Shown here: positions 1 to 64,000 of the stretch, piece by piece
Layout of the letters: every line of letters starts with the position of its first letter
Numbering within the stretch: the first letter of the stretch is position 1
Assembly: GCF_002159835.1 (NCBI RefSeq)
Contig: NZ_NFJL01000007.1
Location: 62,001-126,000, forward strand
Length of the DNA: 64,000 bases
From: Blautia sp. An249
Lineage (GTDB): Bacteria > Bacillota > Clostridia > Lachnospirales > Lachnospiraceae
Direction: 5' to 3'
Program-made: the position numbers and the translations under genes
The notes under the pieces: generated by a model
Database searches by the model: none
Told to the model about the DNA's origin: nothing
What the model saw: the letters and a program-made list of their open reading frames with translations, nothing else

Positions 1-4
1 GAAG

Positions 5-685
5 ATGAAACCGGAAGATATGATTATTTACGAGGACAGGGAAATTCTGGTGTGTTATAAAGAAGCCGGAATCCCGGTACAAAGTGCCAATATTCAGGTG
101 CAGGACCTGGAAAGCATGCTGAAAAACTATCTGCGATCTCCCTATCTTGGAATTATCCAGAGACTGGATCAGCCTGTAGAGGGACTTTTGGTTTTTGCGA
201 AAAGTCCGGAAGCGGCCAAAGGATTAAACAGACAGATGCAGGAGCAGAAAATTCAGAAATACTATCTGGCGGTAACCCAGTCAGTTCCTTCCGAAAAAGA
301 AGGGAAACTGGAAGATTATCTGATGAAATCCAGAGACAGAAATACGTCTCAGGTTGTAAAAAAAGGAACACGGGGCAGCAAAAGGGCATATCTGGAGTAC
401 CGGGTTCTGGAAGAAAAGGACGAAAAGGCCCTGCTTCAGGTTAAGCTGGGGACAGGACGGCATCACCAGATTCGTGTGCAGACGGCACATGCTGGTTTTC
501 CCCTATGGGGAGACCAGAAGTACAACCCCCTGGCAACAGCAGAGTTTGGACGAAAAATTTTCCCTGCACTTTGCGCCTGGAAGCTGGAGTTTACCCATCC
601 TGCAACAGGAAAGAAACTGTGTTTCCGGAAAAAACCGGAAATGGAAATTTTTCAGAAGTTCGCTACTGTTATAGAAATGGAATAA
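5..685 (+). CDS. RluA-family RNA pseudouridine synthase
   Basis: Isomerises a specific uridine of rRNA or tRNA to pseudouridine. The 226-residue protein has the RluA catalytic block QRLDQPVEGL, with the catalytic aspartate at about residue 55, and the later RHHQIRV signature near residue 152 (family form GRxHQIRV). It has no N-terminal S4 domain, so it resembles the short RluA/RluC-like catalytic core. The RNA target cannot be told from sequence. The start lies only four bases into the window, so the upstream context and the ribosome-binding site cannot be judged; the ATG at about residue 6 is an alternative. The next gene follows after 42 bases. Confidence 0.88.
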   Translation: MKPEDMIIYEDREILVCYKEAGIPVQSANIQVQDLESMLKNYLRSPYLGIIQRLDQPVEGLLVFAKSPEAAKGLNRQMQEQKIQKYYLAVTQSVPSEKEGKLEDYLMKSRDRNTSQVVKKGTRGSKRAYLEYRVLEEKDEKALLQVKLGTGRHHQIRVQTAHAGFPLWGDQKYNPLATAEFGRKIFPALCAWKLEFTHPATGKKLCFRKKPEMEIFQKFATVIEME

Positions 686-733
686 AATTCTGCCATCCTC
701 TCATACTAAAAGCAAATGTCATAAGGTGTGGTG

Positions 734-1771
734 ATGAGATTGCAGGTGGAATGGAAACGGAGACTGTGTATTGCAGGAATTATAATTGGCGTTTATTTAT
801 CCTTTCGGTATTTACTGCCAGTTTTAATTCCTTTTTTAATTGGCTGGGCGTTGGCATCCTGGGTATATCCTCTGTGTGCAAAAATTGAAAAAAGAACTCA
901 TATCCCCAAAAATGTTACGGGAACCGTTTTGATGATTGCGGTTTTAGGCATCCTGGGTCTGCTGTTCTGGAAAGGGGCCGGGATCTTTTTCCAGCAGATT
1001 AAGACGGCGGTGGCCAATTATGACCGGATGGCAGACTGGCTGGAGAATCTGCTGGATCAATGCTGCAGAAGTCTGGAGAGCCTGCTGGGAATATCCAGCT
1101 CAATTAGCCGGGAGTATATTCTTGGCGGCATGGAAGCAGTGCAAAAGAAAATGACAGAGAGTTTCCGGCCGGAGGCTTTTCTGCGGGCGGTATCCTGCCT
1201 GAAATCCGTTCTGCTTCTTTTGTCTGCAGTGGTGGTGACACTGATAAGCGGAATTTTATTCCTTGGGGATATGGAAGTGATGAAGCGCAGGATACAGGAA
1301 TACTCTATGCTTAGGGGAGCGCGAAGGGTGGTAAGAAGGCTGAAGAAGACTACGGTAGTCTATTTAAAAGCCCAGTTTCTGATTATAATTTCGGTGGCCG
1401 CTGTCTGCTGTGTGGGATTCTGGATGATGGGAAGCCCCTATTATCTGGTGCTGGGGTGCGCGATCGGACTTCTGGACGCGCTGCCGGTAATCGGCACAGG
1501 AACTTTTCTCTATCCGGCGGCCCTTCTTTTTCTGGTTCGGGGCGAGTACGGCATTGCCATAGGATGTGTGGCTCTGGATGTGGTGACCAGCCTTATTCGG
1601 GAATTTATGGAGCCCAGGCTGTTGGGGAAACGCCTGGGGATCTTTCCTGTAGTGATTCTTGCCTCTGTATATGTGGGCTTTTGGATCTATGGTCCTCTGG
1701 GATTTATACTGGGACCGCTCTCTTTATCTGTGGTTTATGAAGTTGGCAAAGAATGGGACGTGTGGGACTGA
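734..1771 (+). CDS. AI-2E/YtvI-family integral membrane protein
   Basis: Polytopic membrane protein of the AI-2E transporter superfamily, closest in layout to the sporulation-associated YtvI/YubA branch. About 345 residues with hydrophobic segments near residues 10-35, 45-65, 150-175 and several in the C-terminal half, including the family-type stretch GLLDALPVIGTGTF. The ATG at 734 is preferred because AAGG lies 7 bases upstream; GTG codons at 728 and 731 are in-frame alternatives. The transported substrate is unknown, and family membership does not prove autoinducer transport. It may be co-transcribed with the pseudouridine synthase. Confidence 0.8.
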   Translation: MRLQVEWKRRLCIAGIIIGVYLSFRYLLPVLIPFLIGWALASWVYPLCAKIEKRTHIPKNVTGTVLMIAVLGILGLLFWKGAGIFFQQIKTAVANYDRMADWLENLLDQCCRSLESLLGISSSISREYILGGMEAVQKKMTESFRPEAFLRAVSCLKSVLLLLSAVVVTLISGILFLGDMEVMKRRIQEYSMLRGARRVVRRLKKTTVVYLKAQFLIIISVAAVCCVGFWMMGSPYYLVLGCAIGLLDALPVIGTGTFLYPAALLFLVRGEYGIAIGCVALDVVTSLIREFMEPRLLGKRLGIFPVVILASVYVGFWIYGPLGFILGPLSLSVVYEVGKEWDVWD

Positions 1772-1804
1772 AAACAGGTAAAAATGAAAAAAGTATGAAA
1801 ACTA

Positions 1805-1832
1805 TAGACGGATTCTATTTTTTGTGTATAAT
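1805..1832 (+). promoter_or_regulatory. Probable promoter of the 1907 lipoprotein gene
   Basis: TAGACG and a perfect TATAAT are separated by 16 bases. The likely transcription start lies about 65 bases before the GTG start codon. Confidence 0.5.
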
Positions 1833-1906
1833 GAAAAAAGTAATAGAGGCGTCGGTGTACACCCACGCTGTGGTCGGATTTTTACCGGATAAAGGAGAGG
1901 TAAACA

Positions 1907-3034
1907 GTGAAGAGAAAATTGGCAGTAATTCTGTGTACCGCAGTATTATTGGGAACGATGGCAGGATGTGTACAGAGTGCGAAGGCGGAAAGGAGCAGCA
2001 CACAGGTTTCTTCAAGTGCGGTACAGACTCAGGAAGAGGCGAAACAGGAGACGGCAGTTACCCCTTCGGCATCTCCGGAAACAGAGGAGGAAGAAGCAGT
2101 TCTGTCTCTGGAAGGAGTGCCTGTGGAGAAAGGCGCACAGATTGCAGTAGTTGCAAAATCGGAAAAAGGCGAATACTGGGAGCGGATAAAAGAGGGGATG
2201 GAAGCCGTTGTTGAGAAAATAAACACAGAGAACGGACTGGAAAAAGACGAAAAGATAACACTGACCTTCGAGGGTCCGGACGATGAGGCGGATGTGACGG
2301 ACCAGATTAATATTATCGATGCTGTTCTGGCAGAGAATCCTTCGGTACTGTGTCTGTCGGCAATCGATGCGGATTCCTGTGAGGCTCAGATTGATACAGC
2401 AAGAGAAAACGGAATTCCGGTGATCCTGTTTGATTCCGGTGTAAACAGTGAAGGGATTACAGGCTACTGCGGTACCGATAATAAAGCGGCGGGAGCTCTG
2501 GCAGCGAAAGAATTATGTGAAGAGCTGGAAGAAGAAGGACAGATCGCTGTATTTTCCCAACTGGGGAAGGCACAGAATATCAAACAGAGAGTAGAAGGTT
2601 TCACAGAAGAAATCGGGAAACATTCCGGCGTGAAAGTTGTAGAGACGGTTTATCAGGACGAACTTCGCAGCGGAGATATTAAGACGGTTATCAAAGGGAT
2701 TATTGAACAGTATCCCCATCTGAAAGGAGTATTTTGCACGAACATGGAGATTGCGGATATCTTTCTGGAAGTTCTGGGAGAATATCCGGATCTGGATTTG
2801 AAAGTGGCAGGCTTTGACGGGGATTCCGGTCAGCAGAAGGCAGTGGAAGACGGAACGGAAATCGGCATGGTTTCCCAGCAGCCCTTCCAGATGGGCGTGG
2901 AGACAATCTGTATGGCGCTGAAGTCGTTGGATGCGGGAACAAAAGGACTGGAGGAAAAGAATGTTTATGTAGATACTGCCTGGATTGATGCGGACAGTTT
3001 GGGGCTGGAAGAATATCAGAAATATTTATATTAA
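1907..3034 (+). CDS. Sugar-type substrate-binding lipoprotein (Peripla_BP_4 fold)
   Basis: Predicted extracytoplasmic solute-binding protein. The N-terminus is a lipoprotein signal with lipobox TMAGC (Cys21). A Ser/Glu/Thr-rich linker runs to about residue 65, followed by a ribose/galactose-binding-protein-like domain (GAQIAVVAKSEKGEYWERI onward) with typical segments such as VILFDSGVNSEG and VAGFDGDSGQ. The GTG start at 1907 is supported by AAAGGAGAGG at 1891-1900. It has its own promoter and is followed by a terminator. No ABC permease or ATPase gene adjoins it, so it either serves a transporter elsewhere or acts as a sensory binding protein. Confidence 0.85.
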   Translation: MKRKLAVILCTAVLLGTMAGCVQSAKAERSSTQVSSSAVQTQEEAKQETAVTPSASPETEEEEAVLSLEGVPVEKGAQIAVVAKSEKGEYWERIKEGMEAVVEKINTENGLEKDEKITLTFEGPDDEADVTDQINIIDAVLAENPSVLCLSAIDADSCEAQIDTARENGIPVILFDSGVNSEGITGYCGTDNKAAGALAAKELCEELEEEGQIAVFSQLGKAQNIKQRVEGFTEEIGKHSGVKVVETVYQDELRSGDIKTVIKGIIEQYPHLKGVFCTNMEIADIFLEVLGEYPDLDLKVAGFDGDSGQQKAVEDGTEIGMVSQQPFQMGVETICMALKSLDAGTKGLEEKNVYVDTAWIDADSLGLEEYQKYLY

Positions 3035-3059
3035 TAGAATCAGAAAATTTGGAGAAAAT

Positions 3060-3098
3060 AAAGCGGGAACTAAAATTAAGAAAAAGTTCCTGCTTTTT
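3060..3098 (+). terminator. Rho-independent terminator
   Basis: AAAGCGGGAACT and AGTTCCTGCTTTTT form a stem around an A-rich loop and run into a T tract. It ends the lipoprotein transcript before the V-ATPase operon. Confidence 0.8.
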
Positions 3099-3169
3099 CT
3101 TTTGAAAGAAAAAATATTCAGAGAAACTGAAAAAGATTGATTAAAAATTATCAAATTCGTCCAAAATCG

Positions 3170-3198
3170 TTGCTTACTAAAAATATTTATGGTAAGAT
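3170..3198 (+). promoter_or_regulatory. Probable promoter of the V-ATPase operon
   Basis: TTGCTT, a 17-base spacer and TAAGAT. It lies about 30 bases before the ntpF start codon, downstream of the preceding terminator. Confidence 0.45.
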
Positions 3199-3229
3199 TT
3201 TACTATATAACGACAAAGGTGGTGATCAG

Positions 3230-3538
3230 ATGGTACAGGAAACGATACAAGTTGTGAAGGAAACGGAAGCGAAAGCCGAGCAAATTCTACAAGAAGCAAA
3301 AGAACAGGCCGAAAAACTGACAGAACAGGCAGTGGAGCAGGCCCGGCTTTTGATAGAAAGCGAAGAGCAGACCGCCCGTAAACAAGCAGCATCTGATTTG
3401 GAACAAGCCAGAAACCAAGCCTTAAATATGCAGGAGGAGTCAGAGAAACAGGTCGAAAAAGAAATCGAGGATCTGAAGAATCAGGCTTTCCAGAAGAGTG
3501 AGGCGGCAATTCTGGAGGTTCTTGCGGGATTGTATTGA
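3230..3538 (+). CDS. ntpF: V-type ATPase peripheral stalk subunit (G/H type)
   Basis: Small peripheral-stalk subunit that pairs with subunit E to hold the V1 head against the membrane part. 102 residues, almost entirely a charged Glu/Lys/Gln/Ala coiled coil, as in AhaH/NtpF proteins. The ATG at 3230 is chosen because GGTGGTGATC precedes it closely. The reading frame is open upstream to 3137, but that extension overlaps the promoter-like region and has no family similarity. It is the first gene of a nine-gene operon whose order matches Enterococcus hirae ntpFIKECGABD. Confidence 0.85.
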   Translation: MVQETIQVVKETEAKAEQILQEAKEQAEKLTEQAVEQARLLIESEEQTARKQAASDLEQARNQALNMQEESEKQVEKEIEDLKNQAFQKSEAAILEVLAGLY

Positions 3539-3575
3539 GCCATCAGGAAATTGACAGTAAAGGAGGAATGTGGAT

Positions 3576-6070
<2,495 letters not shown>

Positions 6071-6106
6071 ATCAGGCGGTAACCATAAGGAAAAGGAGAG
6101 CTTTCA

Positions 6107-6700
6107 ATGACAGGATTAGATAAAATGATTAACCAGATTCTGGATGAAGCGAATAACTCCGCCAAAGAAACCCTGGAAGAGGCCCGCGAAAAAGCGGAAG
6201 AGATCATGAACCAGGCAAGGGAAGAGGCCAATAAGAAAAAAGAAGAGATCCTGAAAAAATCTCAGGATGAAATTGAAACCTATAAGGAAAGAGCAGCTTC
6301 TTCTGCAGACCTGAAGAGAAGAACGGCTTTGCTGGAGGCAAAACAGGAAATTATTTCACAGGTATTAGCCCAGGCATATGAAAAGTTTATCTCCCAGGAA
6401 GAAAGTCAGTACTTTAAATGTGTAGAAGAAATGCTTGAGAAATTTGTATTGGCTCAGAAAGGGGAAATTTACTTCTCTCAGAAAGACTTAGACAGGATGC
6501 CTTCCGGATTTGCAAAGAAGATGGAAGAGATTGCCCGGGAAAAGGGCGGTCAGCTTTCTCTGTCTGAAACAGCCAGAAAGATAGACGGCGGATTTATTCT
6601 GGTTTATGGAGGAATTGAGGAAAATTGTTCCATAAAAGCCATGTTTGATTCCAGAAAAGAGGAATTACAGGACAGGGTGCATAAGGTATTGTTTGCATAA
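6107..6700 (+). CDS. ntpE: V-type ATP synthase subunit E
   Basis: Peripheral-stalk subunit that partners NtpF and binds the top of the A3B3 head. 197 residues. The first 80 or so are a highly charged coiled coil (EEAREKAEEIMNQAREEA region). The C-terminal globular part includes the family-type DGGFILVYGGIEENCS. AAAGGAGAG precedes the ATG at a good distance. It follows ntpK by 36 bases in the same operon. Confidence 0.93.
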   Translation: MTGLDKMINQILDEANNSAKETLEEAREKAEEIMNQAREEANKKKEEILKKSQDEIETYKERAASSADLKRRTALLEAKQEIISQVLAQAYEKFISQEESQYFKCVEEMLEKFVLAQKGEIYFSQKDLDRMPSGFAKKMEEIAREKGGQLSLSETARKIDGGFILVYGGIEENCSIKAMFDSRKEELQDRVHKVLFA

Positions 6701-6733
6701 AGCGCAGATCCGCGAAAAGGAGGTTATGATACT

Positions 6734-7705
6734 ATGTCGGACAATCAATATACCTACGCGGTAGCGCGAATTCGAGCCAAGGAGGTTTCCTTATTCTCAC
6801 AGGCCACAATTGAACAGCTTCTGGCGTGTAAAGACGAGAAGCAGTGTCTGCAGTTTTTAGTGGAAAAGGGCTGGGGAGAAGCGGATACTCCTATGGAGGC
6901 GGAAGCAATCTTAACACGGGAAAAAGAGAAAACCTGGGAACTGATGCGGGAGCTTGTGAAAGATATGTCAGTGTTTGACGTGCTTACTTATCCGGATCTG
7001 TTCCATAACCTGAAAGCAGCCATTAAAGAAATTGCCACAGAGGAAAAAAATCCAAATATTTTTTATAAAGATACTGCAGTCAGCGGAGAGGAAATGATGG
7101 AGATCATTTCTGCCAAAGATTTTTCCAGGCTTCCCGAGAATATGAGGGAGGCGGCAAAAGAAGCTTATGAGACACTGCTTCATACCAGAGACGGGCAGCT
7201 TTGTGATATTATTATTGACCGGGCTGCGCTGGATGCCATCTATCAGGCCGGGAAAGAATCGAAAGACGAGATTATCCGCGATTATGCGGAGTCAACTGTG
7301 GCAGTGGCTGATATTAAGATTGCAGTGCGTTCACAGAAAACCGCAAAAACAATGGACTTTATGAAAAAAGCAATGGCAGAATGCGATTCTGTCAGTGTGG
7401 AACTACTGGCGCGGGCTGCACTAAGCGGCATGGACGCCATCGGAGAATACTTATCGGGAACCGCCTATGCAGAAGGGGCTCAGGCTCTGGCAGAATCTCC
7501 TTCCGCATTTGAACGCTGGTGCGATAACCGGATTATTCAGACGATTCATCCGCAGCTTTATAATTCATTTACAATAGGTCCTCTGGTTGCCTATGTACTG
7601 GCACGGGAAAACGAAATTAAAACGGTAAGAATTATTCTATCCGGCAAGCTCAACGAACTGCCGGAGGAATCCATCCGGGAAAGGGTAAGGGAGATGTATG
7701 TATAA
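6734..7705 (+). CDS. ntpC: V-type ATP synthase subunit C
   Basis: Subunit C/d-type adaptor that joins the central rotor shaft to the proteolipid ring. 323 residues, mostly helical and soluble. Family-type features are the N-terminal YAVARIRAKE and the C-terminal segment IGPLVAYVLARENEIKTVRI. The AAGGAGG ribosome-binding site is at 6718-6724. The gene overlaps ntpG by 8 bases. Confidence 0.93.
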   Translation: MSDNQYTYAVARIRAKEVSLFSQATIEQLLACKDEKQCLQFLVEKGWGEADTPMEAEAILTREKEKTWELMRELVKDMSVFDVLTYPDLFHNLKAAIKEIATEEKNPNIFYKDTAVSGEEMMEIISAKDFSRLPENMREAAKEAYETLLHTRDGQLCDIIIDRAALDAIYQAGKESKDEIIRDYAESTVAVADIKIAVRSQKTAKTMDFMKKAMAECDSVSVELLARAALSGMDAIGEYLSGTAYAEGAQALAESPSAFERWCDNRIIQTIHPQLYNSFTIGPLVAYVLARENEIKTVRIILSGKLNELPEESIRERVREMYV

Positions 7706-8018
7706 GATTGCAGTGATTGGCGATTACGATAGTATCTATGGTTTCGCTGCACTGGGGCTGGACACATTTCCTGTACAGACCCAGGAGGAAGCAAAACAGA
7801 AATTTAACAGGATTACGGCAGGAGATTATGCGGTAATCTATATTACAGAATCTCTGGCAGCGAAGCTGGAGAAGGAAATTGAGAAATTCCGGGGAGAATT
7901 ACTGCCGGCCATTATACAGATTCCGGGTATTTCCGGAAACACCAAAGCGGGTGTGGAAGGAGTTAAGAAAACCGTGGAACAGGCAGTTGGCTCAGATATT
8001 CTCTTTAGTAATCAATGA
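7698..8018 (+). CDS. ntpG: V-type ATP synthase subunit F
   Basis: Small central-stalk subunit that contacts subunit D; it corresponds to NtpG in E. hirae and subunit F in other nomenclature. 106 residues, Rossmann-like, beginning MYKIAVIGDYDSIYGFAALG as is typical of the family, with a C-terminal helix. The ATG overlaps the end of ntpC, so it is probably translated by coupling. Confidence 0.93.
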   Translation: MYKIAVIGDYDSIYGFAALGLDTFPVQTQEEAKQKFNRITAGDYAVIYITESLAAKLEKEIEKFRGELLPAIIQIPGISGNTKAGVEGVKKTVEQAVGSDILFSNQ

Positions 8019-8042
8019 CAGGAAAGCAGGTGATTTGTCCAA

Positions 8043-9812
8043 ATGAGCGTAGGAACAATTAAAAAAGTGGCAGGACCGCTGGTTATCGCTGAGGGCATGA
8101 GAGATGCGAATATGTACGACGTGGTTCGTGTAAGTAATCAGCGATTAATCGGTGAAATCATCGAAATTCACGGGGATGAAGTTTCCGTACAGGTATACGA
8201 GGAGACTTCCGGACTGAAACCGGGTGAACCGGTAGAATCCATGGAAGTTCCCTTATCCGTAGAACTGGGACCGGGACTGATTACCAGTATTTACGATGGA
8301 ATTCAGCGTCCTCTGGATGATATTATGAAAGTATCCAACAGCAACAGCTTAAAGAGAGGCGTGGAAGTTCCCTCTCTGAAACGGGATAGAAAATGGAAAT
8401 TTGTCCCGGTTGCCAAAGCAGGAGATCAGGTGGAAGGCGGAGACGTCTTAGGTACCGTAGAAGAAACGATTGTAGTAACACAAAAAATTATGGTTCCTCC
8501 GGGAATGAAAGGAACTGTAAAAGAAATTAAAAGCGGCGAATTTACTGTAGAAGAAGTAGTTGCGGTTCTCTCCACAGAAGACGGAGAGAAAGAACTGACC
8601 ATGATGCAGAAATGGCCGGTACGTAAAGGCCGTCCTTATCAGAGAAAACTGCCTCCCCAGATGCCTCTGGTTACAGGACAGCGAGTCGTAGATACTATGT
8701 TCCCGATTGCCAAGGGTGGTGTGGCTGCCGTTCCGGGACCATTCGGAAGCGGAAAAACGGTTATCCAGCATCAGCTTGCAAAATGGGCGGAAGCGGATAT
8801 TGTGGTTTATATCGGCTGCGGCGAGCGTGGAAATGAAATGACAGACGTTCTGAATGAGTTCCCTGAACTGAAAGACCCCAAGACAGGACAGTCCCTGATG
8901 GAAAGAACGGTTCTGATTGCAAATACATCGGATATGCCTGTGGCTGCCCGTGAGGCATCCATTTATACAGGAATTACCATTGCAGAATACTTCCGTGATA
9001 TGGGGTATTCCGTAGCGCTGATGGCAGACTCCACCTCCCGTTGGGCAGAAGCTCTTCGAGAGATGTCCGGTCGTCTGGAAGAAATGCCGGGTGAAGAAGG
9101 TTATCCGGCGTATCTGGGTTCCCGTCTTGCTCAGTTCTATGAACGTGCAGGACATGTTATCTGCAGCGGCAAGGATGCAAGAGAAGGTGCCCTGACCGCT
9201 ATCGGCGCCGTATCTCCTCCGGGCGGAGATATTTCCGAGCCGGTATCCCAGGCAACCCTGCGTATCGTAAAGGTATTCTGGGGACTGGACGCCAACCTGG
9301 CTTATAAGCGCCACTTCCCTGCGATTAACTGGCTGACCAGTTATTCCCTGTATCTGGATAATGTAGGCCCCTGGTTCAATGGAAATGTGGCGGAAGACTG
9401 GATGGAACTGCGCCAGAAGATGATGACCCTTCTGCAGGAAGAAGCAGAACTGGATGAAATCGTAAAGATGGTAGGTATGGACGCTCTGTCTCCCCAGGAC
9501 AGACTGAAAATGGAAGCGGCGCGCTCAATCCGTGAGGACTTCCTTCATCAGAACTCTTTCCACGAGATTGATACCTATACTTCTCTGGAAAAACAGCATT
9601 ATATGATGCTTCTTGTACTTGCTTTCTATGAAAAATCCCGGGAAGCACTGGAACAGGGAGCACAGATCAATGATTTAGTGAAAATGGATGTAAGAGAAAA
9701 AATCGGACGTTATAAATATACGGAAGAACAGAATCTGACCAGCGAATACGAAGCGGTTTCCAACGCGCTGGCAGCAGAAATTGCAAATGTATTAGGAAAG
9801 GGGGACCAGTAA
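8043..9812 (+). CDS. ntpA: V-type ATP synthase catalytic subunit A
   Basis: Catalytic subunit of the A3B3 head. 589 residues. It shows the P-loop GPFGSGKT near residues 232-239, the bulge domain characteristic of V/A-type A subunits between about residues 115 and 190, and the segment [20 protein letters not shown] around residue 330. AGCAGGTG precedes the ATG at 8043. Only two bases separate its stop codon from the ntpB start codon. All catalytic motifs look intact. Confidence 0.97.
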
Positions 9813-9813
9813 A

Positions 9814-11184
9814 ATGCCAAAAGAGTACAGAACCATACAGGAAGTTGCAGGTCCTTTGATGCTGGTAAGAGGGGTAGAAGACGTAGCCTTTGATGAACTG
9901 GGCGAAATTGAACTGGCCAATGGGGAAACCCGCCGCTGCAGAGTACTGGAAATTAACGGACAGGACGCTCTGGTTCAGTTATTTGAGAACTCCACCGGTA
10001 TTAACCTTTCTAACAGTAAAGTAAGATTCCTGGGAAGAAACATGGAGCTGGGTGTATCTGCAGATATGCTGGGTCGTGTCTTCGATGGTCTGGGCCGTCC
10101 TATCGACGATGGTCCTGAAATTCTTCCGGATGAGAGAAGAGATGTAAATGGTCTGCCAATGAATCCGGCGGCCAGAAGTTACCCGGAAGAATTTATTCAG
10201 ACAGGTGTATCTGCCATTGACGGTCTGAATACTCTGGTACGTGGACAGAAACTTCCGATTTTCTCTGCTTCCGGTCTGCCCCATGCACAGTTGGCGGCAC
10301 AGATTGCCAGACAGGCAAAGGTACGGGGAAAAGACGAACAGTTCGCCGTTGTTTTCGCAGCTATGGGTATTACCTTTGAAGAATCCAACTTCTTTGTGGA
10401 AAGTTTTAGAGAGACGGGAGCGATTGACAGAACCGTTCTCTTTATTAACCTGGCTGACGACCCGGCAGTAGAACGTATCGCCACACCGAAAATGGCTTTG
10501 ACCGCAGCCGAGTATCTGGCTTTTGAAAAAGGAATGCACGTTCTGGTTATCCTGACCGATATTACCAACTATGCAGACGCTCTGCGTGAAGTATCTGCAG
10601 CCCGTAAGGAAGTTCCGGGACGCCGCGGTTATCCCGGTTATATGTATACAGACCTGGCTTCCATTTATGAGAGAGCCGGTCGTCAGAGAGGCAAGGACGG
10701 AAGTATCACCATGATTCCGATTCTGACCATGCCGGAAGAAGATAAGACGCATCCTATCCCTGACCTGACTGGTTATATTACGGAAGGTCAGATTATCTTA
10801 AGCCGTGAGTTATACAGAAAAGGCGTAACACCGCCCATCGACGTTCTGCCGTCTCTGTCCCGTCTGAAGGATAAGGGAATCGGAGAAGGAAAGACCCGTG
10901 CGGATCATTCCAATACCATGAATCAGCTGTTTGCCGCTTATGCCCGTGGTAAAGAGGCAAAAGAGCTGATGACCATTCTGGGAGAGGCAGCTCTTTCCGA
11001 TGTGGATTTGATTTATGCAAAATTTGCAGATGCCTTTGAGAAGGAATACGTATCTCAGGGTTACGACGCTAACCGTGATATTGAAGAAACTCTGGAAATT
11101 GGCTGGAAACTGCTTTCCATTTTACCGAGAAGCGAGCTGAAACGTATTGACGATAAATTCCTGGATATGTATTATGGGAAATAA
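9814..11184 (+). CDS. ntpB: V-type ATP synthase subunit B
   Basis: Non-catalytic nucleotide-site subunit of the A3B3 head. 456 residues. As expected for B subunits there is no canonical P-loop: the equivalent position reads [15 protein letters not shown]. The conserved C-terminal block [20 protein letters not shown] is present. AAAGGGGG lies just before the start codon inside the end of ntpA. Confidence 0.97.
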
Positions 11185-11215
11185 GGAGAACCGTGGACAG
11201 TAGGAGGTGAAGGAT

Positions 11216-11887
11216 TTGGCATCTACCCAGGTAAATCCGACCCGAATGGAGTTGACCAGGCAGAAGAAAAAGCTGGTAACTGCCGTGAGAGGCCATAAGC
11301 TTTTAAAGGATAAAAGAGATGAGCTGATGCGTCAGTTTCTGGATCTGGTACGGGAAAATATGAGACTCCGTGTGAAAGTAGAAGCCGGTATCCGCTCGGC
11401 CAATACCAACTTTGTCATTGCAAAGGCAGGGATGTCGGAGGAGACGTTAAACACTGCTTTGATGGCGCCCAAACAGGAAGTATATCTGGAAACCGATAAG
11501 AAGAATGTAATGAGTGTGGATATTCCCGTTTTTGAATATAAAACCAGGACTTCTGACGCAAATGATATTTATTCTTACGGGTTTGCATTTACTTCCAGTG
11601 ATCTGGACGGCGCGGTGAAATCTCTGGCAGATATTCTGCCGGATATGCTGAAGCTTGCAGAGAGTGAAAAGGCCTGTCAGTTAATGTCAGCAGAAATTGA
11701 GAAAACGCGGAGACGTGTAAATGCTCTGGAGCACGTAATTATTCCGGAAGCACAGGAGAATATCAAATACATTACCATGAAGCTGGATGAAAGTGAGAGA
11801 AGTACTCAGATTCGTCTGATGAAGGTAAAAGATATGATGCTGGAAGAGGCGCACCATTACAGCGAAAGACCTGTAAGGGAAGCCTGA
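11216..11887 (+). CDS. ntpD: V-type ATP synthase subunit D
   Basis: Central rotor-shaft subunit. 223 residues, two long helices forming a coiled coil. The TTG start at 11216 is chosen because it gives the family-typical start MASTQVNPTRMEL and lies 8 bases after AGGAGG (11202-11207). The GTG at 11207 overlaps the Shine-Dalgarno sequence itself. It is the last gene of the V-ATPase operon. No ntpH or ntpJ (K+ transporter) gene follows, unlike E. hirae. Confidence 0.94.
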   Translation: MASTQVNPTRMELTRQKKKLVTAVRGHKLLKDKRDELMRQFLDLVRENMRLRVKVEAGIRSANTNFVIAKAGMSEETLNTALMAPKQEVYLETDKKNVMSVDIPVFEYKTRTSDANDIYSYGFAFTSSDLDGAVKSLADILPDMLKLAESEKACQLMSAEIEKTRRRVNALEHVIIPEAQENIKYITMKLDESERSTQIRLMKVKDMMLEEAHHYSERPVREA

Positions 11888-11916
11888 GAATTCTTGCAAG
11901 AAGAGGGTGATGAAAG

Positions 11917-11945
11917 AAAAAGGCTGATTTCACCAGCCTCTTTTT
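11917..11945 (+). terminator. Rho-independent terminator of the V-ATPase operon
   Basis: AGGCTG and CAGCCT pair around a 7-base loop and are followed by CTTTTT. It falls inside an apparent 5' extension of the next gene, which argues that the regulator starts downstream of it. Confidence 0.8.
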
Positions 11946-11971
11946 GCGTTAAAAATCAACAGAAAGTGACG

Positions 11972-12634
11972 ATGGATAATATGCCGGTTTACAGTAAAGG
12001 AATTGAAACAAAACGAAAATTTATCATACTGACGTATAATAAACTCTGCAATCACGAAACTTCTGAATTGACAGTAAGAAGCCTTGCAAAAGAAAACGGA
12101 TGTTCGGCAGCAGCTCTTTACCGTCATTTTGATAGTCTGGAATATTTAATAACCGTGGCTTCTGTCCGGTTTCTGGATGAATATATGAAACAATATGCCA
12201 ATTTACTGGACAGCGACAAAGATTTCAGGGAAATATACATAGAAGGGTGGGAACTGTTTAACCACTATGCCTTTGCCCGCCCGGATATTTATTACCGGTT
12301 ATTCTGGGGAAAAGACAACAGCATTTTCGGCACCGCCTTTCAGGAATATTTCGAGCTGTTTCCATTTAAGGGCTCGGAGAAATATACGGCCCACTATTAT
12401 ATTCTGTTGTTTAACGAAGATATGCAGGAGCGGGATTTTATGATGCTGCGCCGTATGGAAAATATGGGCCTGATCAGCAGTGAAGATGCGTTGTATTTCA
12501 GTTATACAAACCCCCTTATTGCACGCGGAATGCTAAGGGACGCCATGGATCTGCCCGATGAAAAGAAACAGGAAAAAGAGAAGTTCTGTAATAAACTTCT
12601 CAGAAAAAATATGGAGAGAATTTTAAATTCATAG
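11972..12634 (+). CDS. TetR-family transcriptional regulator
   Basis: One-component repressor type. 220 residues with an N-terminal helix-turn-helix (LTVRSLAKENGCSAAALYRHF, about residues 34-54) and a helical C-terminal ligand domain with no recognisable specificity. The frame is open back to 11894, but that stretch encodes the operon terminator, so the ATG at 11972 (or 11981) is used; its ribosome-binding site is weak (GAAAGTGA). It is followed by a terminator and then by a promoter flanked by two similar palindromes (12703-12720 and 12758-12771), which are the obvious candidate operators. It probably represses the downstream 12.8-18 kb group. Confidence 0.85.
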   Translation: MDNMPVYSKGIETKRKFIILTYNKLCNHETSELTVRSLAKENGCSAAALYRHFDSLEYLITVASVRFLDEYMKQYANLLDSDKDFREIYIEGWELFNHYAFARPDIYYRLFWGKDNSIFGTAFQEYFELFPFKGSEKYTAHYYILLFNEDMQERDFMMLRRMENMGLISSEDALYFSYTNPLIARGMLRDAMDLPDEKKQEKEKFCNKLLRKNMERILNS

Positions 12635-12659
12635 AGAGACTGCCTCCGGGCTGTTGTGG

Positions 12660-12697
12660 AAAGCTGCTGTAAAATACAGCGGCTTTTTCTTTTTTTT
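12660..12697 (+). terminator. Rho-independent terminator after the TetR gene
   Basis: AAAGCTGCTGTA and TACAGCGGCTTT pair around a 3-base loop and run into a long T tract. Confidence 0.85.
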
Positions 12698-12702
12698 AAA
12701 AA

Positions 12703-12720
12703 AAGTGAACGTGTTCACTT
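12703..12720 (+). promoter_or_regulatory. Candidate TetR operator 1
   Basis: AAGTGAACGTGTTCACTT has perfect AAGTGAAC/GTTCACTT arms around GT. It overlaps the first two bases of the -35 element of the downstream promoter. Confidence 0.7.
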
Positions 12721-12747
12721 GACTAAATGAGAAGATAACGTTATAAT
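12719..12747 (+). promoter_or_regulatory. Strong sigma-A-type promoter of the MttB-family gene group
   Basis: TTGACT, a 17-base spacer and a perfect TATAAT, located between two operator-like palindromes. The predicted start site is near 12754, about 70 bases before the isomerase gene. Confidence 0.8.
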
Positions 12748-12757
12748 AAATAAAAAT

Positions 12758-12771
12758 GTAAACATGTTCAC
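12758..12771 (+). promoter_or_regulatory. Candidate TetR operator 2
   Basis: GTAAACATGTTCAC matches the inner part of operator 1 (GTGAAC-N2-GTTCAC) with one arm mismatch. Its centre is 53 bases from that of operator 1, close to five helical turns, and it covers the predicted transcription start. Confidence 0.65.
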
Positions 12772-12823
12772 TTTTGGAAACCGGAAACTTAGGAAAGTAT
12801 TGTGGGATAAAAGGAGATAAAGG

Positions 12824-13768
12824 ATGACGGGGAAGAAGAACAGACCTCTCAGACTGGGAATGCATACCTATACACTGCATTTCTTCGGGTTTGGGGAAAG
12901 CTGGGGTTTTGGGAAGGATTACTATTTTGACCAGGTTATGTCTCTGGATGAATTGATGGAAAAAGCAGCGCAGTGGGAATTGGACGGACTTCAGATTACC
13001 AAGGTGGATTTGCTGGCTGCTGGCGCTGCTGAGCCATTCTCAGAAGAAAACCTGAGAAAAGTTGCTGCAAAGGCGAAAGAACTGGGACTGTTTCTGGAAT
13101 TCAACTCCTCTTTTCAGGCAGGCAGTGATTCCAGGGTAAACTGTACAGTCAGGGAAGCGCTTCAGATTGGGCATTGGCTGGATGCGGAACTGGTTAAATT
13201 CAGTCTGGATATTAAACGTCCGAAAAATTTATACGGTTCCTGTATGCATCCGGAGATTATGGGACAGATGGCGCAGCGGTATGAAGAATTCCGGGATGCC
13301 ATTCCGTTAATAGAGGAATACGGAATGCAGATCGCCATTGAAAATCATACAGATACCTTTGCAGATGAGATCTTATGGATGGTGGAAAAGCTGAACCATC
13401 CGCTGATTGGAACCTGTGTGGATACCATGAATCCTCTGCAGGTAATGGAAAATCCGTATGAAGCGATGGAAAAAATGCTGCCGAAGGCGTATTGCTGTCA
13501 CTTCAGCGACGATAAAATCGTGGTGGATCCACTGGGCGTACATGATGTGGGCGCAGCCCATGGACAGGGCTCTATGGACTGCCCGAAAATGATTTCCCAG
13601 ATACGGGAAAAATCTTCTATGGATAAAATTATTTTTGAAAATGAAATCGCTTTTGAAAGTCTGGATGAACCTATTGAAAATGCAAGGGCGAGAGAACTTC
13701 AGGCCTGTGAAGAAAGCGTACAGTATCTTCGGAACGTGTTAAAACTGGGTGTAAGAAACAGGGGGTAG
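12824..13768 (+). CDS. Sugar phosphate isomerase/epimerase family protein (TIM barrel)
   Basis: AP-endonuclease-2-type TIM barrel, a family of metal-dependent sugar or cyclitol isomerases and epimerases. 314 residues. Visible metal-ligand-type segments are IAIENHTDTFADE, GTCVDTMNPLQV, CHFSDDKI and IIFENEIAFES (terminal Glu). The ATG at 12824 has GGAGATAAAGG upstream. It is the first gene of the group controlled by the promoter at 12719 and precedes the MttB homologue by 5 bases, so the two are very probably co-translated. The substrate is unknown; a role in processing the product of the methyltransferase-like enzyme is only inference. Confidence 0.85.
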   Translation: MTGKKNRPLRLGMHTYTLHFFGFGESWGFGKDYYFDQVMSLDELMEKAAQWELDGLQITKVDLLAAGAAEPFSEENLRKVAAKAKELGLFLEFNSSFQAGSDSRVNCTVREALQIGHWLDAELVKFSLDIKRPKNLYGSCMHPEIMGQMAQRYEEFRDAIPLIEEYGMQIAIENHTDTFADEILWMVEKLNHPLIGTCVDTMNPLQVMENPYEAMEKMLPKAYCCHFSDDKIVVDPLGVHDVGAAHGQGSMDCPKMISQIREKSSMDKIIFENEIAFESLDEPIENARARELQACEESVQYLRNVLKLGVRNRG

Positions 13769-13773
13769 GAAAA

Positions 13774-15186
13774 ATGACAAAAGAGCAAATGATTCATAAT
13801 GCGGCAATGGAGATCCTGCAGGATGTGGGAATTAAGATTCTGAATACAAAGGCAGTGGAGATTCTGAAGGAAAACGGGATTCGTGTGGAAGGAAACACTG
13901 CGTACTTCACAGAAGAACAGGTGATGCACTGGGTAAAGATGGCTCCGGAATCCTTTACCATTTATGCCAGAAATCCCAGATACAATGTAGTTATGGGAGA
14001 TAATCATATCAATCCGGCGCCTACGTATGGATGTGCTTTTCTGGATGACTGGGAAGGAAACCGGCGTCCGGGAACGATGGAAGATTACATAAAGTGCTTA
14101 AAACTGATTCAGGCAGAAGAAAATTATTCGATTAATGGAGGGATCCTGGTCCACCCAGGAGATGTGCCGGAGGAAACGGCAGCATTTCGGATGTTCTGCG
14201 CTACGCTTTTACATTCGGATAAAGCCATTATGCTTCCCACAGGATTTAAGAAAGAGATGGAGCTGATGATGGAAGCAGCGGAAGGAATCTTCGGAGGAAA
14301 AGAGGCGCTGCTGGAAAAACCGCGGATGATAGCTCTGATAAATACCGTATCCCCGCTGACTCTGGATGAACGGATGCTGGATTGTCTGATGCTGCTTGCC
14401 CAATATGGACAGCCGGTGATTCTGTGTCCGGCCACTATGCTTGGAGCAACAGGTTCTCTGTCCATGGCAGGAAGCCTTGCAAGCGGAACAGCAGAGGATC
14501 TGGCAGGGATTGCTCTGGCTCAGATGATACGTCCCGGAACTCCGGTCGTATTCGGAATCCAGTCCACGGCAGCAGACATGCGTGGCGGCATTACCTTTGC
14601 CTGCGCGGCGCCGGAAGGTACGAAAATGCAGGGCTTTGCAGCCCGGATGGGAAAATTCTATGGAATGCCTTCCAGAGGGGGCGGCTGTCAGACAGACGCT
14701 CCGGTCATTAACTGTCAGGCAGGCTACGAATCCATGCTTACCTTTTCCTCAGCTTACCGCCACGGGATTAACCTGATAATGGAGGCCGGAGGAGTTATGG
14801 ACAGCGTAAATGCCACGTCTTTTGAAAAGATGATTATAGACTTTGAGATTATTCGTCAGGTGAAAGCATCCTTTGCGCCTATTGAAGTCAATGAGGAAAC
14901 GTTAAATCTGGAAGAGATAAAAGAAATCGGCCATGACGGCAGTTTTGTGACGGCAGATTATACCCTGGATAATTTTAAGGATTTGTATGATCCCCATATC
15001 GGAGCAAGAAACGCCACAGATCCTGCATACTTCCGGGAAGAGATTGAAAAGGAAATCCAGAGACTTCTGAACGTTTATGAGAGGGAATGTCCGAAACTGC
15101 AGGAAGCGGATCTGGAAGTTTTAAAAGGAGTAATGGAAAAAGCAGGTATTCAGCCTGAGGAGATGGAAAAGATTGCTGCTATGTAA
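13774..15186 (+). CDS. MttB-superfamily (trimethylamine methyltransferase-like) protein, non-pyrrolysine
   Basis: Member of the MttB/COG5598 superfamily, whose characterised members move a methyl group from trimethylamine (the pyrrolysine enzymes) or from glycine betaine, proline betaine, carnitine or butyrobetaine (non-pyrrolysine enzymes) to a corrinoid protein. 470 residues, uninterrupted, with no in-frame amber codon. The core segment GGGCQTDAPVINCQAGYES (about residues 308-326) matches the family barrel motif. A TIM-barrel isomerase gene precedes it and two transporters follow, but there is no corrinoid-binding protein gene nearby or anywhere in the window. Its methyl acceptor, and even its being a methyltransferase, are therefore open. 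Confidence 0.85.
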   Translation: MTKEQMIHNAAMEILQDVGIKILNTKAVEILKENGIRVEGNTAYFTEEQVMHWVKMAPESFTIYARNPRYNVVMGDNHINPAPTYGCAFLDDWEGNRRPGTMEDYIKCLKLIQAEENYSINGGILVHPGDVPEETAAFRMFCATLLHSDKAIMLPTGFKKEMELMMEAAEGIFGGKEALLEKPRMIALINTVSPLTLDERMLDCLMLLAQYGQPVILCPATMLGATGSLSMAGSLASGTAEDLAGIALAQMIRPGTPVVFGIQSTAADMRGGITFACAAPEGTKMQGFAARMGKFYGMPSRGGGCQTDAPVINCQAGYESMLTFSSAYRHGINLIMEAGGVMDSVNATSFEKMIIDFEIIRQVKASFAPIEVNEETLNLEEIKEIGHDGSFVTADYTLDNFKDLYDPHIGARNATDPAYFREEIEKEIQRLLNVYERECPKLQEADLEVLKGVMEKAGIQPEEMEKIAAM

Positions 15187-15211
15187 ACGGAAGCAGGAAA
15201 AGGGGGAAAAT

Positions 15212-16525
15212 ATGAGAATAACAGGTGCGAAACGCTGGTTTGTTGTGGCGCTGTGTGCATTGATGGCCGGGATTATGGTCTATGTGCCATTTCTGCGGTA
15301 CAGCTATTACGACCAGATGTGCGTATTATTTACCCAATATAAGCAGGTGGTCCCGGCGGATTCCGTAAATGGTTTTATTGGTGACTTTGGTATGGCATTT
15401 GGGATTGTTTCCATGCTGGGTTATCCTTTTGGCGGAATTTTTGCCGACCGCTTTTCAGAAAAGTGGCTTTTAATTGCCGGCGGAATTCTGATGGGTGTCT
15501 GTTCCTTCTGGTTTGGAATCGTGCCGGGAAAGACAGCGGTTATTATTATACATCTTCTGTATGGTGTGGGAACCAGTTTCTTAATCTGGTCTGCATACCT
15601 GAAATTAACCAGAAAAATGGGGAACGCCAGGGAACAGGGACGGATGTTCTCCACGTCAGAGTTTGTCCGTGGAATTTTCGGAATGTTGATTGGCTTTGCG
15701 GGAGTGGCTTTTCTCGGGAAGGCGGTACTCCCTTCCGGAGAGCTCGAACCGGCGGCTCTGGGAGTTCAGTGGAGAAATCTGATGTTCATAAGCGGCGGGC
15801 TGTTCTTTCTGTTTGCTCTTCTGGTGCTTCTCTTTATCCCCGCCAGGGTTACGGGAGCTGAAGAGAGGGGAGATGAACCCCAGGAAGCATTCAGTCTGGG
15901 AAATGTCATCCGTGTACTGAAACTTCCGGGAACCTGGATGATTTCCGCTTTGGTTTTCTGTTGTTTTTCTTTTACTTCGGCGGGAAACGGTTATCTGGGA
16001 GCGTATACAGTAAATGTGCTGGGCATTTCTGAGACAACGGCAAGTACCTTTGCTATTATCAGGAATTACATTATTGCAGCGGCAATGACTTTTGCCATTG
16101 GTTTTATTTCTGATAAAATCGGATCCAAGGCGAAAACACTGGGGATTTATCTGGCTGTTGCCTCTGTTCTCTGTGCGGCTCTCATATTTACAAAGAGCGC
16201 CTTTATCCTGTGCCTTGTTATTTCATTTGCATTTGCCATTGTATACTCGGGAATGCGGGGGATTTATTTCGCGACGCTTAATGAAGTAGGGATTCCCCTT
16301 TCTATGACAGGGATTGCCACCGGAATCATTTCCATGCTCTGTTATCTGCCTGATGTTTATTTTGCCAAGCTGGCGGGAACCTGGCTGGATGCTTATGGAA
16401 ACAAAGGATACGATGCGATTTGGTTCTGGGCGATTGGGTGCGGAATTCTGGGAATTGTAACGGCTGTGATTACTTACCGGTATTCCAGAAAACTGCAGAG
16501 AAACCAGGAACAGAAAGAGCAGTAA
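15212..16525 (+). CDS. Major facilitator superfamily transporter
   Basis: 437-residue membrane carrier with about 12 hydrophobic helices and a central cytoplasmic loop near residues 200-230 (RVTGAEERGDEPQEA). The ATG at 15212 follows AAAGGGGG at the correct distance; the frame is open to 15173, but that part overlaps the MttB-like gene. It is the third gene of the TetR-controlled group. The substrate is unknown; by context it may be the compound handled by the MttB-like and isomerase proteins, or its product. Confidence 0.88.
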   Translation: MRITGAKRWFVVALCALMAGIMVYVPFLRYSYYDQMCVLFTQYKQVVPADSVNGFIGDFGMAFGIVSMLGYPFGGIFADRFSEKWLLIAGGILMGVCSFWFGIVPGKTAVIIIHLLYGVGTSFLIWSAYLKLTRKMGNAREQGRMFSTSEFVRGIFGMLIGFAGVAFLGKAVLPSGELEPAALGVQWRNLMFISGGLFFLFALLVLLFIPARVTGAEERGDEPQEAFSLGNVIRVLKLPGTWMISALVFCCFSFTSAGNGYLGAYTVNVLGISETTASTFAIIRNYIIAAAMTFAIGFISDKIGSKAKTLGIYLAVASVLCAALIFTKSAFILCLVISFAFAIVYSGMRGIYFATLNEVGIPLSMTGIATGIISMLCYLPDVYFAKLAGTWLDAYGNKGYDAIWFWAIGCGILGIVTAVITYRYSRKLQRNQEQKEQ

Positions 16526-16539
16526 ACGGGGGTGTGAAA

Positions 16540-17985
16540 ATGACCCAGAGTTATAAGCTGATTGCAGCCATATTAGTAATTGCGGATCTTATTTTTTGCT
16601 TTGGGATTGGCCTGAAAACCAGAGGAAAGTCCGACAGTGCGGAGGAATATTTTATCGGCGGGAAAAAGACGGGAACCGTACTTTTATTTCTGACCGCCTG
16701 GGCCAGTTTCAGCGGCGCAGGAAATTTCATCGGTCAGGCCGGAAGAGGGGCTATGCAGGGAATCAGCGCCTACTGGCTCTGGCTGGGAGAGGGATTTCTG
16801 GGAGGAATTCTCATGGGCTATCTTCTGGCTCCTTATCTGTCCGGATTTAAGTATTTTTCTATGCCCCATTTTATTGCAGATTATTTATTCGGCGGCGATC
16901 CTCAGATCCGGAGAGTGGGCGGAGTTGCAGCCTTAATGCCAAATGTAGTCTGGCCGGGAGCGCAGATTATGGGGGTGGCTTACGTACTGGAACTGGTCTT
17001 TGGAATTGACTATCGGATTGCGGTTATTGTATGTGGAATTATTTTTGTATTTTACACAGTAAGCGGAGGACTGAAAGCGGTTATTTATGCTGACGCACTG
17101 CACGGAACGATTCAGATGTTTTTTGCCATTTTCGTAATCGTTTTCGGCCTCAGACTGTTTCATTCTGATTTCGGCTATTTAAGGGAACAGATTATTCAGG
17201 TGGATCCGGATAAATGGAATTTATTTGTGGACAAACCTATTGTGATTATTTCCAGCTTCTTAACGGGATTAGTAGGGGCAGTTTCGAATCCCATATTCTG
17301 GAACCGGGCATTTGCTGCAAAAGATGTAAATACTGCAAAGAAAGCCTACGGACTTACGTTCTTTTTGAATATTATTCTGGTATTCCTTATGATTTTGCTG
17401 GGGATTGTTTCTCTTATGTTCAGTAATCAGGGAGATCAGGCTCTGGTATGGCTGATACAGAATAAAATGCCGCCTCTGTGCAGCATTATTCTGGCAGAAA
17501 GTGTGCTGGCGGCCTGTATGTCCTGCGCCGATACCCATTTAAATTGTGCTGCGGCCAACGTGGTATCGGATATACTGGATCCGGAAAACAGGCTGGAAGC
17601 GTCTGTCAGTGTTCGTTATGCGAAAATTGCAACTCTTCTGGCGGGAATTGTGGCAATCCTTTCCGGACTGTTTGGCTCTTTTATTTATGCACTGGGAACC
17701 TACGGATATACCATCTGCGGAGGTGTTTTAATACCGGCGTTTGTAATTGGATTTCTGGCAAGAGACAGAAAGTCTGAAGAATACCGTTCCAGGATGAGCG
17801 TAACTGCCGCTAAAATCGGCATGTCAGCCGGAATTCTTGCGGCAATGGCCTTTGAATTGGTTCCGGCATTAAAAGGTATTTTCGGAGGAGGAGTGATTCC
17901 TGCTATAGCAGTAACTTCCATAGGAATGCTGGTATCAAATTGCTTCTGTAAGGATCAGACCTGGAAACAGAATCAGGATTTCTGA
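16540..17985 (+). CDS. Sodium:solute symporter family protein
   Basis: SSS-family (PutP/SglT-like) secondary transporter. 481 residues with about 13 membrane helices. It contains the family-type N-terminal block SAEEYFIGGKKTG, then TAWASFSGAGNFIGQAG, and YTVSGGLKAVIYADALHGTIQ near residue 170. The ATG at 16540 follows CGGGGGTG; upstream open frame lies inside the MFS gene. It is the last gene of the group, ended by a strong bidirectional terminator. PutP-type relatives carry proline, betaines, sugars or carboxylates with Na+, compatible with a quaternary-amine or sugar-acid substrate. Confidence 0.9.
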   Translation: MTQSYKLIAAILVIADLIFCFGIGLKTRGKSDSAEEYFIGGKKTGTVLLFLTAWASFSGAGNFIGQAGRGAMQGISAYWLWLGEGFLGGILMGYLLAPYLSGFKYFSMPHFIADYLFGGDPQIRRVGGVAALMPNVVWPGAQIMGVAYVLELVFGIDYRIAVIVCGIIFVFYTVSGGLKAVIYADALHGTIQMFFAIFVIVFGLRLFHSDFGYLREQIIQVDPDKWNLFVDKPIVIISSFLTGLVGAVSNPIFWNRAFAAKDVNTAKKAYGLTFFLNIILVFLMILLGIVSLMFSNQGDQALVWLIQNKMPPLCSIILAESVLAACMSCADTHLNCAAANVVSDILDPENRLEASVSVRYAKIATLLAGIVAILSGLFGSFIYALGTYGYTICGGVLIPAFVIGFLARDRKSEEYRSRMSVTAAKIGMSAGILAAMAFELVPALKGIFGGGVIPAIAVTSIGMLVSNCFCKDQTWKQNQDF

Positions 17986-17992
17986 TAAACGG

Positions 17993-18043
17993 AAAAGCCG
18001 CATATTCTCCGGTCGTTTAACCGACCGGGAATATGCGGCTTTT
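17993..18043. terminator. Bidirectional terminator between the SSS gene and adhE
   Basis: AAAAGCCGCATATTC and GAATATGCGGCTTTT pair perfectly, with an inner CCGGTCG/CGACCGG stem. There are T tracts on both strands and convergent genes on either side. Confidence 0.93.
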
Positions 18044-18075
18044 CTATTTGGAAGTTAAGTGAAGTTTCTTAATTC

Positions 18076-20688
18076 TTATTTTCCGTAGTAAGATCTTAAA
18101 TAGATGTCTTTCAGTTCGGCGATCAGTGGATATCTCGGGTTTGCGCCTGTACACTGGTCGTTAAATGCCTGTTCAGACATTTCATCCAGAGTTTCCAGGA
18201 AGTATTTCTCATCCACACCGTAAGCCTGAATGGAGTCTTTGATCTCGATTTCCTTCTTCAAATCTTCCAGTTTCGCAATGAATTTTTCCAGAACTTCTGC
18301 ATCGTCTTTTCCGGTTAATCCAACATAACGGCCGATTTCTGCATAACGTGCCATAGTGTTCGGATATTCGTACTGTGGGAAAGTTCCCATCTTCACCGGA
18401 ACTTCAGCAGCATTGTAGCGGATTACATTTGTCAGAACCACTGCGTTTGCCAGACCATGAGGCAGGTGATGGAACGCGCCTAATTTATGGGCAAGTGAGT
18501 GGTTTACTCCCAGGAACGCGTTGGCAAATGCCATACCGGCCAGGCAGGAAGCGTTTGCCATATGATCTCTGGCTTCTACATCGGTGCCGTCTTTGTAAGC
18601 ACGCGGCAGGTAATCGAATACCAGCTTGATAGCCTGCAGAGACAGTCCTCTTGTATAATCAGAAGCCATGATAGATACATAGGATTCAATAGCGTGAGTC
18701 ATAACGTCGATACCGGAAGCGCAGGTAAGACCTTTTGGCTGGCTCATCATGTTGTCGGTATCCACGATTGCCATGTTCGGCATTAACTGGTAATCAGCCA
18801 GCGGCCATTTTACACCGGTATCCTGATCGGTGATGATAGCGAAAGGAGTTACCTCAGATCCTGTACCGGAAGAGGTCGGGATGGCTACGAAGTAAGCTTT
18901 CTCACCCATCTGCGGGAAGGTGTAAACACGTTTCCGGATGTCCATAAAGTCCATAGACATATCAGAGAAATCAGCTTCCGGATGCTCGTAAAGTACCCAC
19001 ATAACTTTACCGGCGTCCATAGCGGAACCACCGCCCAGTGCAATAATGCAGTCCGGTTCAAATGCGCGCATAGCAGCGGCGCCGGCCTTTGCAGATGCCA
19101 GGGTAGGATCCGGCTGTACATCATAGAAGCAGGTATGTACAATTCCCATGGAATCCAGTTTATCTTCAATTGGTTTGGTGTAGCCGTTTTTGTAAAGGAA
19201 AGAGTCTGTTACGATGAAAGCACGTTTCTTATGCATAATGGTTCCCAGTTCATCCAGGGCAACAGGCATACAGCCCTTCTTAAAGTATACCTTCTGCGGC
19301 AGTCTCATCCAGAGCATATTTTCTCTCCTTTCAGCTACGGTCTTAATATTAATTAAATGTTTTACTCCAACGTTTTCAGATACAGAGTTTCCGCCCCAGG
19401 AACCGCAGCCCAGAGTCAGAGACGGCTCTAAACGGAAGTTGTATAAGTCACCGATACCGCCGTGAGAGGAAGGAGTATTCACCAGGATACGGCAGGTCTT
19501 CATAGCAGCCGCATGTTTTGCCATTTTTTCTTTTTCTCTTACATCAATGTATAAAGAAGAAGTATGGCCATAGCCGCCGTCGGCAACTAACTGTTCTGCT
19601 TTTTCCAGAGCTTCGTCGAAGGTTTTCGCCTTGTACATAGCCAGTACAGGAGAAAGTTTCTCATGGGCGAATTCTTCGGAAATATCTACAGATTCTACTT
19701 CTCCGATCAGAATTTTGGTTTCAGCAGGAACCGTTACCCCTGCCATTTCTGCGATTTTTGCAGCAGGCTGTCCCACGATTTTGGCATTTAAAGCTCCGTT
19801 GATGAGGATAGTTTTACGAACTTTATCCAGTTCATCCCCTTTTAAGAAATAGCAGCCTCTGTACTGGAATTCTTTTTTCACTTCATTATAAACTTTATCC
19901 AGAACTGTTACGGACTGTTCCGATGCACAAATCATACCATTATCAAAAGTTTTGGAGTGAATAATGGAGTTTACCGCTACTTTAATGTCTGCTGTCTCGT
20001 CAATAATTACCGGAGTATTTCCGGCACCTACGCCAACGGCTGGTTTTCCGGATGAATATGCTGCTTTTACCATTCCCGGTCCGCCGGTTGCAAGGATAAT
20101 ATCAGCTTCTTTCATAACCTGGTTTGTAAGTTCCAGAGAAGGAACATCAATCCATCCGATAATACCTTCCGGAGCGCCGGCGGCAACAGCAGCCTCTAAA
20201 ACAACCTTGGCAGCTTCGATGGTACATTTTTTCGCACGGGGATGCGGGCTGATAATGATGGCATTTCTGGTCTTTAAGCAGATTAATGTCTTAAAAATTG
20301 CAGTGGAAGTGGGGTTTGTAGTAGGAATAACCGCAGCAACCAGACCGATAGGCTCTGCAATCTTCTTAATGCCATATACAGGGTCGTCTTCCAGAACGCC
20401 GCAGGTTTTGGTATTTTTATATGCGTTGTAAATGTACTCAGCAGCGTAGTGATTTTTGATTACCTTATCTTCTACCACACCCATGCCGGTTTCTTCTACT
20501 GCCAGTTTTGCAAGAGGGATACGGGCTTTGTTAGCAGCCGTAGCAGCAGCAAGGAAAATTTTATCAACCTGTTCTTGGGTGTAGGTTGCGAAAATGGCCT
20601 GAGCCTCTTTCATTGCCTTCATTTTCGCTTCCAGTGCCTCAGCAGTGTCAATCACCTGTGGAATCGTGTTTTCTTTCTTTGTTGCCAT
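18076..20688 (-). CDS. adhE: Bifunctional acetaldehyde-CoA/alcohol dehydrogenase
   Basis: Reduces acetyl-CoA to acetaldehyde and then to ethanol, regenerating NAD+ during fermentation; AdhE enzymes assemble into spirosomes. 870 residues. The N-terminal aldehyde dehydrogenase domain (1 to about 430) has the catalytic cysteine in NGMICASEQ. The C-terminal iron alcohol dehydrogenase domain (about 455-870) has GGGSAMDAGK and the Fe-binding histidines in VMTHAIESY and NHSLAHKLGAFHHLPHG. AGGAGG precedes the ATG. The promoter region carries two good Rex-type boxes, so expression is probably tuned by the NADH/NAD+ ratio. Confidence 0.97.
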   Translation of the reverse strand: MATKKENTIPQVIDTAEALEAKMKAMKEAQAIFATYTQEQVDKIFLAAATAANKARIPLAKLAVEETGMGVVEDKVIKNHYAAEYIYNAYKNTKTCGVLEDDPVYGIKKIAEPIGLVAAVIPTTNPTSTAIFKTLICLKTRNAIIISPHPRAKKCTIEAAKVVLEAAVAAGAPEGIIGWIDVPSLELTNQVMKEADIILATGGPGMVKAAYSSGKPAVGVGAGNTPVIIDETADIKVAVNSIIHSKTFDNGMICASEQSVTVLDKVYNEVKKEFQYRGCYFLKGDELDKVRKTILINGALNAKIVGQPAAKIAEMAGVTVPAETKILIGEVESVDISEEFAHEKLSPVLAMYKAKTFDEALEKAEQLVADGGYGHTSSLYIDVREKEKMAKHAAAMKTCRILVNTPSSHGGIGDLYNFRLEPSLTLGCGSWGGNSVSENVGVKHLINIKTVAERRENMLWMRLPQKVYFKKGCMPVALDELGTIMHKKRAFIVTDSFLYKNGYTKPIEDKLDSMGIVHTCFYDVQPDPTLASAKAGAAAMRAFEPDCIIALGGGSAMDAGKVMWVLYEHPEADFSDMSMDFMDIRKRVYTFPQMGEKAYFVAIPTSSGTGSEVTPFAIITDQDTGVKWPLADYQLMPNMAIVDTDNMMSQPKGLTCASGIDVMTHAIESYVSIMASDYTRGLSLQAIKLVFDYLPRAYKDGTDVEARDHMANASCLAGMAFANAFLGVNHSLAHKLGAFHHLPHGLANAVVLTNVIRYNAAEVPVKMGTFPQYEYPNTMARYAEIGRYVGLTGKDDAEVLEKFIAKLEDLKKEIEIKDSIQAYGVDEKYFLETLDEMSEQAFNDQCTGANPRYPLIAELKDIYLRSYYGK

Positions 20689-20747
20689 GATAAACCTCCT
20701 TCATGAAATAAAATTAATAGTGGAAAAATAAGAACTACCCCTCAAGT

Positions 20748-20765
20748 TTGTTAAATTATTGACAA
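20748..20765 (-). promoter_or_regulatory. Candidate Rex box, downstream of the adhE promoter
   Basis: TTGTTAAATTATTGACAA differs from the clostridial Rex consensus TTGTTAA-N4-TTAACAA at one position. It lies just after the predicted adhE transcription start. Confidence 0.75.
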
Positions 20766-20780
20766 GTTCTATTTGCCTTC

Positions 20781-20808
20781 ATTATATCATGTGTTAAAAA
20801 ATTGTCAA
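20781..20808 (-). promoter_or_regulatory. adhE promoter
   Basis: On the minus strand, TTGACA (plus 20803-20808), a 16-base spacer and TATAAT (plus 20781-20786). The predicted start is near 20774, giving a leader of about 85 bases. A weaker third Rex-like palindrome, GTGTTAAAAAATTGTCAA at 20791-20808, overlaps the -35 element and spacer. Confidence 0.85.
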
Positions 20809-20816
20809 TGATTTTT

Positions 20817-20834
20817 TTGATAAAAATTTAACAA
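20817..20834 (-). promoter_or_regulatory. Candidate Rex box, upstream of the adhE promoter
   Basis: TTGATAAAAATTTAACAA matches TTGTTAA-N4-TTAACAA with one mismatch and lies just upstream of the -35 element. The remainder of the 20835-20979 gap is AT-rich, with no gene or clear signal that I can see. Confidence 0.7.
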
Positions 20835-20979
20835 AATTTGGAGGTACGAATTGGTAGAAATGTCAGAAAGGAACTCTTTAAAACAAAAAGAAGAGAAAAG
20901 TCTCTCTGAAATGAAATAATTGTATAATTAATTATAAGGTATTCTGGGGGATTTGTCGAGTAAAATTAAGGTAAAATAA

Positions 20980-21031
20980 GAAAGAAAAAGAGCCGTGTTT
21001 CATCCCGTTTTACTGTGGGATGACACGACTC
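20980..21031 (-). terminator. Terminator of typA
   Basis: On the minus strand, GAGTCGTGTCATCCC pairs with GGGATGAAACACGGCTC and is followed by a T-rich tract. It sits directly after the typA stop codon. Confidence 0.88.
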
Positions 21032-21041
21032 TCAGTAAGGT

Positions 21042-22871
21042 TTATTTTTTTAAATTGGCCCGTTTTCGTTCTCTCGGATCCAGTATTTTCTTGCGGATAC
21101 GCAGGCTTTTGGGGGTTACTTCCAACAGCTCGTCCCGGTCGATAAATTCCAGAGCCTGTTCCAGGCTGAGAATTTTAGGGGGCGTCAGTTTTAATGCTTC
21201 ATCGGCAGAAGAGGAACGGGTATTGGTTAAGTGTTTGGTTTTACAAACATTTAATTCGATATCTTCTGCTTTTCCGTTCTGGCCGATGACCATACCGCTG
21301 TAAACTTTCTCTCCCGGTCCCACAAATAAGGTTCCCCGATCCTGAGCGGAGAACAGACCGTAAGTAACCGTTTCACCGGCCTCAAAAGCAATCAGGGAGC
21401 CCTGCTTCCGGTACTGGAGATCTCCTTTGTAAGGAATATAGCCTTCAAAGCTGGTATTTAAGATACCGGTTCCTTTGGTGCTGGTAAGGAATTCGCCCCG
21501 GAATCCAATCAGTCCTCTTGCGGGAATGGAAAATTCCAGACGTACGGATCCGTCGCTGGCGGTGCTCATTCCCTGAAGTTCGCCCTTTCTTTCGCTTAAT
21601 TTCTGGATGACCGTGCCGGAAAACTCTTCCGGAACATCCACATAAGCCAGCTCCACAGGTTCCAGTTTCTGTCCCCGTTCATTTTCTTTATAGAGAACTT
21701 CTGCCTTGCTGACAGCGAATTCGTAGCCTTCTCTTCGCATATTTTCGATGAGAACAGATAAATGAAGCTCCCCGCGTCCGGAGACTTTAAAGCATTCTGT
21801 GGTATCTGTATCTTCCACACGAAGGCTGACATCTGTGTTAAGTTCCCGGTACAGACGCTCTCTTAAATGACGGGAGGTTACGTACTTGCCTTCCTGTCCG
21901 GCAAGGGGGCTGTCGTTTACCATGAAATTCATAGAGATGGTAGGCTCGGAAATCTTCTGGAAGGGAATGGGCTGGGGATTTTCAGGGGAGCACAGAGTGT
22001 CCCCGATATGGATTTCAGCGATTCCTGAGATTGCCACAATGGAGCCGACAGAAGCAGTTTTTACTTCTACTTTATTTAATCCGTCAAATTCATAAAGCTT
22101 GCTGATTTTTACACGCTGGTGTTTTTCCGGATCGTGGTGATTTACCAGAAGGACTTCCTGATTGACAGAAAGAGAACCGTTCTCAATTTTTCCCACACCG
22201 ATTCTTCCCACGTATTCATTGTAATCAATGGTGCTGATCAGAACCTGAGTATCGGCGTCCGGATCTCCCTCCGGGGCGGGAATGTATTTTAAGATGGTCT
22301 CAAAAAGAGGCTCCATATCTTCCGGGGTGTCTTTCAAATCTAAAACGGCGTGGCCTGCTTTGGCAGAAGCGTATAAGAACGGACAGTCAAGCTGTTCGTC
22401 GGAGGCGTCCAGATCCATCAGAAGTTCCAGAACCTCATCAATGACTTCGTTTGGACGGGCCTCCGGACGGTCAATTTTATTAATGCAGACAATCACATGG
22501 AGGTCAAGCTCCAGGGCTTTCTTTAATACGAATTTCGTCTGAGGCATTGCCCCTTCAAAGGCATCTACCAGAAGGATGACACCATCGACCATTTTCAGGA
22601 CACGTTCCACTTCTCCGCCGAAATCTGCGTGGCCGGGGGTATCAATAATATTAATTTTTGTATCTTTATAGTAAACGGCTGTATTTTTTGATAAGATGGT
22701 GATACCGCGTTCCCGTTCAATATCATTGGAGTCCATGACACGTTCCTGAACCTCCTGATTTTCCCGGAAAACGCCGCTTTGTTTCAGGAGCTGATCCACT
22801 AAAGTGGTCTTTCCATGGTCAACATGTGCAATGATGGCTACATTACGAATATCTTCCCTCTTGATTTTCAT
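21042..22871 (-). CDS. typA: Ribosome-associated GTPase TypA/BipA
   Basis: Translational GTPase related to EF-G and LepA that aids ribosome assembly and stress adaptation. 609 residues. The GTPase motifs are present: AHVDHGKTT (about 16-24), the RGITI switch [12 protein letters not shown] and NKIDRP. EF-G-like domains and the TypA-specific C-terminal region ([14 protein letters not shown]-type segment) follow. The leader contains a minus-strand TATAAT at plus 22896-22901. It is monocistronic, ended by its own terminator. All motifs look normal. Confidence 0.96.
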
Positions 22872-23060
22872 AACAAATCAGAATCCTTTCTTATTATTAT
22901 ATCATTCATTGGAATTTTAAACGCCTGTACAAGTTTACCACATTTTGAAAAGAATACAAGGAGAATAAAAAATTTTTTAGAATTTTAGTTCTAAATAAAT
23001 TCTTTCACGAATACATATGATATAGACAAAATACCATCAAGAGGAAGGGGAACGTTAACT

Positions 23061-23687
23061 ATGGCAGATAAGATTATTGAAAACAACCAGGTATCTATTA
23101 TGGGAAAGATTGCATCAGACTTCACATTCAGTCATCAGGTATTCGGAGAGGGATTCTACACACTGGATTTAATTGTGAAAAGACTCAGTGATTCCGAAGA
23201 CCGGATTCCGCTTATGGTCTCCGAACGGCTGATAGACGTGACGCAGGATTATGAGGGAGAGTACATTCAGGTGAATGGACAGTTCCGCTCTTATAACCGT
23301 CATGAGGAAAAGAGAAACCGGCTGGTGCTGTCTGTTTTTGCAAGAGAGGTCAGCTTCGTGGAAGAGGAAGACGATTCTATCCCGGTCAACCAGATATTCC
23401 TTGACGGGTACATTTGTAAACCTCCGGTTTACAGAAAGACACCTCTGGGAAGAGAAATTGCAGATTTGCTGCTGGCTGTGAACCGTCCGTATGGAAAATC
23501 AGACTACATACCCTGCATATGCTGGGGGAGAAACGCCCGGTATGCATCGGCCTTTGAAGTGGGCGGACATGTGCTGATTTGGGGAAGAATTCAAAGCCGC
23601 GAATATATGAAGCGGATTGGAGAAAACGAGACGGAGAAAAGGACGGCTTATGAAGTTTCTGTGAGTAAGCTGGAATATACGGAATAG
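23061..23687 (+). CDS. SSB-like protein with two predicted OB folds
   Basis: Single-stranded-DNA-binding-protein-like. 208 residues, longer than a single-OB SSB but without the usual disordered acidic C-terminal tail. The C-terminal half (about 106-208) has clear SSB-type segments: NQIFLDGYICKPPVYRKTP, DYIPCICWGRNA and VLIWGRIQSREY. The N-terminal half (about 8-100) reads like a second, more divergent OB fold (QVSIMGKIASDF, GEYIQVNGQFRSY). The product could bind DNA or RNA; the function is not established. GAGGAAGGGG lies upstream. The 190-base gap between it and typA shows only leader and promoter-like AT-rich sequence. Confidence 0.75.
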   Translation: MADKIIENNQVSIMGKIASDFTFSHQVFGEGFYTLDLIVKRLSDSEDRIPLMVSERLIDVTQDYEGEYIQVNGQFRSYNRHEEKRNRLVLSVFAREVSFVEEEDDSIPVNQIFLDGYICKPPVYRKTPLGREIADLLLAVNRPYGKSDYIPCICWGRNARYASAFEVGGHVLIWGRIQSREYMKRIGENETEKRTAYEVSVSKLEYTE

Positions 23688-23791
23688 GGCTTGCAATTCC
23701 CTGTAAACTGAGGTAAGATATACCATATTTACAGGTGGCATATGTTGGTATATTAGGAAGTAAGGTAAGAGAAATACAAGAGGATATGTCT

Positions 23792-24304
23792 ATGGGAAAA
23801 GGAATGACAGAAGTACTCTGCGGCGGCGGTGTCGGCAAGACTACCTTGGCGATTGGAAAAAGTATCAGAGCCTCTGCAGCGGGCAAAAGCGTAATCATCA
23901 TACAGTTTTTAAAAGGTAAAGAGCGCCGGGCGCTGGATTTTCTGGAAGAAATGGAAGGCCTGGATATTAAAATCTTCCGTTTCGAGAAATACGATACCTG
24001 TTATGAAAAGCTGAAAGACTATGAAAAAGTGGAAGAAAACAGAAATATTATAAATGGTCTTAACTTTTCAAGAAAAGTGATTGCCACCCAGGAATGTGAT
24101 TTCCTTGTTCTGGATGAAATTTTAGGACTGGTGGATTACTGTATCACAGATATTCAGGAAGTAAAAGAACTTTTAAAAATGAAGGACGAAGATATGGATA
24201 TTATTCTGACGGGCCGTCGTTTTTATGACGAACTGAATGAAAGTGTGGACAGAGTTACCCGGATTGAAACAGAATATGAGGCAGAACAGGAAGAGACAGA
24301 TTGA
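23792..24304 (+). CDS. Corrinoid ATP adenosyltransferase, CobA/BtuR family
   Basis: CobA-type enzymes attach the 5'-deoxyadenosyl group to cob(I)alamin or cobyrinic acid diamide. About 171 residues from the ATG at 23792, which places AGAGGA 6 bases upstream; ATGs at 23735 and 23786 are in-frame alternatives. The P-loop reads GGGVGKTT where most CobA proteins have GxGKGKTT. The remaining family blocks are present: SVIIIQFLKGK, FLVLDEILGLVDY (Walker B) and IILTGR. No other cobalamin biosynthesis gene is in the window. The lysine riboswitch promoter starts inside its last codons. Confidence 0.8.
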   Translation: MGKGMTEVLCGGGVGKTTLAIGKSIRASAAGKSVIIIQFLKGKERRALDFLEEMEGLDIKIFRFEKYDTCYEKLKDYEKVEENRNIINGLNFSRKVIATQECDFLVLDEILGLVDYCITDIQEVKELLKMKDEDMDIILTGRRFYDELNESVDRVTRIETEYEAEQEETD

Positions 24305-24329
24305 CAACATTGCAGAAGAATGGTATATT
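24301..24329 (+). promoter_or_regulatory. Promoter of the riboswitch-dapA-dapB transcript
   Basis: TTGACA, a 17-base spacer and TATATT. The -35 element overlaps the stop codon of the adenosyltransferase gene. The predicted start, near 24336, is just ahead of the riboswitch. Confidence 0.75.
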
Positions 24330-24344
24330 TACTAATAACTGATA

Positions 24345-24515
24345 GGGAAAGATAGAGGATGCGTTTTTTATCAGTAGACGGCTGGATATGCAGGGATAGG
24401 AGAAGGCCGGTGAAAGGAAAAAACGCCGAAAGGATAAGACTCCTGCGGTTTTATTGCTTGGGCATACAGTGAAGAACTGTATGACTGTCATCAAAACGAT
24501 GGTGCGCTATCTGAA
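24345..24515 (+). ncRNA. Lysine riboswitch (L box)
   Basis: The conserved L-box blocks occur in order: GATAGAGG at 24351 (P1 5' side), TCAGTAG, GGTGAAAGG, ACGCCGAAAGGAT, GCTTGGGCATACAGTG, GACTGTCATC, and the P1 3' side GGTGCGCTATC ending at 24511. GATAG and CTATC pair to close the structure. It precedes dapA and is followed by a terminator hairpin, so lysine should cause premature termination. Established for this class: it controls lysine synthesis or uptake genes in Firmicutes. Confidence 0.93.
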
Positions 24516-24549
24516 GGATATAGTAATAGCAGGGATGTTCGTATTCTTT

Positions 24550-24582
24550 GGAGGCTGACAGATCGTCCGCCTCTTTCTTTTA
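24550..24582 (+). terminator. Riboswitch expression-platform terminator
   Basis: GAGGC and GCCTC close a hairpin followed by TTTCTTTT, between the lysine aptamer and dapA. The stem is short, as is common for regulated attenuators. Confidence 0.65.
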
Positions 24583-24625
24583 CTCAAAAACGGGCGGAAG
24601 CCTTATTTATGAAGGAGGAAATCAA

Positions 24626-25516
24626 ATGGCAATTTTTAAAGGTGCAGGTGTAGCTATCGTAACCCCGATGCTGCCAACAGGGGAAGTAAATTATGACAAA
24701 TTAGATGAAATCTTGGAATTTCAGATTAAAAACGGCACAGATGCGGTTATTATCTGCGGAACTACGGGCGAGTCTTCCACATTAAGTCACGGAGAGCATC
24801 TGAAAGCAATTAAATTTACCATTGACAGAGTAGCGAAGCGCATCCCGGTTATTGCCGGCACTGGTTCCAATTCTACGGAGACGGCAATCCAGATGTCAAA
24901 AGAAGCGGACAGCTATGGTGCAGACGGACTTCTGCTGGTAACTCCTTATTATAATAAGGCGACACAGAAAGGCCTGATTACTCATTACAGCGCAGTGGCA
25001 AAAGAAGTATCCGCCCCGATTATTATGTATAACGTACCAAGCCGTACCGGATGTAATATTCAGCCGGAAACAGTGGCTTATCTGGTAAAGAACGTGGATA
25101 ATATTGTAGGTCTGAAAGCAGCATCCGGAAATATTTCCCAGATTGCAAAAACCATGTCCCTGGCAGACGGTGATCTGGAACTTTACTCCGGAAATGACGA
25201 TCAGGTTGTTCCGATTCTGGCTCTGGGAGGAATCGGAGTGATTTCCGTATTATCCAATGTAGCGCCACGTGAAACCCATGACATGGTTGCAAAATTCCTG
25301 GCCGGAGATGTAAAGGGAAGCTGTGAGATTCAGTTAAAAGCAATTGATCTGGTTGAAGCCTTATTCTGTGAAGTGAATCCGATTCCGGTGAAAGCAGCCC
25401 TGAATTTAATGGGAATGGAAGTTGGTCCTCTTCGCCTTCCTCTGACAGAGATGGAACCGGCCAACCTGGAGCGGCTTCGTAAGGCGATGATTGACTTTGG
25501 AATCAAACTGGCTTAG
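24626..25516 (+). CDS. dapA: 4-hydroxy-tetrahydrodipicolinate synthase
   Basis: First committed enzyme of the lysine branch: condenses pyruvate with aspartate semialdehyde. 296 residues, an (alpha/beta)8 barrel. It has GTTGESSTL near residue 45, the tyrosine in YNVPSRTGC, and the Schiff-base lysine in GLKAASG (Lys164). The ATG at 24626 has AAGGAGG upstream; the open frame before it covers the riboswitch terminator and is not coding. It is under lysine riboswitch control and is followed by dapB after about 40 bases. Confidence 0.97.
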   Translation: MAIFKGAGVAIVTPMLPTGEVNYDKLDEILEFQIKNGTDAVIICGTTGESSTLSHGEHLKAIKFTIDRVAKRIPVIAGTGSNSTETAIQMSKEADSYGADGLLLVTPYYNKATQKGLITHYSAVAKEVSAPIIMYNVPSRTGCNIQPETVAYLVKNVDNIVGLKAASGNISQIAKTMSLADGDLELYSGNDDQVVPILALGGIGVISVLSNVAPRETHDMVAKFLAGDVKGSCEIQLKAIDLVEALFCEVNPIPVKAALNLMGMEVGPLRLPLTEMEPANLERLRKAMIDFGIKLA

Positions 25517-25558
25517 AGGACAGTCTGACTTTATCTGAACGGTCAGAAGGAGGAAATG

Positions 25559-26314
25559 ATGGTAAAAATTATAATGCACGGTTGTAACGGCTATATGGGG
25601 CAGGTTATCAGCGGGCTTGTGGAAAAAGACCCCGGCGCTCAGATTGTAGCCGGAATTGATATAGCAGATAACGGAAATAATTCATATCCTGTTTATACGA
25701 AGGCAGAAGACTGTCAGGAAGAGGCAGATGTCATTGTAGACTTTTCTTCTGCAAAAGCAGTGGATGCCCTGCTGGATTACAGTGTAAACAGACAGATTCC
25801 GGTGGTTGTCTGCACCACAGGCTTAAGTGAGGAGCAGTTAAAGAAAGTGGAGGAAGCCAGCCAGAAGGTGGCGGTGCTGAAATCAGCGAATATGTCTCTG
25901 GGGATTAATACCCTGTTAAAATTAATCCAGGATGCGGCAAAAGTGCTTGCCACAGCAGGATTTGACATGGAAATTGTGGAAAGACACCACCGTCTGAAAC
26001 TGGACGCTCCCAGCGGAACAGCGCTGGCTCTGGCAGACAGTCTGAATGAGGCTATGGACGGCAAATATCATTACGTCTTTGACAGAAGCCAGGAACGCAG
26101 ACAGAGGGAAGACCTGGAAATCGGAATTTCTGCAGTTAGAGGCGGAACCATTGTAGGAGATCATGAAGTAATCTTCGCAGGACCGGATGAGGTCATCGAA
26201 TTTAAGCATACGGCTTATTCAAAGGCTGTGTTTGGTAAGGGAGCCATTGAGGCTGCTAAGTTCCTGAAAGGAAAACCTGCAGGAAAATATGATATGAGCG
26301 ATGTGATTGGATAA
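25559..26314 (+). CDS. dapB: 4-hydroxy-tetrahydrodipicolinate reductase
   Basis: Reduces the DapA product to tetrahydrodipicolinate with NAD(P)H. 251 residues. It has an N-terminal nucleotide-binding loop (HGCNGYMGQ) and the catalytic block ERHHRLKLDAPSGTA. The ATG at 25559 is 5 bases from AGGAGG; the ATG at 25556, only 2 bases away, would add one residue. Co-transcribed with dapA and ended by the terminator at 26325. Confidence 0.97.
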   Translation: MVKIIMHGCNGYMGQVISGLVEKDPGAQIVAGIDIADNGNNSYPVYTKAEDCQEEADVIVDFSSAKAVDALLDYSVNRQIPVVVCTTGLSEEQLKKVEEASQKVAVLKSANMSLGINTLLKLIQDAAKVLATAGFDMEIVERHHRLKLDAPSGTALALADSLNEAMDGKYHYVFDRSQERRQREDLEIGISAVRGGTIVGDHEVIFAGPDEVIEFKHTAYSKAVFGKGAIEAAKFLKGKPAGKYDMSDVIG

Positions 26315-26324
26315 AAGAATTATT

Positions 26325-26354
26325 AAAAAAGTCAGCGTTTGCTGGCTTTTTTTC
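26325..26354 (+). terminator. Terminator of dapA-dapB
   Basis: AAAGTCAGC and GCTGGCTTT pair around GTTT and are followed by a T tract. Confidence 0.9.
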
Positions 26355-26465
26355 TTTGTCAGAAGCCGGAAAAAATTTTCGCAGTAATTAAAAAAATGTT
26401 TAAAAAAGAGAAAACTGTATATATTAATAGCATCGAGAAATTTCTAAAGAAAAGGAGACTGGGAT

Positions 26466-26888
26466 ATGAAGAAAAGAAGAAATGTTCTTATGGGAGCTGC
26501 GTTAGTTCTGGCTTTATGTATGATGACAGGATGCGGTGACAGTAATACTTCAGAAGAAGATACAGGCACTGTTGTGGAGGAGAAGGATACTGACACGAAT
26601 ACCGGCACAGATACCAATACGGATACGACCGATAATATGGATAATAAGGCAGATGACAGAACAGACAGCACCACAGATAATGAAAGGGATAATTCCGGCG
26701 CCGACAACGATGGCTCCAGCGTGGCAGAAGATCTGGGAGAAGGAGTCAGAGACGTAGGCGACGGAGTGGGCGATGCTGTGAAGGATGCAGGAGACGCAGT
26801 GGAAGACGCTACGGATGAAATGACAGGAAATAGCAACAATACGTCTGAGAAATCTACGGCTACAGAAAGAAATAACGTACAGGAATAG
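26466..26888 (+). CDS. Acidic low-complexity lipoprotein
   Basis: 140 residues with a lipoprotein signal and lipobox MTGC (Cys23). The rest is dominated by Asp, Thr, Asn, Glu and Ser: a DTNTGTDTNTDTTDNMDN stretch at about 42-60, then a heptad-like Gly/Val/Asp segment (VRDVGDGVGDAVKDAGDAVE) near 93-114 that could form an amphipathic helix. AAAGGAGACTGGG precedes the ATG. I recognise no enzymatic domain. Such small acidic surface lipoproteins are frequent in Lachnospiraceae; the function is unknown. Confidence 0.75.
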   Translation: MKKRRNVLMGAALVLALCMMTGCGDSNTSEEDTGTVVEEKDTDTNTGTDTNTDTTDNMDNKADDRTDSTTDNERDNSGADNDGSSVAEDLGEGVRDVGDGVGDAVKDAGDAVEDATDEMTGNSNNTSEKSTATERNNVQE

Positions 26889-26905
26889 AGAATGTCGGAC
26901 GACAC

Positions 26906-26929
26906 GCCGCATAAAGGAAGCTATGCGGC
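26906..26929 (+). other. Inverted repeat after the lipoprotein gene
   Basis: GCCGCATA and TATGCGGC form a perfect 8-bp stem around AAGGAAGC. It has no T tract, so it may stabilise the mRNA end or act as a weak terminator. Confidence 0.5.
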
Positions 26930-26952
26930 ACTACATAGTTGAAAAGAGTTCC

Positions 26953-26981
26953 TTGTCTCAGACAGAAAAAGCAGATATAAT
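26953..26981 (+). promoter_or_regulatory. Promoter of the hisA-like gene
   Basis: TTGTCT, a 17-base spacer and TATAAT. The predicted start, near 26988, excludes the ATGs at 26923 and 26986 as gene starts. Confidence 0.75.
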
Positions 26982-27012
26982 TTGTATGAAGAAAGAGATA
27001 AGGAGATGCGCT

Positions 27013-27789
27013 ATGAAATTTCGGCCATGTATTGATATACATAATGGAAAAGTAAAACAGATTGTAGGCGGAAGCCTGAAAGATGAGGGAAATCAGGCGG
27101 AGGAAAATTTTGTATCCCGTCAAAGCGCAGGGTTTTATGCAAATCTGTACCGGAAAAAAGGATTGGCGGGAGGGCATATCATTCTGCTGAATCCGTCCGG
27201 TTCGGAATTTTATCAGGATACGAAAGAGCAGGCTATGGAGGCTCTCAGGGAATACCCGGGAGGACTTCAGCTTGGAGGAGGGATTTCTCCGGAAAACGCA
27301 GAGGAATTTTTAAAAGAAGGAGCCAGTCATGTGATTGTGACCTCCTATGTATTTAAGGATGGAAGAATTTCTTATGAAAACCTGGAACGTCTGGTTCGGA
27401 CCGTGGGGAAAGAACATCTGGTATTGGATTTAAGCTGCAGGAAGAAGGACGGCAGATATTATATCGTTACCGACCGCTGGCAGAAATTTACTGCAGTGGA
27501 GGTGACGCCGGAGGTAATGAAGGAACTGGGAGAAAGCTGTGCAGAGTTTCTGATTCATGCCGTAGATGTGGAAGGTAAGGCAAGAGGCATAGAGAGAGAG
27601 CTGGTAAAAATACTGACCCGTTATCAGGAAAAACCTGTTACCTATGCAGGAGGTGTGGGTACAATGGAAGATCTGCAGGAACTGAAAAGATGGGGAGAAA
27701 GCAGAATCGATGTGACTGTGGGCAGCGCCCTGGACATTTTCGGCGGGTCCCTTCCTTTTGAGGAGCTTTGTCTCCTTGGGAAAAAATGA
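27013..27789 (+). CDS. hisA: Eukaryote-type HisA (ProFAR isomerase)
   Basis: Catalyses the fourth-step Amadori isomerisation of histidine synthesis (ProFAR to PRFAR). 258 residues. The sequence follows the fungal/plant HIS6-type pattern rather than ordinary bacterial HisA: FRPCIDIHNGKVKQIVGG at the start, then NFVS, GGHIILLNP, LQLGGGI, HVIVTSYVF, LVLDLSCRKKDG, FLIHAVDVEG and GSALDIFGG. The ATG at 27013 has AAGGAG upstream and lies after the predicted transcription start. No other his genes adjoin it; hisC is 31 kb away. Eukaryote-type HisA in bacteria is known but uncommon and probably reflects transfer. Confidence 0.88.
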   Translation: MKFRPCIDIHNGKVKQIVGGSLKDEGNQAEENFVSRQSAGFYANLYRKKGLAGGHIILLNPSGSEFYQDTKEQAMEALREYPGGLQLGGGISPENAEEFLKEGASHVIVTSYVFKDGRISYENLERLVRTVGKEHLVLDLSCRKKDGRYYIVTDRWQKFTAVEVTPEVMKELGESCAEFLIHAVDVEGKARGIERELVKILTRYQEKPVTYAGGVGTMEDLQELKRWGESRIDVTVGSALDIFGGSLPFEELCLLGKK

Positions 27790-27836
27790 GAAATTTATGA
27801 AAAATTAATAAAAGTGTATTCATAATTCTGATAATG

Positions 27837-27845
27837 TGGTATAAT
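27837..27845 (+). promoter_or_regulatory. Extended -10 promoter of hpf
   Basis: TGGTATAAT with no good -35 element, 34 bases before the hpf start codon. Confidence 0.5.
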
Positions 27846-27878
27846 ATGACTACATCAAACAGTAAAGGGGATGGATAC

Positions 27879-28406
27879 ATGAATTTTATAATTAGCGGAA
27901 AGAACATTGCAGTGACTGATGGACTTCGGACAGCAGTTGAGGACAAGCTGGGTAAGCTTGAACGGTATTTCACTCCTGACACAGACATTCATGTAACTTT
28001 AAGTGTAGAAAAAGAAAGACAGAAGATTGAAGTAACGATTCCTGTAAAGGGGAATATCATCCGATCGGAACAAGTCAGCAATGATATGTATGTATCAATT
28101 GATCTGGTAGAAGAGGTGATTGAACGGCAGCTTCGCAGATACAAAAAGAAAATCATTGATAAAGAACAGGCGGCAGGCAGTTTCCAGCAGGCATTTATAG
28201 AAAAAGAGTACGAGGAAGATGAAGAAGTAAAGATTATTCGTACCAAAAAATTCGGTATTAAACCAATGTATCCTGAAGATGCATGTGTACAGATGGAACT
28301 GCTGGGACATAATTTCTTCGTATTCAGAAATGCGGAGACAGAAGAAGTCAATGTGGTGTATAAAAGAAAAGGAAATACCTATGGCCTGATAGAGCCGGAA
28401 TGTTAA
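27879..28406 (+). CDS. hpf: Long-form ribosome hibernation promoting factor
   Basis: Binds the 30S decoding region and dimerises ribosomes into 100S particles in stationary phase. 175 residues: N-terminal S30AE domain (about 1-100, beginning MNFIISGKNIAVTDGLR) and the C-terminal dimerisation domain with KPMYPEDACVQMELLGHNFF, which defines the long form. The start is the ATG at 27879 after AAAGGGG. It is monocistronic, with its own promoter and terminator. Confidence 0.95.
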   Translation: MNFIISGKNIAVTDGLRTAVEDKLGKLERYFTPDTDIHVTLSVEKERQKIEVTIPVKGNIIRSEQVSNDMYVSIDLVEEVIERQLRRYKKKIIDKEQAAGSFQQAFIEKEYEEDEEVKIIRTKKFGIKPMYPEDACVQMELLGHNFFVFRNAETEEVNVVYKRKGNTYGLIEPEC

Positions 28407-28415
28407 AAAAAGAAG

Positions 28416-28453
28416 AACGACCGTTTCAGTTTTATGCTGAAGCGGTCGTTTTA
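28416..28453 (+). terminator. Terminator of hpf
   Basis: AACGACCGTTTCAG and CTGAAGCGGTCGTT pair with one G-T wobble and are followed by TTT. It may also serve the convergent gene at 28479. Confidence 0.88.
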
Positions 28454-28478
28454 TGTAAAAAAACGTTGTGTTAAAAGA

Positions 28479-29186
28479 TTAAGAAAGCTGCCCTGCCTTT
28501 CGGATGCCCAGAAGGTTTTTCAGAGATTCTTCCTGCAGTAACAGGAGTCCGAGGCTGGCAGATAAGGGAAGGATGCAAAACCAGATGCTGTGCATACCGG
28601 AGGTTTTCCATGCCAGGTATTCCAGAGCTACTCCGGTGTGGAAACTGAGAATGGTTCCGCCGAAAAAAGCCGCCTTTCGGGCGTGCTGCTGTTTCTGCTC
28701 TGTTTCAGAGGCATCGCATAACAGATATTCGGTCACAGACAGAACGGTCTGTTTCATATTATTGGTGGAAAAAATAGTGGAGCTGACATACCCTTTGGCT
28801 CCTTTAAATACGCACCACTGAAAAGCGGTAACAAAGAAAACCGGATATAAAGCAATCAGAGGATCCATGTGAACGGGAAAAAAGCCGATGGCGATCACCA
28901 CACAGGCATCCAGAACAATGGTCAGATATTTTAAATTCAAAGAGGTTTTCTTAGCCAGTACAGCAGAGAGAACCATGGAACCGCCGTAAATCAACAGGGC
29001 GCCCAGACGTATGGCTGCCTGGGACAAATCCCGGCCGAGAATATCGCATACCAGTTCAATTAAGTTTGCCGTCTGAGCGGAACCGAAAATATCCATACGG
29101 CTAAGCAGAGCATAAGCGCCCAGAAAACCGCCGCATACGGCCATCAGATAATGGATGGGAACATCAAATACTTTTTCTTTTTCCAA
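28479..29186 (-). CDS. YoaK/DUF1275-like membrane protein
   Basis: 235 residues with about six hydrophobic segments. The N-terminal pattern MAVCGGFLGAYALLSRMDIFGSAQTAN... resembles the DUF1275 (YoaK) signature, in which a Gly-rich helix is followed by a TGN-type turn; here the turn reads QTAN. The function of the family is not established. It is a single gene, convergent with hpf and divergent from secA. The assignment rests on topology and the N-terminal pattern. Confidence 0.65.
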   Translation of the reverse strand: MEKEKVFDVPIHYLMAVCGGFLGAYALLSRMDIFGSAQTANLIELVCDILGRDLSQAAIRLGALLIYGGSMVLSAVLAKKTSLNLKYLTIVLDACVVIAIGFFPVHMDPLIALYPVFFVTAFQWCVFKGAKGYVSSTIFSTNNMKQTVLSVTEYLLCDASETEQKQQHARKAAFFGGTILSFHTGVALEYLAWKTSGMHSIWFCILPLSASLGLLLLQEESLKNLLGIRKAGQLS

Positions 29187-29305
29187 TAAAAACGCCTCCT
29201 CACTGGTTGCTATTATAGCACCATTTGAAAAGGGAGAAAATCTTAAAATTCAACAAAATAAATGAAAGGAGAGGATTTGTCCATAGAATATTCAATAAAA
29301 ATTCA

Positions 29306-29334
29306 TTGTTTTCATTCTTAGAAAGTGCTAAAAT
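29306..29334 (+). promoter_or_regulatory. Probable secA promoter
   Basis: TTGTTT, a 17-base spacer and TAAAAT, about 50 bases before the secA start codon. Confidence 0.6.
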
Positions 29335-29384
29335 AGAGCAGTACTGTTTTAAGGAATAGAATGAAATAATAGGAGTATTGATAA

Positions 29385-31952
29385 ATGAACGTAATATCAA
29401 AAGTTTTCGGAACTCACAGTGAGCGTGAGCTAAAGAGAATAAAAGGGACAGTTGATAAAGTAGAAGCTCTGCGCCCTCAGATGCAGAAACTGACAGATGA
29501 AGAGCTGAAAGAGAAGACCAGAGAGTTTAAGAAGCGTCTGGAACAGGGGGAAACACTGGATGATTTATTACCGGAGGCTTTTGCAACGGTAAGGGAAGCA
29601 GCGAAACGTGTATTGGGAATGGAGCCGTACCGGGTACAGATTATCGGTGGAATTATCCTCCATCAGGGACGTATTGCCGAGATGAGAACCGGGGAAGGTA
29701 AGACCCTGGTTTCTACCCTGCCTGCTTATCTGAACGCCCTGGAAGGAAAGGGAGTTCATATTATTACGGTCAACGACTACCTGGCTCACCGTGATGCGGA
29801 GTGGATGGGGAAAGTCCACGAGTTTCTGGGACTTACGGTAGGCTGTGTCTTAAACAGCATGAAAAGCGAAGAGCGTCGTGCGGCATACGCCTGCGATATT
29901 ACCTATGTAACCAATAACGAGGATGGTTTCGACTATCTGAGAGACAACATGGTTATTTATAAAGAGCAGCTTGTACAAAGAGATCTCCATTATGCGATTA
30001 TCGACGAGGTGGACTCCGTTCTGATCGACGAAGCGCGTACGCCTCTTATTATTTCCGGACAGAGTGGAAAGTCCACAAAACTCTATGAAGTCTGCGATAT
30101 TCTGGCTCAGCAGTTAGAGCGGGGCGAGGCCAGCGGCGAAATGACCAAGATGGCCGCTATCATGGGCGAGGAAATTATTGAGACCGGGGACTTCGTCGTA
30201 AATGAAAAGGACAAGATTGTAAACCTGACCGAACAGGGTGTGAAAAAGGTTGAGAAATTCTTTAACATTGAAAATCTGGCGGATCCGGAGAATCTGGAAA
30301 TCCAGCATAACATTATCCTGGCTCTGCGCGCCCATAACCTGATGCACAGGGATCAGGATTATGTGGTAAAAGACGACGAAGTATTAATTGTCGATGAATT
30401 CACGGGACGTATTATGCCCGGCCGCCGTTATTCCGACGGACTTCATCAGGCCATTGAAGCCAAGGAACATGTGAAGGTAAAACGGGAGAGCAAGACACTG
30501 GCTACAGTTACCTTCCAGAACTTCTTTAACAAATATAAGAAAAAATCCGGTATGACAGGTACTGCGCTGACAGAAGAGAAAGAGTTCCGCGATATTTACG
30601 GAATGGACGTAGTGGAAATTCCTACGAACCTGCCTGTTCAGCGTAAGGATCTGGACGACGCCGTTTATATGACCAAGAAGGAAAAATACCGCGCGGTAGT
30701 GGAAGCGGTAAAAGAGGCACATGCAAAGCATCAGCCAGTTCTGGTAGGTACCATTACCATTGAGATTTCAGAATTAATCAGCAAAATGCTGCGCCGGGAA
30801 GGAATTCCCCATAATGTGCTGAACGCCAAGTTCCATGAGCAGGAGGCAGAAATTGTCGCCCATGCGGGAGAGGCGGATGCGGTTACCATTGCTACCAACA
30901 TGGCGGGCCGTGGTACGGACATTAAGCTGGACGACGTGGCAAAAGCTGCGGGCGGTCTGAAGATTATCGGTACAGAACGTCATGAATCCAGACGTATTGA
31001 CAATCAGCTCCGCGGACGTTCCGGACGTCAGGGAGACCCGGGAGAATCTAAATTCTACATCTCTCTGGAAGACGATTTAATGCGTCTGTTCGGTTCCGAG
31101 CGTCTGATGAATGTATTTAAATCTCTGGGTGTGGCAGAGAATGAGCAGATTGAACATAAGATGCTCTCCAGCGCTATTGAGAAAGCCCAGATGAAGATTG
31201 AGAGCAATAACTTCGGTATTCGTAAGAATCTGCTGGATTATGACCAGGTGAATAATGAGCAGAGGGAAATTATCTATAAGGAAAGAAGAAAAGTTCTGGA
31301 CGGAGACAATATGCGGGATGCTATTTTCAGCATGATTACAGATATTGTAGACAGCCGTGTGGATATGTGTCTTTCCGACGACGTAGATTCCGAAGAATGG
31401 GATTTAAATGAACTGAATTCTGTATTGCTGCCGATTATACCTCTGAAGCCGCTGACTTTGGAGAAAGTAAAAGGGAAGAAGAAAAATACAATTAAACACG
31501 AGCTGAAAGAAGAAGCGGTGAAACTGTATGAAGCCAAAGAAGCAGAATTTCCCGAGGCCGAGCAGATTCGAGAGCTGGAGCGCGTGGTTTTACTGAAGGT
31601 GATTGATAATAAGTGGATGGATCACATTGACGATATGGAACTTCTGCGCCAGGGTGTGGGACTTCAGGCATACGGCCAGAAGAACCCGGTGGTGGAATAT
31701 AAGATGAGCGCCTACGAAATGTTCAACGCCATGACAGAAAATATCCAGGAAGATACGGTACGTATGCTGTATCATGTACATGTACAGCAGAAACTGGAAA
31801 GAGAACAGGTGGCGAAGGTGACCGGAACCAATAAGGACGAAAGCGGTCCCAGAAAACCGGTTCAGAGAAAAGAGGAAAAGGTTTATCCAAACGATCCCTG
31901 CCCCTGCGGAAGCGGCAAAAAATACAAACAGTGCTGCGGAAGAAAGAAATAA
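29385..31952 (+). CDS. secA: Preprotein translocase ATPase SecA
   Basis: Motor that drives secretory proteins through SecYEG. 855 residues. Walker A is [10 protein letters not shown] near residue 105, the DEAD-type motif is [18 protein letters not shown] near 207-224, and the helicase motif [10 protein letters not shown] is also present. The extreme C-terminus carries the zinc-binding SEC-C motif [13 protein letters not shown]. The ATG at 29385 has AGGAG upstream. Full length, with no anomalies. Confidence 0.98.
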
Positions 31953-31960
31953 GAAATAAT

Positions 31961-32013
31961 AAAAAGATGCTTTTACCCCCCCCCCGTTTGACCGGGCGTA
32001 AAGGCATCTTTTC
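31961..32013. terminator. Terminator between secA and the J-domain gene, with a C10 tract
   Basis: AAAAAGATGC(TTTTAC) pairs with (GTAAAG)GCATCTTTT, with T tracts on both strands. The loop contains an uninterrupted run of ten C at 31976-31985, followed by GTTTGACCGGG. Confidence 0.85.
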
Positions 32014-32041
32014 TTTTTGGGGAAAAGTATCGGTCAGGCTG

Positions 32042-32935
32042 TCAGGAGGAGCACCCGTCTTCGCAAAGCGCTTTCTGGTATTGTACCAGGGCCTCCCATT
32101 GTCCGGGACTGAGGCTGTCAGGAATTCGGATATGCAGTTTTACATATAAATCGCCCCGGCCGCCCATTTTCCTGGGACGGATCAGTCCCTGGTTCAGAAT
32201 CCGGAGTTTTCTCTCCGGAGAAGTTCCGGCAGAAACGGAAACACAGAGCGTGCCCTCCAGAGTGGGAACTTCAATGGTTCCCCCGAGAACCAGGGTAGGA
32301 TAGTCCACGGATACGTCTGTGTGCAGATGGTAGCCCTGACGGATAAATCCCGGTTTTTCCCGCAGAAGTACAACGACGATATAGTTTTTGGGGGAAAGGG
32401 AATCTTCCTGTTTCCTAAAAAAATCGGTTTCGTTTTTCAGAATGTCTTTCAGATAGAAGAATTGATGTTCGTAGGTTCCCTTTGGAAGCTTTATCTGAAA
32501 CTCCCAGACTTTACCGGGGGAGGAGGAAGAGGCTTTTTCCGTATAAGAAACCGTTTTTATTACTTCTTTCAGAGTTTCTTCCAGTTCCAGAGTCACTGCA
32601 ATGCGGATACTTCTGGGAGGGATGGTTTCTTCGGAGTCCTCTTTGCGACGGGCACAGGCTTTGCAGTGGCCGTCCCGGGATGCAGAGTCAGAATACCCAC
32701 GGGCATAGGCGCTCTGACGGTAGGCGGCATGTCCGTAGTAATCGTACTGCTTTCGTTTATCCGGATCAGAAAGAACCGCATAGGCTTCGGAGATTTCCTG
32801 GAATTGTTCTTTGATTTTGGGGTTATCAGGCATAGCGTCCGGATGGTATTGCTTTGCCAGTTTCCGGTAAGCTGCCTTAATCTCTGCCTGGGAGGCAGAG
32901 GATTTTACACCGAGAATTTCGTAATAGGTTTTCAT
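32042..32935 (-). CDS. DnaJ/CbpA-like J-domain co-chaperone
   Basis: Stimulates DnaK-type chaperones. 297 residues from the ATG at 32935, which has AGGAGG upstream; open frame continues to 33001 without support. The J domain occupies about 1-70 with the essential HPD ([11 protein letters not shown]). There is no DnaJ zinc-finger repeat; only a small Cys pair ([10 protein letters not shown]) remains near residue 100. The C-terminal substrate-binding region follows ([30 protein letters not shown]). It is thus a class-B/CbpA type rather than canonical DnaJ. Divergent from prfB and convergent with secA. Confidence 0.88.
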
Positions 32936-33084
32936 AATCTGACCTCCTGAAAGTGGACAAAAAAGGTTTAATATTATAAACTGATTGTAACTCATTTTCA
33001 TGGAACATGCAAGAGAGATTGTTTTTTTGGGTGGGTTATGATATTGTATAGGATAGAATTTTATAGGAAGAAAGAGGTGAAGCT

Positions 33085-34210
33085 ATGGTTGAATTAGATC
33101 AGTTTAAGAGTATTTTAAGCTCTTATACAGAACCATTGGTGGAAGTGAGGGATTCACTTTGACCTGGCTAACAAGGAAAAGCGAATCGAGGAATTAGAAA
33201 GAGAGATGGAGGCTCCGGATTTCTGGGATAATCCTGAACGTTCTCAGAACATGATGAAAGAGCTGAAATATTTAAAGGACGATATGGAAACCTATCAGAA
33301 TCTTCAGTCTCAGATGGAAGATATGGAGACGATGATTGAGATGGGATACGAGGAAAACGATCCGGAGCTGATTCCGGAAATCCAGGAGATGCTGGATCAG
33401 TTTGAGAAGAGTTTCGAGAGTATTCGTATTAAGACGCTGTTGTCCGGAGAATATGACAAAAATGATGCTATTGTAAAACTGAATGCGGGAGCAGGCGGAA
33501 CGGAAGCCTGCGACTGGTGTTCCATGCTGTACCGTATGTATACCCGCTGGGCCGACCAGCATGGCTATGCCCTGGAAGTCCTGGATTATCTGGACGGAGA
33601 AGAGGCGGGAATTAAATCTGTGACCTTTGAAGTCCGGGGGGAGAATGCCTACGGTTATCTGAAATCAGAGAAGGGAGTTCACCGTCTGGTGCGTATTTCT
33701 CCGTTTAATGCAGCCGGAAAGAGGCAGACGTCCTTTGTATCCTGCGACGTTATGCCGGATATTGATGAAGATTTGGATGTGGAGATTAACGACGAGGACA
33801 TCCGGATTGATACCTATCGATCCAGCGGAGCCGGAGGCCAGCACATTAATAAAACCTCATCGGCCATCCGTATTACCCATTTCCCCACAGGAATTGTGGT
33901 ACAGTGCCAGAATGAACGTTCTCAGCATATGAATAAAGATAAGGCGATGCAGATGCTGAAGGCCAAGCTGTATCTTCTGAAGCAGCAGGAGAACGAAGAG
34001 AAACTCTCCGGCATTCGGGGAGAAGTGACAGAGATTGGCTGGGGCAACCAGATCCGTTCTTATGTCATGCAGCCGTATACCATGGTCAAAGATCACCGTA
34101 CCGGAGAAGAAACCGGAAATGTGGATGCGGTACTGGACGGAGAGATTGATCTTTTCATAAACGGCTATTTAAAATGGATAACCTTATCCAAAAAAAACTT
34201 GCAGAGCTAA
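33085..34210 (+). CDS. prfB: Peptide chain release factor 2, with programmed +1 frameshift
   Basis: Releases the peptide at UGA and UAA codons. It is encoded in two frames. The ATG at 33085 opens 25 codons ending in CTT, followed by an in-frame TGA at 33160-33162. A +1 shift on CTT continues at GAC (33161) as DLANKEKRIEELE and runs to 34210, giving about 374 residues. The shifted frame contains the UGA/UAA-recognition SPF-equivalent region and the catalytic motif GAGGQHINKT near residue 250. AAAGAGGTGAAGC precedes the ATG. The frameshift autoregulates RF2 in most bacteria; annotation without it would give a truncated gene beginning at 33206. Confidence 0.95.
33148..33163 (+). other. RF2 programmed frameshift site
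   Basis: GAGGGATTCACTTTGA: the CTT slippery codon precedes TGA and then C, exactly as in other prfB genes. The internal Shine-Dalgarno-like AGGG ends five bases before CTT, rather than three bases as in E. coli. Confidence 0.9.
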
Positions 34211-34279
34211 GGGTTGTATGCTAATATCTCTGTATGGAAAACAAATGTTTCCTGCTAACGTACAGTAAAGGGTTGGTAA

Positions 34280-34732
34280 ATGGAGAATATGGAGAAAAAG
34301 AAGAATTACTATGTTGTAAAAGAAAAAGCGATTCCGGAAGTGCTTTTAAAAGTGGTAGAAGCCAAGAAACTTCTGGATACCGGAAAAGCCGATACCGTTC
34401 AGGATGCGGCGGAGCAGGTGGGGATCAGCAGAAGTTCTTTTTACAAGTATAAAGATGATATTTTTCCATTCCATGAGGAAACAAAAGGAAAAACTATCAC
34501 ATTTATTATTCAGATGGAAGATGAGCCTGGAATTTTATCAGCAGTTTTACAGACGATTGCACATTTTCGCGGGAATATCTTAACGATTCATCAGAGTATT
34601 CCCATTAACGGAATCGCGACGCTGACTCTGAGCGTGGATATTCTGCCCGGGGACGGGGACGCGGCGGCGATGGTAGAAGTGATTGAACAAAAAGAGGGGA
34701 TTCATTATCTGAAAATTTTAGGAAGAGAATAA
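34280..34732 (+). CDS. ACT domain protein, PheB/UPF0735-like
   Basis: 150 residues. The N-terminal half contains a helix-turn-helix-like stretch (VQDAAEQVGISRSSFYKYKDDIF, about 39-61), and the C-terminal half an ACT amino-acid-sensing domain (TITFIIQMEDEPGILSAVLQ onward). This arrangement is that of the Firmicutes PheB/UPF0735 family. It lies 25 bases before hom, so an amino-acid-sensing role in threonine or related synthesis is plausible by context. The ribosome-binding site is modest (AAAGGG); the ATG at 34289 is an alternative start. Confidence 0.88.
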   Translation: MENMEKKKNYYVVKEKAIPEVLLKVVEAKKLLDTGKADTVQDAAEQVGISRSSFYKYKDDIFPFHEETKGKTITFIIQMEDEPGILSAVLQTIAHFRGNILTIHQSIPINGIATLTLSVDILPGDGDAAAMVEVIEQKEGIHYLKILGRE

Positions 34733-34757
34733 TCAGGAGAAAGATGAGGAGAGACGT

Positions 34758-35975
34758 ATGATTCAGATTGCGGTACTGGGCTACGGCACTGTGGGAAGCG
34801 GTGTGGTAGAAGTAATTGAGACAAACCATAAAAGCATCAATAAAAATGCGGGAGAGGATATTAATATTAAATATGTGCTGGATTTAAGAGATTTTCCGGG
34901 AGATCCGGTGCAGAAGATTCTGGTACATGATTACGAAGAAATTGTAAATGATCCGGAAGTAAAAATCGTGGTAGAAGTAATGGGCGGTATTGAGCCGGCT
35001 TATACCTTTGTGAAACGTGCGCTGAATGCAGGGAAATCCGTAGTTACTTCCAATAAAGCCCTGGTGGCAAAACATGGTATTGAGCTGCTGCAGATTGCAA
35101 AGGATAAGAATATCAATTTCTTATTTGAAGCAAGCTGCGGCGGCGGAATCCCCATTATCCGCGCTCTGAATTCCTCTCTGACTGCCGATGAAATCGACGA
35201 GATCACAGGAATTTTAAACGGTACCACCAATTATATGATGTACCGTATGGATGTGGAAGGATGCCAGTTTGAAGACGCTTTAAAAGAAGCCAAGGAAAAA
35301 GGATATGCGGAAGCGGATCCCACCGACGACATTGAAGGATACGATGCATGCAGAAAGATTGCCATCCTTTCCTCACTGGCATTCGGACAGTTTGTAAATT
35401 ATGAAGAAGTCTATACGGAGGGAATTACCAAAATTACGGCAGAAGACATGAAATATGCCAAAGCGATGGGTAGAACCATTAAACTGCTGGCCAGCAGCAA
35501 AAAAGTCGGCGATGATTTCTACGTAATGACGGCTCCCTTCCTTCTGGGACCAAACAGCCCTCTGTTCTCTGTAAACGATGTGTTTAACGGCATTTTCGTT
35601 CACGGAAACGTACTGGGAGACGCTATGTTTTACGGAAGCGGCGCAGGAAAGCTTCCTACCGCCAGCGCCGTGGTAGCCGATGTGGTAGACGAGGCGAAAC
35701 ATCTGAACCGAAATATCATGATGAACTGGTCCAGTAAGAAACTGGAAATCATGGATGTGAACGATGCCGAGGGCAGATTCTTCGTTCGTATGAAGGGAAA
35801 TCTGGCGGACGATCTGGCAAAGGCAGAAGAACTCTTCGGCAAAGTTGAACCGTTGGAAGTTCCGGGTCTGGAAGGAGAATTCGGTTTCGTAACCTCTACG
35901 ATGAAAGAGGGCGAATATCACAAAAAGGCAGAACAGACAGACAAGATTCTGGGCATGATCCGAATCAAAGAATAG
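34758..35975 (+). CDS. hom: Homoserine dehydrogenase
   Basis: Reduces aspartate semialdehyde to homoserine, the branch towards threonine and methionine. 405 residues: N-terminal NAD(P) loop GYGTVGSGV (about 8-16), the conserved block GILNGTTNYMMYRM near residue 155, and a C-terminal ACT-like extension (about 335-405) that usually gives threonine feedback. GAGGAGAG lies upstream. It is in one group with the upstream ACT protein and the downstream phosphoglycerate-mutase-like gene (9 bases). Confidence 0.97.
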   Translation: MIQIAVLGYGTVGSGVVEVIETNHKSINKNAGEDINIKYVLDLRDFPGDPVQKILVHDYEEIVNDPEVKIVVEVMGGIEPAYTFVKRALNAGKSVVTSNKALVAKHGIELLQIAKDKNINFLFEASCGGGIPIIRALNSSLTADEIDEITGILNGTTNYMMYRMDVEGCQFEDALKEAKEKGYAEADPTDDIEGYDACRKIAILSSLAFGQFVNYEEVYTEGITKITAEDMKYAKAMGRTIKLLASSKKVGDDFYVMTAPFLLGPNSPLFSVNDVFNGIFVHGNVLGDAMFYGSGAGKLPTASAVVADVVDEAKHLNRNIMMNWSSKKLEIMDVNDAEGRFFVRMKGNLADDLAKAEELFGKVEPLEVPGLEGEFGFVTSTMKEGEYHKKAEQTDKILGMIRIKE

Positions 35976-35984
35976 GAGCAGGAT

Positions 35985-37190
35985 ATGAAATATATTGTTA
36001 TTCTGGGTGACGGAATGGCTGACTGGCCCCTGGAAGAACTGGGACAGAAGACGCCTCTGGAATATGCCCATACGCCGGTTATGGATGAACTGGCAAAACG
36101 ATCCGAGGTGGGGATGGCGCAGACGATCCCGGAGGGAATGAGCCCGGGAAGCGATACGGCAAACCTGTCGGTGATGGGATATGATCCCAGAAAATATTAT
36201 ACGGGACGTTCTCCGCTGGAGGCTTTAAGCATTGGCATTGATATGAAGCCGGAGGATATGGTTTTCCGCTGCAATATTGTGACTCTGACAGAAAAAGACG
36301 CTCCCTACGAGGAGCAGGTGATTCTGGATCACTGTTCGGATGAGATCTGTACGGAGGATTCCAGAGTATTGCTGGAAGCAGTTTTAAGCCAGATGGATTA
36401 TCCGGAATACGTCTTTTATCCGGGAACGGGCTACCGTCACTGCATGATCTGGGAAAAGGGACAAAAGCCCCGCCTGACGCCGCCCCATGACGTACTGGGG
36501 CAGACCATAGGACAGTATCTGCCGGATAATGAAGATTTTCTTGCCATGCAGAAAAAAAGTTATGAGATATTAAAAGATCATCCCATTAATGTGGAAAGAA
36601 AGAAAAAAGGGCTGCACCCGGCCAACAGCTTCTGGTTCTGGGGAGCCGGGACAAAACCGGCTCTGAGTTCTTTCTTTGAAGAACATCAGAAGAAGGGCGC
36701 CATGATTTCAGCGGTAGATCTGCTGAAAGGAATCGCTGTGGGAGCTTCTATGGATAATATTACCGTGGAGGGAGCCAACGGCGGGTTTGACACCAACTAT
36801 GAAGGGAAGGCGGACGCCGCAGTTAAGGCTTTAACTGAGGATGGTTATGATTTCGTCTATGTTCATGTGGAGGCTCCCGACGAAATGGGGCATCAGGGAC
36901 ATATTGACAAAAAGATAAAGTCCATTGAGTTTCTGGACAGCCGGGTGATTGCCCGGGTAAAAGCGGGACTGGATGCGTCGGGAGAAGACTACCGGATGAT
37001 GATACTGCCGGATCATCCCACGCCCATTGCAGCAAGAACCCATGTTTCCGATCCGGTTCCCTACCTTTTATACGACAGTAAAAATCCGCAGAACCATACC
37101 TGGAATTATAATGAGAGAGAAGTGCGGGCGGCTTCCGGCGAAACGGTCTGCGGATGGGATTTGATGAATCATTTGTTACAACAGAAATAA
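35985..37190 (+). CDS. ApgM-like phosphoglycerate mutase homologue, predicted homoserine kinase analogue
   Basis: Alkaline-phosphatase-superfamily enzyme of the archaeal-type cofactor-independent phosphoglycerate mutase family. 401 residues with the metal-binding start VILGDGMAD (Asp9), the phospho-acceptor serine in MSPGSDTANLS, and the later HVEAPDEMGHQG and MILPDHPTPI ligand blocks. It is placed between hom and lysC with no thrB in the window. Relatives in this position have been proposed on comparative-genomic grounds to phosphorylate homoserine. I therefore favour a threonine-pathway kinase role over glycolysis; this is inference. Confidence 0.85.
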   Translation: MKYIVILGDGMADWPLEELGQKTPLEYAHTPVMDELAKRSEVGMAQTIPEGMSPGSDTANLSVMGYDPRKYYTGRSPLEALSIGIDMKPEDMVFRCNIVTLTEKDAPYEEQVILDHCSDEICTEDSRVLLEAVLSQMDYPEYVFYPGTGYRHCMIWEKGQKPRLTPPHDVLGQTIGQYLPDNEDFLAMQKKSYEILKDHPINVERKKKGLHPANSFWFWGAGTKPALSSFFEEHQKKGAMISAVDLLKGIAVGASMDNITVEGANGGFDTNYEGKADAAVKALTEDGYDFVYVHVEAPDEMGHQGHIDKKIKSIEFLDSRVIARVKAGLDASGEDYRMMILPDHPTPIAARTHVSDPVPYLLYDSKNPQNHTWNYNEREVRAASGETVCGWDLMNHLLQQK

Positions 37191-37206
37191 AAGAGAAATA
37201 CCAGGC

Positions 37207-37249
37207 AAAAACAGCGCGATTTTCATAAAATGAAAAGAGGCTGTTTTTT
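37207..37249 (+). terminator. Terminator or attenuator immediately before lysC
   Basis: AAAAACAGC and GCTGTTTTTT enclose an inner TTTTCAT/ATGAAAA stem. The T tract ends only two bases before the GGGGGAGG ribosome-binding site of lysC. Confidence 0.8.
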
Positions 37250-37265
37250 GCCGGGGGAGGAAAAT

Positions 37266-38474
37266 ATGCTGATAGTAAAGAAATTTGGCGGCACGTCAGT
37301 GGCCAATAAAGAAAGAATTTTCAATGTGGCCAGACGCTGCATTGAGGAATATAAAAAGGGAAACGATGTGGTGGTGGTATTGTCCGCTATGGGAAAATAT
37401 ACGGATGAGCTCATTCGTATGGCGAAGGACATTCATGAGAAACCGCCGAAGAGAGAGATGGATATGCTGTTTACCATCGGAGAGCAGATGTCCGTGGCCC
37501 TGATGGCCATGGCTATGAATAAGCTGGGAGTTCCGGCTGTATCCCTGAATGCTTTTCAGGTGGCTATGCATACCACAAGCGCATATGGAAATGCACGACT
37601 GAAAAGAATTGATACGGAGCGGATTCAGACAGAACTGGAAAACCGTAAAATTGTAATTATTACCGGTTTCCAGGGAGTCAACAAATACGATGATTACACT
37701 ACCCTGGGAAGAGGAGGATCCGATACCACGGCGGTGGCCCTGGCTGCTGCGCTCAGGGCGGATGCCTGTGAGATTTATACAGATGTGGACGGAGTCTATA
37801 CAGCGGATCCCCGCCTGGTTCCCAATGCCAGAAAACTGAAAGAAATTACTTATGATGAGATGCTGGATCTGGCTACCCTGGGAGCCGGCGTGCTCCATAA
37901 CCGTTCTGTGGAAATGGCAAAGAAATACAATGTACCCCTTGTGGTGCGCTCCAGTTTAAATGAATCAGAAGGAACCGTTGTGAAGGAGGAAGTAAAAGTG
38001 GAGAGAATGTTAATCAGCGGAGTAGCGCTGGATAAAGATGCAGACAGAATTTCTGTAATCGGATTAAAGGATGAGCCGGGAGTTGCCTTTGCTTTATTTG
38101 ACACCCTGGCTGCGAAGAATATTAATGTGGATATGATTATCCAGTCCATTGGACGCCACGGTTCCAAAGATATAACCTTTACGGTGGATCACACGGAACT
38201 GGATGAAGCGGTTCGTGTTTTAAAAGAGAATCAGTCCCGTCTCGGATACCAGGAACTTTTATCTGAGACCAATGTGGCCAAGGTTTCTATTGTGGGCGCA
38301 GGAATGATGAGCAATCCGGGCGTAGCTGCCAAGATGTTTGAAAGCCTTTATAACGAACGGGTGAATATTAACATGATTGCCACTTCTGAGATTCGCGTAA
38401 CCGTACTGATTGACGTCAATGATGCAGAGAGAGCCCTTCGTGCCGTGCATGATGCCTTCGGCCTGGGAGAATAA
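37266..38474 (+). CDS. lysC: Aspartate kinase
   Basis: Phosphorylates aspartate at the head of the lysine/threonine/methionine pathway. 402 residues: KFGGTSV at about 5-11, GRGGSDTTAVALAAAL near 150, and two C-terminal ACT domains (about 260-402; VIGLKDEPGVAFALF and VSIVGAGMMSNPGVAAKMF) for feedback control. The ATG at 37266 has GGGGGAGG upstream. A terminator hairpin directly precedes it, separating it from apgM or regulating read-through. aroK follows after 6 bases. Confidence 0.96.
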   Translation: MLIVKKFGGTSVANKERIFNVARRCIEEYKKGNDVVVVLSAMGKYTDELIRMAKDIHEKPPKREMDMLFTIGEQMSVALMAMAMNKLGVPAVSLNAFQVAMHTTSAYGNARLKRIDTERIQTELENRKIVIITGFQGVNKYDDYTTLGRGGSDTTAVALAAALRADACEIYTDVDGVYTADPRLVPNARKLKEITYDEMLDLATLGAGVLHNRSVEMAKKYNVPLVVRSSLNESEGTVVKEEVKVERMLISGVALDKDADRISVIGLKDEPGVAFALFDTLAAKNINVDMIIQSIGRHGSKDITFTVDHTELDEAVRVLKENQSRLGYQELLSETNVAKVSIVGAGMMSNPGVAAKMFESLYNERVNINMIATSEIRVTVLIDVNDAERALRAVHDAFGLGE

Positions 38475-38480
38475 AGGCAT

Positions 38481-38993
38481 ATGAAAAAATTAGATTTTAA
38501 TCTGGTTCTGATTGGCTTTATGGGAAGCGGAAAAACTACTGTCGCAGAATATCTGCACGGCCTTCTGGAAATGGAGGTTGTGGAAATGGATCAGGTGATT
38601 TCCCTAAGGCAGCAGATGAGTATTCCGGAAATCTTCGGGAAATACGGGGAGGAGTACTTCCGGGATCTGGAAACGGAACTGCTTAAAGAACTGCAGGAGA
38701 AAACCAATGTGGTGATTTCCTGCGGCGGCGGTGTTCCTTTACGGGAACAAAACGTGCAGGAAATGAAGAAAAACGGGACCGTTATCTGGCTGACTGCTTC
38801 TGCAGAAACCATTTATGAACGGGTGAAAGAAGATCAGAACCGTCCCCTTTTGAAAGACAGAATGAGTGTGGAAGGTATTGCCCGGTTAATGGAGTCGCGC
38901 AGAGAGAAGTATGAAAGTGCGTCAGACATTCTGATAGCTACCGATGGAAAAACCATAGAACAGATAGGGAAGGAGATTCTGGAAAATCTCTGA
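38481..38993 (+). CDS. aroK: Shikimate kinase
   Basis: Phosphorylates shikimate in the chorismate pathway. 170 residues: Walker A GFMGSGKT (about 12-19), the shikimate-binding CGGGVPLRE near residue 80, and the lid RPLLKDR near 120. The usual DxD metal/substrate pair reads EMD here (first Asp replaced by Glu). It follows lysC closely, an unusual neighbour pairing, and is terminated at 39003. Confidence 0.92.
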   Translation: MKKLDFNLVLIGFMGSGKTTVAEYLHGLLEMEVVEMDQVISLRQQMSIPEIFGKYGEEYFRDLETELLKELQEKTNVVISCGGGVPLREQNVQEMKKNGTVIWLTASAETIYERVKEDQNRPLLKDRMSVEGIARLMESRREKYESASDILIATDGKTIEQIGKEILENL

Positions 38994-39002
38994 GAAAAGA
39001 AA

Positions 39003-39043
39003 GACGGGCTGCCGGGAATTGTCCCGGTCAGCCCGTTTTACAC
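39003..39043 (+). terminator. Terminator of lysC-aroK
   Basis: GACGGGCTG with an inner CCGGGA/TCCCGG stem pairs with CAGCCCGTTTT. Confidence 0.9.
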
Positions 39044-39056
39044 GGTGATAAGAAAT

Positions 39057-39842
39057 TTAAGCTTCTGCATTATAATCGTCCTGTGGGTATGGGGAATCCA
39101 TGGGCGGATTCTCTCTCACAGCGTCCAGTTCTCCGGTGATGTCCAGATAAAACATGGTATTTGCCATCTGTATATAGGGAGTTACCCATATAAGGGCGAT
39201 TCCGCAGGTCAGGACAGAGAGAAACACAAGGGGAAGGAAGCTGAGGCGCAGGAAGATGTAGCGTCCCTTATTTCCTTTCATCAGACGGGCGCTCTCCCGG
39301 AAAGCGGCCATGGCTTCCAGATCCGGGTAGTCGATTAACAGCAGGTAAACCTGGCACAGAGGAAGCGTAATCAGGAAATCCAGCAGTACGCTAAGTTCCA
39401 GAGTCAGTAACAGGGGCAGGCTGTATTCGGCCAGTTCCTCGATGGTGAGCTGTTCCGGCATACGGTACAGGATGATATAGTAAGGAATGGAAGTGATCAG
39501 ATTAATCAGAGTCAGGAAAAAACCTGCAATGATAATCCGGTCAGGCTTCCGGGAAAACATAGCCGTCAGGTTGCTGAAAGAATAGGGCTGTTTCCGCGCA
39601 ATATTTAAGAAAATCAGATTCAGTCCTGCGGTAAATACAGTGAGAATCAGGGACAGGATAAAGCTGAAAGCATGGTCTGCAAGGACTGCAAACAAAGAAG
39701 TTCCGCCGAAGAGATAGGTGGAAAGGGTAGTCAGCATACCTACCAGAATATTTATGGTTAAAGATGCCAGAATGGGAATCATATAATTGCCGCGCAAAGC
39801 TGAGAGGGCCAGAATTTTTAAGTCTTTGGATTTACGACGCAT
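39057..39842 (-). CDS. DUF975-family membrane protein
   Basis: 261 residues with six or so hydrophobic segments. The N-terminal SKDLKILALSALRGNYMIPI is typical of DUF975 proteins (SAK-ALKGNW-like). The ATG at 39842 has AGGAGG upstream; the longer open frame to 39902 lacks support. Function unknown; family members occur near cell-envelope genes. Divergent from the DUF2752 gene. Confidence 0.8.
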   Translation of the reverse strand: MRRKSKDLKILALSALRGNYMIPILASLTINILVGMLTTLSTYLFGGTSLFAVLADHAFSFILSLILTVFTAGLNLIFLNIARKQPYSFSNLTAMFSRKPDRIIIAGFFLTLINLITSIPYYIILYRMPEQLTIEELAEYSLPLLLTLELSVLLDFLITLPLCQVYLLLIDYPDLEAMAAFRESARLMKGNKGRYIFLRLSFLPLVFLSVLTCGIALIWVTPYIQMANTMFYLDITGELDAVRENPPMDSPYPQDDYNAEA

Positions 39843-39928
39843 AGAAAAACCTCCTGATTTAATAAATACAAATATTATAGCAACATTGGAAAGAATATAC
39901 AAGATAATGGAAAGAGAAAGGACGAGCC

Positions 39929-40336
39929 ATGAGAAAGAAGATGGAGAAAGTCATATATGGAATGCTCTGGGCGCTGGCGGCTCTCGGGACAGCGGCGTAT
40001 TTCAGTCTGAAAAATATAAAAGCCCTTTCCTACATGCCCTGTCTTTTTTACAGGGTCACTGGTTTTTACTGTCCGGGCTGCGGAGGGACACGAGCCTTCT
40101 GGGAACTGTGTCACGGGCATTTGCTGAAATCCCTCTGGTACCATCCCCTGGTACCTTATGTATGCGTCCTTTCGGCCTGGTATCTGTTCAGCCATACCAT
40201 TGAGTACCTTTCACGGGGAAAATGGAAGATGGGAATGAAGTACCGGAATATTTATTTGTATCTCTGTGTGATTCTGGTTATGGGAAACTGGGTGGTGAAA
40301 AATCTGCTGCTGGCTGTCTGGGGTATTACACTGTAA
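39929..40336 (+). CDS. DUF2752 membrane protein
   Basis: 135 residues with three predicted membrane helices (about 7-25, 70-90 and 106-127). It carries the family signature CPGCGGTRA (about residues 48-56), a double-Cys motif next to a membrane segment. AAAGGACGAG precedes the ATG. Function unknown. The GNAT gene follows after 18 bases, so the two are probably co-transcribed. Confidence 0.88.
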   Translation: MRKKMEKVIYGMLWALAALGTAAYFSLKNIKALSYMPCLFYRVTGFYCPGCGGTRAFWELCHGHLLKSLWYHPLVPYVCVLSAWYLFSHTIEYLSRGKWKMGMKYRNIYLYLCVILVMGNWVVKNLLLAVWGITL

Positions 40337-40354
40337 GAAAGGGAGGAGACAATT

Positions 40355-40813
40355 GTGAAAATCCGGAAATACAAACCTTCAGACTGTGAAGAGACGAGAA
40401 AACTTTTTTATGAAACCATACATACGATAAATGCCGGAGATTATACGAAAGAACAACGGGATGCCTGGTCAGCCGGAGGTTCAGATTTAAAGAAATGGAA
40501 CCGTTCTTTACTGGAACATTATGCACTGGTGGCAGAAGAGGACGGAAAAATCACAGGTTTCGGGGATATAGATGAGAACGGATACCTGGATCGTCTGTTT
40601 GTCCATAAGGATTATCAAAACAAAGGCGTGGGAAGGGCTCTGTGTCAGAGGCTGGAAGAGACGGTGAAGGAGCAGCTGGTGACAACAGAAGCCTCCATCA
40701 CGGCAAAACCCTTTTTTGAAAAAATGGGATACCGGGTAATAAAAGAACAGCAGGTACAAAGGCAGGGTGTTTTTCTGACCAACTACTGCATGAGAAAGGA
40801 AAAAGACGGATGA
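40355..40813 (+). CDS. GNAT-family N-acetyltransferase
   Basis: Acetyl-CoA-dependent acyltransferase fold. 152 residues with the acetyl-CoA-binding motif A region LDRLFVHKDYQNKGVGRALC (Q-x-x-G-x-G/A type) around residues 75-94. It starts with GTG at 40355 after AAGAAAGGGAGG. The substrate is unknown. Confidence 0.88.
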   Translation: MKIRKYKPSDCEETRKLFYETIHTINAGDYTKEQRDAWSAGGSDLKKWNRSLLEHYALVAEEDGKITGFGDIDENGYLDRLFVHKDYQNKGVGRALCQRLEETVKEQLVTTEASITAKPFFEKMGYRVIKEQQVQRQGVFLTNYCMRKEKDG

Positions 40814-40834
40814 GGGGTGCTTCATCCGTCTTTT
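40801..40834. terminator. Bidirectional terminator
   Basis: AAAAGACGGATGA and TCATCCGTCTTTT form a perfect stem between two convergent genes. The hairpin overlaps the last codons of the GNAT gene. Confidence 0.9.
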
Positions 40835-40841
40835 GTATGGA

Positions 40842-41405
40842 TTAATCGTAATAATCGTACAGATAATATTCCAGGCTGCTTTCGCCCGGGAATCCGTAGT
40901 CTGACTGTGCTTCATCGTTGGCAAGCATGCCTATAAAGAAGAAAACAGCGGTAATGAGGCCTAAGACCACGCCTGCGATGGAGAGACCCAGTCCGACTTT
41001 GGCCATGGTCTCCATGGATTTGCCTTTTCTGGAAAGAATAGCAAAAATAATACCTAAGGCGCCTAAAACGATGCCGCCGATTCCGATGCAGCAGCAAAGT
41101 ACCAGGGAAAGGATACCCATTACCAGAGAAGCGATTGCCATAGGACTTGCAGGGGTCTTTCCGTTCTGAGGCTGATAGCCGCCGGATGAACTATAACCGT
41201 TGTTTGCCTGTCCGTAGGAGGAATAGCCGTTCTGTCCGTAGGAATAGGTGTTGGCCTGGGAATAGTTCTGGCTGCCGTCGTTCTGATAGGTATCTGCTGT
41301 ATTCTGCTCCGGAGTTGTCTGGCTGTTATATGTATCTGCAGAAGTTTCCGGTACAGGAGAGCTGCCGGAATTGCTGGTTGTGTCTTCAAAGTTATTGTTT
41401 TCCAT
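40842..41405 (-). CDS. DUF4190 membrane protein with Q/N/S/Y/G-rich N-terminus
   Basis: 187 residues. Residues 1 to about 85 are low complexity and disordered (Asn, Gln, Ser, Tyr, Gly, Thr; repeats such as SYGQNGYSSYGQANNGYSS). Residues about 88-165 form two hydrophobic hairpins with MAIASLVMGILSLVLCCC and a second GLGLSIAGVVLGL segment, the DUF4190 pattern. The C-terminus is acidic and aromatic (YYLYDYYD). Function unknown. It has its own promoter (41440-41468). Confidence 0.82.
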   Translation of the reverse strand: MENNNFEDTTSNSGSSPVPETSADTYNSQTTPEQNTADTYQNDGSQNYSQANTYSYGQNGYSSYGQANNGYSSSGGYQPQNGKTPASPMAIASLVMGILSLVLCCCIGIGGIVLGALGIIFAILSRKGKSMETMAKVGLGLSIAGVVLGLITAVFFFIGMLANDEAQSDYGFPGESSLEYYLYDYYD

Positions 41406-41439
41406 AACAGTTCCTTCCTTTCTTAAAATTCTGAATTTT

Positions 41440-41468
41440 ATTGTACCACGTTCTCATGCAGGAGACAA
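41440..41468 (-). promoter_or_regulatory. Promoter of the DUF4190 gene
   Basis: On the minus strand, TTGTCT (41463-41468), a 17-base spacer and TACAAT (41440-41445). Confidence 0.7.
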
Positions 41469-41494
41469 GCAGATTCCAAACAAAAGGTCCTTAC

Positions 41495-41523
41495 TTGACA
41501 AATAGAAGGGGGATTGATACATT
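41495..41523 (+). promoter_or_regulatory. Promoter of tex
   Basis: TTGACA, a 17-base spacer and TACATT, with the start codon about 38 bases downstream. Confidence 0.7.
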
Positions 41524-41561
41524 TAAACACACGTAAGAACTTTCATAAAGGAGACAAACAC

Positions 41562-43715
41562 ATGCAAATTATTGAAGCTTTGACAGAAGAGCTAAAGGTG
41601 CAGAAATGGCAGGTAGAGGCTGCCGTTGGATTAATTGACGAGGGGAATACCATTCCTTTTATTTCCAGATACAGAAAAGAGGCAACCGGATCTTTAAATG
41701 ATGAACAGCTTCGTAAACTGCACGAACGTCTGCAGTACCTCCGGAATCTGGAGGAGAAGAAAAATCAGGTACTTTCCAGTATTGAAGAACAGGGAAAGCT
41801 GACAGAAGAACTGAGAAAGCAGATTGAGAAGGCTCAGACCCTTGTGGTGGTAGAAGATTTATACCGTCCGTATCGCCCCAAACGGCGGACACGGGCCACC
41901 ATTGCCAGGGAGAAAGGGCTGGAAGGGCTGGCTGCTCTGATTCTGCTTCAGAGAACGGAGAAGCCCTTAGAAGAGGAGGCGAAGGCCTATCTATCTGCGG
42001 AAAAAGGGGTGGAAACCACAGAAGAAGCTCTGGCAGGGGCCAGAGATATTCTGGCCGAAGGAATTTCAGACGAGGCAGATTTCCGCATTTATATCCGCAA
42101 ATTAACTATGAAAAAGGGGACGATTGTTTCTTCGGCGAAAAAGCCGGAGGAATCTTCTGTCTATGAGATGTATTATGAGTTTGAAGAAAAAATTTCCAGG
42201 ATAGCAGGATACCGGGTGCTTGCTTTAAACAGAGGGGAAAAGGAAAAAATTCTGACGGTGAAAATTCAGGCTCCGGAAGAGGAAATTCTCCGCTACTTAA
42301 AGAGTAAGGTGATCAGCAGAGAAAATCATTATACAGGCCCTGTTCTGGAAGCGGTGGCGGAAGACAGTTACCGCCGTTTAATTGCCCCGGCCATTGAAAG
42401 GGAGATTCGCAGCGAACTGACGGAGAATGCGGAAGACGGAGCAATCTCCGTATTTGGAAAGAATCTGGAACAGCTTCTGATGCAGCCTCCTATTGTGGGA
42501 CAGGTGGTTCTGGGATGGGATCCGGCTTTTCGGACCGGATGTAAGCTGGCCGTGGTAGACGCCACAGGAAAGGTTCTGGATACCACCGTAATTTATCCCA
42601 CAGCGCCCACAACAGAGAAAAAAATTCAGGCGGCCAAGGCAAAGCTGAAAGAGTGGATTGAAACCTATAAGATTACATTGATTTCCGTGGGGAACGGAAC
42701 GGCCAGCCGGGAGTCAGAACAGATTATTATTGAACTTTTAAAAGAAATCCCCCAGAAAGTCCAGTATGTGATTACCAATGAGGCGGGAGCTTCCGTTTAT
42801 TCCGCCAGCAAACTGGCCACAGAAGAATTTCCCAACTTTGATGTGGGACAGAGAAGCGCAGCTTCTATTGCCAGAAGACTTCAGGATCCCCTAGCGGAGC
42901 TGGTGAAAATTGATCCCAAATCCATCGGAGTAGGCCAGTATCAGCATGATATGAACCAGAAAAAACTGGGGGCGGCCCTGGAAGGCGTGGTGGAAGACTG
43001 TGTAAATAAGGTGGGAGTTGATTTAAATACGGCTTCTGCTTCTCTGCTGGAATATATTTCCGGCGTTTCCAAAACGATTGCTAAAAACATAGTGGCTTAC
43101 CGGGAAGAAAACGGCCGTTTCCGCAGCCGCAGAGAGCTGTTGAAAGTAGGAAAACTGGGACCGAAGGCCTTTGAACAGTGCGCCGGGTTTATGCGGATTC
43201 TGCAGGGCGACAATCCCCTCGATGCAACCAGCGTCCATCCGGAAAGCTACGAAGCGGCAGAGAAACTTCTGGAGAGGCTGGGCTATACGAAAGAAGACAT
43301 TACCGGCGGCAAACTCACAGGGATTTCCAGACAGATTAAGAATGAGAAAAAACTGGCTGAGGAACTGGGAATCGGAGAAATTACCCTGCAGGACATTGTG
43401 AAGGAAATGGAAAAGCCTGCCAGAGATCCCAGAGATGAGATGCCCAAACCCATCCTGAGGACAGATGTTATGGAGATGGAAGATTTGAAAGAGGGAATGA
43501 TTCTCAAAGGCACAGTGCGAAATGTGATTGATTTCGGCGCCTTTGTGGATATAGGCGTTCATCAGGACGGACTGGTACATATTTCCGAGCTTTCTGACAA
43601 ATTTGTGAAACATCCTCTGGAAGTTGTAAGCGTGGGGGATGTGGTAGAGGTAAGAGTTCTCAGCGTGGATGTAAGGAAGAAGAGAATTGGCCTGAGTATG
43701 CGGGGAATTTCCTGA
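41562..43715 (+). CDS. tex: Tex-family S1 RNA-binding transcription accessory protein
   Basis: Nucleic-acid-binding protein of the Tex/Spt6-like family, linked to transcription and RNA turnover. 717 residues: N-terminal helical region (FISRYRKEATGSLND), a YqgF/RNase H-like domain near 320-440 (GWDPAFRTGCKLAVVD), helix-hairpin-helix segments near 490-560, and a C-terminal S1 domain from about 645 (GMILKGTVRNVIDFGAFVDI). The ATG at 41562 follows AAAGGAGAC; the frame upstream overlaps the promoter. Confidence 0.95.
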   Translation: MQIIEALTEELKVQKWQVEAAVGLIDEGNTIPFISRYRKEATGSLNDEQLRKLHERLQYLRNLEEKKNQVLSSIEEQGKLTEELRKQIEKAQTLVVVEDLYRPYRPKRRTRATIAREKGLEGLAALILLQRTEKPLEEEAKAYLSAEKGVETTEEALAGARDILAEGISDEADFRIYIRKLTMKKGTIVSSAKKPEESSVYEMYYEFEEKISRIAGYRVLALNRGEKEKILTVKIQAPEEEILRYLKSKVISRENHYTGPVLEAVAEDSYRRLIAPAIEREIRSELTENAEDGAISVFGKNLEQLLMQPPIVGQVVLGWDPAFRTGCKLAVVDATGKVLDTTVIYPTAPTTEKKIQAAKAKLKEWIETYKITLISVGNGTASRESEQIIIELLKEIPQKVQYVITNEAGASVYSASKLATEEFPNFDVGQRSAASIARRLQDPLAELVKIDPKSIGVGQYQHDMNQKKLGAALEGVVEDCVNKVGVDLNTASASLLEYISGVSKTIAKNIVAYREENGRFRSRRELLKVGKLGPKAFEQCAGFMRILQGDNPLDATSVHPESYEAAEKLLERLGYTKEDITGGKLTGISRQIKNEKKLAEELGIGEITLQDIVKEMEKPARDPRDEMPKPILRTDVMEMEDLKEGMILKGTVRNVIDFGAFVDIGVHQDGLVHISELSDKFVKHPLEVVSVGDVVEVRVLSVDVRKKRIGLSMRGIS

Positions 43716-43720
43716 GAATG

Positions 43721-43749
43721 TTGCCTTTTTCCCGATTTTTCTTTATACT
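43721..43749 (+). promoter_or_regulatory. Probable promoter of the RACo-like gene
   Basis: TTGCCT, a 17-base spacer and TATACT. It begins six bases after the tex stop codon, so the RACo-like gene is independently transcribed. Confidence 0.6.
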
Positions 43750-43788
43750 GAGAATAAAAGACAGAAAATGGGAAGAGAAGGTGCTGTA

Positions 43789-45372
43789 ATGGGAGAAAAA
43801 AGAAAATTTCAGGTTTCCTTTCTGAGAGAAAACTGCAGTGTAACTGTGGAAGAAGGCACAACGGTGCTGCAGGCGGAAATTGAAGGAGGGCTTCAGCCGG
43901 ATGCACCCTGCGGAGGGATGGGAACCTGCGGTAAATGTAAAGTCCACATTCTCAACGGGAGCCATCCGGGGATTCAGAAAGCCTGCTGTGTGAAGGTGAC
44001 AGAAGATCTGACCGTGGATTCCTCGGTGCGGGAAGAAGGGGTAGCAATTCTGGAAAACGGGGAGAGTCGTCTGGTGCCGGCTGATCCTATGAAAGCAGAG
44101 GGGCTTGACAACCGGTATCTGGCTGCCTTTGACGTAGGGACGACAACAGTGGTGGGCTATCTGTTGGACGGAGAGAGCGGAAAACAGATTGCCCATGCCA
44201 GTATGCTGAATCCTCAGTCTCAGTATGGAGCTGATGTAATTATGCGCTGCAATTACGTGCTCCAGAACGAAAAGGGGAAAGAGGCTTTAAGTCATGCCAT
44301 TCGAACAGCTATGAATCAGCTTCTGGAACGGCTGGCGAAAGATGCATCCATTGATAAGAAACAGATCAGCCAGGTTTCCTTTGTGGGAAACACCTGTATG
44401 CATCATCTGTTTCTGGAGCTGAGCCCCGATTCTGTGGTGAAGGCGCCCTACGTGCCGGCCATGAAAGAGCCTGTAACAGCAGAAGCCGGAGAATACGGAA
44501 TTGAAATCCACCCCCGGGGACGGCTGTTGGTTCTGCCAAACATCGGAGGATTTGTAGGAGCGGATACGGTAGGCTGTCTGCTGGCTACGGATTTTGATCA
44601 CCGGGAAAAGATTGCTTTAATGATTGATATAGGAACCAACGGGGAGCTGGTTCTGGGGAACAAAGAGAGAATGGTGGCCTGTTCCACCGCCGCCGGTCCG
44701 GCTTTTGAGGGAGCGAAGATTCACTGTGGGATGCGGGGTGCAAAAGGAGCCATTGATCATGTCTGGAAAGAGAATGGAGAACTGAGATATTCGGTTATTG
44801 GAAAAGGAGAGGCCAAAGGAATCTGCGGTTCCGGTCTGATGGATGCGGTGGCTCTGCTCTTAAAAGAAGAAATTGTAGAATCCTCCGGCCGTTTCTACGA
44901 TCGGGAGGAGCTGGAAACGGAGTTCGCGCGCAAGCAGGCAGACCGCTTAACAGAGGTGGAGGGGAAACCAGCTTTCTTTCTGGGAGGCCAGGTATTTCTG
45001 ACCCAGAAAGACATCCGGGAAGTGCAGCTTGCCAAAGGTGCGATGGCGGCGGGAATTACCCTGATGTGTCGGTATCTGGGAATTCAGAAGGAAGAAATTC
45101 AGGAGGTGCTGGTGGCGGGAGCCTTTGGAAATTATATGGATCCCAAAAGCGCCTGCGCCATAGGACTGATTCCCCAGGTTCTGCTAAAGAGGGTGCGCCC
45201 GGTGGGAAACGCGGCAGGCGAAGGGGCCAAACTGGCCGTGATAAACAGGGAAGAATTTCAGCATGCCGCTTCCATTTATGAAAAGGTGGATTTCCTGGAA
45301 CTGGCTGCAGAGAAAGATTTTCAGGATGTGTTTGTGGACGAACTGGAATTTCCTGATTATGAAGAAGAATGA
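43789..45372 (+). CDS. RACo-type [2Fe-2S]/ASKHA protein (DUF4445), reductive activator of corrinoid proteins
   Basis: Characterised relatives (RACo, RamA-like activators) use ATP to reduce inactive Co(II) corrinoid methyltransferases. About 527 residues. The N-terminal ferredoxin domain has CGGMGTCGKCKV (C-x5-C-x2-C) near residues 38-49 and a fourth cysteine in QKACCVKV. A linker follows, then an ASKHA-type domain with FDVGTTTVVGYLLD near 120 and DIGTNGELVL near 285. The ATG at 43789 follows AGAAGGTG; the ATG at 43768 is in frame. It is convergent with the enolase-like gene, and other corrinoid-enzyme relatives lie at 52.6 and 13.8 kb. The partner protein is not identified. Confidence 0.87.
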   Translation: MGEKRKFQVSFLRENCSVTVEEGTTVLQAEIEGGLQPDAPCGGMGTCGKCKVHILNGSHPGIQKACCVKVTEDLTVDSSVREEGVAILENGESRLVPADPMKAEGLDNRYLAAFDVGTTTVVGYLLDGESGKQIAHASMLNPQSQYGADVIMRCNYVLQNEKGKEALSHAIRTAMNQLLERLAKDASIDKKQISQVSFVGNTCMHHLFLELSPDSVVKAPYVPAMKEPVTAEAGEYGIEIHPRGRLLVLPNIGGFVGADTVGCLLATDFDHREKIALMIDIGTNGELVLGNKERMVACSTAAGPAFEGAKIHCGMRGAKGAIDHVWKENGELRYSVIGKGEAKGICGSGLMDAVALLLKEEIVESSGRFYDREELETEFARKQADRLTEVEGKPAFFLGGQVFLTQKDIREVQLAKGAMAAGITLMCRYLGIQKEEIQEVLVAGAFGNYMDPKSACAIGLIPQVLLKRVRPVGNAAGEGAKLAVINREEFQHAASIYEKVDFLELAAEKDFQDVFVDELEFPDYEEE

Positions 45373-45373
45373 G

Positions 45374-45417
45374 AAAAAGGGTTTTCGAAGCGGAAGCTTT
45401 GAAAGCCCTTTTTCTTT
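45374..45417. terminator. Bidirectional terminator
   Basis: AAAAAGGGTTTTC and GAAAGCCCTTTTT pair with one wobble, between convergent genes. A small TGCGATT/AATCGCA repeat follows at the end of the enolase-like gene. Confidence 0.85.
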
Positions 45418-45428
45418 CTGCGATTGTC

Positions 45429-46706
45429 TTAAAATCGCAGCAGAGGGGATATATCTGAGAGTCTGCAGCCGGGGCTGGCATCACAGACCCTCATCAGAAA
45501 ATTGAGTTTGTCGATGCGCTCGCCGGAGCGGGGAGCTCCGTTTTTAATAAAAGGAACAGAAAGTCCCACGGCCAGATCCATAACCACATCGCCAACTACG
45601 CCTCCGGAACGTCCGGACGGGGTGGCGAGCAGGTGGTTTTTCCTGGCAAAGTCATAGGCTTTTAGAGCCTCGGTGATGGTTCCCACCTGATTGGGTTTCA
45701 GGATAAAACCATCGATGGCAGCAAGGCGGCAGGCCTTCTGCAGGCGTTTCGGATTGGTGGCAATGAGATCGTCTCCCAGAAGCAAAGCGCCTGTAATCTC
45801 CTGGTGGGCTTTCTGCCAGCCGTCCCAGTCGTTTTCGTCTAATAAATCCTCGATGAAGACGAAGGGAAATTTCTCTGTGAGATTTTTTACATACCGGATT
45901 AGCTGCCCGGAGGAAACCTGATCTCCTTTCAGCAGATAGGTTCTGGAAACTGGATTGTACATTTCGCTGGAAGCACAGTCCAGGGCAAAGGCCATTTTTT
46001 CCGAGTAGCCGCACCTTGCAACGGCTTCCTGCATCAGTTCCAGGACGATTTCCGGATCTTCTGAAGGAGCCGCATAGCCGTAAGAGGGAGCAATTTCCGG
46101 ACTCTTTCCTCCCAGAAAGCGGGTGAGGACGGACTTTAGTTCCTGGAACGTGTTTACCCCCATTTCCACAGCCTCGTAAATATCGCAGGCTCCGTAAGGG
46201 AGAATCAGAAATTCGTTGAAAGGCTGTACCAGATCCGAATAGCGGCCTCCGTTTATGATGTTAAAGCTGGGGATGGGGACAGTTTCAATTTCTTTCTGAG
46301 CGATATAGGAATATAAGGGCTGACGGCAGCAGGCCGCGGCGGCCCGAAAAGCGGCGATAGAAACAGAGTAGATGGCATTGCCGCCCAGATTTTTTTTATT
46401 TTCTGTTCCGTCCAGTTCTATCATTCTGTGGTCAATGGCAGGAAGATCCAGCACATCCATTCCGATTAAAGCCGGAGCCAGCCGCCGGTTTACATTTTCC
46501 ACGGCTTTATGTACGCTCATTCCGTGATACTCTTTTGGGTTGTGATCCCTCAGCACAAAAGATTCATACATCCCTACGGAAGAACCGGTGGGAGCGCAGC
46601 CGGTACCTGAAAATCCCCCTTCTGTGATAACGTCTACTTCCACCATGGGACGGCATTTACAGTCGATGATCTGCCGCGCATGGATTGCCTGTATTCTGGA
46701 ATTCAT
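45429..46706 (-). CDS. Enolase paralogue with altered active site
   Basis: 425 residues, alignable with phosphopyruvate hydratase over its whole length: ARQIIDCKCRPMVEVDV at the N-terminus, IPSFNIINGG, FVFIEDLLDENDWDGW, LLLGDDLIATN and ILKPNQVGTITEA. Metal ligands (Asp of LDCASSEM, Glu of IEDLLDE, Asp of GDDL) and the two active-site lysines (ILKPNQ, FIKNGAP) are kept. The acid/base motif GDEGGF is replaced by APSYGYAAP, HRSGE by SGRSGG, and the substrate-loop SHA histidine is absent. Ordinary enolase activity is therefore unlikely. The gene overlaps the glycerate kinase stop codon by four bases. Confidence 0.88.
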   Translation of the reverse strand: MNSRIQAIHARQIIDCKCRPMVEVDVITEGGFSGTGCAPTGSSVGMYESFVLRDHNPKEYHGMSVHKAVENVNRRLAPALIGMDVLDLPAIDHRMIELDGTENKKNLGGNAIYSVSIAAFRAAAACCRQPLYSYIAQKEIETVPIPSFNIINGGRYSDLVQPFNEFLILPYGACDIYEAVEMGVNTFQELKSVLTRFLGGKSPEIAPSYGYAAPSEDPEIVLELMQEAVARCGYSEKMAFALDCASSEMYNPVSRTYLLKGDQVSSGQLIRYVKNLTEKFPFVFIEDLLDENDWDGWQKAHQEITGALLLGDDLIATNPKRLQKACRLAAIDGFILKPNQVGTITEALKAYDFARKNHLLATPSGRSGGVVGDVVMDLAVGLSVPFIKNGAPRSGERIDKLNFLMRVCDASPGCRLSDISPLLRF

Positions 46707-48133
46707 AGGAATTCTCCTTTCCGTTGGTTTTCGCTTTCTATTGCAGGAACGTATAAAATATTAAAGTCGCATAAATTGGTTCCTGTATTTCCGGTGAAAA
46801 CCGTATCGTTTATTTCTTTTAATGCTTCATAGCAGGAATGTCCGCGAAGAGCGGCATACAGATCCACCCCTTTTTGAAGAGCCCTCTGGAGGCTGGCTGA
46901 GTCTGTGAGCCCGCCGGCAACGGGAGTGGTACCGTCTGTTCCCTCAGAGTCGATGGAGAGCATACAGGCGCCCTTTGTTTTGGCCGCCAGAATGGCAAAG
47001 GCGGCGGTCAGCTCCTGGGAGGGGCCTCCGTGGCCGGTTATCAGGCGGTTGTCCAAAATCCGGGTCGTAACCTCTCCGGAACTTAAAAGAACACAGGGGG
47101 CCGGAAAAGGATTTCCGTAGGCCTGTATCTCCCGGGCGACAGAAGCGAAGAAAGTACCGGCATCCCTGCTCTCTCCTTCCAGAAAAGAAGTGAGGATGAA
47201 GGCAGGAATCCCCATGCTTTCGGCAATTTCTTTTGCGTAAATGCAGGAATCCAGTAAAGTGTTTAATAGAAAATAGGTGTTTTCCGGAAATTCCTTGGGA
47301 GTTTCGCACTCCGGGCCTGCCTGCATTAAGTATTCCACCACCCGTTTCGGAAGCCTGTCAGCCACGTGATAATCTTTTATGACTCTGCGTGCGTCCTCCA
47401 GGGTGGTTTTATCCGGCCCCATGGGAGTGCTGGCGTAATGTTCATAAGGGATTCCGATATTTCCGGTGGCGGGAGTCCCCACGGCATCGCTGATGCCAAA
47501 ACCAATCAGTTCTGCCCCCACAGACTGAATCCGCTTAGCCAGCATACCGCCGTTCATAGCGGAAATATGGCGGCGGATCGCGTTGATTTCGTAAATATTG
47601 GCGCCGGATTTTAACATAACGTCAGTGGTCTGGATTTCATCTTCCAGAGTAATACCCTCTATAGGACAACTCATTAAGGCAGAACTGCCTCCGCTGATAA
47701 CCACCAGGAACAGATCCTCCGGCCCGGCCTGATCCACCAGTTCCAGTATTTTCTGACAGGCCCGGTAGCCTTCCTGATTAGGAAGAGGATGTCCTCCCAC
47801 ATACACGTCCGTATGATGGAAAACATCCGTTTCCTCCGGAACTTTTACAATAACGATACCTTTTGTCAGGTAGTCTCCCAGGATTTCATCCACTGCCATG
47901 GCCATATGATTGCAGGCTTTGCCGGCCCCCAGCAGATACACGTGGCGTTTTTTGGAAAGATCCCAGGTTTTCGTTCCGATATGAAGGCAGGAGCCTTCCA
48001 TGGACATGATGCTTTTGATTCTCAGGGAGGCATCCAGCCTTTCCAGTGTTTTTTCTGTAATATCTAATACAATTTTTCTGGATTTCACGTCTCCGTGTGA
48101 GAGCAGTTCCTCATAATTACGTATTTTTCTCAT
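46703..48133 (-). CDS. Glycerate 2-kinase (MOFRL/DUF4147 family)
   Basis: Family enzymes phosphorylate glycerate, usually to 2-phosphoglycerate; older annotation sometimes reads hydroxypyruvate reductase. 476 residues: N-terminal DUF4147 domain with LLGAGKACNHMA near 70, GGHPLPNQEG near 112, VISGGSSALM near 145, and a C-terminal MOFRL domain with the segment SIDSEGTDGTTPVAGG. It is translationally coupled to the downstream enolase-like gene, whose substrate by homology would be 2-phosphoglycerate or an analogue. The 313-base divergent gap to the 48447 gene carries operator-like palindromes. Confidence 0.9.
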   Translation of the reverse strand: MRKIRNYEELLSHGDVKSRKIVLDITEKTLERLDASLRIKSIMSMEGSCLHIGTKTWDLSKKRHVYLLGAGKACNHMAMAVDEILGDYLTKGIVIVKVPEETDVFHHTDVYVGGHPLPNQEGYRACQKILELVDQAGPEDLFLVVISGGSSALMSCPIEGITLEDEIQTTDVMLKSGANIYEINAIRRHISAMNGGMLAKRIQSVGAELIGFGISDAVGTPATGNIGIPYEHYASTPMGPDKTTLEDARRVIKDYHVADRLPKRVVEYLMQAGPECETPKEFPENTYFLLNTLLDSCIYAKEIAESMGIPAFILTSFLEGESRDAGTFFASVAREIQAYGNPFPAPCVLLSSGEVTTRILDNRLITGHGGPSQELTAAFAILAAKTKGACMLSIDSEGTDGTTPVAGGLTDSASLQRALQKGVDLYAALRGHSCYEALKEINDTVFTGNTGTNLCDFNILYVPAIESENQRKGEFL

Positions 48134-48203
48134 TTTTTACGCTCCATTCTCAGCAAATAGTGCACAGTAGAAATATACAGAAAAGAAGAATGATTGTACA
48201 ATG

Positions 48204-48219
48204 TGTATTATTTGATACA
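48204..48219. promoter_or_regulatory. Operator-like palindrome A
   Basis: TGTATTATTTGATACA: TGTATTA arms around TT with one mismatch. A perfect ATTGTACAAT palindrome lies just before it at 48193-48202. It is nearer the glycerate-kinase side of the divergent region. Confidence 0.5.
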
Positions 48220-48343
48220 AAAATGTGAGTTTAGTATATTGTAATATATTGCTTAAGTCAATGGATGAGCGAAAAATAATAAAAAAATAGCATTATAAAC
48301 GAAAAATAGTTATAAAATTGTGCGATAAGTAAAAAATAAAAAG

Positions 48344-48377
48344 AATACTTGACGAGTATTCTAATATATTATAAGAT
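48344..48377 (+). promoter_or_regulatory. Probable promoter of the 48447 gene, with overlapping inverted repeat
   Basis: TTGACG at 48349-48354 is followed by a TATAAG/TAAGAT-type -10 about 15-17 bases later. AATACT/AGTATT arms (48344-48360) surround the -35 element. Confidence 0.5.
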
Positions 48378-48383
48378 TAAAAA

Positions 48384-48399
48384 TGTATTAAATAATACA
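48384..48399. promoter_or_regulatory. Operator-like palindrome B
   Basis: TGTATTAAATAATACA: perfect 7-base arms around AA, the same sequence class as palindrome A, placed just downstream of the promoter. The remainder of 48134-48446 is very AT-rich without a gene. Confidence 0.6.
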
Positions 48400-48446
48400 T
48401 AACGTACAGAAGAAGAATGAAAAAATACGAAAAGGAGAGAATGCCC

Positions 48447-49568
48447 ATGGGGAAAAGAACGGAATTTTTATATTTGTCAGAGAAAGATACCATAGAAGCC
48501 GGGGTTCTGGATGTGGAAATGTGTATCGACAATGCTCAGGAAGTATTTAAGCTGTTAAGCATTGGCGATTATCTCATGGGAGGAAGCAGCCATAACAGTC
48601 ATGGGTTAGGGCTGGTTTTTCCGAAAGAGTCTCCCTTCCCCAATATGCCTCTGGCAGGTCCGGATCGCCGCTTTGTGGCCATGCCGGCGTATCTGGGAGG
48701 CGACTTTGATGTCTGCGGAAACAAATGGTATGGATCCAACGCCGCCAATCCGAAAAAGGGTCTCCCGCGTTCTGTACTGACTCTGAATTTAAATGATAAG
48801 GATACAGGAGAACCTCTGGCCTTTCTGTCAGCGAATCTGCTGAGCGCGGCAAGGACAGGAGCTGTTCCGGGAGTAGCGGCCCGGTATTTGGCCAGAAAAG
48901 ATTCTGAGACGGTGGCGGTTCTGGGGTGCGGACAGATCAATCGCTCCTGTCTGAGAAATATCCTGTCCCAGCTTCCGAAGGTGAAGAATATTGTCTGCTA
49001 CGATATTTTTGAAACTGCATCCAAAAAGTATCTGGACTGGGCCAGGGAGGAGCTGAAGGTGGATGGCCGTACCACAATGGACGTGCAGGACGCTTTAAAG
49101 GACGCGGATGTGGTTACAGTGGCTGCCTCCCGCCTGAAACCTCTTTATATAAAAGATGAGTGGCTGAAAGAAGGGGTGACGCTTCTGATTACCGGTCCGG
49201 TGCAGACCGATGCTTCTTACTGGATGAGCACCAATTTAATTTATGACAATACAAAGCTTCATGAAACCTATGTGCAGGAAGCGGTGGAGTCCGGCGATAA
49301 GGAACAGTATTATGACGGGGTTATCGGAGGGCCTATATATCGTCTCATTGACGCCGGAAAAATGCCGAAACTGCAGGATTCCGTAAGTCTCGGGGATGTG
49401 ATCCTGGGACAGAAGGAAGGGAGGAAATCAGAAAAAGAAAGAGTGACTTTTGTGGCATGCGGAATGGCTGCTTTCGATGTTGGGCTTGGATATGCCCTGT
49501 ATCAGAAAGCTCTGGAGAAAGGAATCGGAACGAAATTATTACTCTGGGATTCCCCTTTCCAGGCATAA
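48447..49568 (+). CDS. Ornithine cyclodeaminase/mu-crystallin family enzyme
   Basis: NAD(P)-binding enzyme family that includes ornithine cyclodeaminase, alanine dehydrogenase and ketimine reductases. 373 residues. ANLLSAARTGAVPGVAARYL near 130-150 is the family substrate/Arg block, followed by the Rossmann loop VAVLGCGQINRSC. The C-terminal part has GDVILGQKEGR. The ATG at 48447 lies 9 bases from AAGGAG; ATGs at 48417 and 48441 are in-frame alternatives. Some databases label close relatives tyramine oxidase subunit B, which I cannot verify here. First gene of the TRAP cluster. Confidence 0.82.
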   Translation: MGKRTEFLYLSEKDTIEAGVLDVEMCIDNAQEVFKLLSIGDYLMGGSSHNSHGLGLVFPKESPFPNMPLAGPDRRFVAMPAYLGGDFDVCGNKWYGSNAANPKKGLPRSVLTLNLNDKDTGEPLAFLSANLLSAARTGAVPGVAARYLARKDSETVAVLGCGQINRSCLRNILSQLPKVKNIVCYDIFETASKKYLDWAREELKVDGRTTMDVQDALKDADVVTVAASRLKPLYIKDEWLKEGVTLLITGPVQTDASYWMSTNLIYDNTKLHETYVQEAVESGDKEQYYDGVIGGPIYRLIDAGKMPKLQDSVSLGDVILGQKEGRKSEKERVTFVACGMAAFDVGLGYALYQKALEKGIGTKLLLWDSPFQA

Positions 49569-49617
49569 GGAAAGAGTCTGGAAAGAAGGTTAACGGAAAG
49601 GAAAAGGAGGAGGACCT

Positions 49618-50670
49618 ATGAAGAAAAAGTTGAAAAACAAGATCATAACAGGAGGACTGCTTATCTTCTGTATTCTGGCATCCGGCCTGGCCGGCTGTGG
49701 GGTTGAAAGAAGTGAGGAAGGCGAAGAAACGGCTGCTGTTGGTGAAACGGAAACTTCGTCCGATGCGGAAGTATCTCTGAGTTTTGCCCATAATGTGGCG
49801 GTAGGCGGTGCGGAAGACCAGGCCATTGCCCGTTTTGCAGACCGGGTAAAGGAACTGTCAGACGGAAAAATGGAAATTGTAGTATACGGAAGCGGTCAGC
49901 TTGGAAATGAGAGGGACTTAATTGAAGGCGTGCAGCTTGGAACCATTGATATGGCTATGAATACTTCCGCCTACCTTTCTAATCTGGTTCCTCAGTTCGG
50001 TATGCTGGATCTTCCATTTTTATATGAAGATTATGAGGATGTCAGAGCAAAACTGGAAGGGGAACCGGGAGAAGAACTGAAGGAAAAAATGGTTGAGGAA
50101 CAGGGGATTCGTGTCCTGGATTACTGGAATTCCGGGTTCCGTGTGATGATGACCAAAAGCGCCCCTATTCATTCAGCCTCCGATTTAAAAGGAAGAAATA
50201 TGAGAGCCCCGGAAGTAGATGTTTATGTGGATATGTTTAAGGCTCTGGGAGCAAACGCCACACCCATACCCTTTGGCGAGGTTTATACTTCCATACAGAC
50301 AGGAGTCGTTGACGGCGTAGAGGTATGTGCGGAAGAAATGTATACCATGAAGTTTTATGAGGTTGGAAAATACATAGCAGTTACCAATCATATCTTCAGT
50401 TCCCAGATTCCGGTCATTAATGAGGATGTTTATCAGGGGCTGACGGAAGAGCAAAGAGAAATCCTGGATCAGGCCATGAGTGAAGCCACTGACTGGGAAT
50501 GGGAGTACTTTATGGAAGCGGATGCGGAAGCGTTAAAAGAGATGGAGGCGGAAGGAATTGAGATTACCTATCCGGAACGTCAGGAGTTTATGGATGCATG
50601 TGCGTCTATGAAAGAGGAATATGCAGAGAAATACGACGCGAAGGATTTACTGGAGAAACTGGATGCCTGA
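49618..50670 (+). CDS. TRAP transporter substrate-binding lipoprotein (DctP family)
   Basis: Extracytoplasmic binding component of a tripartite carboxylate transporter. 350 residues with lipobox LAGC (Cys27) and an acidic linker to about residue 52. The DctP domain has LGNERDLIEGVQLGTIDMAM near 98-117, the segment YWNSGFRVMM containing the conserved carboxylate-binding Arg, and LKGRNMRAPEVDVYVDMFKA. This arginine points to an organic-acid ligand. AAAGGAGGAGG precedes the ATG. It is followed by dctQ and dctM in the usual order. Confidence 0.93.
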   Translation: MKKKLKNKIITGGLLIFCILASGLAGCGVERSEEGEETAAVGETETSSDAEVSLSFAHNVAVGGAEDQAIARFADRVKELSDGKMEIVVYGSGQLGNERDLIEGVQLGTIDMAMNTSAYLSNLVPQFGMLDLPFLYEDYEDVRAKLEGEPGEELKEKMVEEQGIRVLDYWNSGFRVMMTKSAPIHSASDLKGRNMRAPEVDVYVDMFKALGANATPIPFGEVYTSIQTGVVDGVEVCAEEMYTMKFYEVGKYIAVTNHIFSSQIPVINEDVYQGLTEEQREILDQAMSEATDWEWEYFMEADAEALKEMEAEGIEITYPERQEFMDACASMKEEYAEKYDAKDLLEKLDA

Positions 50671-50705
50671 GAAAGAACGAAGACGGTAGTTAGGAGGGAT
50701 GTCTG

Positions 50706-51230
50706 TTGAGTGAAGCTGCCATGAAAAGGATTGATAAAGGCATGCTCAGGCTGAAGCAGGCCATAGAGTGGATAATTTTCTTGCTTTTTATTGTTGTGGT
50801 ACTTTCCGGTTTTGTGCAGGTAATCGGCCGGGAGTTTCTTCACAAGTCGTTTATCTGGAGCGAAGAACTGTGCCGTTATGCCGGGGTCTGGCTTGTTATG
50901 CTGGGAACCGCTGTGCTTTTCGGGAGTGATTCTCATATTTGTCTGGACTATTTTCTTCTGAAATTTCCGGAAAAAGTCCAGAAGTGCATTATGCTGGTAA
51001 ACTATGTGGTTATGATTTTTACTATGGGATGGTTTTCTTACTACACCATTGTCATGATACAGGGGACGGGAACAACGCCATCTCCTGCGTTGGGAGTGCC
51101 TATGGGAATTATTTATCTCTGTCTGGTTTTGTGCGGGATTTTTTCTATTGTATTTCTGCTTTATTCGGCAGTGAAATATTATTTTTACCCAAAATCTGAG
51201 GCAGAAGAGGAAGGAGGGGATACCAGGTGA
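50706..51230 (+). CDS. TRAP transporter small membrane subunit (DctQ family)
   Basis: Four-helix membrane partner of DctM. 174 residues with helices near 20-45, 58-78, 97-117 and 133-158, and the DctQ-type motif FIWSEELCRYAGVWLVMLGTA-like block. TTG at 50706 is placed 8 or so bases after GGAGGG; the ATG at 50721 is an alternative. The stop codon overlaps the dctM GTG. Confidence 0.9.
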   Translation: MSEAAMKRIDKGMLRLKQAIEWIIFLLFIVVVLSGFVQVIGREFLHKSFIWSEELCRYAGVWLVMLGTAVLFGSDSHICLDYFLLKFPEKVQKCIMLVNYVVMIFTMGWFSYYTIVMIQGTGTTPSPALGVPMGIIYLCLVLCGIFSIVFLLYSAVKYYFYPKSEAEEEGGDTR

Positions 51231-52501
51231 CCATAGCAATTCTGGTAATTGTATTTTTTGTTTTTCTGTTCCTGGGAATGCCCATTGGAGCTGCCCTTGG
51301 CATTTCTTCCATTTTATCTCTTTTGTCGGCAGATCTGCCGGGGATCCTTTTATCCCAGCGGACGTTTGTGCAGTTGGACGCCTTTTCTCTGATGGCGGTG
51401 CCGATTTTCATTCTGGCAGGAGAGGTAATGGCCTCTGCCGGAATTACCAAGAAAATTGTAGAATTTGCTTCTTCCCTGGTAGGTCATTTAACGGCCGGCC
51501 TGGCTCAGACCAGTATTCTGGGAGCCATGCTGATGGCCGGGATTTCCGGCTCCGCAGCGGCCGATGCCTCTGCTCTCGGGGGAATGTTGATTCCGGCTAT
51601 GAAGGACGAAGGGTATGATGATGATTTTGCGGCGGCAGTGATTGCCTCCTCCAATGTAATCGGCCCCATTATTCCGCCCAGTATTATGATGATTATCTAT
51701 GGTTCCATGACCAGCGTCTCCATTGGAGATATGTTTGTGGGAGGCGTAGTTCCGGGAATCTGCTTCGGTCTTGCCCTGATGGTGATTACCTATCTGATTT
51801 CCAGAAAGAGAAATATTCCGAAGAAAAAACGTGCCACCCTGAAAGAAATCTGGGCAGCTTTCCGAAAGGCGATCTGGGCGCTGCTGACTCCGGTGATTAT
51901 TGTGGGCGGAATTTTATCAGGAATGTTCACTCCTACGGAGTCAGGAGTTATGGCTGTGGTTTATGCCCTTGCGGTGGGACTCATAAGCAGAACCATTAAA
52001 CTGAAAGATATAAAACCCATTGTAATACGGGCGGCTTACGCCACCACAACGCCCATGTTTCTGATAGGAATCTCTTCGGTTTTCGGATGGATACTGGCCC
52101 GCAATAATTTCCCGGTAATGGCCGGAAATCTTTTAAGTTCCATTACCACCAACCCCTGTATTTTTATTCTGATTATCTGGGCCTTTTATCTGTTCATCGG
52201 CTGCTTTATGGAGGATACGGCGGCAATGATTATTTTAACGCCGGTTCTGGCGCCTATCGCCGCATCCTATGGCTTTGATCCTGTTCATTTCGGCGTCTTT
52301 ACCGTTGTGACTCTGCTCATTGGATGCGTGACTCCTCCGGTGGGAATGCTGTTGTTTATTACAAGTTCCATTGCGGAGATTAAACTGGCAAAACTGTATA
52401 AAACCATTGTACCCTTTGCGGTGACGCTGGCGCTGATTGCCCTTGTGATGGGGCTGGTTCCCCAGATGGTAACCCTGCTGCCTTCCGTTATTCACGGATA
52501 A
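51227..52501 (+). CDS. TRAP transporter large permease (DctM family)
   Basis: Ion-coupled permease of the TRAP system. 424 residues, about 12 helices, with conserved GMPIGAALGISSI near 20, AGISGSAAADASALGGMLIPAM near 105 and SNVIGPIIPPSIMMIIYG near 140. The GTG start overlaps the dctQ stop (GTGA). With dctP and dctQ it makes a complete TRAP transporter, normally driven by Na+. Confidence 0.95.
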   Translation: MTIAILVIVFFVFLFLGMPIGAALGISSILSLLSADLPGILLSQRTFVQLDAFSLMAVPIFILAGEVMASAGITKKIVEFASSLVGHLTAGLAQTSILGAMLMAGISGSAAADASALGGMLIPAMKDEGYDDDFAAAVIASSNVIGPIIPPSIMMIIYGSMTSVSIGDMFVGGVVPGICFGLALMVITYLISRKRNIPKKKRATLKEIWAAFRKAIWALLTPVIIVGGILSGMFTPTESGVMAVVYALAVGLISRTIKLKDIKPIVIRAAYATTTPMFLIGISSVFGWILARNNFPVMAGNLLSSITTNPCIFILIIWAFYLFIGCFMEDTAAMIILTPVLAPIAASYGFDPVHFGVFTVVTLLIGCVTPPVGMLLFITSSIAEIKLAKLYKTIVPFAVTLALIALVMGLVPQMVTLLPSVIHG

Positions 52502-52563
52502 GGAAATACCCTAAGGGCCTGGATGCCATTGGGCAGAAATAAGGAAAGGAAAGGAGAGCGGAT

Positions 52564-53751
52564 ATGACGCATGAGGAAATGATTTACCGGGCGATTCGGG
52601 GAGAAGACTTAAAGGAGTTGCCCTTCGTACCGAGACTGGATTTGTGGTATCAGGGAAATAAACTGCAGAATACCCTCCCGGACAAATATAAAAATGCCTC
52701 TTTAGTGGAAATTCTGGATGATTTGGGACTGGGTTATCACTGTGTGGTACCTGATTTCAGTACGGTAGAGTCCCTGGAAGACTATGCAGATGTGGGACTG
52801 GGGATTCACCGGACCCAATCTGTGTTTTACACAGTGGAATTTGATGTGGAAAGAAAAGTGGAACAGGACGGACCGAAAATCAACACCGTTTATCACACCC
52901 CTTACGGAGATTTAACGACCCAGATTCACTATGACGAACAAATGCGGCTTTCGGGAATTACCCAGCCTCTGGTGACTAAGTTTGCTATTCAGGAGGAAGA
53001 GGATTACCAAAAGCTGGCCTATATTTTTGAACGGGGAAGGGTGAAACCCAGATATGAATACTACGACCGGCTGAAAGAGAAAATCGGTGACCGGGGGCCT
53101 GTGGTGGGATTCCAGTACGAGGGAGGTTCCCCCATGCACGCGCTGTTAAAGGAGATGACGCCCTTTGAAACCTTCTGGTACAATACAGTGGACTGTCCGG
53201 AGCTTATGGAGGGCGCCTGTGAGAGCATCCGGAAACTGTTAAGGGAGATTCTGATGGTGATGGCCGACTCTCCCTGTGAGATTTTATATGTGGGGGCAAA
53301 TTACGATTCTATGTCTACCAACCCCAGGTTTTTCCGGGACTTTATTACAGAAGAGCTGAAATGGAGTTCTCAGTATCTCCATAGTAAAGGGAAACTTCTG
53401 CTGACTCATACCGACGGAGACAATACAGGGCTGCTGGAGGAATATGTGAAAGCAGAGGTTGATGTGGCAGATTCCATCTGTCCGGCGCCCATGACGAAAC
53501 AAAGTCTGGGAGAAATCCGGGAAGCTTTTGGCGGTAAAATTGCTATCTGGGGAGGAATTGCGGCCATCAGTGTTCTGGAGGACAGTATGACTGATTATGA
53601 GTTTGAGAAATATCTGGATAAAACTCTGGAAGCGGCAGGAGACGGTCGGCGGCTGATTTTGTCCATTGCGGATTCCACACCTCCGGCGGCCAAATTTGAC
53701 CGGCTGCTGACTATTATGAAGAAAGTAAAAGAATTCGGGGCGGTAAAATAA
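52564..53751 (+). CDS. URO-D/MtaA-family protein
   Basis: Uroporphyrinogen-decarboxylase-fold protein. In anaerobes many such proteins are corrinoid or methyl-CoM-type methyltransferases (MtaA, MtbA, CmuA) rather than haem enzymes. 395 residues, TIM barrel. The zinc motif of MtaA is H-x-C with a distant Cys; here the equivalent position reads THTDGD and a single Cys follows in ADSICPAP, so the H-x-C pair is not intact. GGAGAGCGGAT precedes the ATG. It ends the TRAP cluster and is followed by a terminator. Substrate unknown. Confidence 0.82.
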   Translation: MTHEEMIYRAIRGEDLKELPFVPRLDLWYQGNKLQNTLPDKYKNASLVEILDDLGLGYHCVVPDFSTVESLEDYADVGLGIHRTQSVFYTVEFDVERKVEQDGPKINTVYHTPYGDLTTQIHYDEQMRLSGITQPLVTKFAIQEEEDYQKLAYIFERGRVKPRYEYYDRLKEKIGDRGPVVGFQYEGGSPMHALLKEMTPFETFWYNTVDCPELMEGACESIRKLLREILMVMADSPCEILYVGANYDSMSTNPRFFRDFITEELKWSSQYLHSKGKLLLTHTDGDNTGLLEEYVKAEVDVADSICPAPMTKQSLGEIREAFGGKIAIWGGIAAISVLEDSMTDYEFEKYLDKTLEAAGDGRRLILSIADSTPPAAKFDRLLTIMKKVKEFGAVK

Positions 53752-53768
53752 GAAGATAAGACCGGTCG

Positions 53769-53804
53769 GCGGTGATGGCTGTTTCAGCAGTCATCACCGT
53801 TTTT
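53769..53804. terminator. Terminator after the TRAP cluster
   Basis: CGGTGATGGCTG and CAGTCATCACCG pair and are followed by TTTTT. It lies between convergent genes. Confidence 0.88.
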
Positions 53805-53815
53805 AGGGAAGAGGT

Positions 53816-54664
53816 TTAAAGACCCAGATAAAATCCCTGACTGAGAATGGTTTCTGTGCGTTCCAGCATTTTACGGGATTCTTCCGGATTGGCCTGCGCA
53901 ATGGCTGCAATGAGAAAGTTGGTCAGGCACAGGGGCGCTGCGTAAGAGTTTTTGTAATAGACGCTGGAGATGGTGCAGGGCAGCAGGACATCTCCGTAGC
54001 CGGTAACGGAAGTGATGTTCTGGCTGGTGATGAGAATGATTTTCACTCCGCAGCTTCGGAACCAGGAGAGCATGGTGGTGGCAGTTTTTGAGTACCGGGG
54101 AAACAGGTAAGCGATGCAGACGTCTCCCGGCTGGGCGAAATTAATCTCCTCTGGGTAAATCATTCCTGTGGAGGAAATCAGGTGCACGTTGGGTTTGATT
54201 TCTCCGATTCGGGAGGCCAGATAATGGGCAATGGAAAAGGAAGCCCGCATCCCCAGTACGAAGAGGTTTTTCGCCTGGGAAATCAGTTGGATGGCCTGTT
54301 CCAGATCTTCGTCTTTTTGCAGGGAGAGGGTCTTATTGATGTTGTTCAGATCGTTGGAAAAGGATTGCTGGAGAAGCTGGTTTTTGGGAATCTGCAGATT
54401 CGTCTTATCGAAACGATCCGGCAGAGCCACTTTGGTTCGTATATTATCCTGAATATCTTTCTGCATATCGCTGTAGCCGTGATAGCCGAGTACCCGGGAG
54501 AAACGGATGACCGTAGTGGTGCTTACGCCGATTTTTTCGGCCAGATCTTCCAGGGTATCAAAGGCGATGTTATCCTGATTGTCGAGCAGATAATTGGCGA
54601 TGGATTTCTGGGAATGGGTGAAAGAATCATAGTTCTCTGTGAGTTTCTGAAAAAAATTATCCAT
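53816..54664 (-). CDS. RpiR-family transcriptional regulator
   Basis: 282 residues. The N-terminal HTH_6 domain (DNFFQKLTENYDSFTHSQKS, then LAEKIGVSTTTVIRFSRVLG) is followed by a C-terminal SIS domain (about 125-255, LFVLGMRASFSIAHYLASRI) that binds phosphosugars in the family. The ATG at 54664 has AGGAGG upstream; the ATG at 54682 is upstream of that site. Convergent with the TRAP cluster, which it may regulate. Its own promoter is at 54697-54725. Confidence 0.92.
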   Translation of the reverse strand: MDNFFQKLTENYDSFTHSQKSIANYLLDNQDNIAFDTLEDLAEKIGVSTTTVIRFSRVLGYHGYSDMQKDIQDNIRTKVALPDRFDKTNLQIPKNQLLQQSFSNDLNNINKTLSLQKDEDLEQAIQLISQAKNLFVLGMRASFSIAHYLASRIGEIKPNVHLISSTGMIYPEEINFAQPGDVCIAYLFPRYSKTATTMLSWFRSCGVKIILITSQNITSVTGYGDVLLPCTISSVYYKNSYAAPLCLTNFLIAAIAQANPEESRKMLERTETILSQGFYLGL

Positions 54665-54696
54665 GAAGAACCTCCTGTTCACTGGTGTATTTTCCT

Positions 54697-54725
54697 ATTC
54701 TAACATTTTTGAAAAGGATAAGCAA
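54697..54725 (-). promoter_or_regulatory. Promoter of the RpiR gene
   Basis: On the minus strand, TTGCTT (54720-54725), a 17-base spacer and TAGAAT (54697-54702). Confidence 0.65.
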
Positions 54726-54778
54726 TTCCCCGGGATGAAGTTGCGGGAAGGTCTTGTCTGTACAGAAACGCAAAAAAT

Positions 54779-54787
54779 TGGTATAAT
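54779..54787 (+). promoter_or_regulatory. Extended -10 promoter of the GntR gene
   Basis: TGGTATAAT about 22 bases before the GTG start codon. No well-placed -35 element is evident. Confidence 0.6.
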
Positions 54788-54808
54788 CTGGAAGGGAGGG
54801 ATAAAACT

Positions 54809-55477
54809 GTGAACTTACCGGAAATTCGTGAGATGAAAGGTTCTGCCAGGAACCAGATTTATGAAAATATGAAGCAATGGATCATTGAGGGAACATTAAA
54901 GCCGGGAGAGAAAATTTCCGACTTTGACATTGCGTCCCATTTCCATGTGAGCCGCACGCCGGTAAGGGAGGCATTTCAGCAGCTGGAAATGCAGAAACTG
55001 ATCCGTTCCTATCCGGGAAAAGCCACCTTTGTCACAGAGATGGAGACGGAAAATATCGGGCAGTGGTATCTGCCGATGATAAGCCTTCAGCAGCTTGCGG
55101 CCTCCATGGCTGTGGAAAAGGTGACAGAAGAACAGATTTTGCAGCTAAAGGAGAAGGGCGAAGTCTTTTCCCGTCTTGTGGAAAGCAGGGGGGAGCCTAT
55201 GGAACTTCTCCAGGCAGACAGAGACTTTCATGAATATATTCTGGAGATTGCGGGAAACGATTATATTATTGATTTCTGCAATACTCTCTGGACGCACATT
55301 CTGCGTCTGGAATACCGGTTTTTTAAGGAAACGGCTACTCTGGAAGAATCAGTCTGGGATCATCAGGAGCTGATTAAGGATTTGGAAATCCGGGACAGTT
55401 TTACCATTTCCATGATTACGAAAAGACACTGGGAGAGAACAGCCATGGAAATTGAATTTATAAACCGTTTGGGCTGA
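54809..55477 (+). CDS. GntR-family regulator with FCD domain
   Basis: 222 residues. Winged helix at about 13-75 (GEKISDFDIASHFHVSRTPVREAFQQLE is the typical GntR recognition block), followed by an all-helical FCD effector domain with metal-ligand-type DRDFHEYIL near 131. FCD regulators usually respond to carboxylic acids or amino acids. The GTG start at 54809 follows GGGAGGG. It is adjacent to the TRAP/RpiR region and could share control of it; the operator is unproven. Confidence 0.92.
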   Translation: MNLPEIREMKGSARNQIYENMKQWIIEGTLKPGEKISDFDIASHFHVSRTPVREAFQQLEMQKLIRSYPGKATFVTEMETENIGQWYLPMISLQQLAASMAVEKVTEEQILQLKEKGEVFSRLVESRGEPMELLQADRDFHEYILEIAGNDYIIDFCNTLWTHILRLEYRFFKETATLEESVWDHQELIKDLEIRDSFTISMITKRHWERTAMEIEFINRLG

Positions 55478-55514
55478 GGATACGCCGTAGCCTTGGAGGA
55501 TTGGCAAAAAGCTC

Positions 55515-55543
55515 TTGCAAACCGGAAGGGAAAAGAATATAAT
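55515..55543 (+). promoter_or_regulatory. Promoter of ribU
   Basis: TTGCAA, a 17-base spacer and a perfect TATAAT, immediately upstream of the FMN riboswitch. Confidence 0.8.
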
Positions 55544-55562
55544 AAAAACAAATAAAAGAAAA

Positions 55563-55681
55563 TTCTTCGGGGCAGGGTGCAATTCCCTACCGGCGGTAAA
55601 GTCCGCGACCCGCGAAAGCGGCTGATTTGGTGAGATTCCAAAACCGACAGTACAGTCTGGATGAGAGAAGAAATTAAGAAG
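55563..55681 (+). ncRNA. FMN riboswitch (RFN element)
   Basis: Conserved RFN blocks in order: TTCGGGGCAGGGTGCAATTC, CCTACCGGCGGTAAAGTC, CGCGACCCGCGAAAGCGG, GATTTGGTGAGATTCC, AAACCGACAGTACAGTC and GGATGAGAGAAGA. The outer TTCTTC/GAAGAA arms close P1. It controls the downstream riboflavin transporter gene through the terminator at 55694. Confidence 0.96.
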
Positions 55682-55693
55682 CCAGAACTTCCT

Positions 55694-55722
55694 GATCCCC
55701 GTTGTTTCGGGGATCTTTTATT
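55694..55722 (+). terminator. Riboswitch terminator
   Basis: GATCCCC and GGGGATC pair around GTTGTTTC and are followed by TTTTA. Formation would depend on FMN binding. Confidence 0.88.
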
Positions 55723-55815
55723 ATGTAACAGAATTATAACTGGCTTTTCCAATAAATTCACTCAAAGAATTTCCTTTTATTTCTGTATAATAAAAATGAA
55801 AAAGGAGAGAATGAC

Positions 55816-56451
55816 ATGAGTGAGCAAGTGATTCGAAGACAACAGGAAATGAACAGAAGTAAACTGCGTACCCTTGTGCAGGTGGGCATGCTGGGTGCGG
55901 CCGCAGGCGTTTTAATGAATTTTGAATTTCCGATTCCGGTTCTGGCGCCGCCTTTTTATCAGATGGACTTTTCAGAGATTCCGGTTCTGGTGGGGGCCTT
56001 TGCCATGGGGCCTGTGGCGGGGATGCTGATTGAACTGATTAAAATCCTTCTGCACTTTGTACTTCATGGCAGTACCACAGCGGGGGTGGGAGAATTTGCC
56101 AACTTTGTTATGGGCTGTGCCTTTCTGATTCCGGCAGGCATGATTTACCGGTATCATCACAGGAAGACCAGAACCCACGCCCTTGTGGGAATGGCGGCGG
56201 GTACGATCTCCATGACGGTCGTAGCGTGCTTTGTAAACGTTTTTGTGATGCTGCCGTTGTATGGGAAAGCTTTTGGTATGCCGGTTGAGGCTTTTGTTGA
56301 AATGGGAACAGCCGTGCAGGGCGTGGTGCACAACCTGTTTACTTTTGCCGTATTTATTATCGCTCCCTTTAATCTGTTTAAGGGAATTGTGATTTCTGTG
56401 ATTGTTACATTAATTTATAAGAGAATCCGCGTGGTTTTGCGGGGAGATTGA
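55816..56451 (+). CDS. ribU: Riboflavin ECF transporter S component
   Basis: Membrane specificity subunit that captures riboflavin for an energy-coupling-factor transporter; EcfA/A'/T are encoded elsewhere. 211 residues with six hydrophobic helices, and RibU-type segments DFSEIPVLVGAFAMGPVAG near 55-73 and LLHFVLHGSTTAGVGEFANF near 80-99. AAAGGAGAG precedes the ATG at 55816. The FMN riboswitch upstream independently supports riboflavin as the substrate. The NUDIX gene follows after 9 bases. Confidence 0.94.
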   Translation: MSEQVIRRQQEMNRSKLRTLVQVGMLGAAAGVLMNFEFPIPVLAPPFYQMDFSEIPVLVGAFAMGPVAGMLIELIKILLHFVLHGSTTAGVGEFANFVMGCAFLIPAGMIYRYHHRKTRTHALVGMAAGTISMTVVACFVNVFVMLPLYGKAFGMPVEAFVEMGTAVQGVVHNLFTFAVFIIAPFNLFKGIVISVIVTLIYKRIRVVLRGD

Positions 56452-56460
56452 GGTTAGAAA

Positions 56461-57087
56461 ATGGGTAAAATTCATGAAGTGCAAAAACTTACGGATAATC
56501 CTTATGTAAATCTGTATCAGGTAGAGGCAACCAGCGTTCATCAGACTCCGGTATCCTACTATGTGGCTTCCAGGGCAGTTCGGACGGAAGATCTGAAGCT
56601 GAAAACAAGAGAGAACCGGCCTGACGGGGTGATTATTTACAGCCTGTATGGGGAAAAGAAGGATCGGGTTGTTCTGGTGCGGCAATACCGTTATACCCTG
56701 GGGGATTATATTTATGAATTTCCGGCAGGACTTGTGGAAAAAGAGGAAGATTTCCACCAGGCGGCCATCCGGGAGATGAGAGAAGAGACGGGACTTACCT
56801 TTACCCCTCTTTTGGCAGATGAGGTTTATGAAAAGCCGTTTTTTACCACGGTGGGAATGACGGATGAGTCCTGCGCCACCGTTTACGGATATGCCGACGG
56901 AACGGTGAGTCAGAAAAATCAGGAAGACAGCGAGGAGATTGAGATTGTTCTGGCCGATAAAAACGAAGCCAGAAGAATTCTGCGGGAAGAAAATGTGGCC
57001 ATTATGTGTGCGTACATGCTGATGCATTTTATAAACGGCAGAGAGGAAGAACCATTTTCTTTCCTGGAAGGAATGAAAGATAGTTAA
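56461..57087 (+). CDS. NUDIX hydrolase, ADP-ribose pyrophosphatase-like
   Basis: Hydrolyses a nucleoside diphosphate linked to another moiety; its layout resembles ADP-ribose pyrophosphatases. 208 residues with the complete NUDIX box from GLVEKEED to REMREETGL (about 101-123). It lies directly after ribU, so it may be co-transcribed under the FMN riboswitch. A flavin-nucleotide substrate is therefore conceivable but untested. The ATG follows GAGGTTAG. Confidence 0.9.
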   Translation: MGKIHEVQKLTDNPYVNLYQVEATSVHQTPVSYYVASRAVRTEDLKLKTRENRPDGVIIYSLYGEKKDRVVLVRQYRYTLGDYIYEFPAGLVEKEEDFHQAAIREMREETGLTFTPLLADEVYEKPFFTTVGMTDESCATVYGYADGTVSQKNQEDSEEIEIVLADKNEARRILREENVAIMCAYMLMHFINGREEEPFSFLEGMKDS

Positions 57088-57138
57088 AAAACGGTGCTGA
57101 AAGAAACGCGATCCCAATAAGATAGTAATAAGCGATTG

Positions 57139-57181
57139 GCGCGTCTCTTCGTTTCAGATTTTGAGACGAAGGGGCGCGCTG
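57139..57181 (+). terminator. Hairpin between the NUDIX gene and the S8 peptidase
   Basis: GCGCG outer and CTTCGTTTC/GAGACGAAG inner arms form a long stem followed by a short T-poor tail (CTGTTTA). Probably a weak terminator or leader structure. It contains the TTG that would otherwise be read as a longer start for the peptidase. Confidence 0.6.
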
Positions 57182-57198
57182 TTTATCTGGAGGTTTCT

Positions 57199-58941
57199 AT
57201 GGATGACCAGAAGATGGATAATCTTTTAAACCTGGCCTTTGATTCTTCGCAGGAAGAAAGGGAGAAATCCTTTGATTTAAATGTGGGATACGATCCCCGG
57301 ACCAATCTGTGGGATGTAATTGTGAAATATTCCGGGGAACTGGAGGAAATTTTAGAAGAGGGGATGAGCGCTGTTCCGCTGCTGAATCAATATGCGGTTA
57401 TGACAATGACCCAGGAAAAGATTCAGAGGCTGGCCCAAAAAGAGAGGGTAGAATATATTGAAAAGCCCAAAAGACTGTTTTTTGCCGTATTTGAGGCTCT
57501 GCAGGCTTCCTGTATCCGTTCCCTTCAGCTTCCGCCTGCCGGCTTAAGCGGGAAAGGGGTTCTGGTGGGAATGGTGGATTCGGGAGTGGACTATCGTCAT
57601 CCGGATTTCCGGAAGGAGGACGGAAGCACCCGGATCTTAAGTCTCTGGGATCAGACCGTCCGGGGGACGCCGCCCAGAGGATATCAGATGGGAGCAGAGT
57701 TTACCAGGGAACAGATTGATCAGGCTCTTTTAAGCAGTTCGGAGGGGGAGGGCTATGAGCTGGTTCCCAGCCGGGATCTGAGCGGACACGGAACCCAGGT
57801 GCTTGGAATTGCCGCGGGAAACGGGAGAGCCTCCCAGGGACTGAACCGGGGCGTGGCCTGGGAAAGTGATTTGATGGTGGTGAAGCTGGGGGCGCCGCGG
57901 GAAAATTCTTTTCCCAGAACAACGGAACTGATACAGGGAATCGACTATCTGATCCGTCAGTCTCTGGAACGGAACCAGCCCATGGCATTGAACCTGAGCT
58001 TCGGCAATAACTACGGCTCCCATCAGGGGGATTCCCTGCTGGAGACCTATCTGGACAGTGTGGCGACTATGGGACGAAACAGTATCTGCGTGGGAACCGG
58101 AAATGAAGGAAGCCGTTTCGTGCATACCTCAGAGACGGTAAAAAACGGGGAGGTAAAGGAGGTGCAGCTATCTATCAGTTCATACGAGAGTGTGATGAAT
58201 ATCCAGCTCTGGAAGGCCTATGTGGATGAACTGGAAATCTACCTGATTGCTCCTTCCGGGGAAACGGCGGGCCCCTTTTACGAGAGGCTGGGTCCTCAGC
58301 GGTTTTTGCTGGGCAATACGGATATTCTGGTTTACTATGGGAAGCCCAGCCCCTTTCAGCTCACCCAGGAAATTTACATGGATTTTATTCCACGGGATAC
58401 GTACATTGACCAGGGAATCTGGAGAATCCGTCTTATAGGGAGGCGGGTAGTGCGGGGGACGGTGAATCTCTGGCTTCCGGGAGGCGGCGCTTTAAATGAA
58501 AATACGGGATTTTATTTTTCCAGTCCGGATATTACTCTGACCATTCCCTCTACGGCCCGCAAGGTCATCGCCGTAGGCGCCTATGATTCCGCTCAGGATA
58601 CTTATGCGGAATTTTCCGGCCGGGGGTATCTGGGAGCGGATCAGTTTGTGAAACCGGATTTGGCCGCTCCCGGCGTGGGCATTACCGCGCCCAGTCCCGG
58701 AGGGGGCTACCGGGAAGTGACGGGAACGTCCTTTGCCGCGCCCTTTGTGACAGGCAGCGCCGCTCTTATGATGCAGTGGGGAATCCTGCAGGGACGGGAT
58801 CCTTATTTATATGGGGAAAAACTGCGGGCCTATTTAAGGAGAGGAGCAAGACAGATCCGGGGGCTGGAATCATGGCCCAATGCACAGATGGGATACGGGG
58901 CTTTGTGTCTGGCAGACAGTCTGCCTCAGGGATTGGTTTGA
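57199..58941 (+). CDS. Subtilisin-like S8 peptidase, Csp-like
   Basis: 580-residue serine peptidase without an obvious signal peptide. From the ATG at 57199 (GGAGG just upstream) the catalytic triad is Asp127 in MVDSGVDY, His197 in SGHGTQV and Ser511 in GTSFAAP, all intact. The N-terminal segment (LLNLAFDSSQEEREKS, LNVGYDPRTNLWDVIVKYSG) looks like a short prodomain as in clostridial Csp germination proteases. A long insertion lies between His and Ser. A spore-related or cytosolic role is inference. The open frame extends to a TTG at 57136, but that falls inside a hairpin. Confidence 0.88.
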   Translation: MDDQKMDNLLNLAFDSSQEEREKSFDLNVGYDPRTNLWDVIVKYSGELEEILEEGMSAVPLLNQYAVMTMTQEKIQRLAQKERVEYIEKPKRLFFAVFEALQASCIRSLQLPPAGLSGKGVLVGMVDSGVDYRHPDFRKEDGSTRILSLWDQTVRGTPPRGYQMGAEFTREQIDQALLSSSEGEGYELVPSRDLSGHGTQVLGIAAGNGRASQGLNRGVAWESDLMVVKLGAPRENSFPRTTELIQGIDYLIRQSLERNQPMALNLSFGNNYGSHQGDSLLETYLDSVATMGRNSICVGTGNEGSRFVHTSETVKNGEVKEVQLSISSYESVMNIQLWKAYVDELEIYLIAPSGETAGPFYERLGPQRFLLGNTDILVYYGKPSPFQLTQEIYMDFIPRDTYIDQGIWRIRLIGRRVVRGTVNLWLPGGGALNENTGFYFSSPDITLTIPSTARKVIAVGAYDSAQDTYAEFSGRGYLGADQFVKPDLAAPGVGITAPSPGGGYREVTGTSFAAPFVTGSAALMMQWGILQGRDPYLYGEKLRAYLRRGARQIRGLESWPNAQMGYGALCLADSLPQGLV

Positions 58942-58999
58942 CAAAGAGAGGATTTGCCTTTACAATAGGCAAAAAAGCAACAGCAGGAGGTAGGAAAAG

Positions 59000-60070
59000 A
59001 TGAAACTGTGGGAGAGAAACGTAAGAAAAGTAGTACCCTATACACCGGGAGAACAGCCCCAGGACGGACAGATGATTAAATTAAATACAAACGAGAACCC
59101 CTATCCGCCGGCTCCAGGAGTAGAGAAGGCCCTGAGAGGTTTAAGTGCAGAGCAGATGAGGCTGTATCCGGATCCTAAAGCGAAAATTCTGGTGGAAGCC
59201 CTGGCAGAGTACTATGGACTGAAAGAAGAACAGGTATTTGTGGGCGTGGGTTCCGACGACGTACTGGCTATGTGCTTTCTGACTTTTTTTAATTCGGAAA
59301 AACCGATTCTGTTTCCGGATATTACCTATTCCTTTTATGATGTGTGGGCAGAACTGTTTCGGATTCCCTACCGCCGGCCCTTGCTGAATGATGCTTTTCA
59401 GATTCAGGCAGAAGACTATTTCGGAGAAAATGGAGGAATTATTTTCCCCAATCCCAATGCGCCTACAGGAGAAGTACTCTCCCTGGAGAAGATTGAGGAG
59501 ATTCTGAAGCATAACCGGGATGTGGTGGTTATTGTGGATGAGGCTTATGTGGATTTTGGGGCAAAATCCGCCTTGCCTTTGACAGAAAAGTATGATAACT
59601 TACTGGTAGTGCAGACCTTTTCCAAGTCCCGTTCCATGGCAGGAATGCGGATTGGATTTGCCATGGGAAATCCGGATCTGATCCGCTGCCTCAATGAGGT
59701 GAAGTATTCCTTTAACTCCTATACCATGGATCGCACGGCGCTGATAAGCGGAGCAGAGGCTATCCGTGATCGGGAGTATTTTGAGAAAACTACGGCTAAA
59801 ATTGTGGAAACCAGAGAATGGGCGAAGGAGCAGCTTCGCCGGCTGGGATTTACCTTTGGAGATTCTCAGGCCAACTTTCTGTTTATCACCCACAGGGACT
59901 GCGAAGCTTCCGGACTCTATGAGGCGCTGAGGAAGGCACATATTTATGTCAGATATTTCTCCTCTCCCAGAATTGACAATTATCTTCGGGTAACAATCGG
60001 GACCAGAGAAGAAATGGAAACGTTGATTGCATTTTTGGGTAATTATTTATCAGAAAAGAAGAAAGGTTGA
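59000..60070 (+). CDS. hisC: Histidinol-phosphate aminotransferase
   Basis: PLP enzyme of histidine synthesis. 356 residues, with LNTNENPYPP at the N-terminus, VIVDEAYVDFG near 178, the PLP lysine in QTFSKSRSMAG (about Lys209), and a C-terminal Arg-containing LRVTIGTREEME block. AGGAGGTAGG precedes the ATG. It is outside any his operon in this window. The next gene overlaps its stop codon. Confidence 0.93.
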   Translation: MKLWERNVRKVVPYTPGEQPQDGQMIKLNTNENPYPPAPGVEKALRGLSAEQMRLYPDPKAKILVEALAEYYGLKEEQVFVGVGSDDVLAMCFLTFFNSEKPILFPDITYSFYDVWAELFRIPYRRPLLNDAFQIQAEDYFGENGGIIFPNPNAPTGEVLSLEKIEEILKHNRDVVVIVDEAYVDFGAKSALPLTEKYDNLLVVQTFSKSRSMAGMRIGFAMGNPDLIRCLNEVKYSFNSYTMDRTALISGAEAIRDREYFEKTTAKIVETREWAKEQLRRLGFTFGDSQANFLFITHRDCEASGLYEALRKAHIYVRYFSSPRIDNYLRVTIGTREEMETLIAFLGNYLSEKKKG

Positions 60071-60579
60071 AAATTTTTATGGATGTACTGGTCGAGTGGT
60101 TTACCGCTAATTTGTCTCCCTATGTTTCAGAACAGGCAGTGATTTTTATTATTTCCATGATTCCCATTCTGGAATTAAGAGGAGGGCTTCTGGCTGCTTC
60201 CCTTCTGGAAGTGCCGGCGCTGAGCGCAATCCCTCTGTGCATTGTGGGAAATATTATTCCCATTCCCTTTATTTTACTTTTTATCCGCCAGATCTTTAAA
60301 CTGCTGAAAAAGACGAGGCTGTTTCGCAGACTGATTCAGAAACTGGAAGATCGCGCCATGAAGAAAAGTGATCAGATTAAGAAGTATGAGTTTTGGGGTC
60401 TGATGTTGTTTGTGGGCATTCCTCTTCCCGGAACCGGCGCCTGGACAGGAGCGCTGATCGCTTCTCTTCTGGAGATTGATATTCGCAAGTCCTCTCTGGC
60501 AATTTTCGGCGGCATTTTAATGGCGACGGTGATTATGTATCTTTTTTCTTACGTTCTGGTGGGAAATATTGTAAGCTAA
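60067..60579 (+). CDS. COG2426 small multidrug-export-type membrane protein
   Basis: 170 residues with four or so hydrophobic segments and the family signature IISMIPILELRGGL near 30-42, then GTGAWTGALIASLLEI near 118-133. The TTG at 60067 overlaps the hisC stop codon; the ATG at 60079 (MDVLVEW) is also possible but lies 12 bases from the nearest AAAGG. Transport function is inferred from family naming only. Confidence 0.82.
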   Translation: MKIFMDVLVEWFTANLSPYVSEQAVIFIISMIPILELRGGLLAASLLEVPALSAIPLCIVGNIIPIPFILLFIRQIFKLLKKTRLFRRLIQKLEDRAMKKSDQIKKYEFWGLMLFVGIPLPGTGAWTGALIASLLEIDIRKSSLAIFGGILMATVIMYLFSYVLVGNIVS

Positions 60580-60582
60580 AAG

Positions 60583-60651
60583 GGACTGTCTTAACTTAGA
60601 ACCCATTGTTTCAAAGACAAAGGACTTCTTAATTTAAGACAGTCCTTTTCT
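60583..60651 (+). terminator. Long inverted repeat, probably a terminator
   Basis: GGACTGTCTTAA (60583-60594) and TTAAGACAGTCC (60634-60645) pair perfectly around a 39-base loop and are followed by TTTTC, with flanking AAAAG. The size and terminal symmetry also resemble a decayed IS end or MITE. Confidence 0.7.
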
Positions 60652-60670
60652 ATAAAGAGGAGGTAGAAAC

Positions 60671-62029
60671 GTGAAAACATTTTTAAAAAATGCATATGTA
60701 ATTACAATGAATCCCAAAAGAGAGGTCTATGAGAACGGTTCGGTGCTCATTGACGGTGACAGAATCGTGGATGCGGGCTTTGTAAAACAGCCCGATGACT
60801 GCCGGGAGGTAGTAGACTGTAAGGGGAAAATCGTGATGCCAAGTTTTGTCAACACCCATACCCATACTTCTCAGCAGCTTGCCAGAGGACTGGCGGATGA
60901 TGTGGATCTTCTGACCTGGCTCAGGGAACGGATCTGGCCTTATGAGAGCAATATGACAGAAGAGGATTCCTATATTTCCACTTTGCTGTTCTGCGCGGAA
61001 CAGATTAAAGCAGGCTGTACTTCCATTGCCGAGCCGGGAGGACAGCATGTGGCAGGAATGGTCAGGGCAGTGGAAAAAGCGGGAATCCGGGCGAAACTGG
61101 CGAAATCTGTCATGGACTGCGGAGAAGGACTTCCGGCCGTCTGGCAGAAAAGCACGCAGGAAGAACTGGATATTCAGGAAGAACTGATAAAGAAATTTAA
61201 TCACACGGCAGAGGACAGGATTCAGGTCTGGTTCGGAATCCGTACCATTTTTAATGCCACGGATGAATTGATTCTGCGAAGCAAGGAGCTTGCGGATAAA
61301 TACGGCGTGGGCGTACATATGCATATCGCAGAGGCGAAGGCAGAAGTGGAATATGCCAGAGAAACCAGAGGGGTGACTACGGTAACCCACCTGAATAATC
61401 TGGGATTCCTGGATAAAAATGTGATTGCCGCCCATGCGGTATGGCTGACCAATGAGGAAGTGGAAATGTTCCGGAAACATCAGGTAAAAGTCTCTCATAA
61501 TCCGGCGTCTGCCATGCGTGTACTGGGATTTGCCAAAATTCCCCGGATGTTAAGAGAGGGAGTCTGTGTGGCTCTGGGCACCGACGGAGCCCCAACCAAT
61601 AACCGGATGAACATGGTGGATGAAATGTGGGTAACGTCTCTGATTCACAAAGGCTGGAGACTGGAACCGGATGCGGTAAAGGCAGAAGAAATTCTGGCCA
61701 TGGCAACCATAAACGGGGCCCGGGCTGTGGGAGATGAAGGCATATGCGGCAGTCTGGAGGCCGGGAAGAAGGCAGATCTGATTATAATAGATCCGGACTG
61801 TTCTGTGGACATGCTTCCCATTCATGATCCCATTGCCAATCTGGTTACTTCCATGCACAGCACCAATATTGAAAGCACCATGTGCGACGGAAAATGGCTG
61901 ATGAAAGACCGGAAACTCCTGACAATTGACGAAGAGGAGATTATCCGGGAAGGAAAAGAACATGCCAGGGAAATCTGCAGACGGGGAGGAATAAAGCTGC
62001 CGGAACGTTTCCCGGTGAAGAGACGTTAA
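60671..62029 (+). CDS. Amidohydrolase, MtaD/TRZ-ATZ-type deaminase
   Basis: Metal-dependent amidohydrolase of the group that includes 5-methylthioadenosine/S-adenosylhomocysteine deaminase and chlorohydrolases. 452 residues: metal motif VNTHTHTSQQ near 60-69, HMHIAEAKAEVEY near 216, AAHAVWLTNEE near 254, and the catalytic Asp in ALGTDGAPTNNRMN near 304. The GTG start at 60671 follows AGGAGG. It stands alone between two terminators or leaders, so the pathway is not indicated. Confidence 0.88.
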   Translation: MKTFLKNAYVITMNPKREVYENGSVLIDGDRIVDAGFVKQPDDCREVVDCKGKIVMPSFVNTHTHTSQQLARGLADDVDLLTWLRERIWPYESNMTEEDSYISTLLFCAEQIKAGCTSIAEPGGQHVAGMVRAVEKAGIRAKLAKSVMDCGEGLPAVWQKSTQEELDIQEELIKKFNHTAEDRIQVWFGIRTIFNATDELILRSKELADKYGVGVHMHIAEAKAEVEYARETRGVTTVTHLNNLGFLDKNVIAAHAVWLTNEEVEMFRKHQVKVSHNPASAMRVLGFAKIPRMLREGVCVALGTDGAPTNNRMNMVDEMWVTSLIHKGWRLEPDAVKAEEILAMATINGARAVGDEGICGSLEAGKKADLIIIDPDCSVDMLPIHDPIANLVTSMHSTNIESTMCDGKWLMKDRKLLTIDEEEIIREGKEHAREICRRGGIKLPERFPVKRR

Positions 62030-62208
62030 TAAAAATCAGAAGTGAAAAAGCTGGTTCAGGGCGTTTTTTGCAGAAATGTGTCGAAGAGATTTTGTGGACA
62101 GAATGTGACAAGTGTGATAAACTCAAATAGAAATGAAACAAAAACACATCCCGTCCATTCAGACAATAATTCCATTTTGAGATGCTAACAAGGATAGAGA
62201 GGTAGAAG

Positions 62209-63582
62209 ATGAGAGAGAAGTATGAGTCGCTGTCACTGAGTGTACTCCGTGACCTGGCGAAAGCAAGAGGAATGAAAGGAATTTCCGCCCTGAAAAAAAG
62301 TGATCTGATTGAACGTATGCTCCAGGAAGATCAGAAAGAAGAGACAAAACAGCAGAAAGAGACGGAAAACAGCAGAGAAATTCGGGTGGAAAGACAGGAA
62401 AAACAGGAAAAACAGGAGAGAGAAACCAGGATGCCTCCGGAGACGGCCCAGTTGGACAGCGGAGAAAAGGCAAACGGTATCCTGGAAGTTCTTCCCGACG
62501 GCTATGGGTTTATCCGAAGTGAAAATTATCTGCCGGGAGAGAATGACATTTATGTTTCTCCGTCCCAGATTCGGCGGTTTAATTTAAAGACAGGGGATAT
62601 TCTCCAGGGCAACATCCGGGTGAAAACCCAGGGAGAGAAATTCAGCGCCCTGTTATATGTGACATCCATTAATGGCTTTGCCCCCAATGAGAGCCTGAGA
62701 CGATACAATTTTGAAGAAATGACGCCGATTTTCCCCAATGAACGGCTCGTTCTGGAGCGGCCTCACGGAAGCCTTGCCATGCGGATTGTGGATCTGATAA
62801 GCCCCATAGGAAAAGGGCAAAGGGGCATGATTGTATCTCCGCCGAAGGCAGGTAAGACCACCTTAATGAAAGATGTGGCCAAATCCATTTTAAGGAATAA
62901 CAGAAAGATGCATCTGATCATTCTTCTGATTGACGAACGTCCGGAAGAGGTGACCGATATTAAGGAAGCCATTCAGGGAGCCAATGTGGAAGTTATTCAT
63001 TCCACCTTTGATGAACTCCCGGAACACCATAAAAGGGTGTCGGAGATGGTGGTGGAGCGGGCCAAGCGCCTGGTGGAGCACAGACAGGACGTGACTATCC
63101 TTCTGGATTCCATGACCCGTCTGGCCAGAGCATATAACCTGGTTATCCCGCCAAGCGGAAGAACTCTTTCAGGAGGTCTGGATCCGGCCGCCTTACATAT
63201 GCCGAAGCGGTTCTTCGGCGCAGCCAGAAATATGAGAGAAGGCGGAAGCCTCACGATTCTGGCCACAACTCTGGTGGATACAGGAAGTAAAATGGATGAT
63301 GTAATCTATGAAGAATTTAAAGGAACCGGAAATATGGAGCTGGTATTAGACAGAAAACTGCAGGAGAAACGGGTATTTCCTGCGATTGATATACAGAAAT
63401 CCGGTACCAGAAGGGAAGATTTGCTGTTATCTGACGAAGAGATGGAAGCAGTTTATTCCATGCGGAGAGCTTTAAATGGAATGAAGTCCGAAGAGGCAGT
63501 GGAACAGATTCTCAATATGTTTGCCAGAACGGAAAATAACCGGGAATTTGTTCAGACTGTAAAAAAACAGAAATTTCAATAA
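62209..63582 (+). CDS. rho: Transcription termination factor Rho
   Basis: Hexameric RNA helicase that ends transcription. 457 residues. N-terminal Rho_N domain (about 1-40, [15 protein letters not shown]), then a Gln/Glu/Lys/Arg-rich insertion (about 43-85) with [10 protein letters not shown]-type repeats, the cold-shock RNA-binding domain ([15 protein letters not shown], about 88-102 onward) and the ATPase domain with Walker [10 protein letters not shown] near 207-215 and [13 protein letters not shown] near 301. GAGAGGTAG precedes the ATG. The 180-base gap before it shows only promoter-like AT-rich sequence. Confidence 0.96.
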
Positions 63583-63688
63583 AGCGGTTGCATTCCTGAA
63601 CAGGATATGCTATAATTTGAAAGCTGTTTAGAAATTGAAGCAATTATGAACGTATAGAAAGAGAAACTGACATAGAGAGGTGAAAGAA

Positions 63689-63892
63689 ATGAGAGAAGGA
63701 ATCCATCCAAATTACTATCAGGCAACTGTAACCTGCAACTGCGGCAATACTTTTGTAACAGGTTCTACAAAGAAAGACATTCACGTGGAAATCTGCTCCA
63801 AATGCCATCCGTTCTACACAGGACAGCAGAAAGCAGCTCAGGCAAGAGGACGTATTGATAAGTTTAACAGAAAATACGGCATGAACAAATAA
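63689..63892 (+). CDS. rpmE: Ribosomal protein L31, zinc-binding form
   Basis: 67-residue 50S subunit protein. It keeps the zinc ligands in CNCGNTF and CSKCHPF, making it the zinc-containing (C+) paralogue. The ATG at 63689 follows AGAGAGGTG; the GTG at 63680 overlaps that site. Its location after rho and before a DUF1385 gene is the usual clostridial arrangement. Confidence 0.96.
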
Positions 63893-63917
63893 TTCAGAGT
63901 ATATGGTATGCAAGAAC

Positions 63918-63949
63918 AGGTTGAGGTTGGGAAATCTCAACCTTTCTTT
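63918..63949 (+). terminator. Terminator of rpmE
   Basis: AGGTTGAG and CTCAACCT pair around a 10-base loop and are followed by TTCTTT. Confidence 0.85.
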
Positions 63950-63968
63950 GAATAGAGGGAAATAAAAT

Positions 63969-64000
63969 ATGAAGTCATCAAACATTGGCGGACAGGCAGT
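63969..64000 (+). CDS. DUF1385-family protein, 5' end only
   Basis: Only the first 10 codons are inside the window: ATG AAG TCA TCA and on, giving MKSSNIGGQA. The IGGQAV start is the typical beginning of DUF1385 (YqhQ-like) membrane proteins, which commonly follow rpmE and precede prmC-prfA in Clostridia. GAGGGAAATAAAAT lies upstream. The call rests on the N-terminus and position. Confidence 0.6.
   Translation, partial: MKSSNIGGQA

Follow-up and report, generated by a model that had tools for sequence, protein, structure and literature searches.

The window, a 64,000-nt stretch of the Blautia sp. An249 genome, carries an enolase paralogue that has lost three active-site residues of enolase, and that belongs to a subfamily in which these losses recur and whose genes are accompanied, at every locus found, by a gene for a DUF4147/MOFRL kinase homologue. 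We propose, with slightly less than even confidence, that the paralogue is a catalytically competent, non-canonical enolase that acts after this kinase in a module of two enzymes. The two genes are:

45429 to 46706, minus strand: enolase paralogue, 425 aa, lacking the counterparts of Glu211, His373, and His159 (ORF, profile, and residue alignment).
46703 to 48133, minus strand: DUF4147/MOFRL kinase homologue (class II glycerate 2-kinase family), 476 aa, presumed partner (profile match).

A preliminary description of this DNA, made from its letters, had placed the first ORF at the correct coordinates and left out its strand.

Judged by its sequence, the window paralogue is an enolase homologue, and a member of the enolase subgroup of the superfamily. 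It scores 369 bits against the NCBI enolase equivalog model TIGR01060 (cut-off 300), and passes both Pfam enolase models: PF03952 (Enolase_N) with 151.9 bits against 35, and PF00113 (Enolase_C) with 211.8 against 21.5. The MR/MLE subgroup, with the galactonate and L-talarate/galactarate dehydratases, belongs to the same superfamily and has relatives near the pair at three other loci (L129, L133, and L146); the paralogue differs in carrying the full Enolase_N/Enolase_C pair, while its MR_MLE_C score (27.0 bits) falls under the 29.4 cut-off. An AF2 model (mean pLDDT 94.2, pTM 0.91) was compared with known structures by Foldseek, with the matches re-aligned and re-ranked by VIA-align: all 50 listed PDB matches are enolases (Z 52.5-56.7), the best among those listed being the M. 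tuberculosis E204A enolase with PEP (Z 56.7, rmsd 1.4 over 419 residues, 34% identity). The likeness to enolase (EC 4.2.1.11) thus predicted takes in fold, length, and two-domain layout, and by alignment it extends to the metal ligands, Lys345, Lys396, Arg374, and Glu168 (yeast numbering). Pairwise dN between the window paralogue and three close relatives is low (0.23-0.27), with dS saturated (not computable) in two of these pairs and 2.9 in the third, which indicates purifying selection; together with the presence of relatives in 17 further genomes, the low dN rules out a misassembly or pseudogene.

The positions at which the active site has changed, and that of the putative base, are as follows:

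46239 to 46241, minus strand: codon of Tyr156, replacing yeast His159 / M. tuberculosis His154 of the INGGxH motif (alignment).
46080 to 46085, minus strand: codons of Ser208 and Tyr209, replacing the acid Glu211 (yeast) / Glu204 (M. tuberculosis) and the following Gly (alignment).
45696 to 45698, minus strand: codon of Lys337, the conserved C2-proton base (yeast Lys345 / M. tuberculosis Lys335; alignment).
45612 to 45614, minus strand: codon of Gly365, replacing His373 of the HRSGE loop (alignment).

In the yeast numbering, the three lost residues (Glu211, His159, and His373) are ones that act on the side of the C3 hydroxyl. In the M. tuberculosis enzyme, Lys335 is reported to take the C2 proton and Glu204 to act on the hydroxyl of 2-phosphoglycerate, which His154 contacts; Arg364 holds the phosphate, Lys386, Glu163, Asp310, and Lys335 contact the carboxylate, one magnesium (MgA) sits on Asp241, Glu283, and Asp310, and the other (MgB) is coordinated by Ser42 (PMC10619443). 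Alanine mutants of Asp241, Glu163, Glu204, and Lys335 are reported in the same source as non-functional, and S42A as retaining ~5% activity (PMC10619443). By alignment, the window paralogue keeps Lys337, Arg366, Lys388, Glu165, Asp243, Glu286, and Asp312, with Thr40 standing for Ser42, and is without Glu204, His154, and the HRSGE His of the M. tuberculosis enzyme.

Much of this agrees with the preliminary description. The motifs it listed as preserved (IEDLLDE, GDDL, ILKPNQ, and FIKNGAP) are all present in the translation, and GDEGGF is indeed replaced by APSYGYAAP with loss of the acid: the counterpart of Glu211 is Ser208 in a MAFFT alignment and Tyr209 in a phmmer alignment, neither of them acidic. 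The HRSGE loop, which it gave as lost, is lost in part: SHRSGE becomes SGRSGG in register, so that the phosphate-binding Arg and the Ser stay, while His373 and the final Glu are gone. The replacement of His159 by Tyr156 is a third active-site loss, beyond those described.

The same pattern is found throughout a subfamily of 23 sequences from 20 loci in 18 genomes, the window genome included. At the Glu211 column there are 15 Ser, 7 Tyr, and one Gly, and none of the 23 has an acid there or in either adjoining column; the His159 position holds Tyr in 17, Asn in five, and His in one, and the His373 position Gly in 18 and Gln in five. Glu168, Lys345, Arg374, and the three metal ligands (Asp243, Glu286, and Asp312 in the window protein) are kept in all 23. 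Lys396 (window Lys388) is certain in 22; in the remaining sequence (L161) its position falls at a frameshift and is aligned as kept. All three of the lost residues are present, by contrast, in each of 14 ordinary enolases, picked for comparison from those already collected, and these in turn are without the subfamily marks Arg19, Thr40, Val44, Gly109, Pro338, and Gly369. Besides losing Glu211, His373, the final HRSGE Glu and, with one exception, His159, the subfamily differs from enolase in having KPNQ (with Pro338) for K[VL]NQ and TGxSVG for SGASTG in loop 1. Repeated over 23 sequences, the replacement pattern is neither chance nor sequencing error. The residues found at the lost positions vary between clades of the subfamily, and its members may therefore differ in substrate. 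As a group they provide a natural test of the need for Glu211 in the enolase mechanism.

The subfamily is monophyletic, and apart from ordinary enolases: 17 of its members form one branch against the 14 comparison enolases with support 100/100, as do all 23 (SH-aLRT 100). The search for members covered the window's phylum, plus one peptide-pattern scan of genome contigs, in samples that overlap one another and in which the window genome is counted: positive genomes make up 10 of the 397 sampled from the family (a set that overlaps an earlier one with 4 of 200), 5 of the 392 from the order, 2 of the 391 from the class, and 3 of the 398 from the phylum. They stand apart from the others by score in the order sample (397 bits or more, against 304 or less) and in the phylum sample (482 or more, against 384 or less). 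Targeted family and order samples around the matches gave 1 of 6, 2 of 7, 1 of 8, and 1 of 7 positive, all of them genomes already known. Among the best 80 of 581 matches in the peptide-pattern scan the sole close relative was L032, labelled Lachnospiraceae, which is 70% identical to the window paralogue. Two damaged loci are kept in the counts as they stand: the paralogue of L161 (genome G1309, 9367-10566) is frameshifted near its C-terminus, and at L145 (genome G1156, 6907-8674) the kinase gene is truncated and a neighbouring dehydrogenase gene (see below) is broken. No description of the subfamily was found in the open-licence PMC literature on enolase paralogues with glycerate kinase/MOFRL, or in that on enolase residues, enolase loss, carboxyphosphonoenolpyruvate synthase, and the name given to the OCD-family dehydrogenase (see below).

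The strongest clue to the type of substrate is the adjacent and sometimes fused kinase, which the preliminary description overlooked, and its presence is a further difference between the subfamily and enolase. In the window the kinase gene lies upstream of the paralogue on the same strand, and its 3′ end overlaps the paralogue by 4 bp. By tblastn, a kinase homologue is present at all 20 subfamily loci; at 18 of them, counting the truncated copy at L145, it directly adjoins the paralogue in the same orientation or is fused to it, and at the other two (L147 and L160) it is on the opposite strand, within about 2 kb. Kinase and paralogue are joined in frame, as a single 895-aa ORF, in two genomes (G189 and G1156); these fusions are sisters in the tree, and so probably reflect a single event.

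The window kinase has both Pfam domains of the class II glycerate 2-kinases (DUF4147, 211.5 bits against 23; MOFRL, 89.2 against 28.3), and can be aligned over ~400 residues with such members as Thermoproteus tenax GarK, 2b8n, and 1x3l; it differs in a longer N-terminus and in the motifs given below. Its scores against the two NCBIfam glycerate 2-kinase models are low (171.4 bits against 550, and 139.7 against 670), which might be read as a sign of divergence. This was dropped: a second, ordinary-looking DUF4147 kinase of the same genome, 34% identical to the partner, is also under both cut-offs (273.9 and 231.5 bits), and the models seem too narrow to decide the partner's class. Where the partner does differ is in sequence, by a comparison in full with this one ordinary kinase: GKACN.MA, EGTDGT, and TGNTGTN.CD are common to 19 subfamily kinases and missing from it, and it has the GGRNQE and DGTDGPTDAAGG motifs of the glycerate kinase 2b8n. 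The T. tenax class II kinase is reported to phosphorylate D-glycerate at C2, yielding 2-phosphoglycerate only, and to be absolutely specific for glycerate (PMC2063504). A homologue of such an enzyme beside or fused to the paralogue points to a 2-phospho acid as the paralogue's substrate. The kinase also offers a direct handle on what this is, by way of the 2-hydroxy acids that it phosphorylates.

Fusion raises the possibility that the paralogue is a non-catalytic partner, a regulatory, structural, or moonlighting subunit of the kinase or of a hetero-oligomer. Complex formation would suit the fusions, as it would the three loci (L114, L128, and L146) with two paralogues in tandem after one kinase; the tandem copies of L128 and L146 sit in different branches of the tree, so that their duplication is older than both genomes. 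A pseudo-enzyme would not, however, need the metal ligands, base lysine, and phosphate arginine that are invariant in all 23 sequences, and we regard such a role as very unlikely.

A dedicated 2-phosphoglycerate dehydratase is a second alternative: the paralogue would serve glycerate catabolism together with the kinase, with Glu165 or some other group taking the place of Glu211. Several observations speak for this. The 20 members that were scored singly all pass the TIGR01060 cut-off (369 bits for the window protein and 339-393 for the 19 others, against 300), and matches to the model extend to all 23; the partner is of the glycerate 2-kinase family, whose T. tenax member is reported as glycerate-specific (PMC2063504); and some hosts appear to have no other enolase. 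An ordinary enolase was found in 14 of 17 tested host genomes (the L032 genome being outside this test), and none in the other three: G143, G1281, and G1384, listed as 77, 91, and 94% complete. This is a good argument that the paralogue can replace enolase, although at that completeness the three may be either incomplete drafts or real losses. Loss of enolase has a reported precedent, an identifiable eno gene being missing from 18 Butyrivibrio genomes, and enolase-negative rumen bacteria are described in the same report as a puzzle (PMC6912079). Both the three enolase-negative hosts and the 20 passing scores count as well against our preferred explanation, the non-canonical enolase.

Set against a dedicated enolase is the active site itself: neither Glu211 nor His373 is kept in any of the 23 sequences, and the E204A mutant of the M. 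tuberculosis enzyme is reported as non-functional (PMC10619443). The window genome, moreover, already has both a second DUF4147 kinase and an ordinary enolase (G000:C1:339901-341157), 41% identical to the paralogue. The preliminary description would have been contradicted had the paralogue been the genome's only enolase; here, at least, it is not. On balance we consider a dedicated 2-phosphoglycerate dehydratase unlikely.

As a separate observation, 59 of the 392 order genomes, some of them listed as 99-100% complete, gave nothing with the paralogue as query at E <= 0.001, and so showed no enolase homologue, G005, G028, G041, and G052 among them; search heuristics or masking could contribute to this number, which agrees with the enolase loss reported in Butyrivibrio (PMC6912079).

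Despite its passing TIGR01060, the window paralogue is not filed here as EC 4.2.1.11, since the general acid of enolase is absent. With all 20 singly scored members above the NCBI cut-off, annotation pipelines probably misname the subfamily as enolase, and may count it as the glycolytic enzyme. Enolases are generally assumed to share one reaction and are named automatically, an assumption that the subfamily may break; telling its members from glycolytic enolase affects metabolic reconstructions, given the enolase-negative rumen bacteria that have been reported (PMC6912079).

The non-canonical enolase that we tentatively favour would work as follows; we infer the order of steps, the substrate type, and the product. 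The DUF4147/MOFRL kinase would phosphorylate the 2-hydroxyl of a glycerate-like 2-hydroxy acid with a different or larger group at C3. The paralogue would then bind the product, a 2-phospho acid, in the manner of enolase with 2-phosphoglycerate, with the carboxylate on two Mg2+ ions (one held by Asp243, Glu286, and Asp312, the second with Thr40 beside it) and on Lys388, and the phosphate on Arg366, and Lys337 would remove the C2 proton. With Glu211, His159, and His373 gone, we suggest that the group at C3 departs without help from Glu211, to give a phosphoenol acid: it might leave more readily than a hydroxyl does, or be a hydroxyl to which the retained Glu165 gives a proton. The reported glycerate specificity of the T. 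tenax kinase (PMC2063504) disfavours a C3-modified substrate, unless the changed motifs of the subfamily kinases matter. The retention of Glu165 is also against the proposal, the counterpart E163A mutant of the M. tuberculosis enzyme being reported as non-functional (PMC10619443).

The preliminary description had suggested that the protein may still enolise an alpha-proton but catalyse another reaction: epimerisation, isomerisation, or elimination. Its first part is consistent with the retained base, metals, and phosphate and carboxylate contacts, and its second with the loss of the C3-side residues, but nothing favours isomerisation; among the possible courses after enolisation we rank elimination first, ahead of epimerisation or other reactions. 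A more specific form of this idea seems possible, if on the whole doubtful: a portable phosphorylate-then-eliminate module, in which the 2-phospho acid loses from C3 some group that differs from glycerate's own hydroxyl, such as sulfite, a thiolate, an amine (simple or quaternary), or the hydroxyl of a substituted C3, and yields PEP or a substituted phosphoenol acid directly. If real, such a module would open a new route into central metabolism, with recovery of the phosphate invested, and would give the enolase subgroup a second reaction. Carboxyphosphonoenolpyruvate synthase, of phosphonate antibiotic biosynthesis, is an enolase homologue with another reaction and substrate, and so a precedent for an altered enolase paralogue.

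Elimination could also take the phosphate itself: from a phosphorylated hydroxy acid in which a second carboxylate adjoins the acidic proton, the paralogue would expel the group that the kinase had supplied. Glu211 would be dispensable with phosphate as the leaving group, and some clusters carry transporters of the TRAP or TTT families, which often serve di- and tricarboxylates. The retained Arg366 and Thr40 suggest, however, that the phosphate sits as it does in 2-phosphoglycerate, and this is the least probable of the readings considered here, a long shot.

Neighbouring genes were searched for further clues to the substrate, by tblastn (E <= 1e-6) over stretches of 8.4-19.5 kb at the other loci and over 17 kb of the window. 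Beyond the kinase gene, the window has the following:

48417 to 49568, plus strand: ornithine cyclodeaminase/mu-crystallin (OCD) family dehydrogenase, matching NF004848, “tyramine oxidase subunit B” (profile match).
49618 to 52501, plus strand: TRAP transporter genes DctP, DctQ, and DctM, possibly for substrate uptake (profile match).
52564 to 53751, plus strand: URO-D family protein, with relatives at L144 and L145, where there are TRAP genes too (homology).
53816 to 54682, minus strand: RpiR-type regulator, HTH_6+SIS (domains).
54809 to 55477, plus strand: GntR/FCD regulator, with relatives at L156 and L159 (54 and 57% identical; homology).

Within the stretches searched, no neighbour besides the kinase is universal across the 20 loci, so none names a substrate. 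OCD relatives occur at 10 loci, one of them the broken copy at L145; these are 10 of the 14 loci in the window protein's clade, with none at the six loci of the other two clades. RpiR-type regulators are likewise found at 10 of the 20 loci, the window included. Genes for 2-hydroxyacid dehydrogenases are present at three (PGDH-like at L147 and L160; less closely related, 33% identical, at L157), and LarA-like genes at four: a clear one at L032, one at L156 that is 30% identical to it, and weak assignments at L128 and L161. Three loci have a galactonate-dehydratase-like MR/MLE enzyme (L129:11103-12269, L133:5931-7097, and L146:16463-17626); the first two are 70 and 67% identical to the third, whose closest PDB sequence is 2poz. 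Two loci have a hydantoinase A+B pair (hydantoinase A being named by eye), with a hydantoinase-B end at L115, and two have a glutamate-dehydrogenase-like gene, also named by eye. Transporters vary between loci (TRAP, TTT, Na+/H+-antiporter type, AbgT, DUF401, NCS1, MFS_2, and ABC), so the context points to no single substrate. Rather, the clusters would appear to handle 2-hydroxy acids made from amino, 2-oxo, or sugar acids. In those of the OCD type, an amino or 2-oxo acid from the OCD dehydrogenase might be converted to the 2-hydroxy acid by a 2-hydroxyacid dehydrogenase or LarA-type racemase.

The LarA-type racemase homologues, and the relatives of enolase-superfamily sugar-acid dehydratases, in some of these clusters are also compatible with a different reaction, in which the paralogue is an epimerase or racemase of a 2-phospho-2-hydroxy acid: Lys337 would take the C2 proton and reprotonation would follow from the other face, with no elimination. 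The parts needed for C2-proton removal are kept, and the E211Q mutant of yeast enolase reportedly still exchanges this proton. Of the invariant residues specific to the subfamily, though, Arg19 is the one putative new acid/base that was recognised, and epimerisation needs no phosphorylation step; an epimerase or racemase thus seems quite unlikely.

Two more specific links were considered and set aside. For a sulfite-releasing pathway (from cysteate or sulfolactate), no sulfite-handling gene was recognised among the annotated neighbours. For a link to methyl transfer, through the URO-D gene and two further window genes, relatives of the window URO-D are found at just three of the 20 loci (L156 has another URO-D family gene, further off), and RACo relatives at the window alone. 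These further genes are of some interest in their own right: an MTTB-family methyltransferase gene (PF06253; 13774-16525, plus strand), adjoining an MFS gene, and one for a RACo-type corrinoid activation protein (43768-45372, plus strand), beside the paralogue. They are a possible non-pyrrolysine methyl-transfer system, of which the URO-D gene at 52564 might be part.

Elsewhere in the window, genes for a homoserine dehydrogenase, a phosphoglycerate-mutase-like metalloenzyme (PF10143), and an amino-acid-kinase/ACT (aspartokinase-like) protein stand in a row (34758-38474, plus strand); the metalloenzyme may serve threonine synthesis rather than glycolysis.
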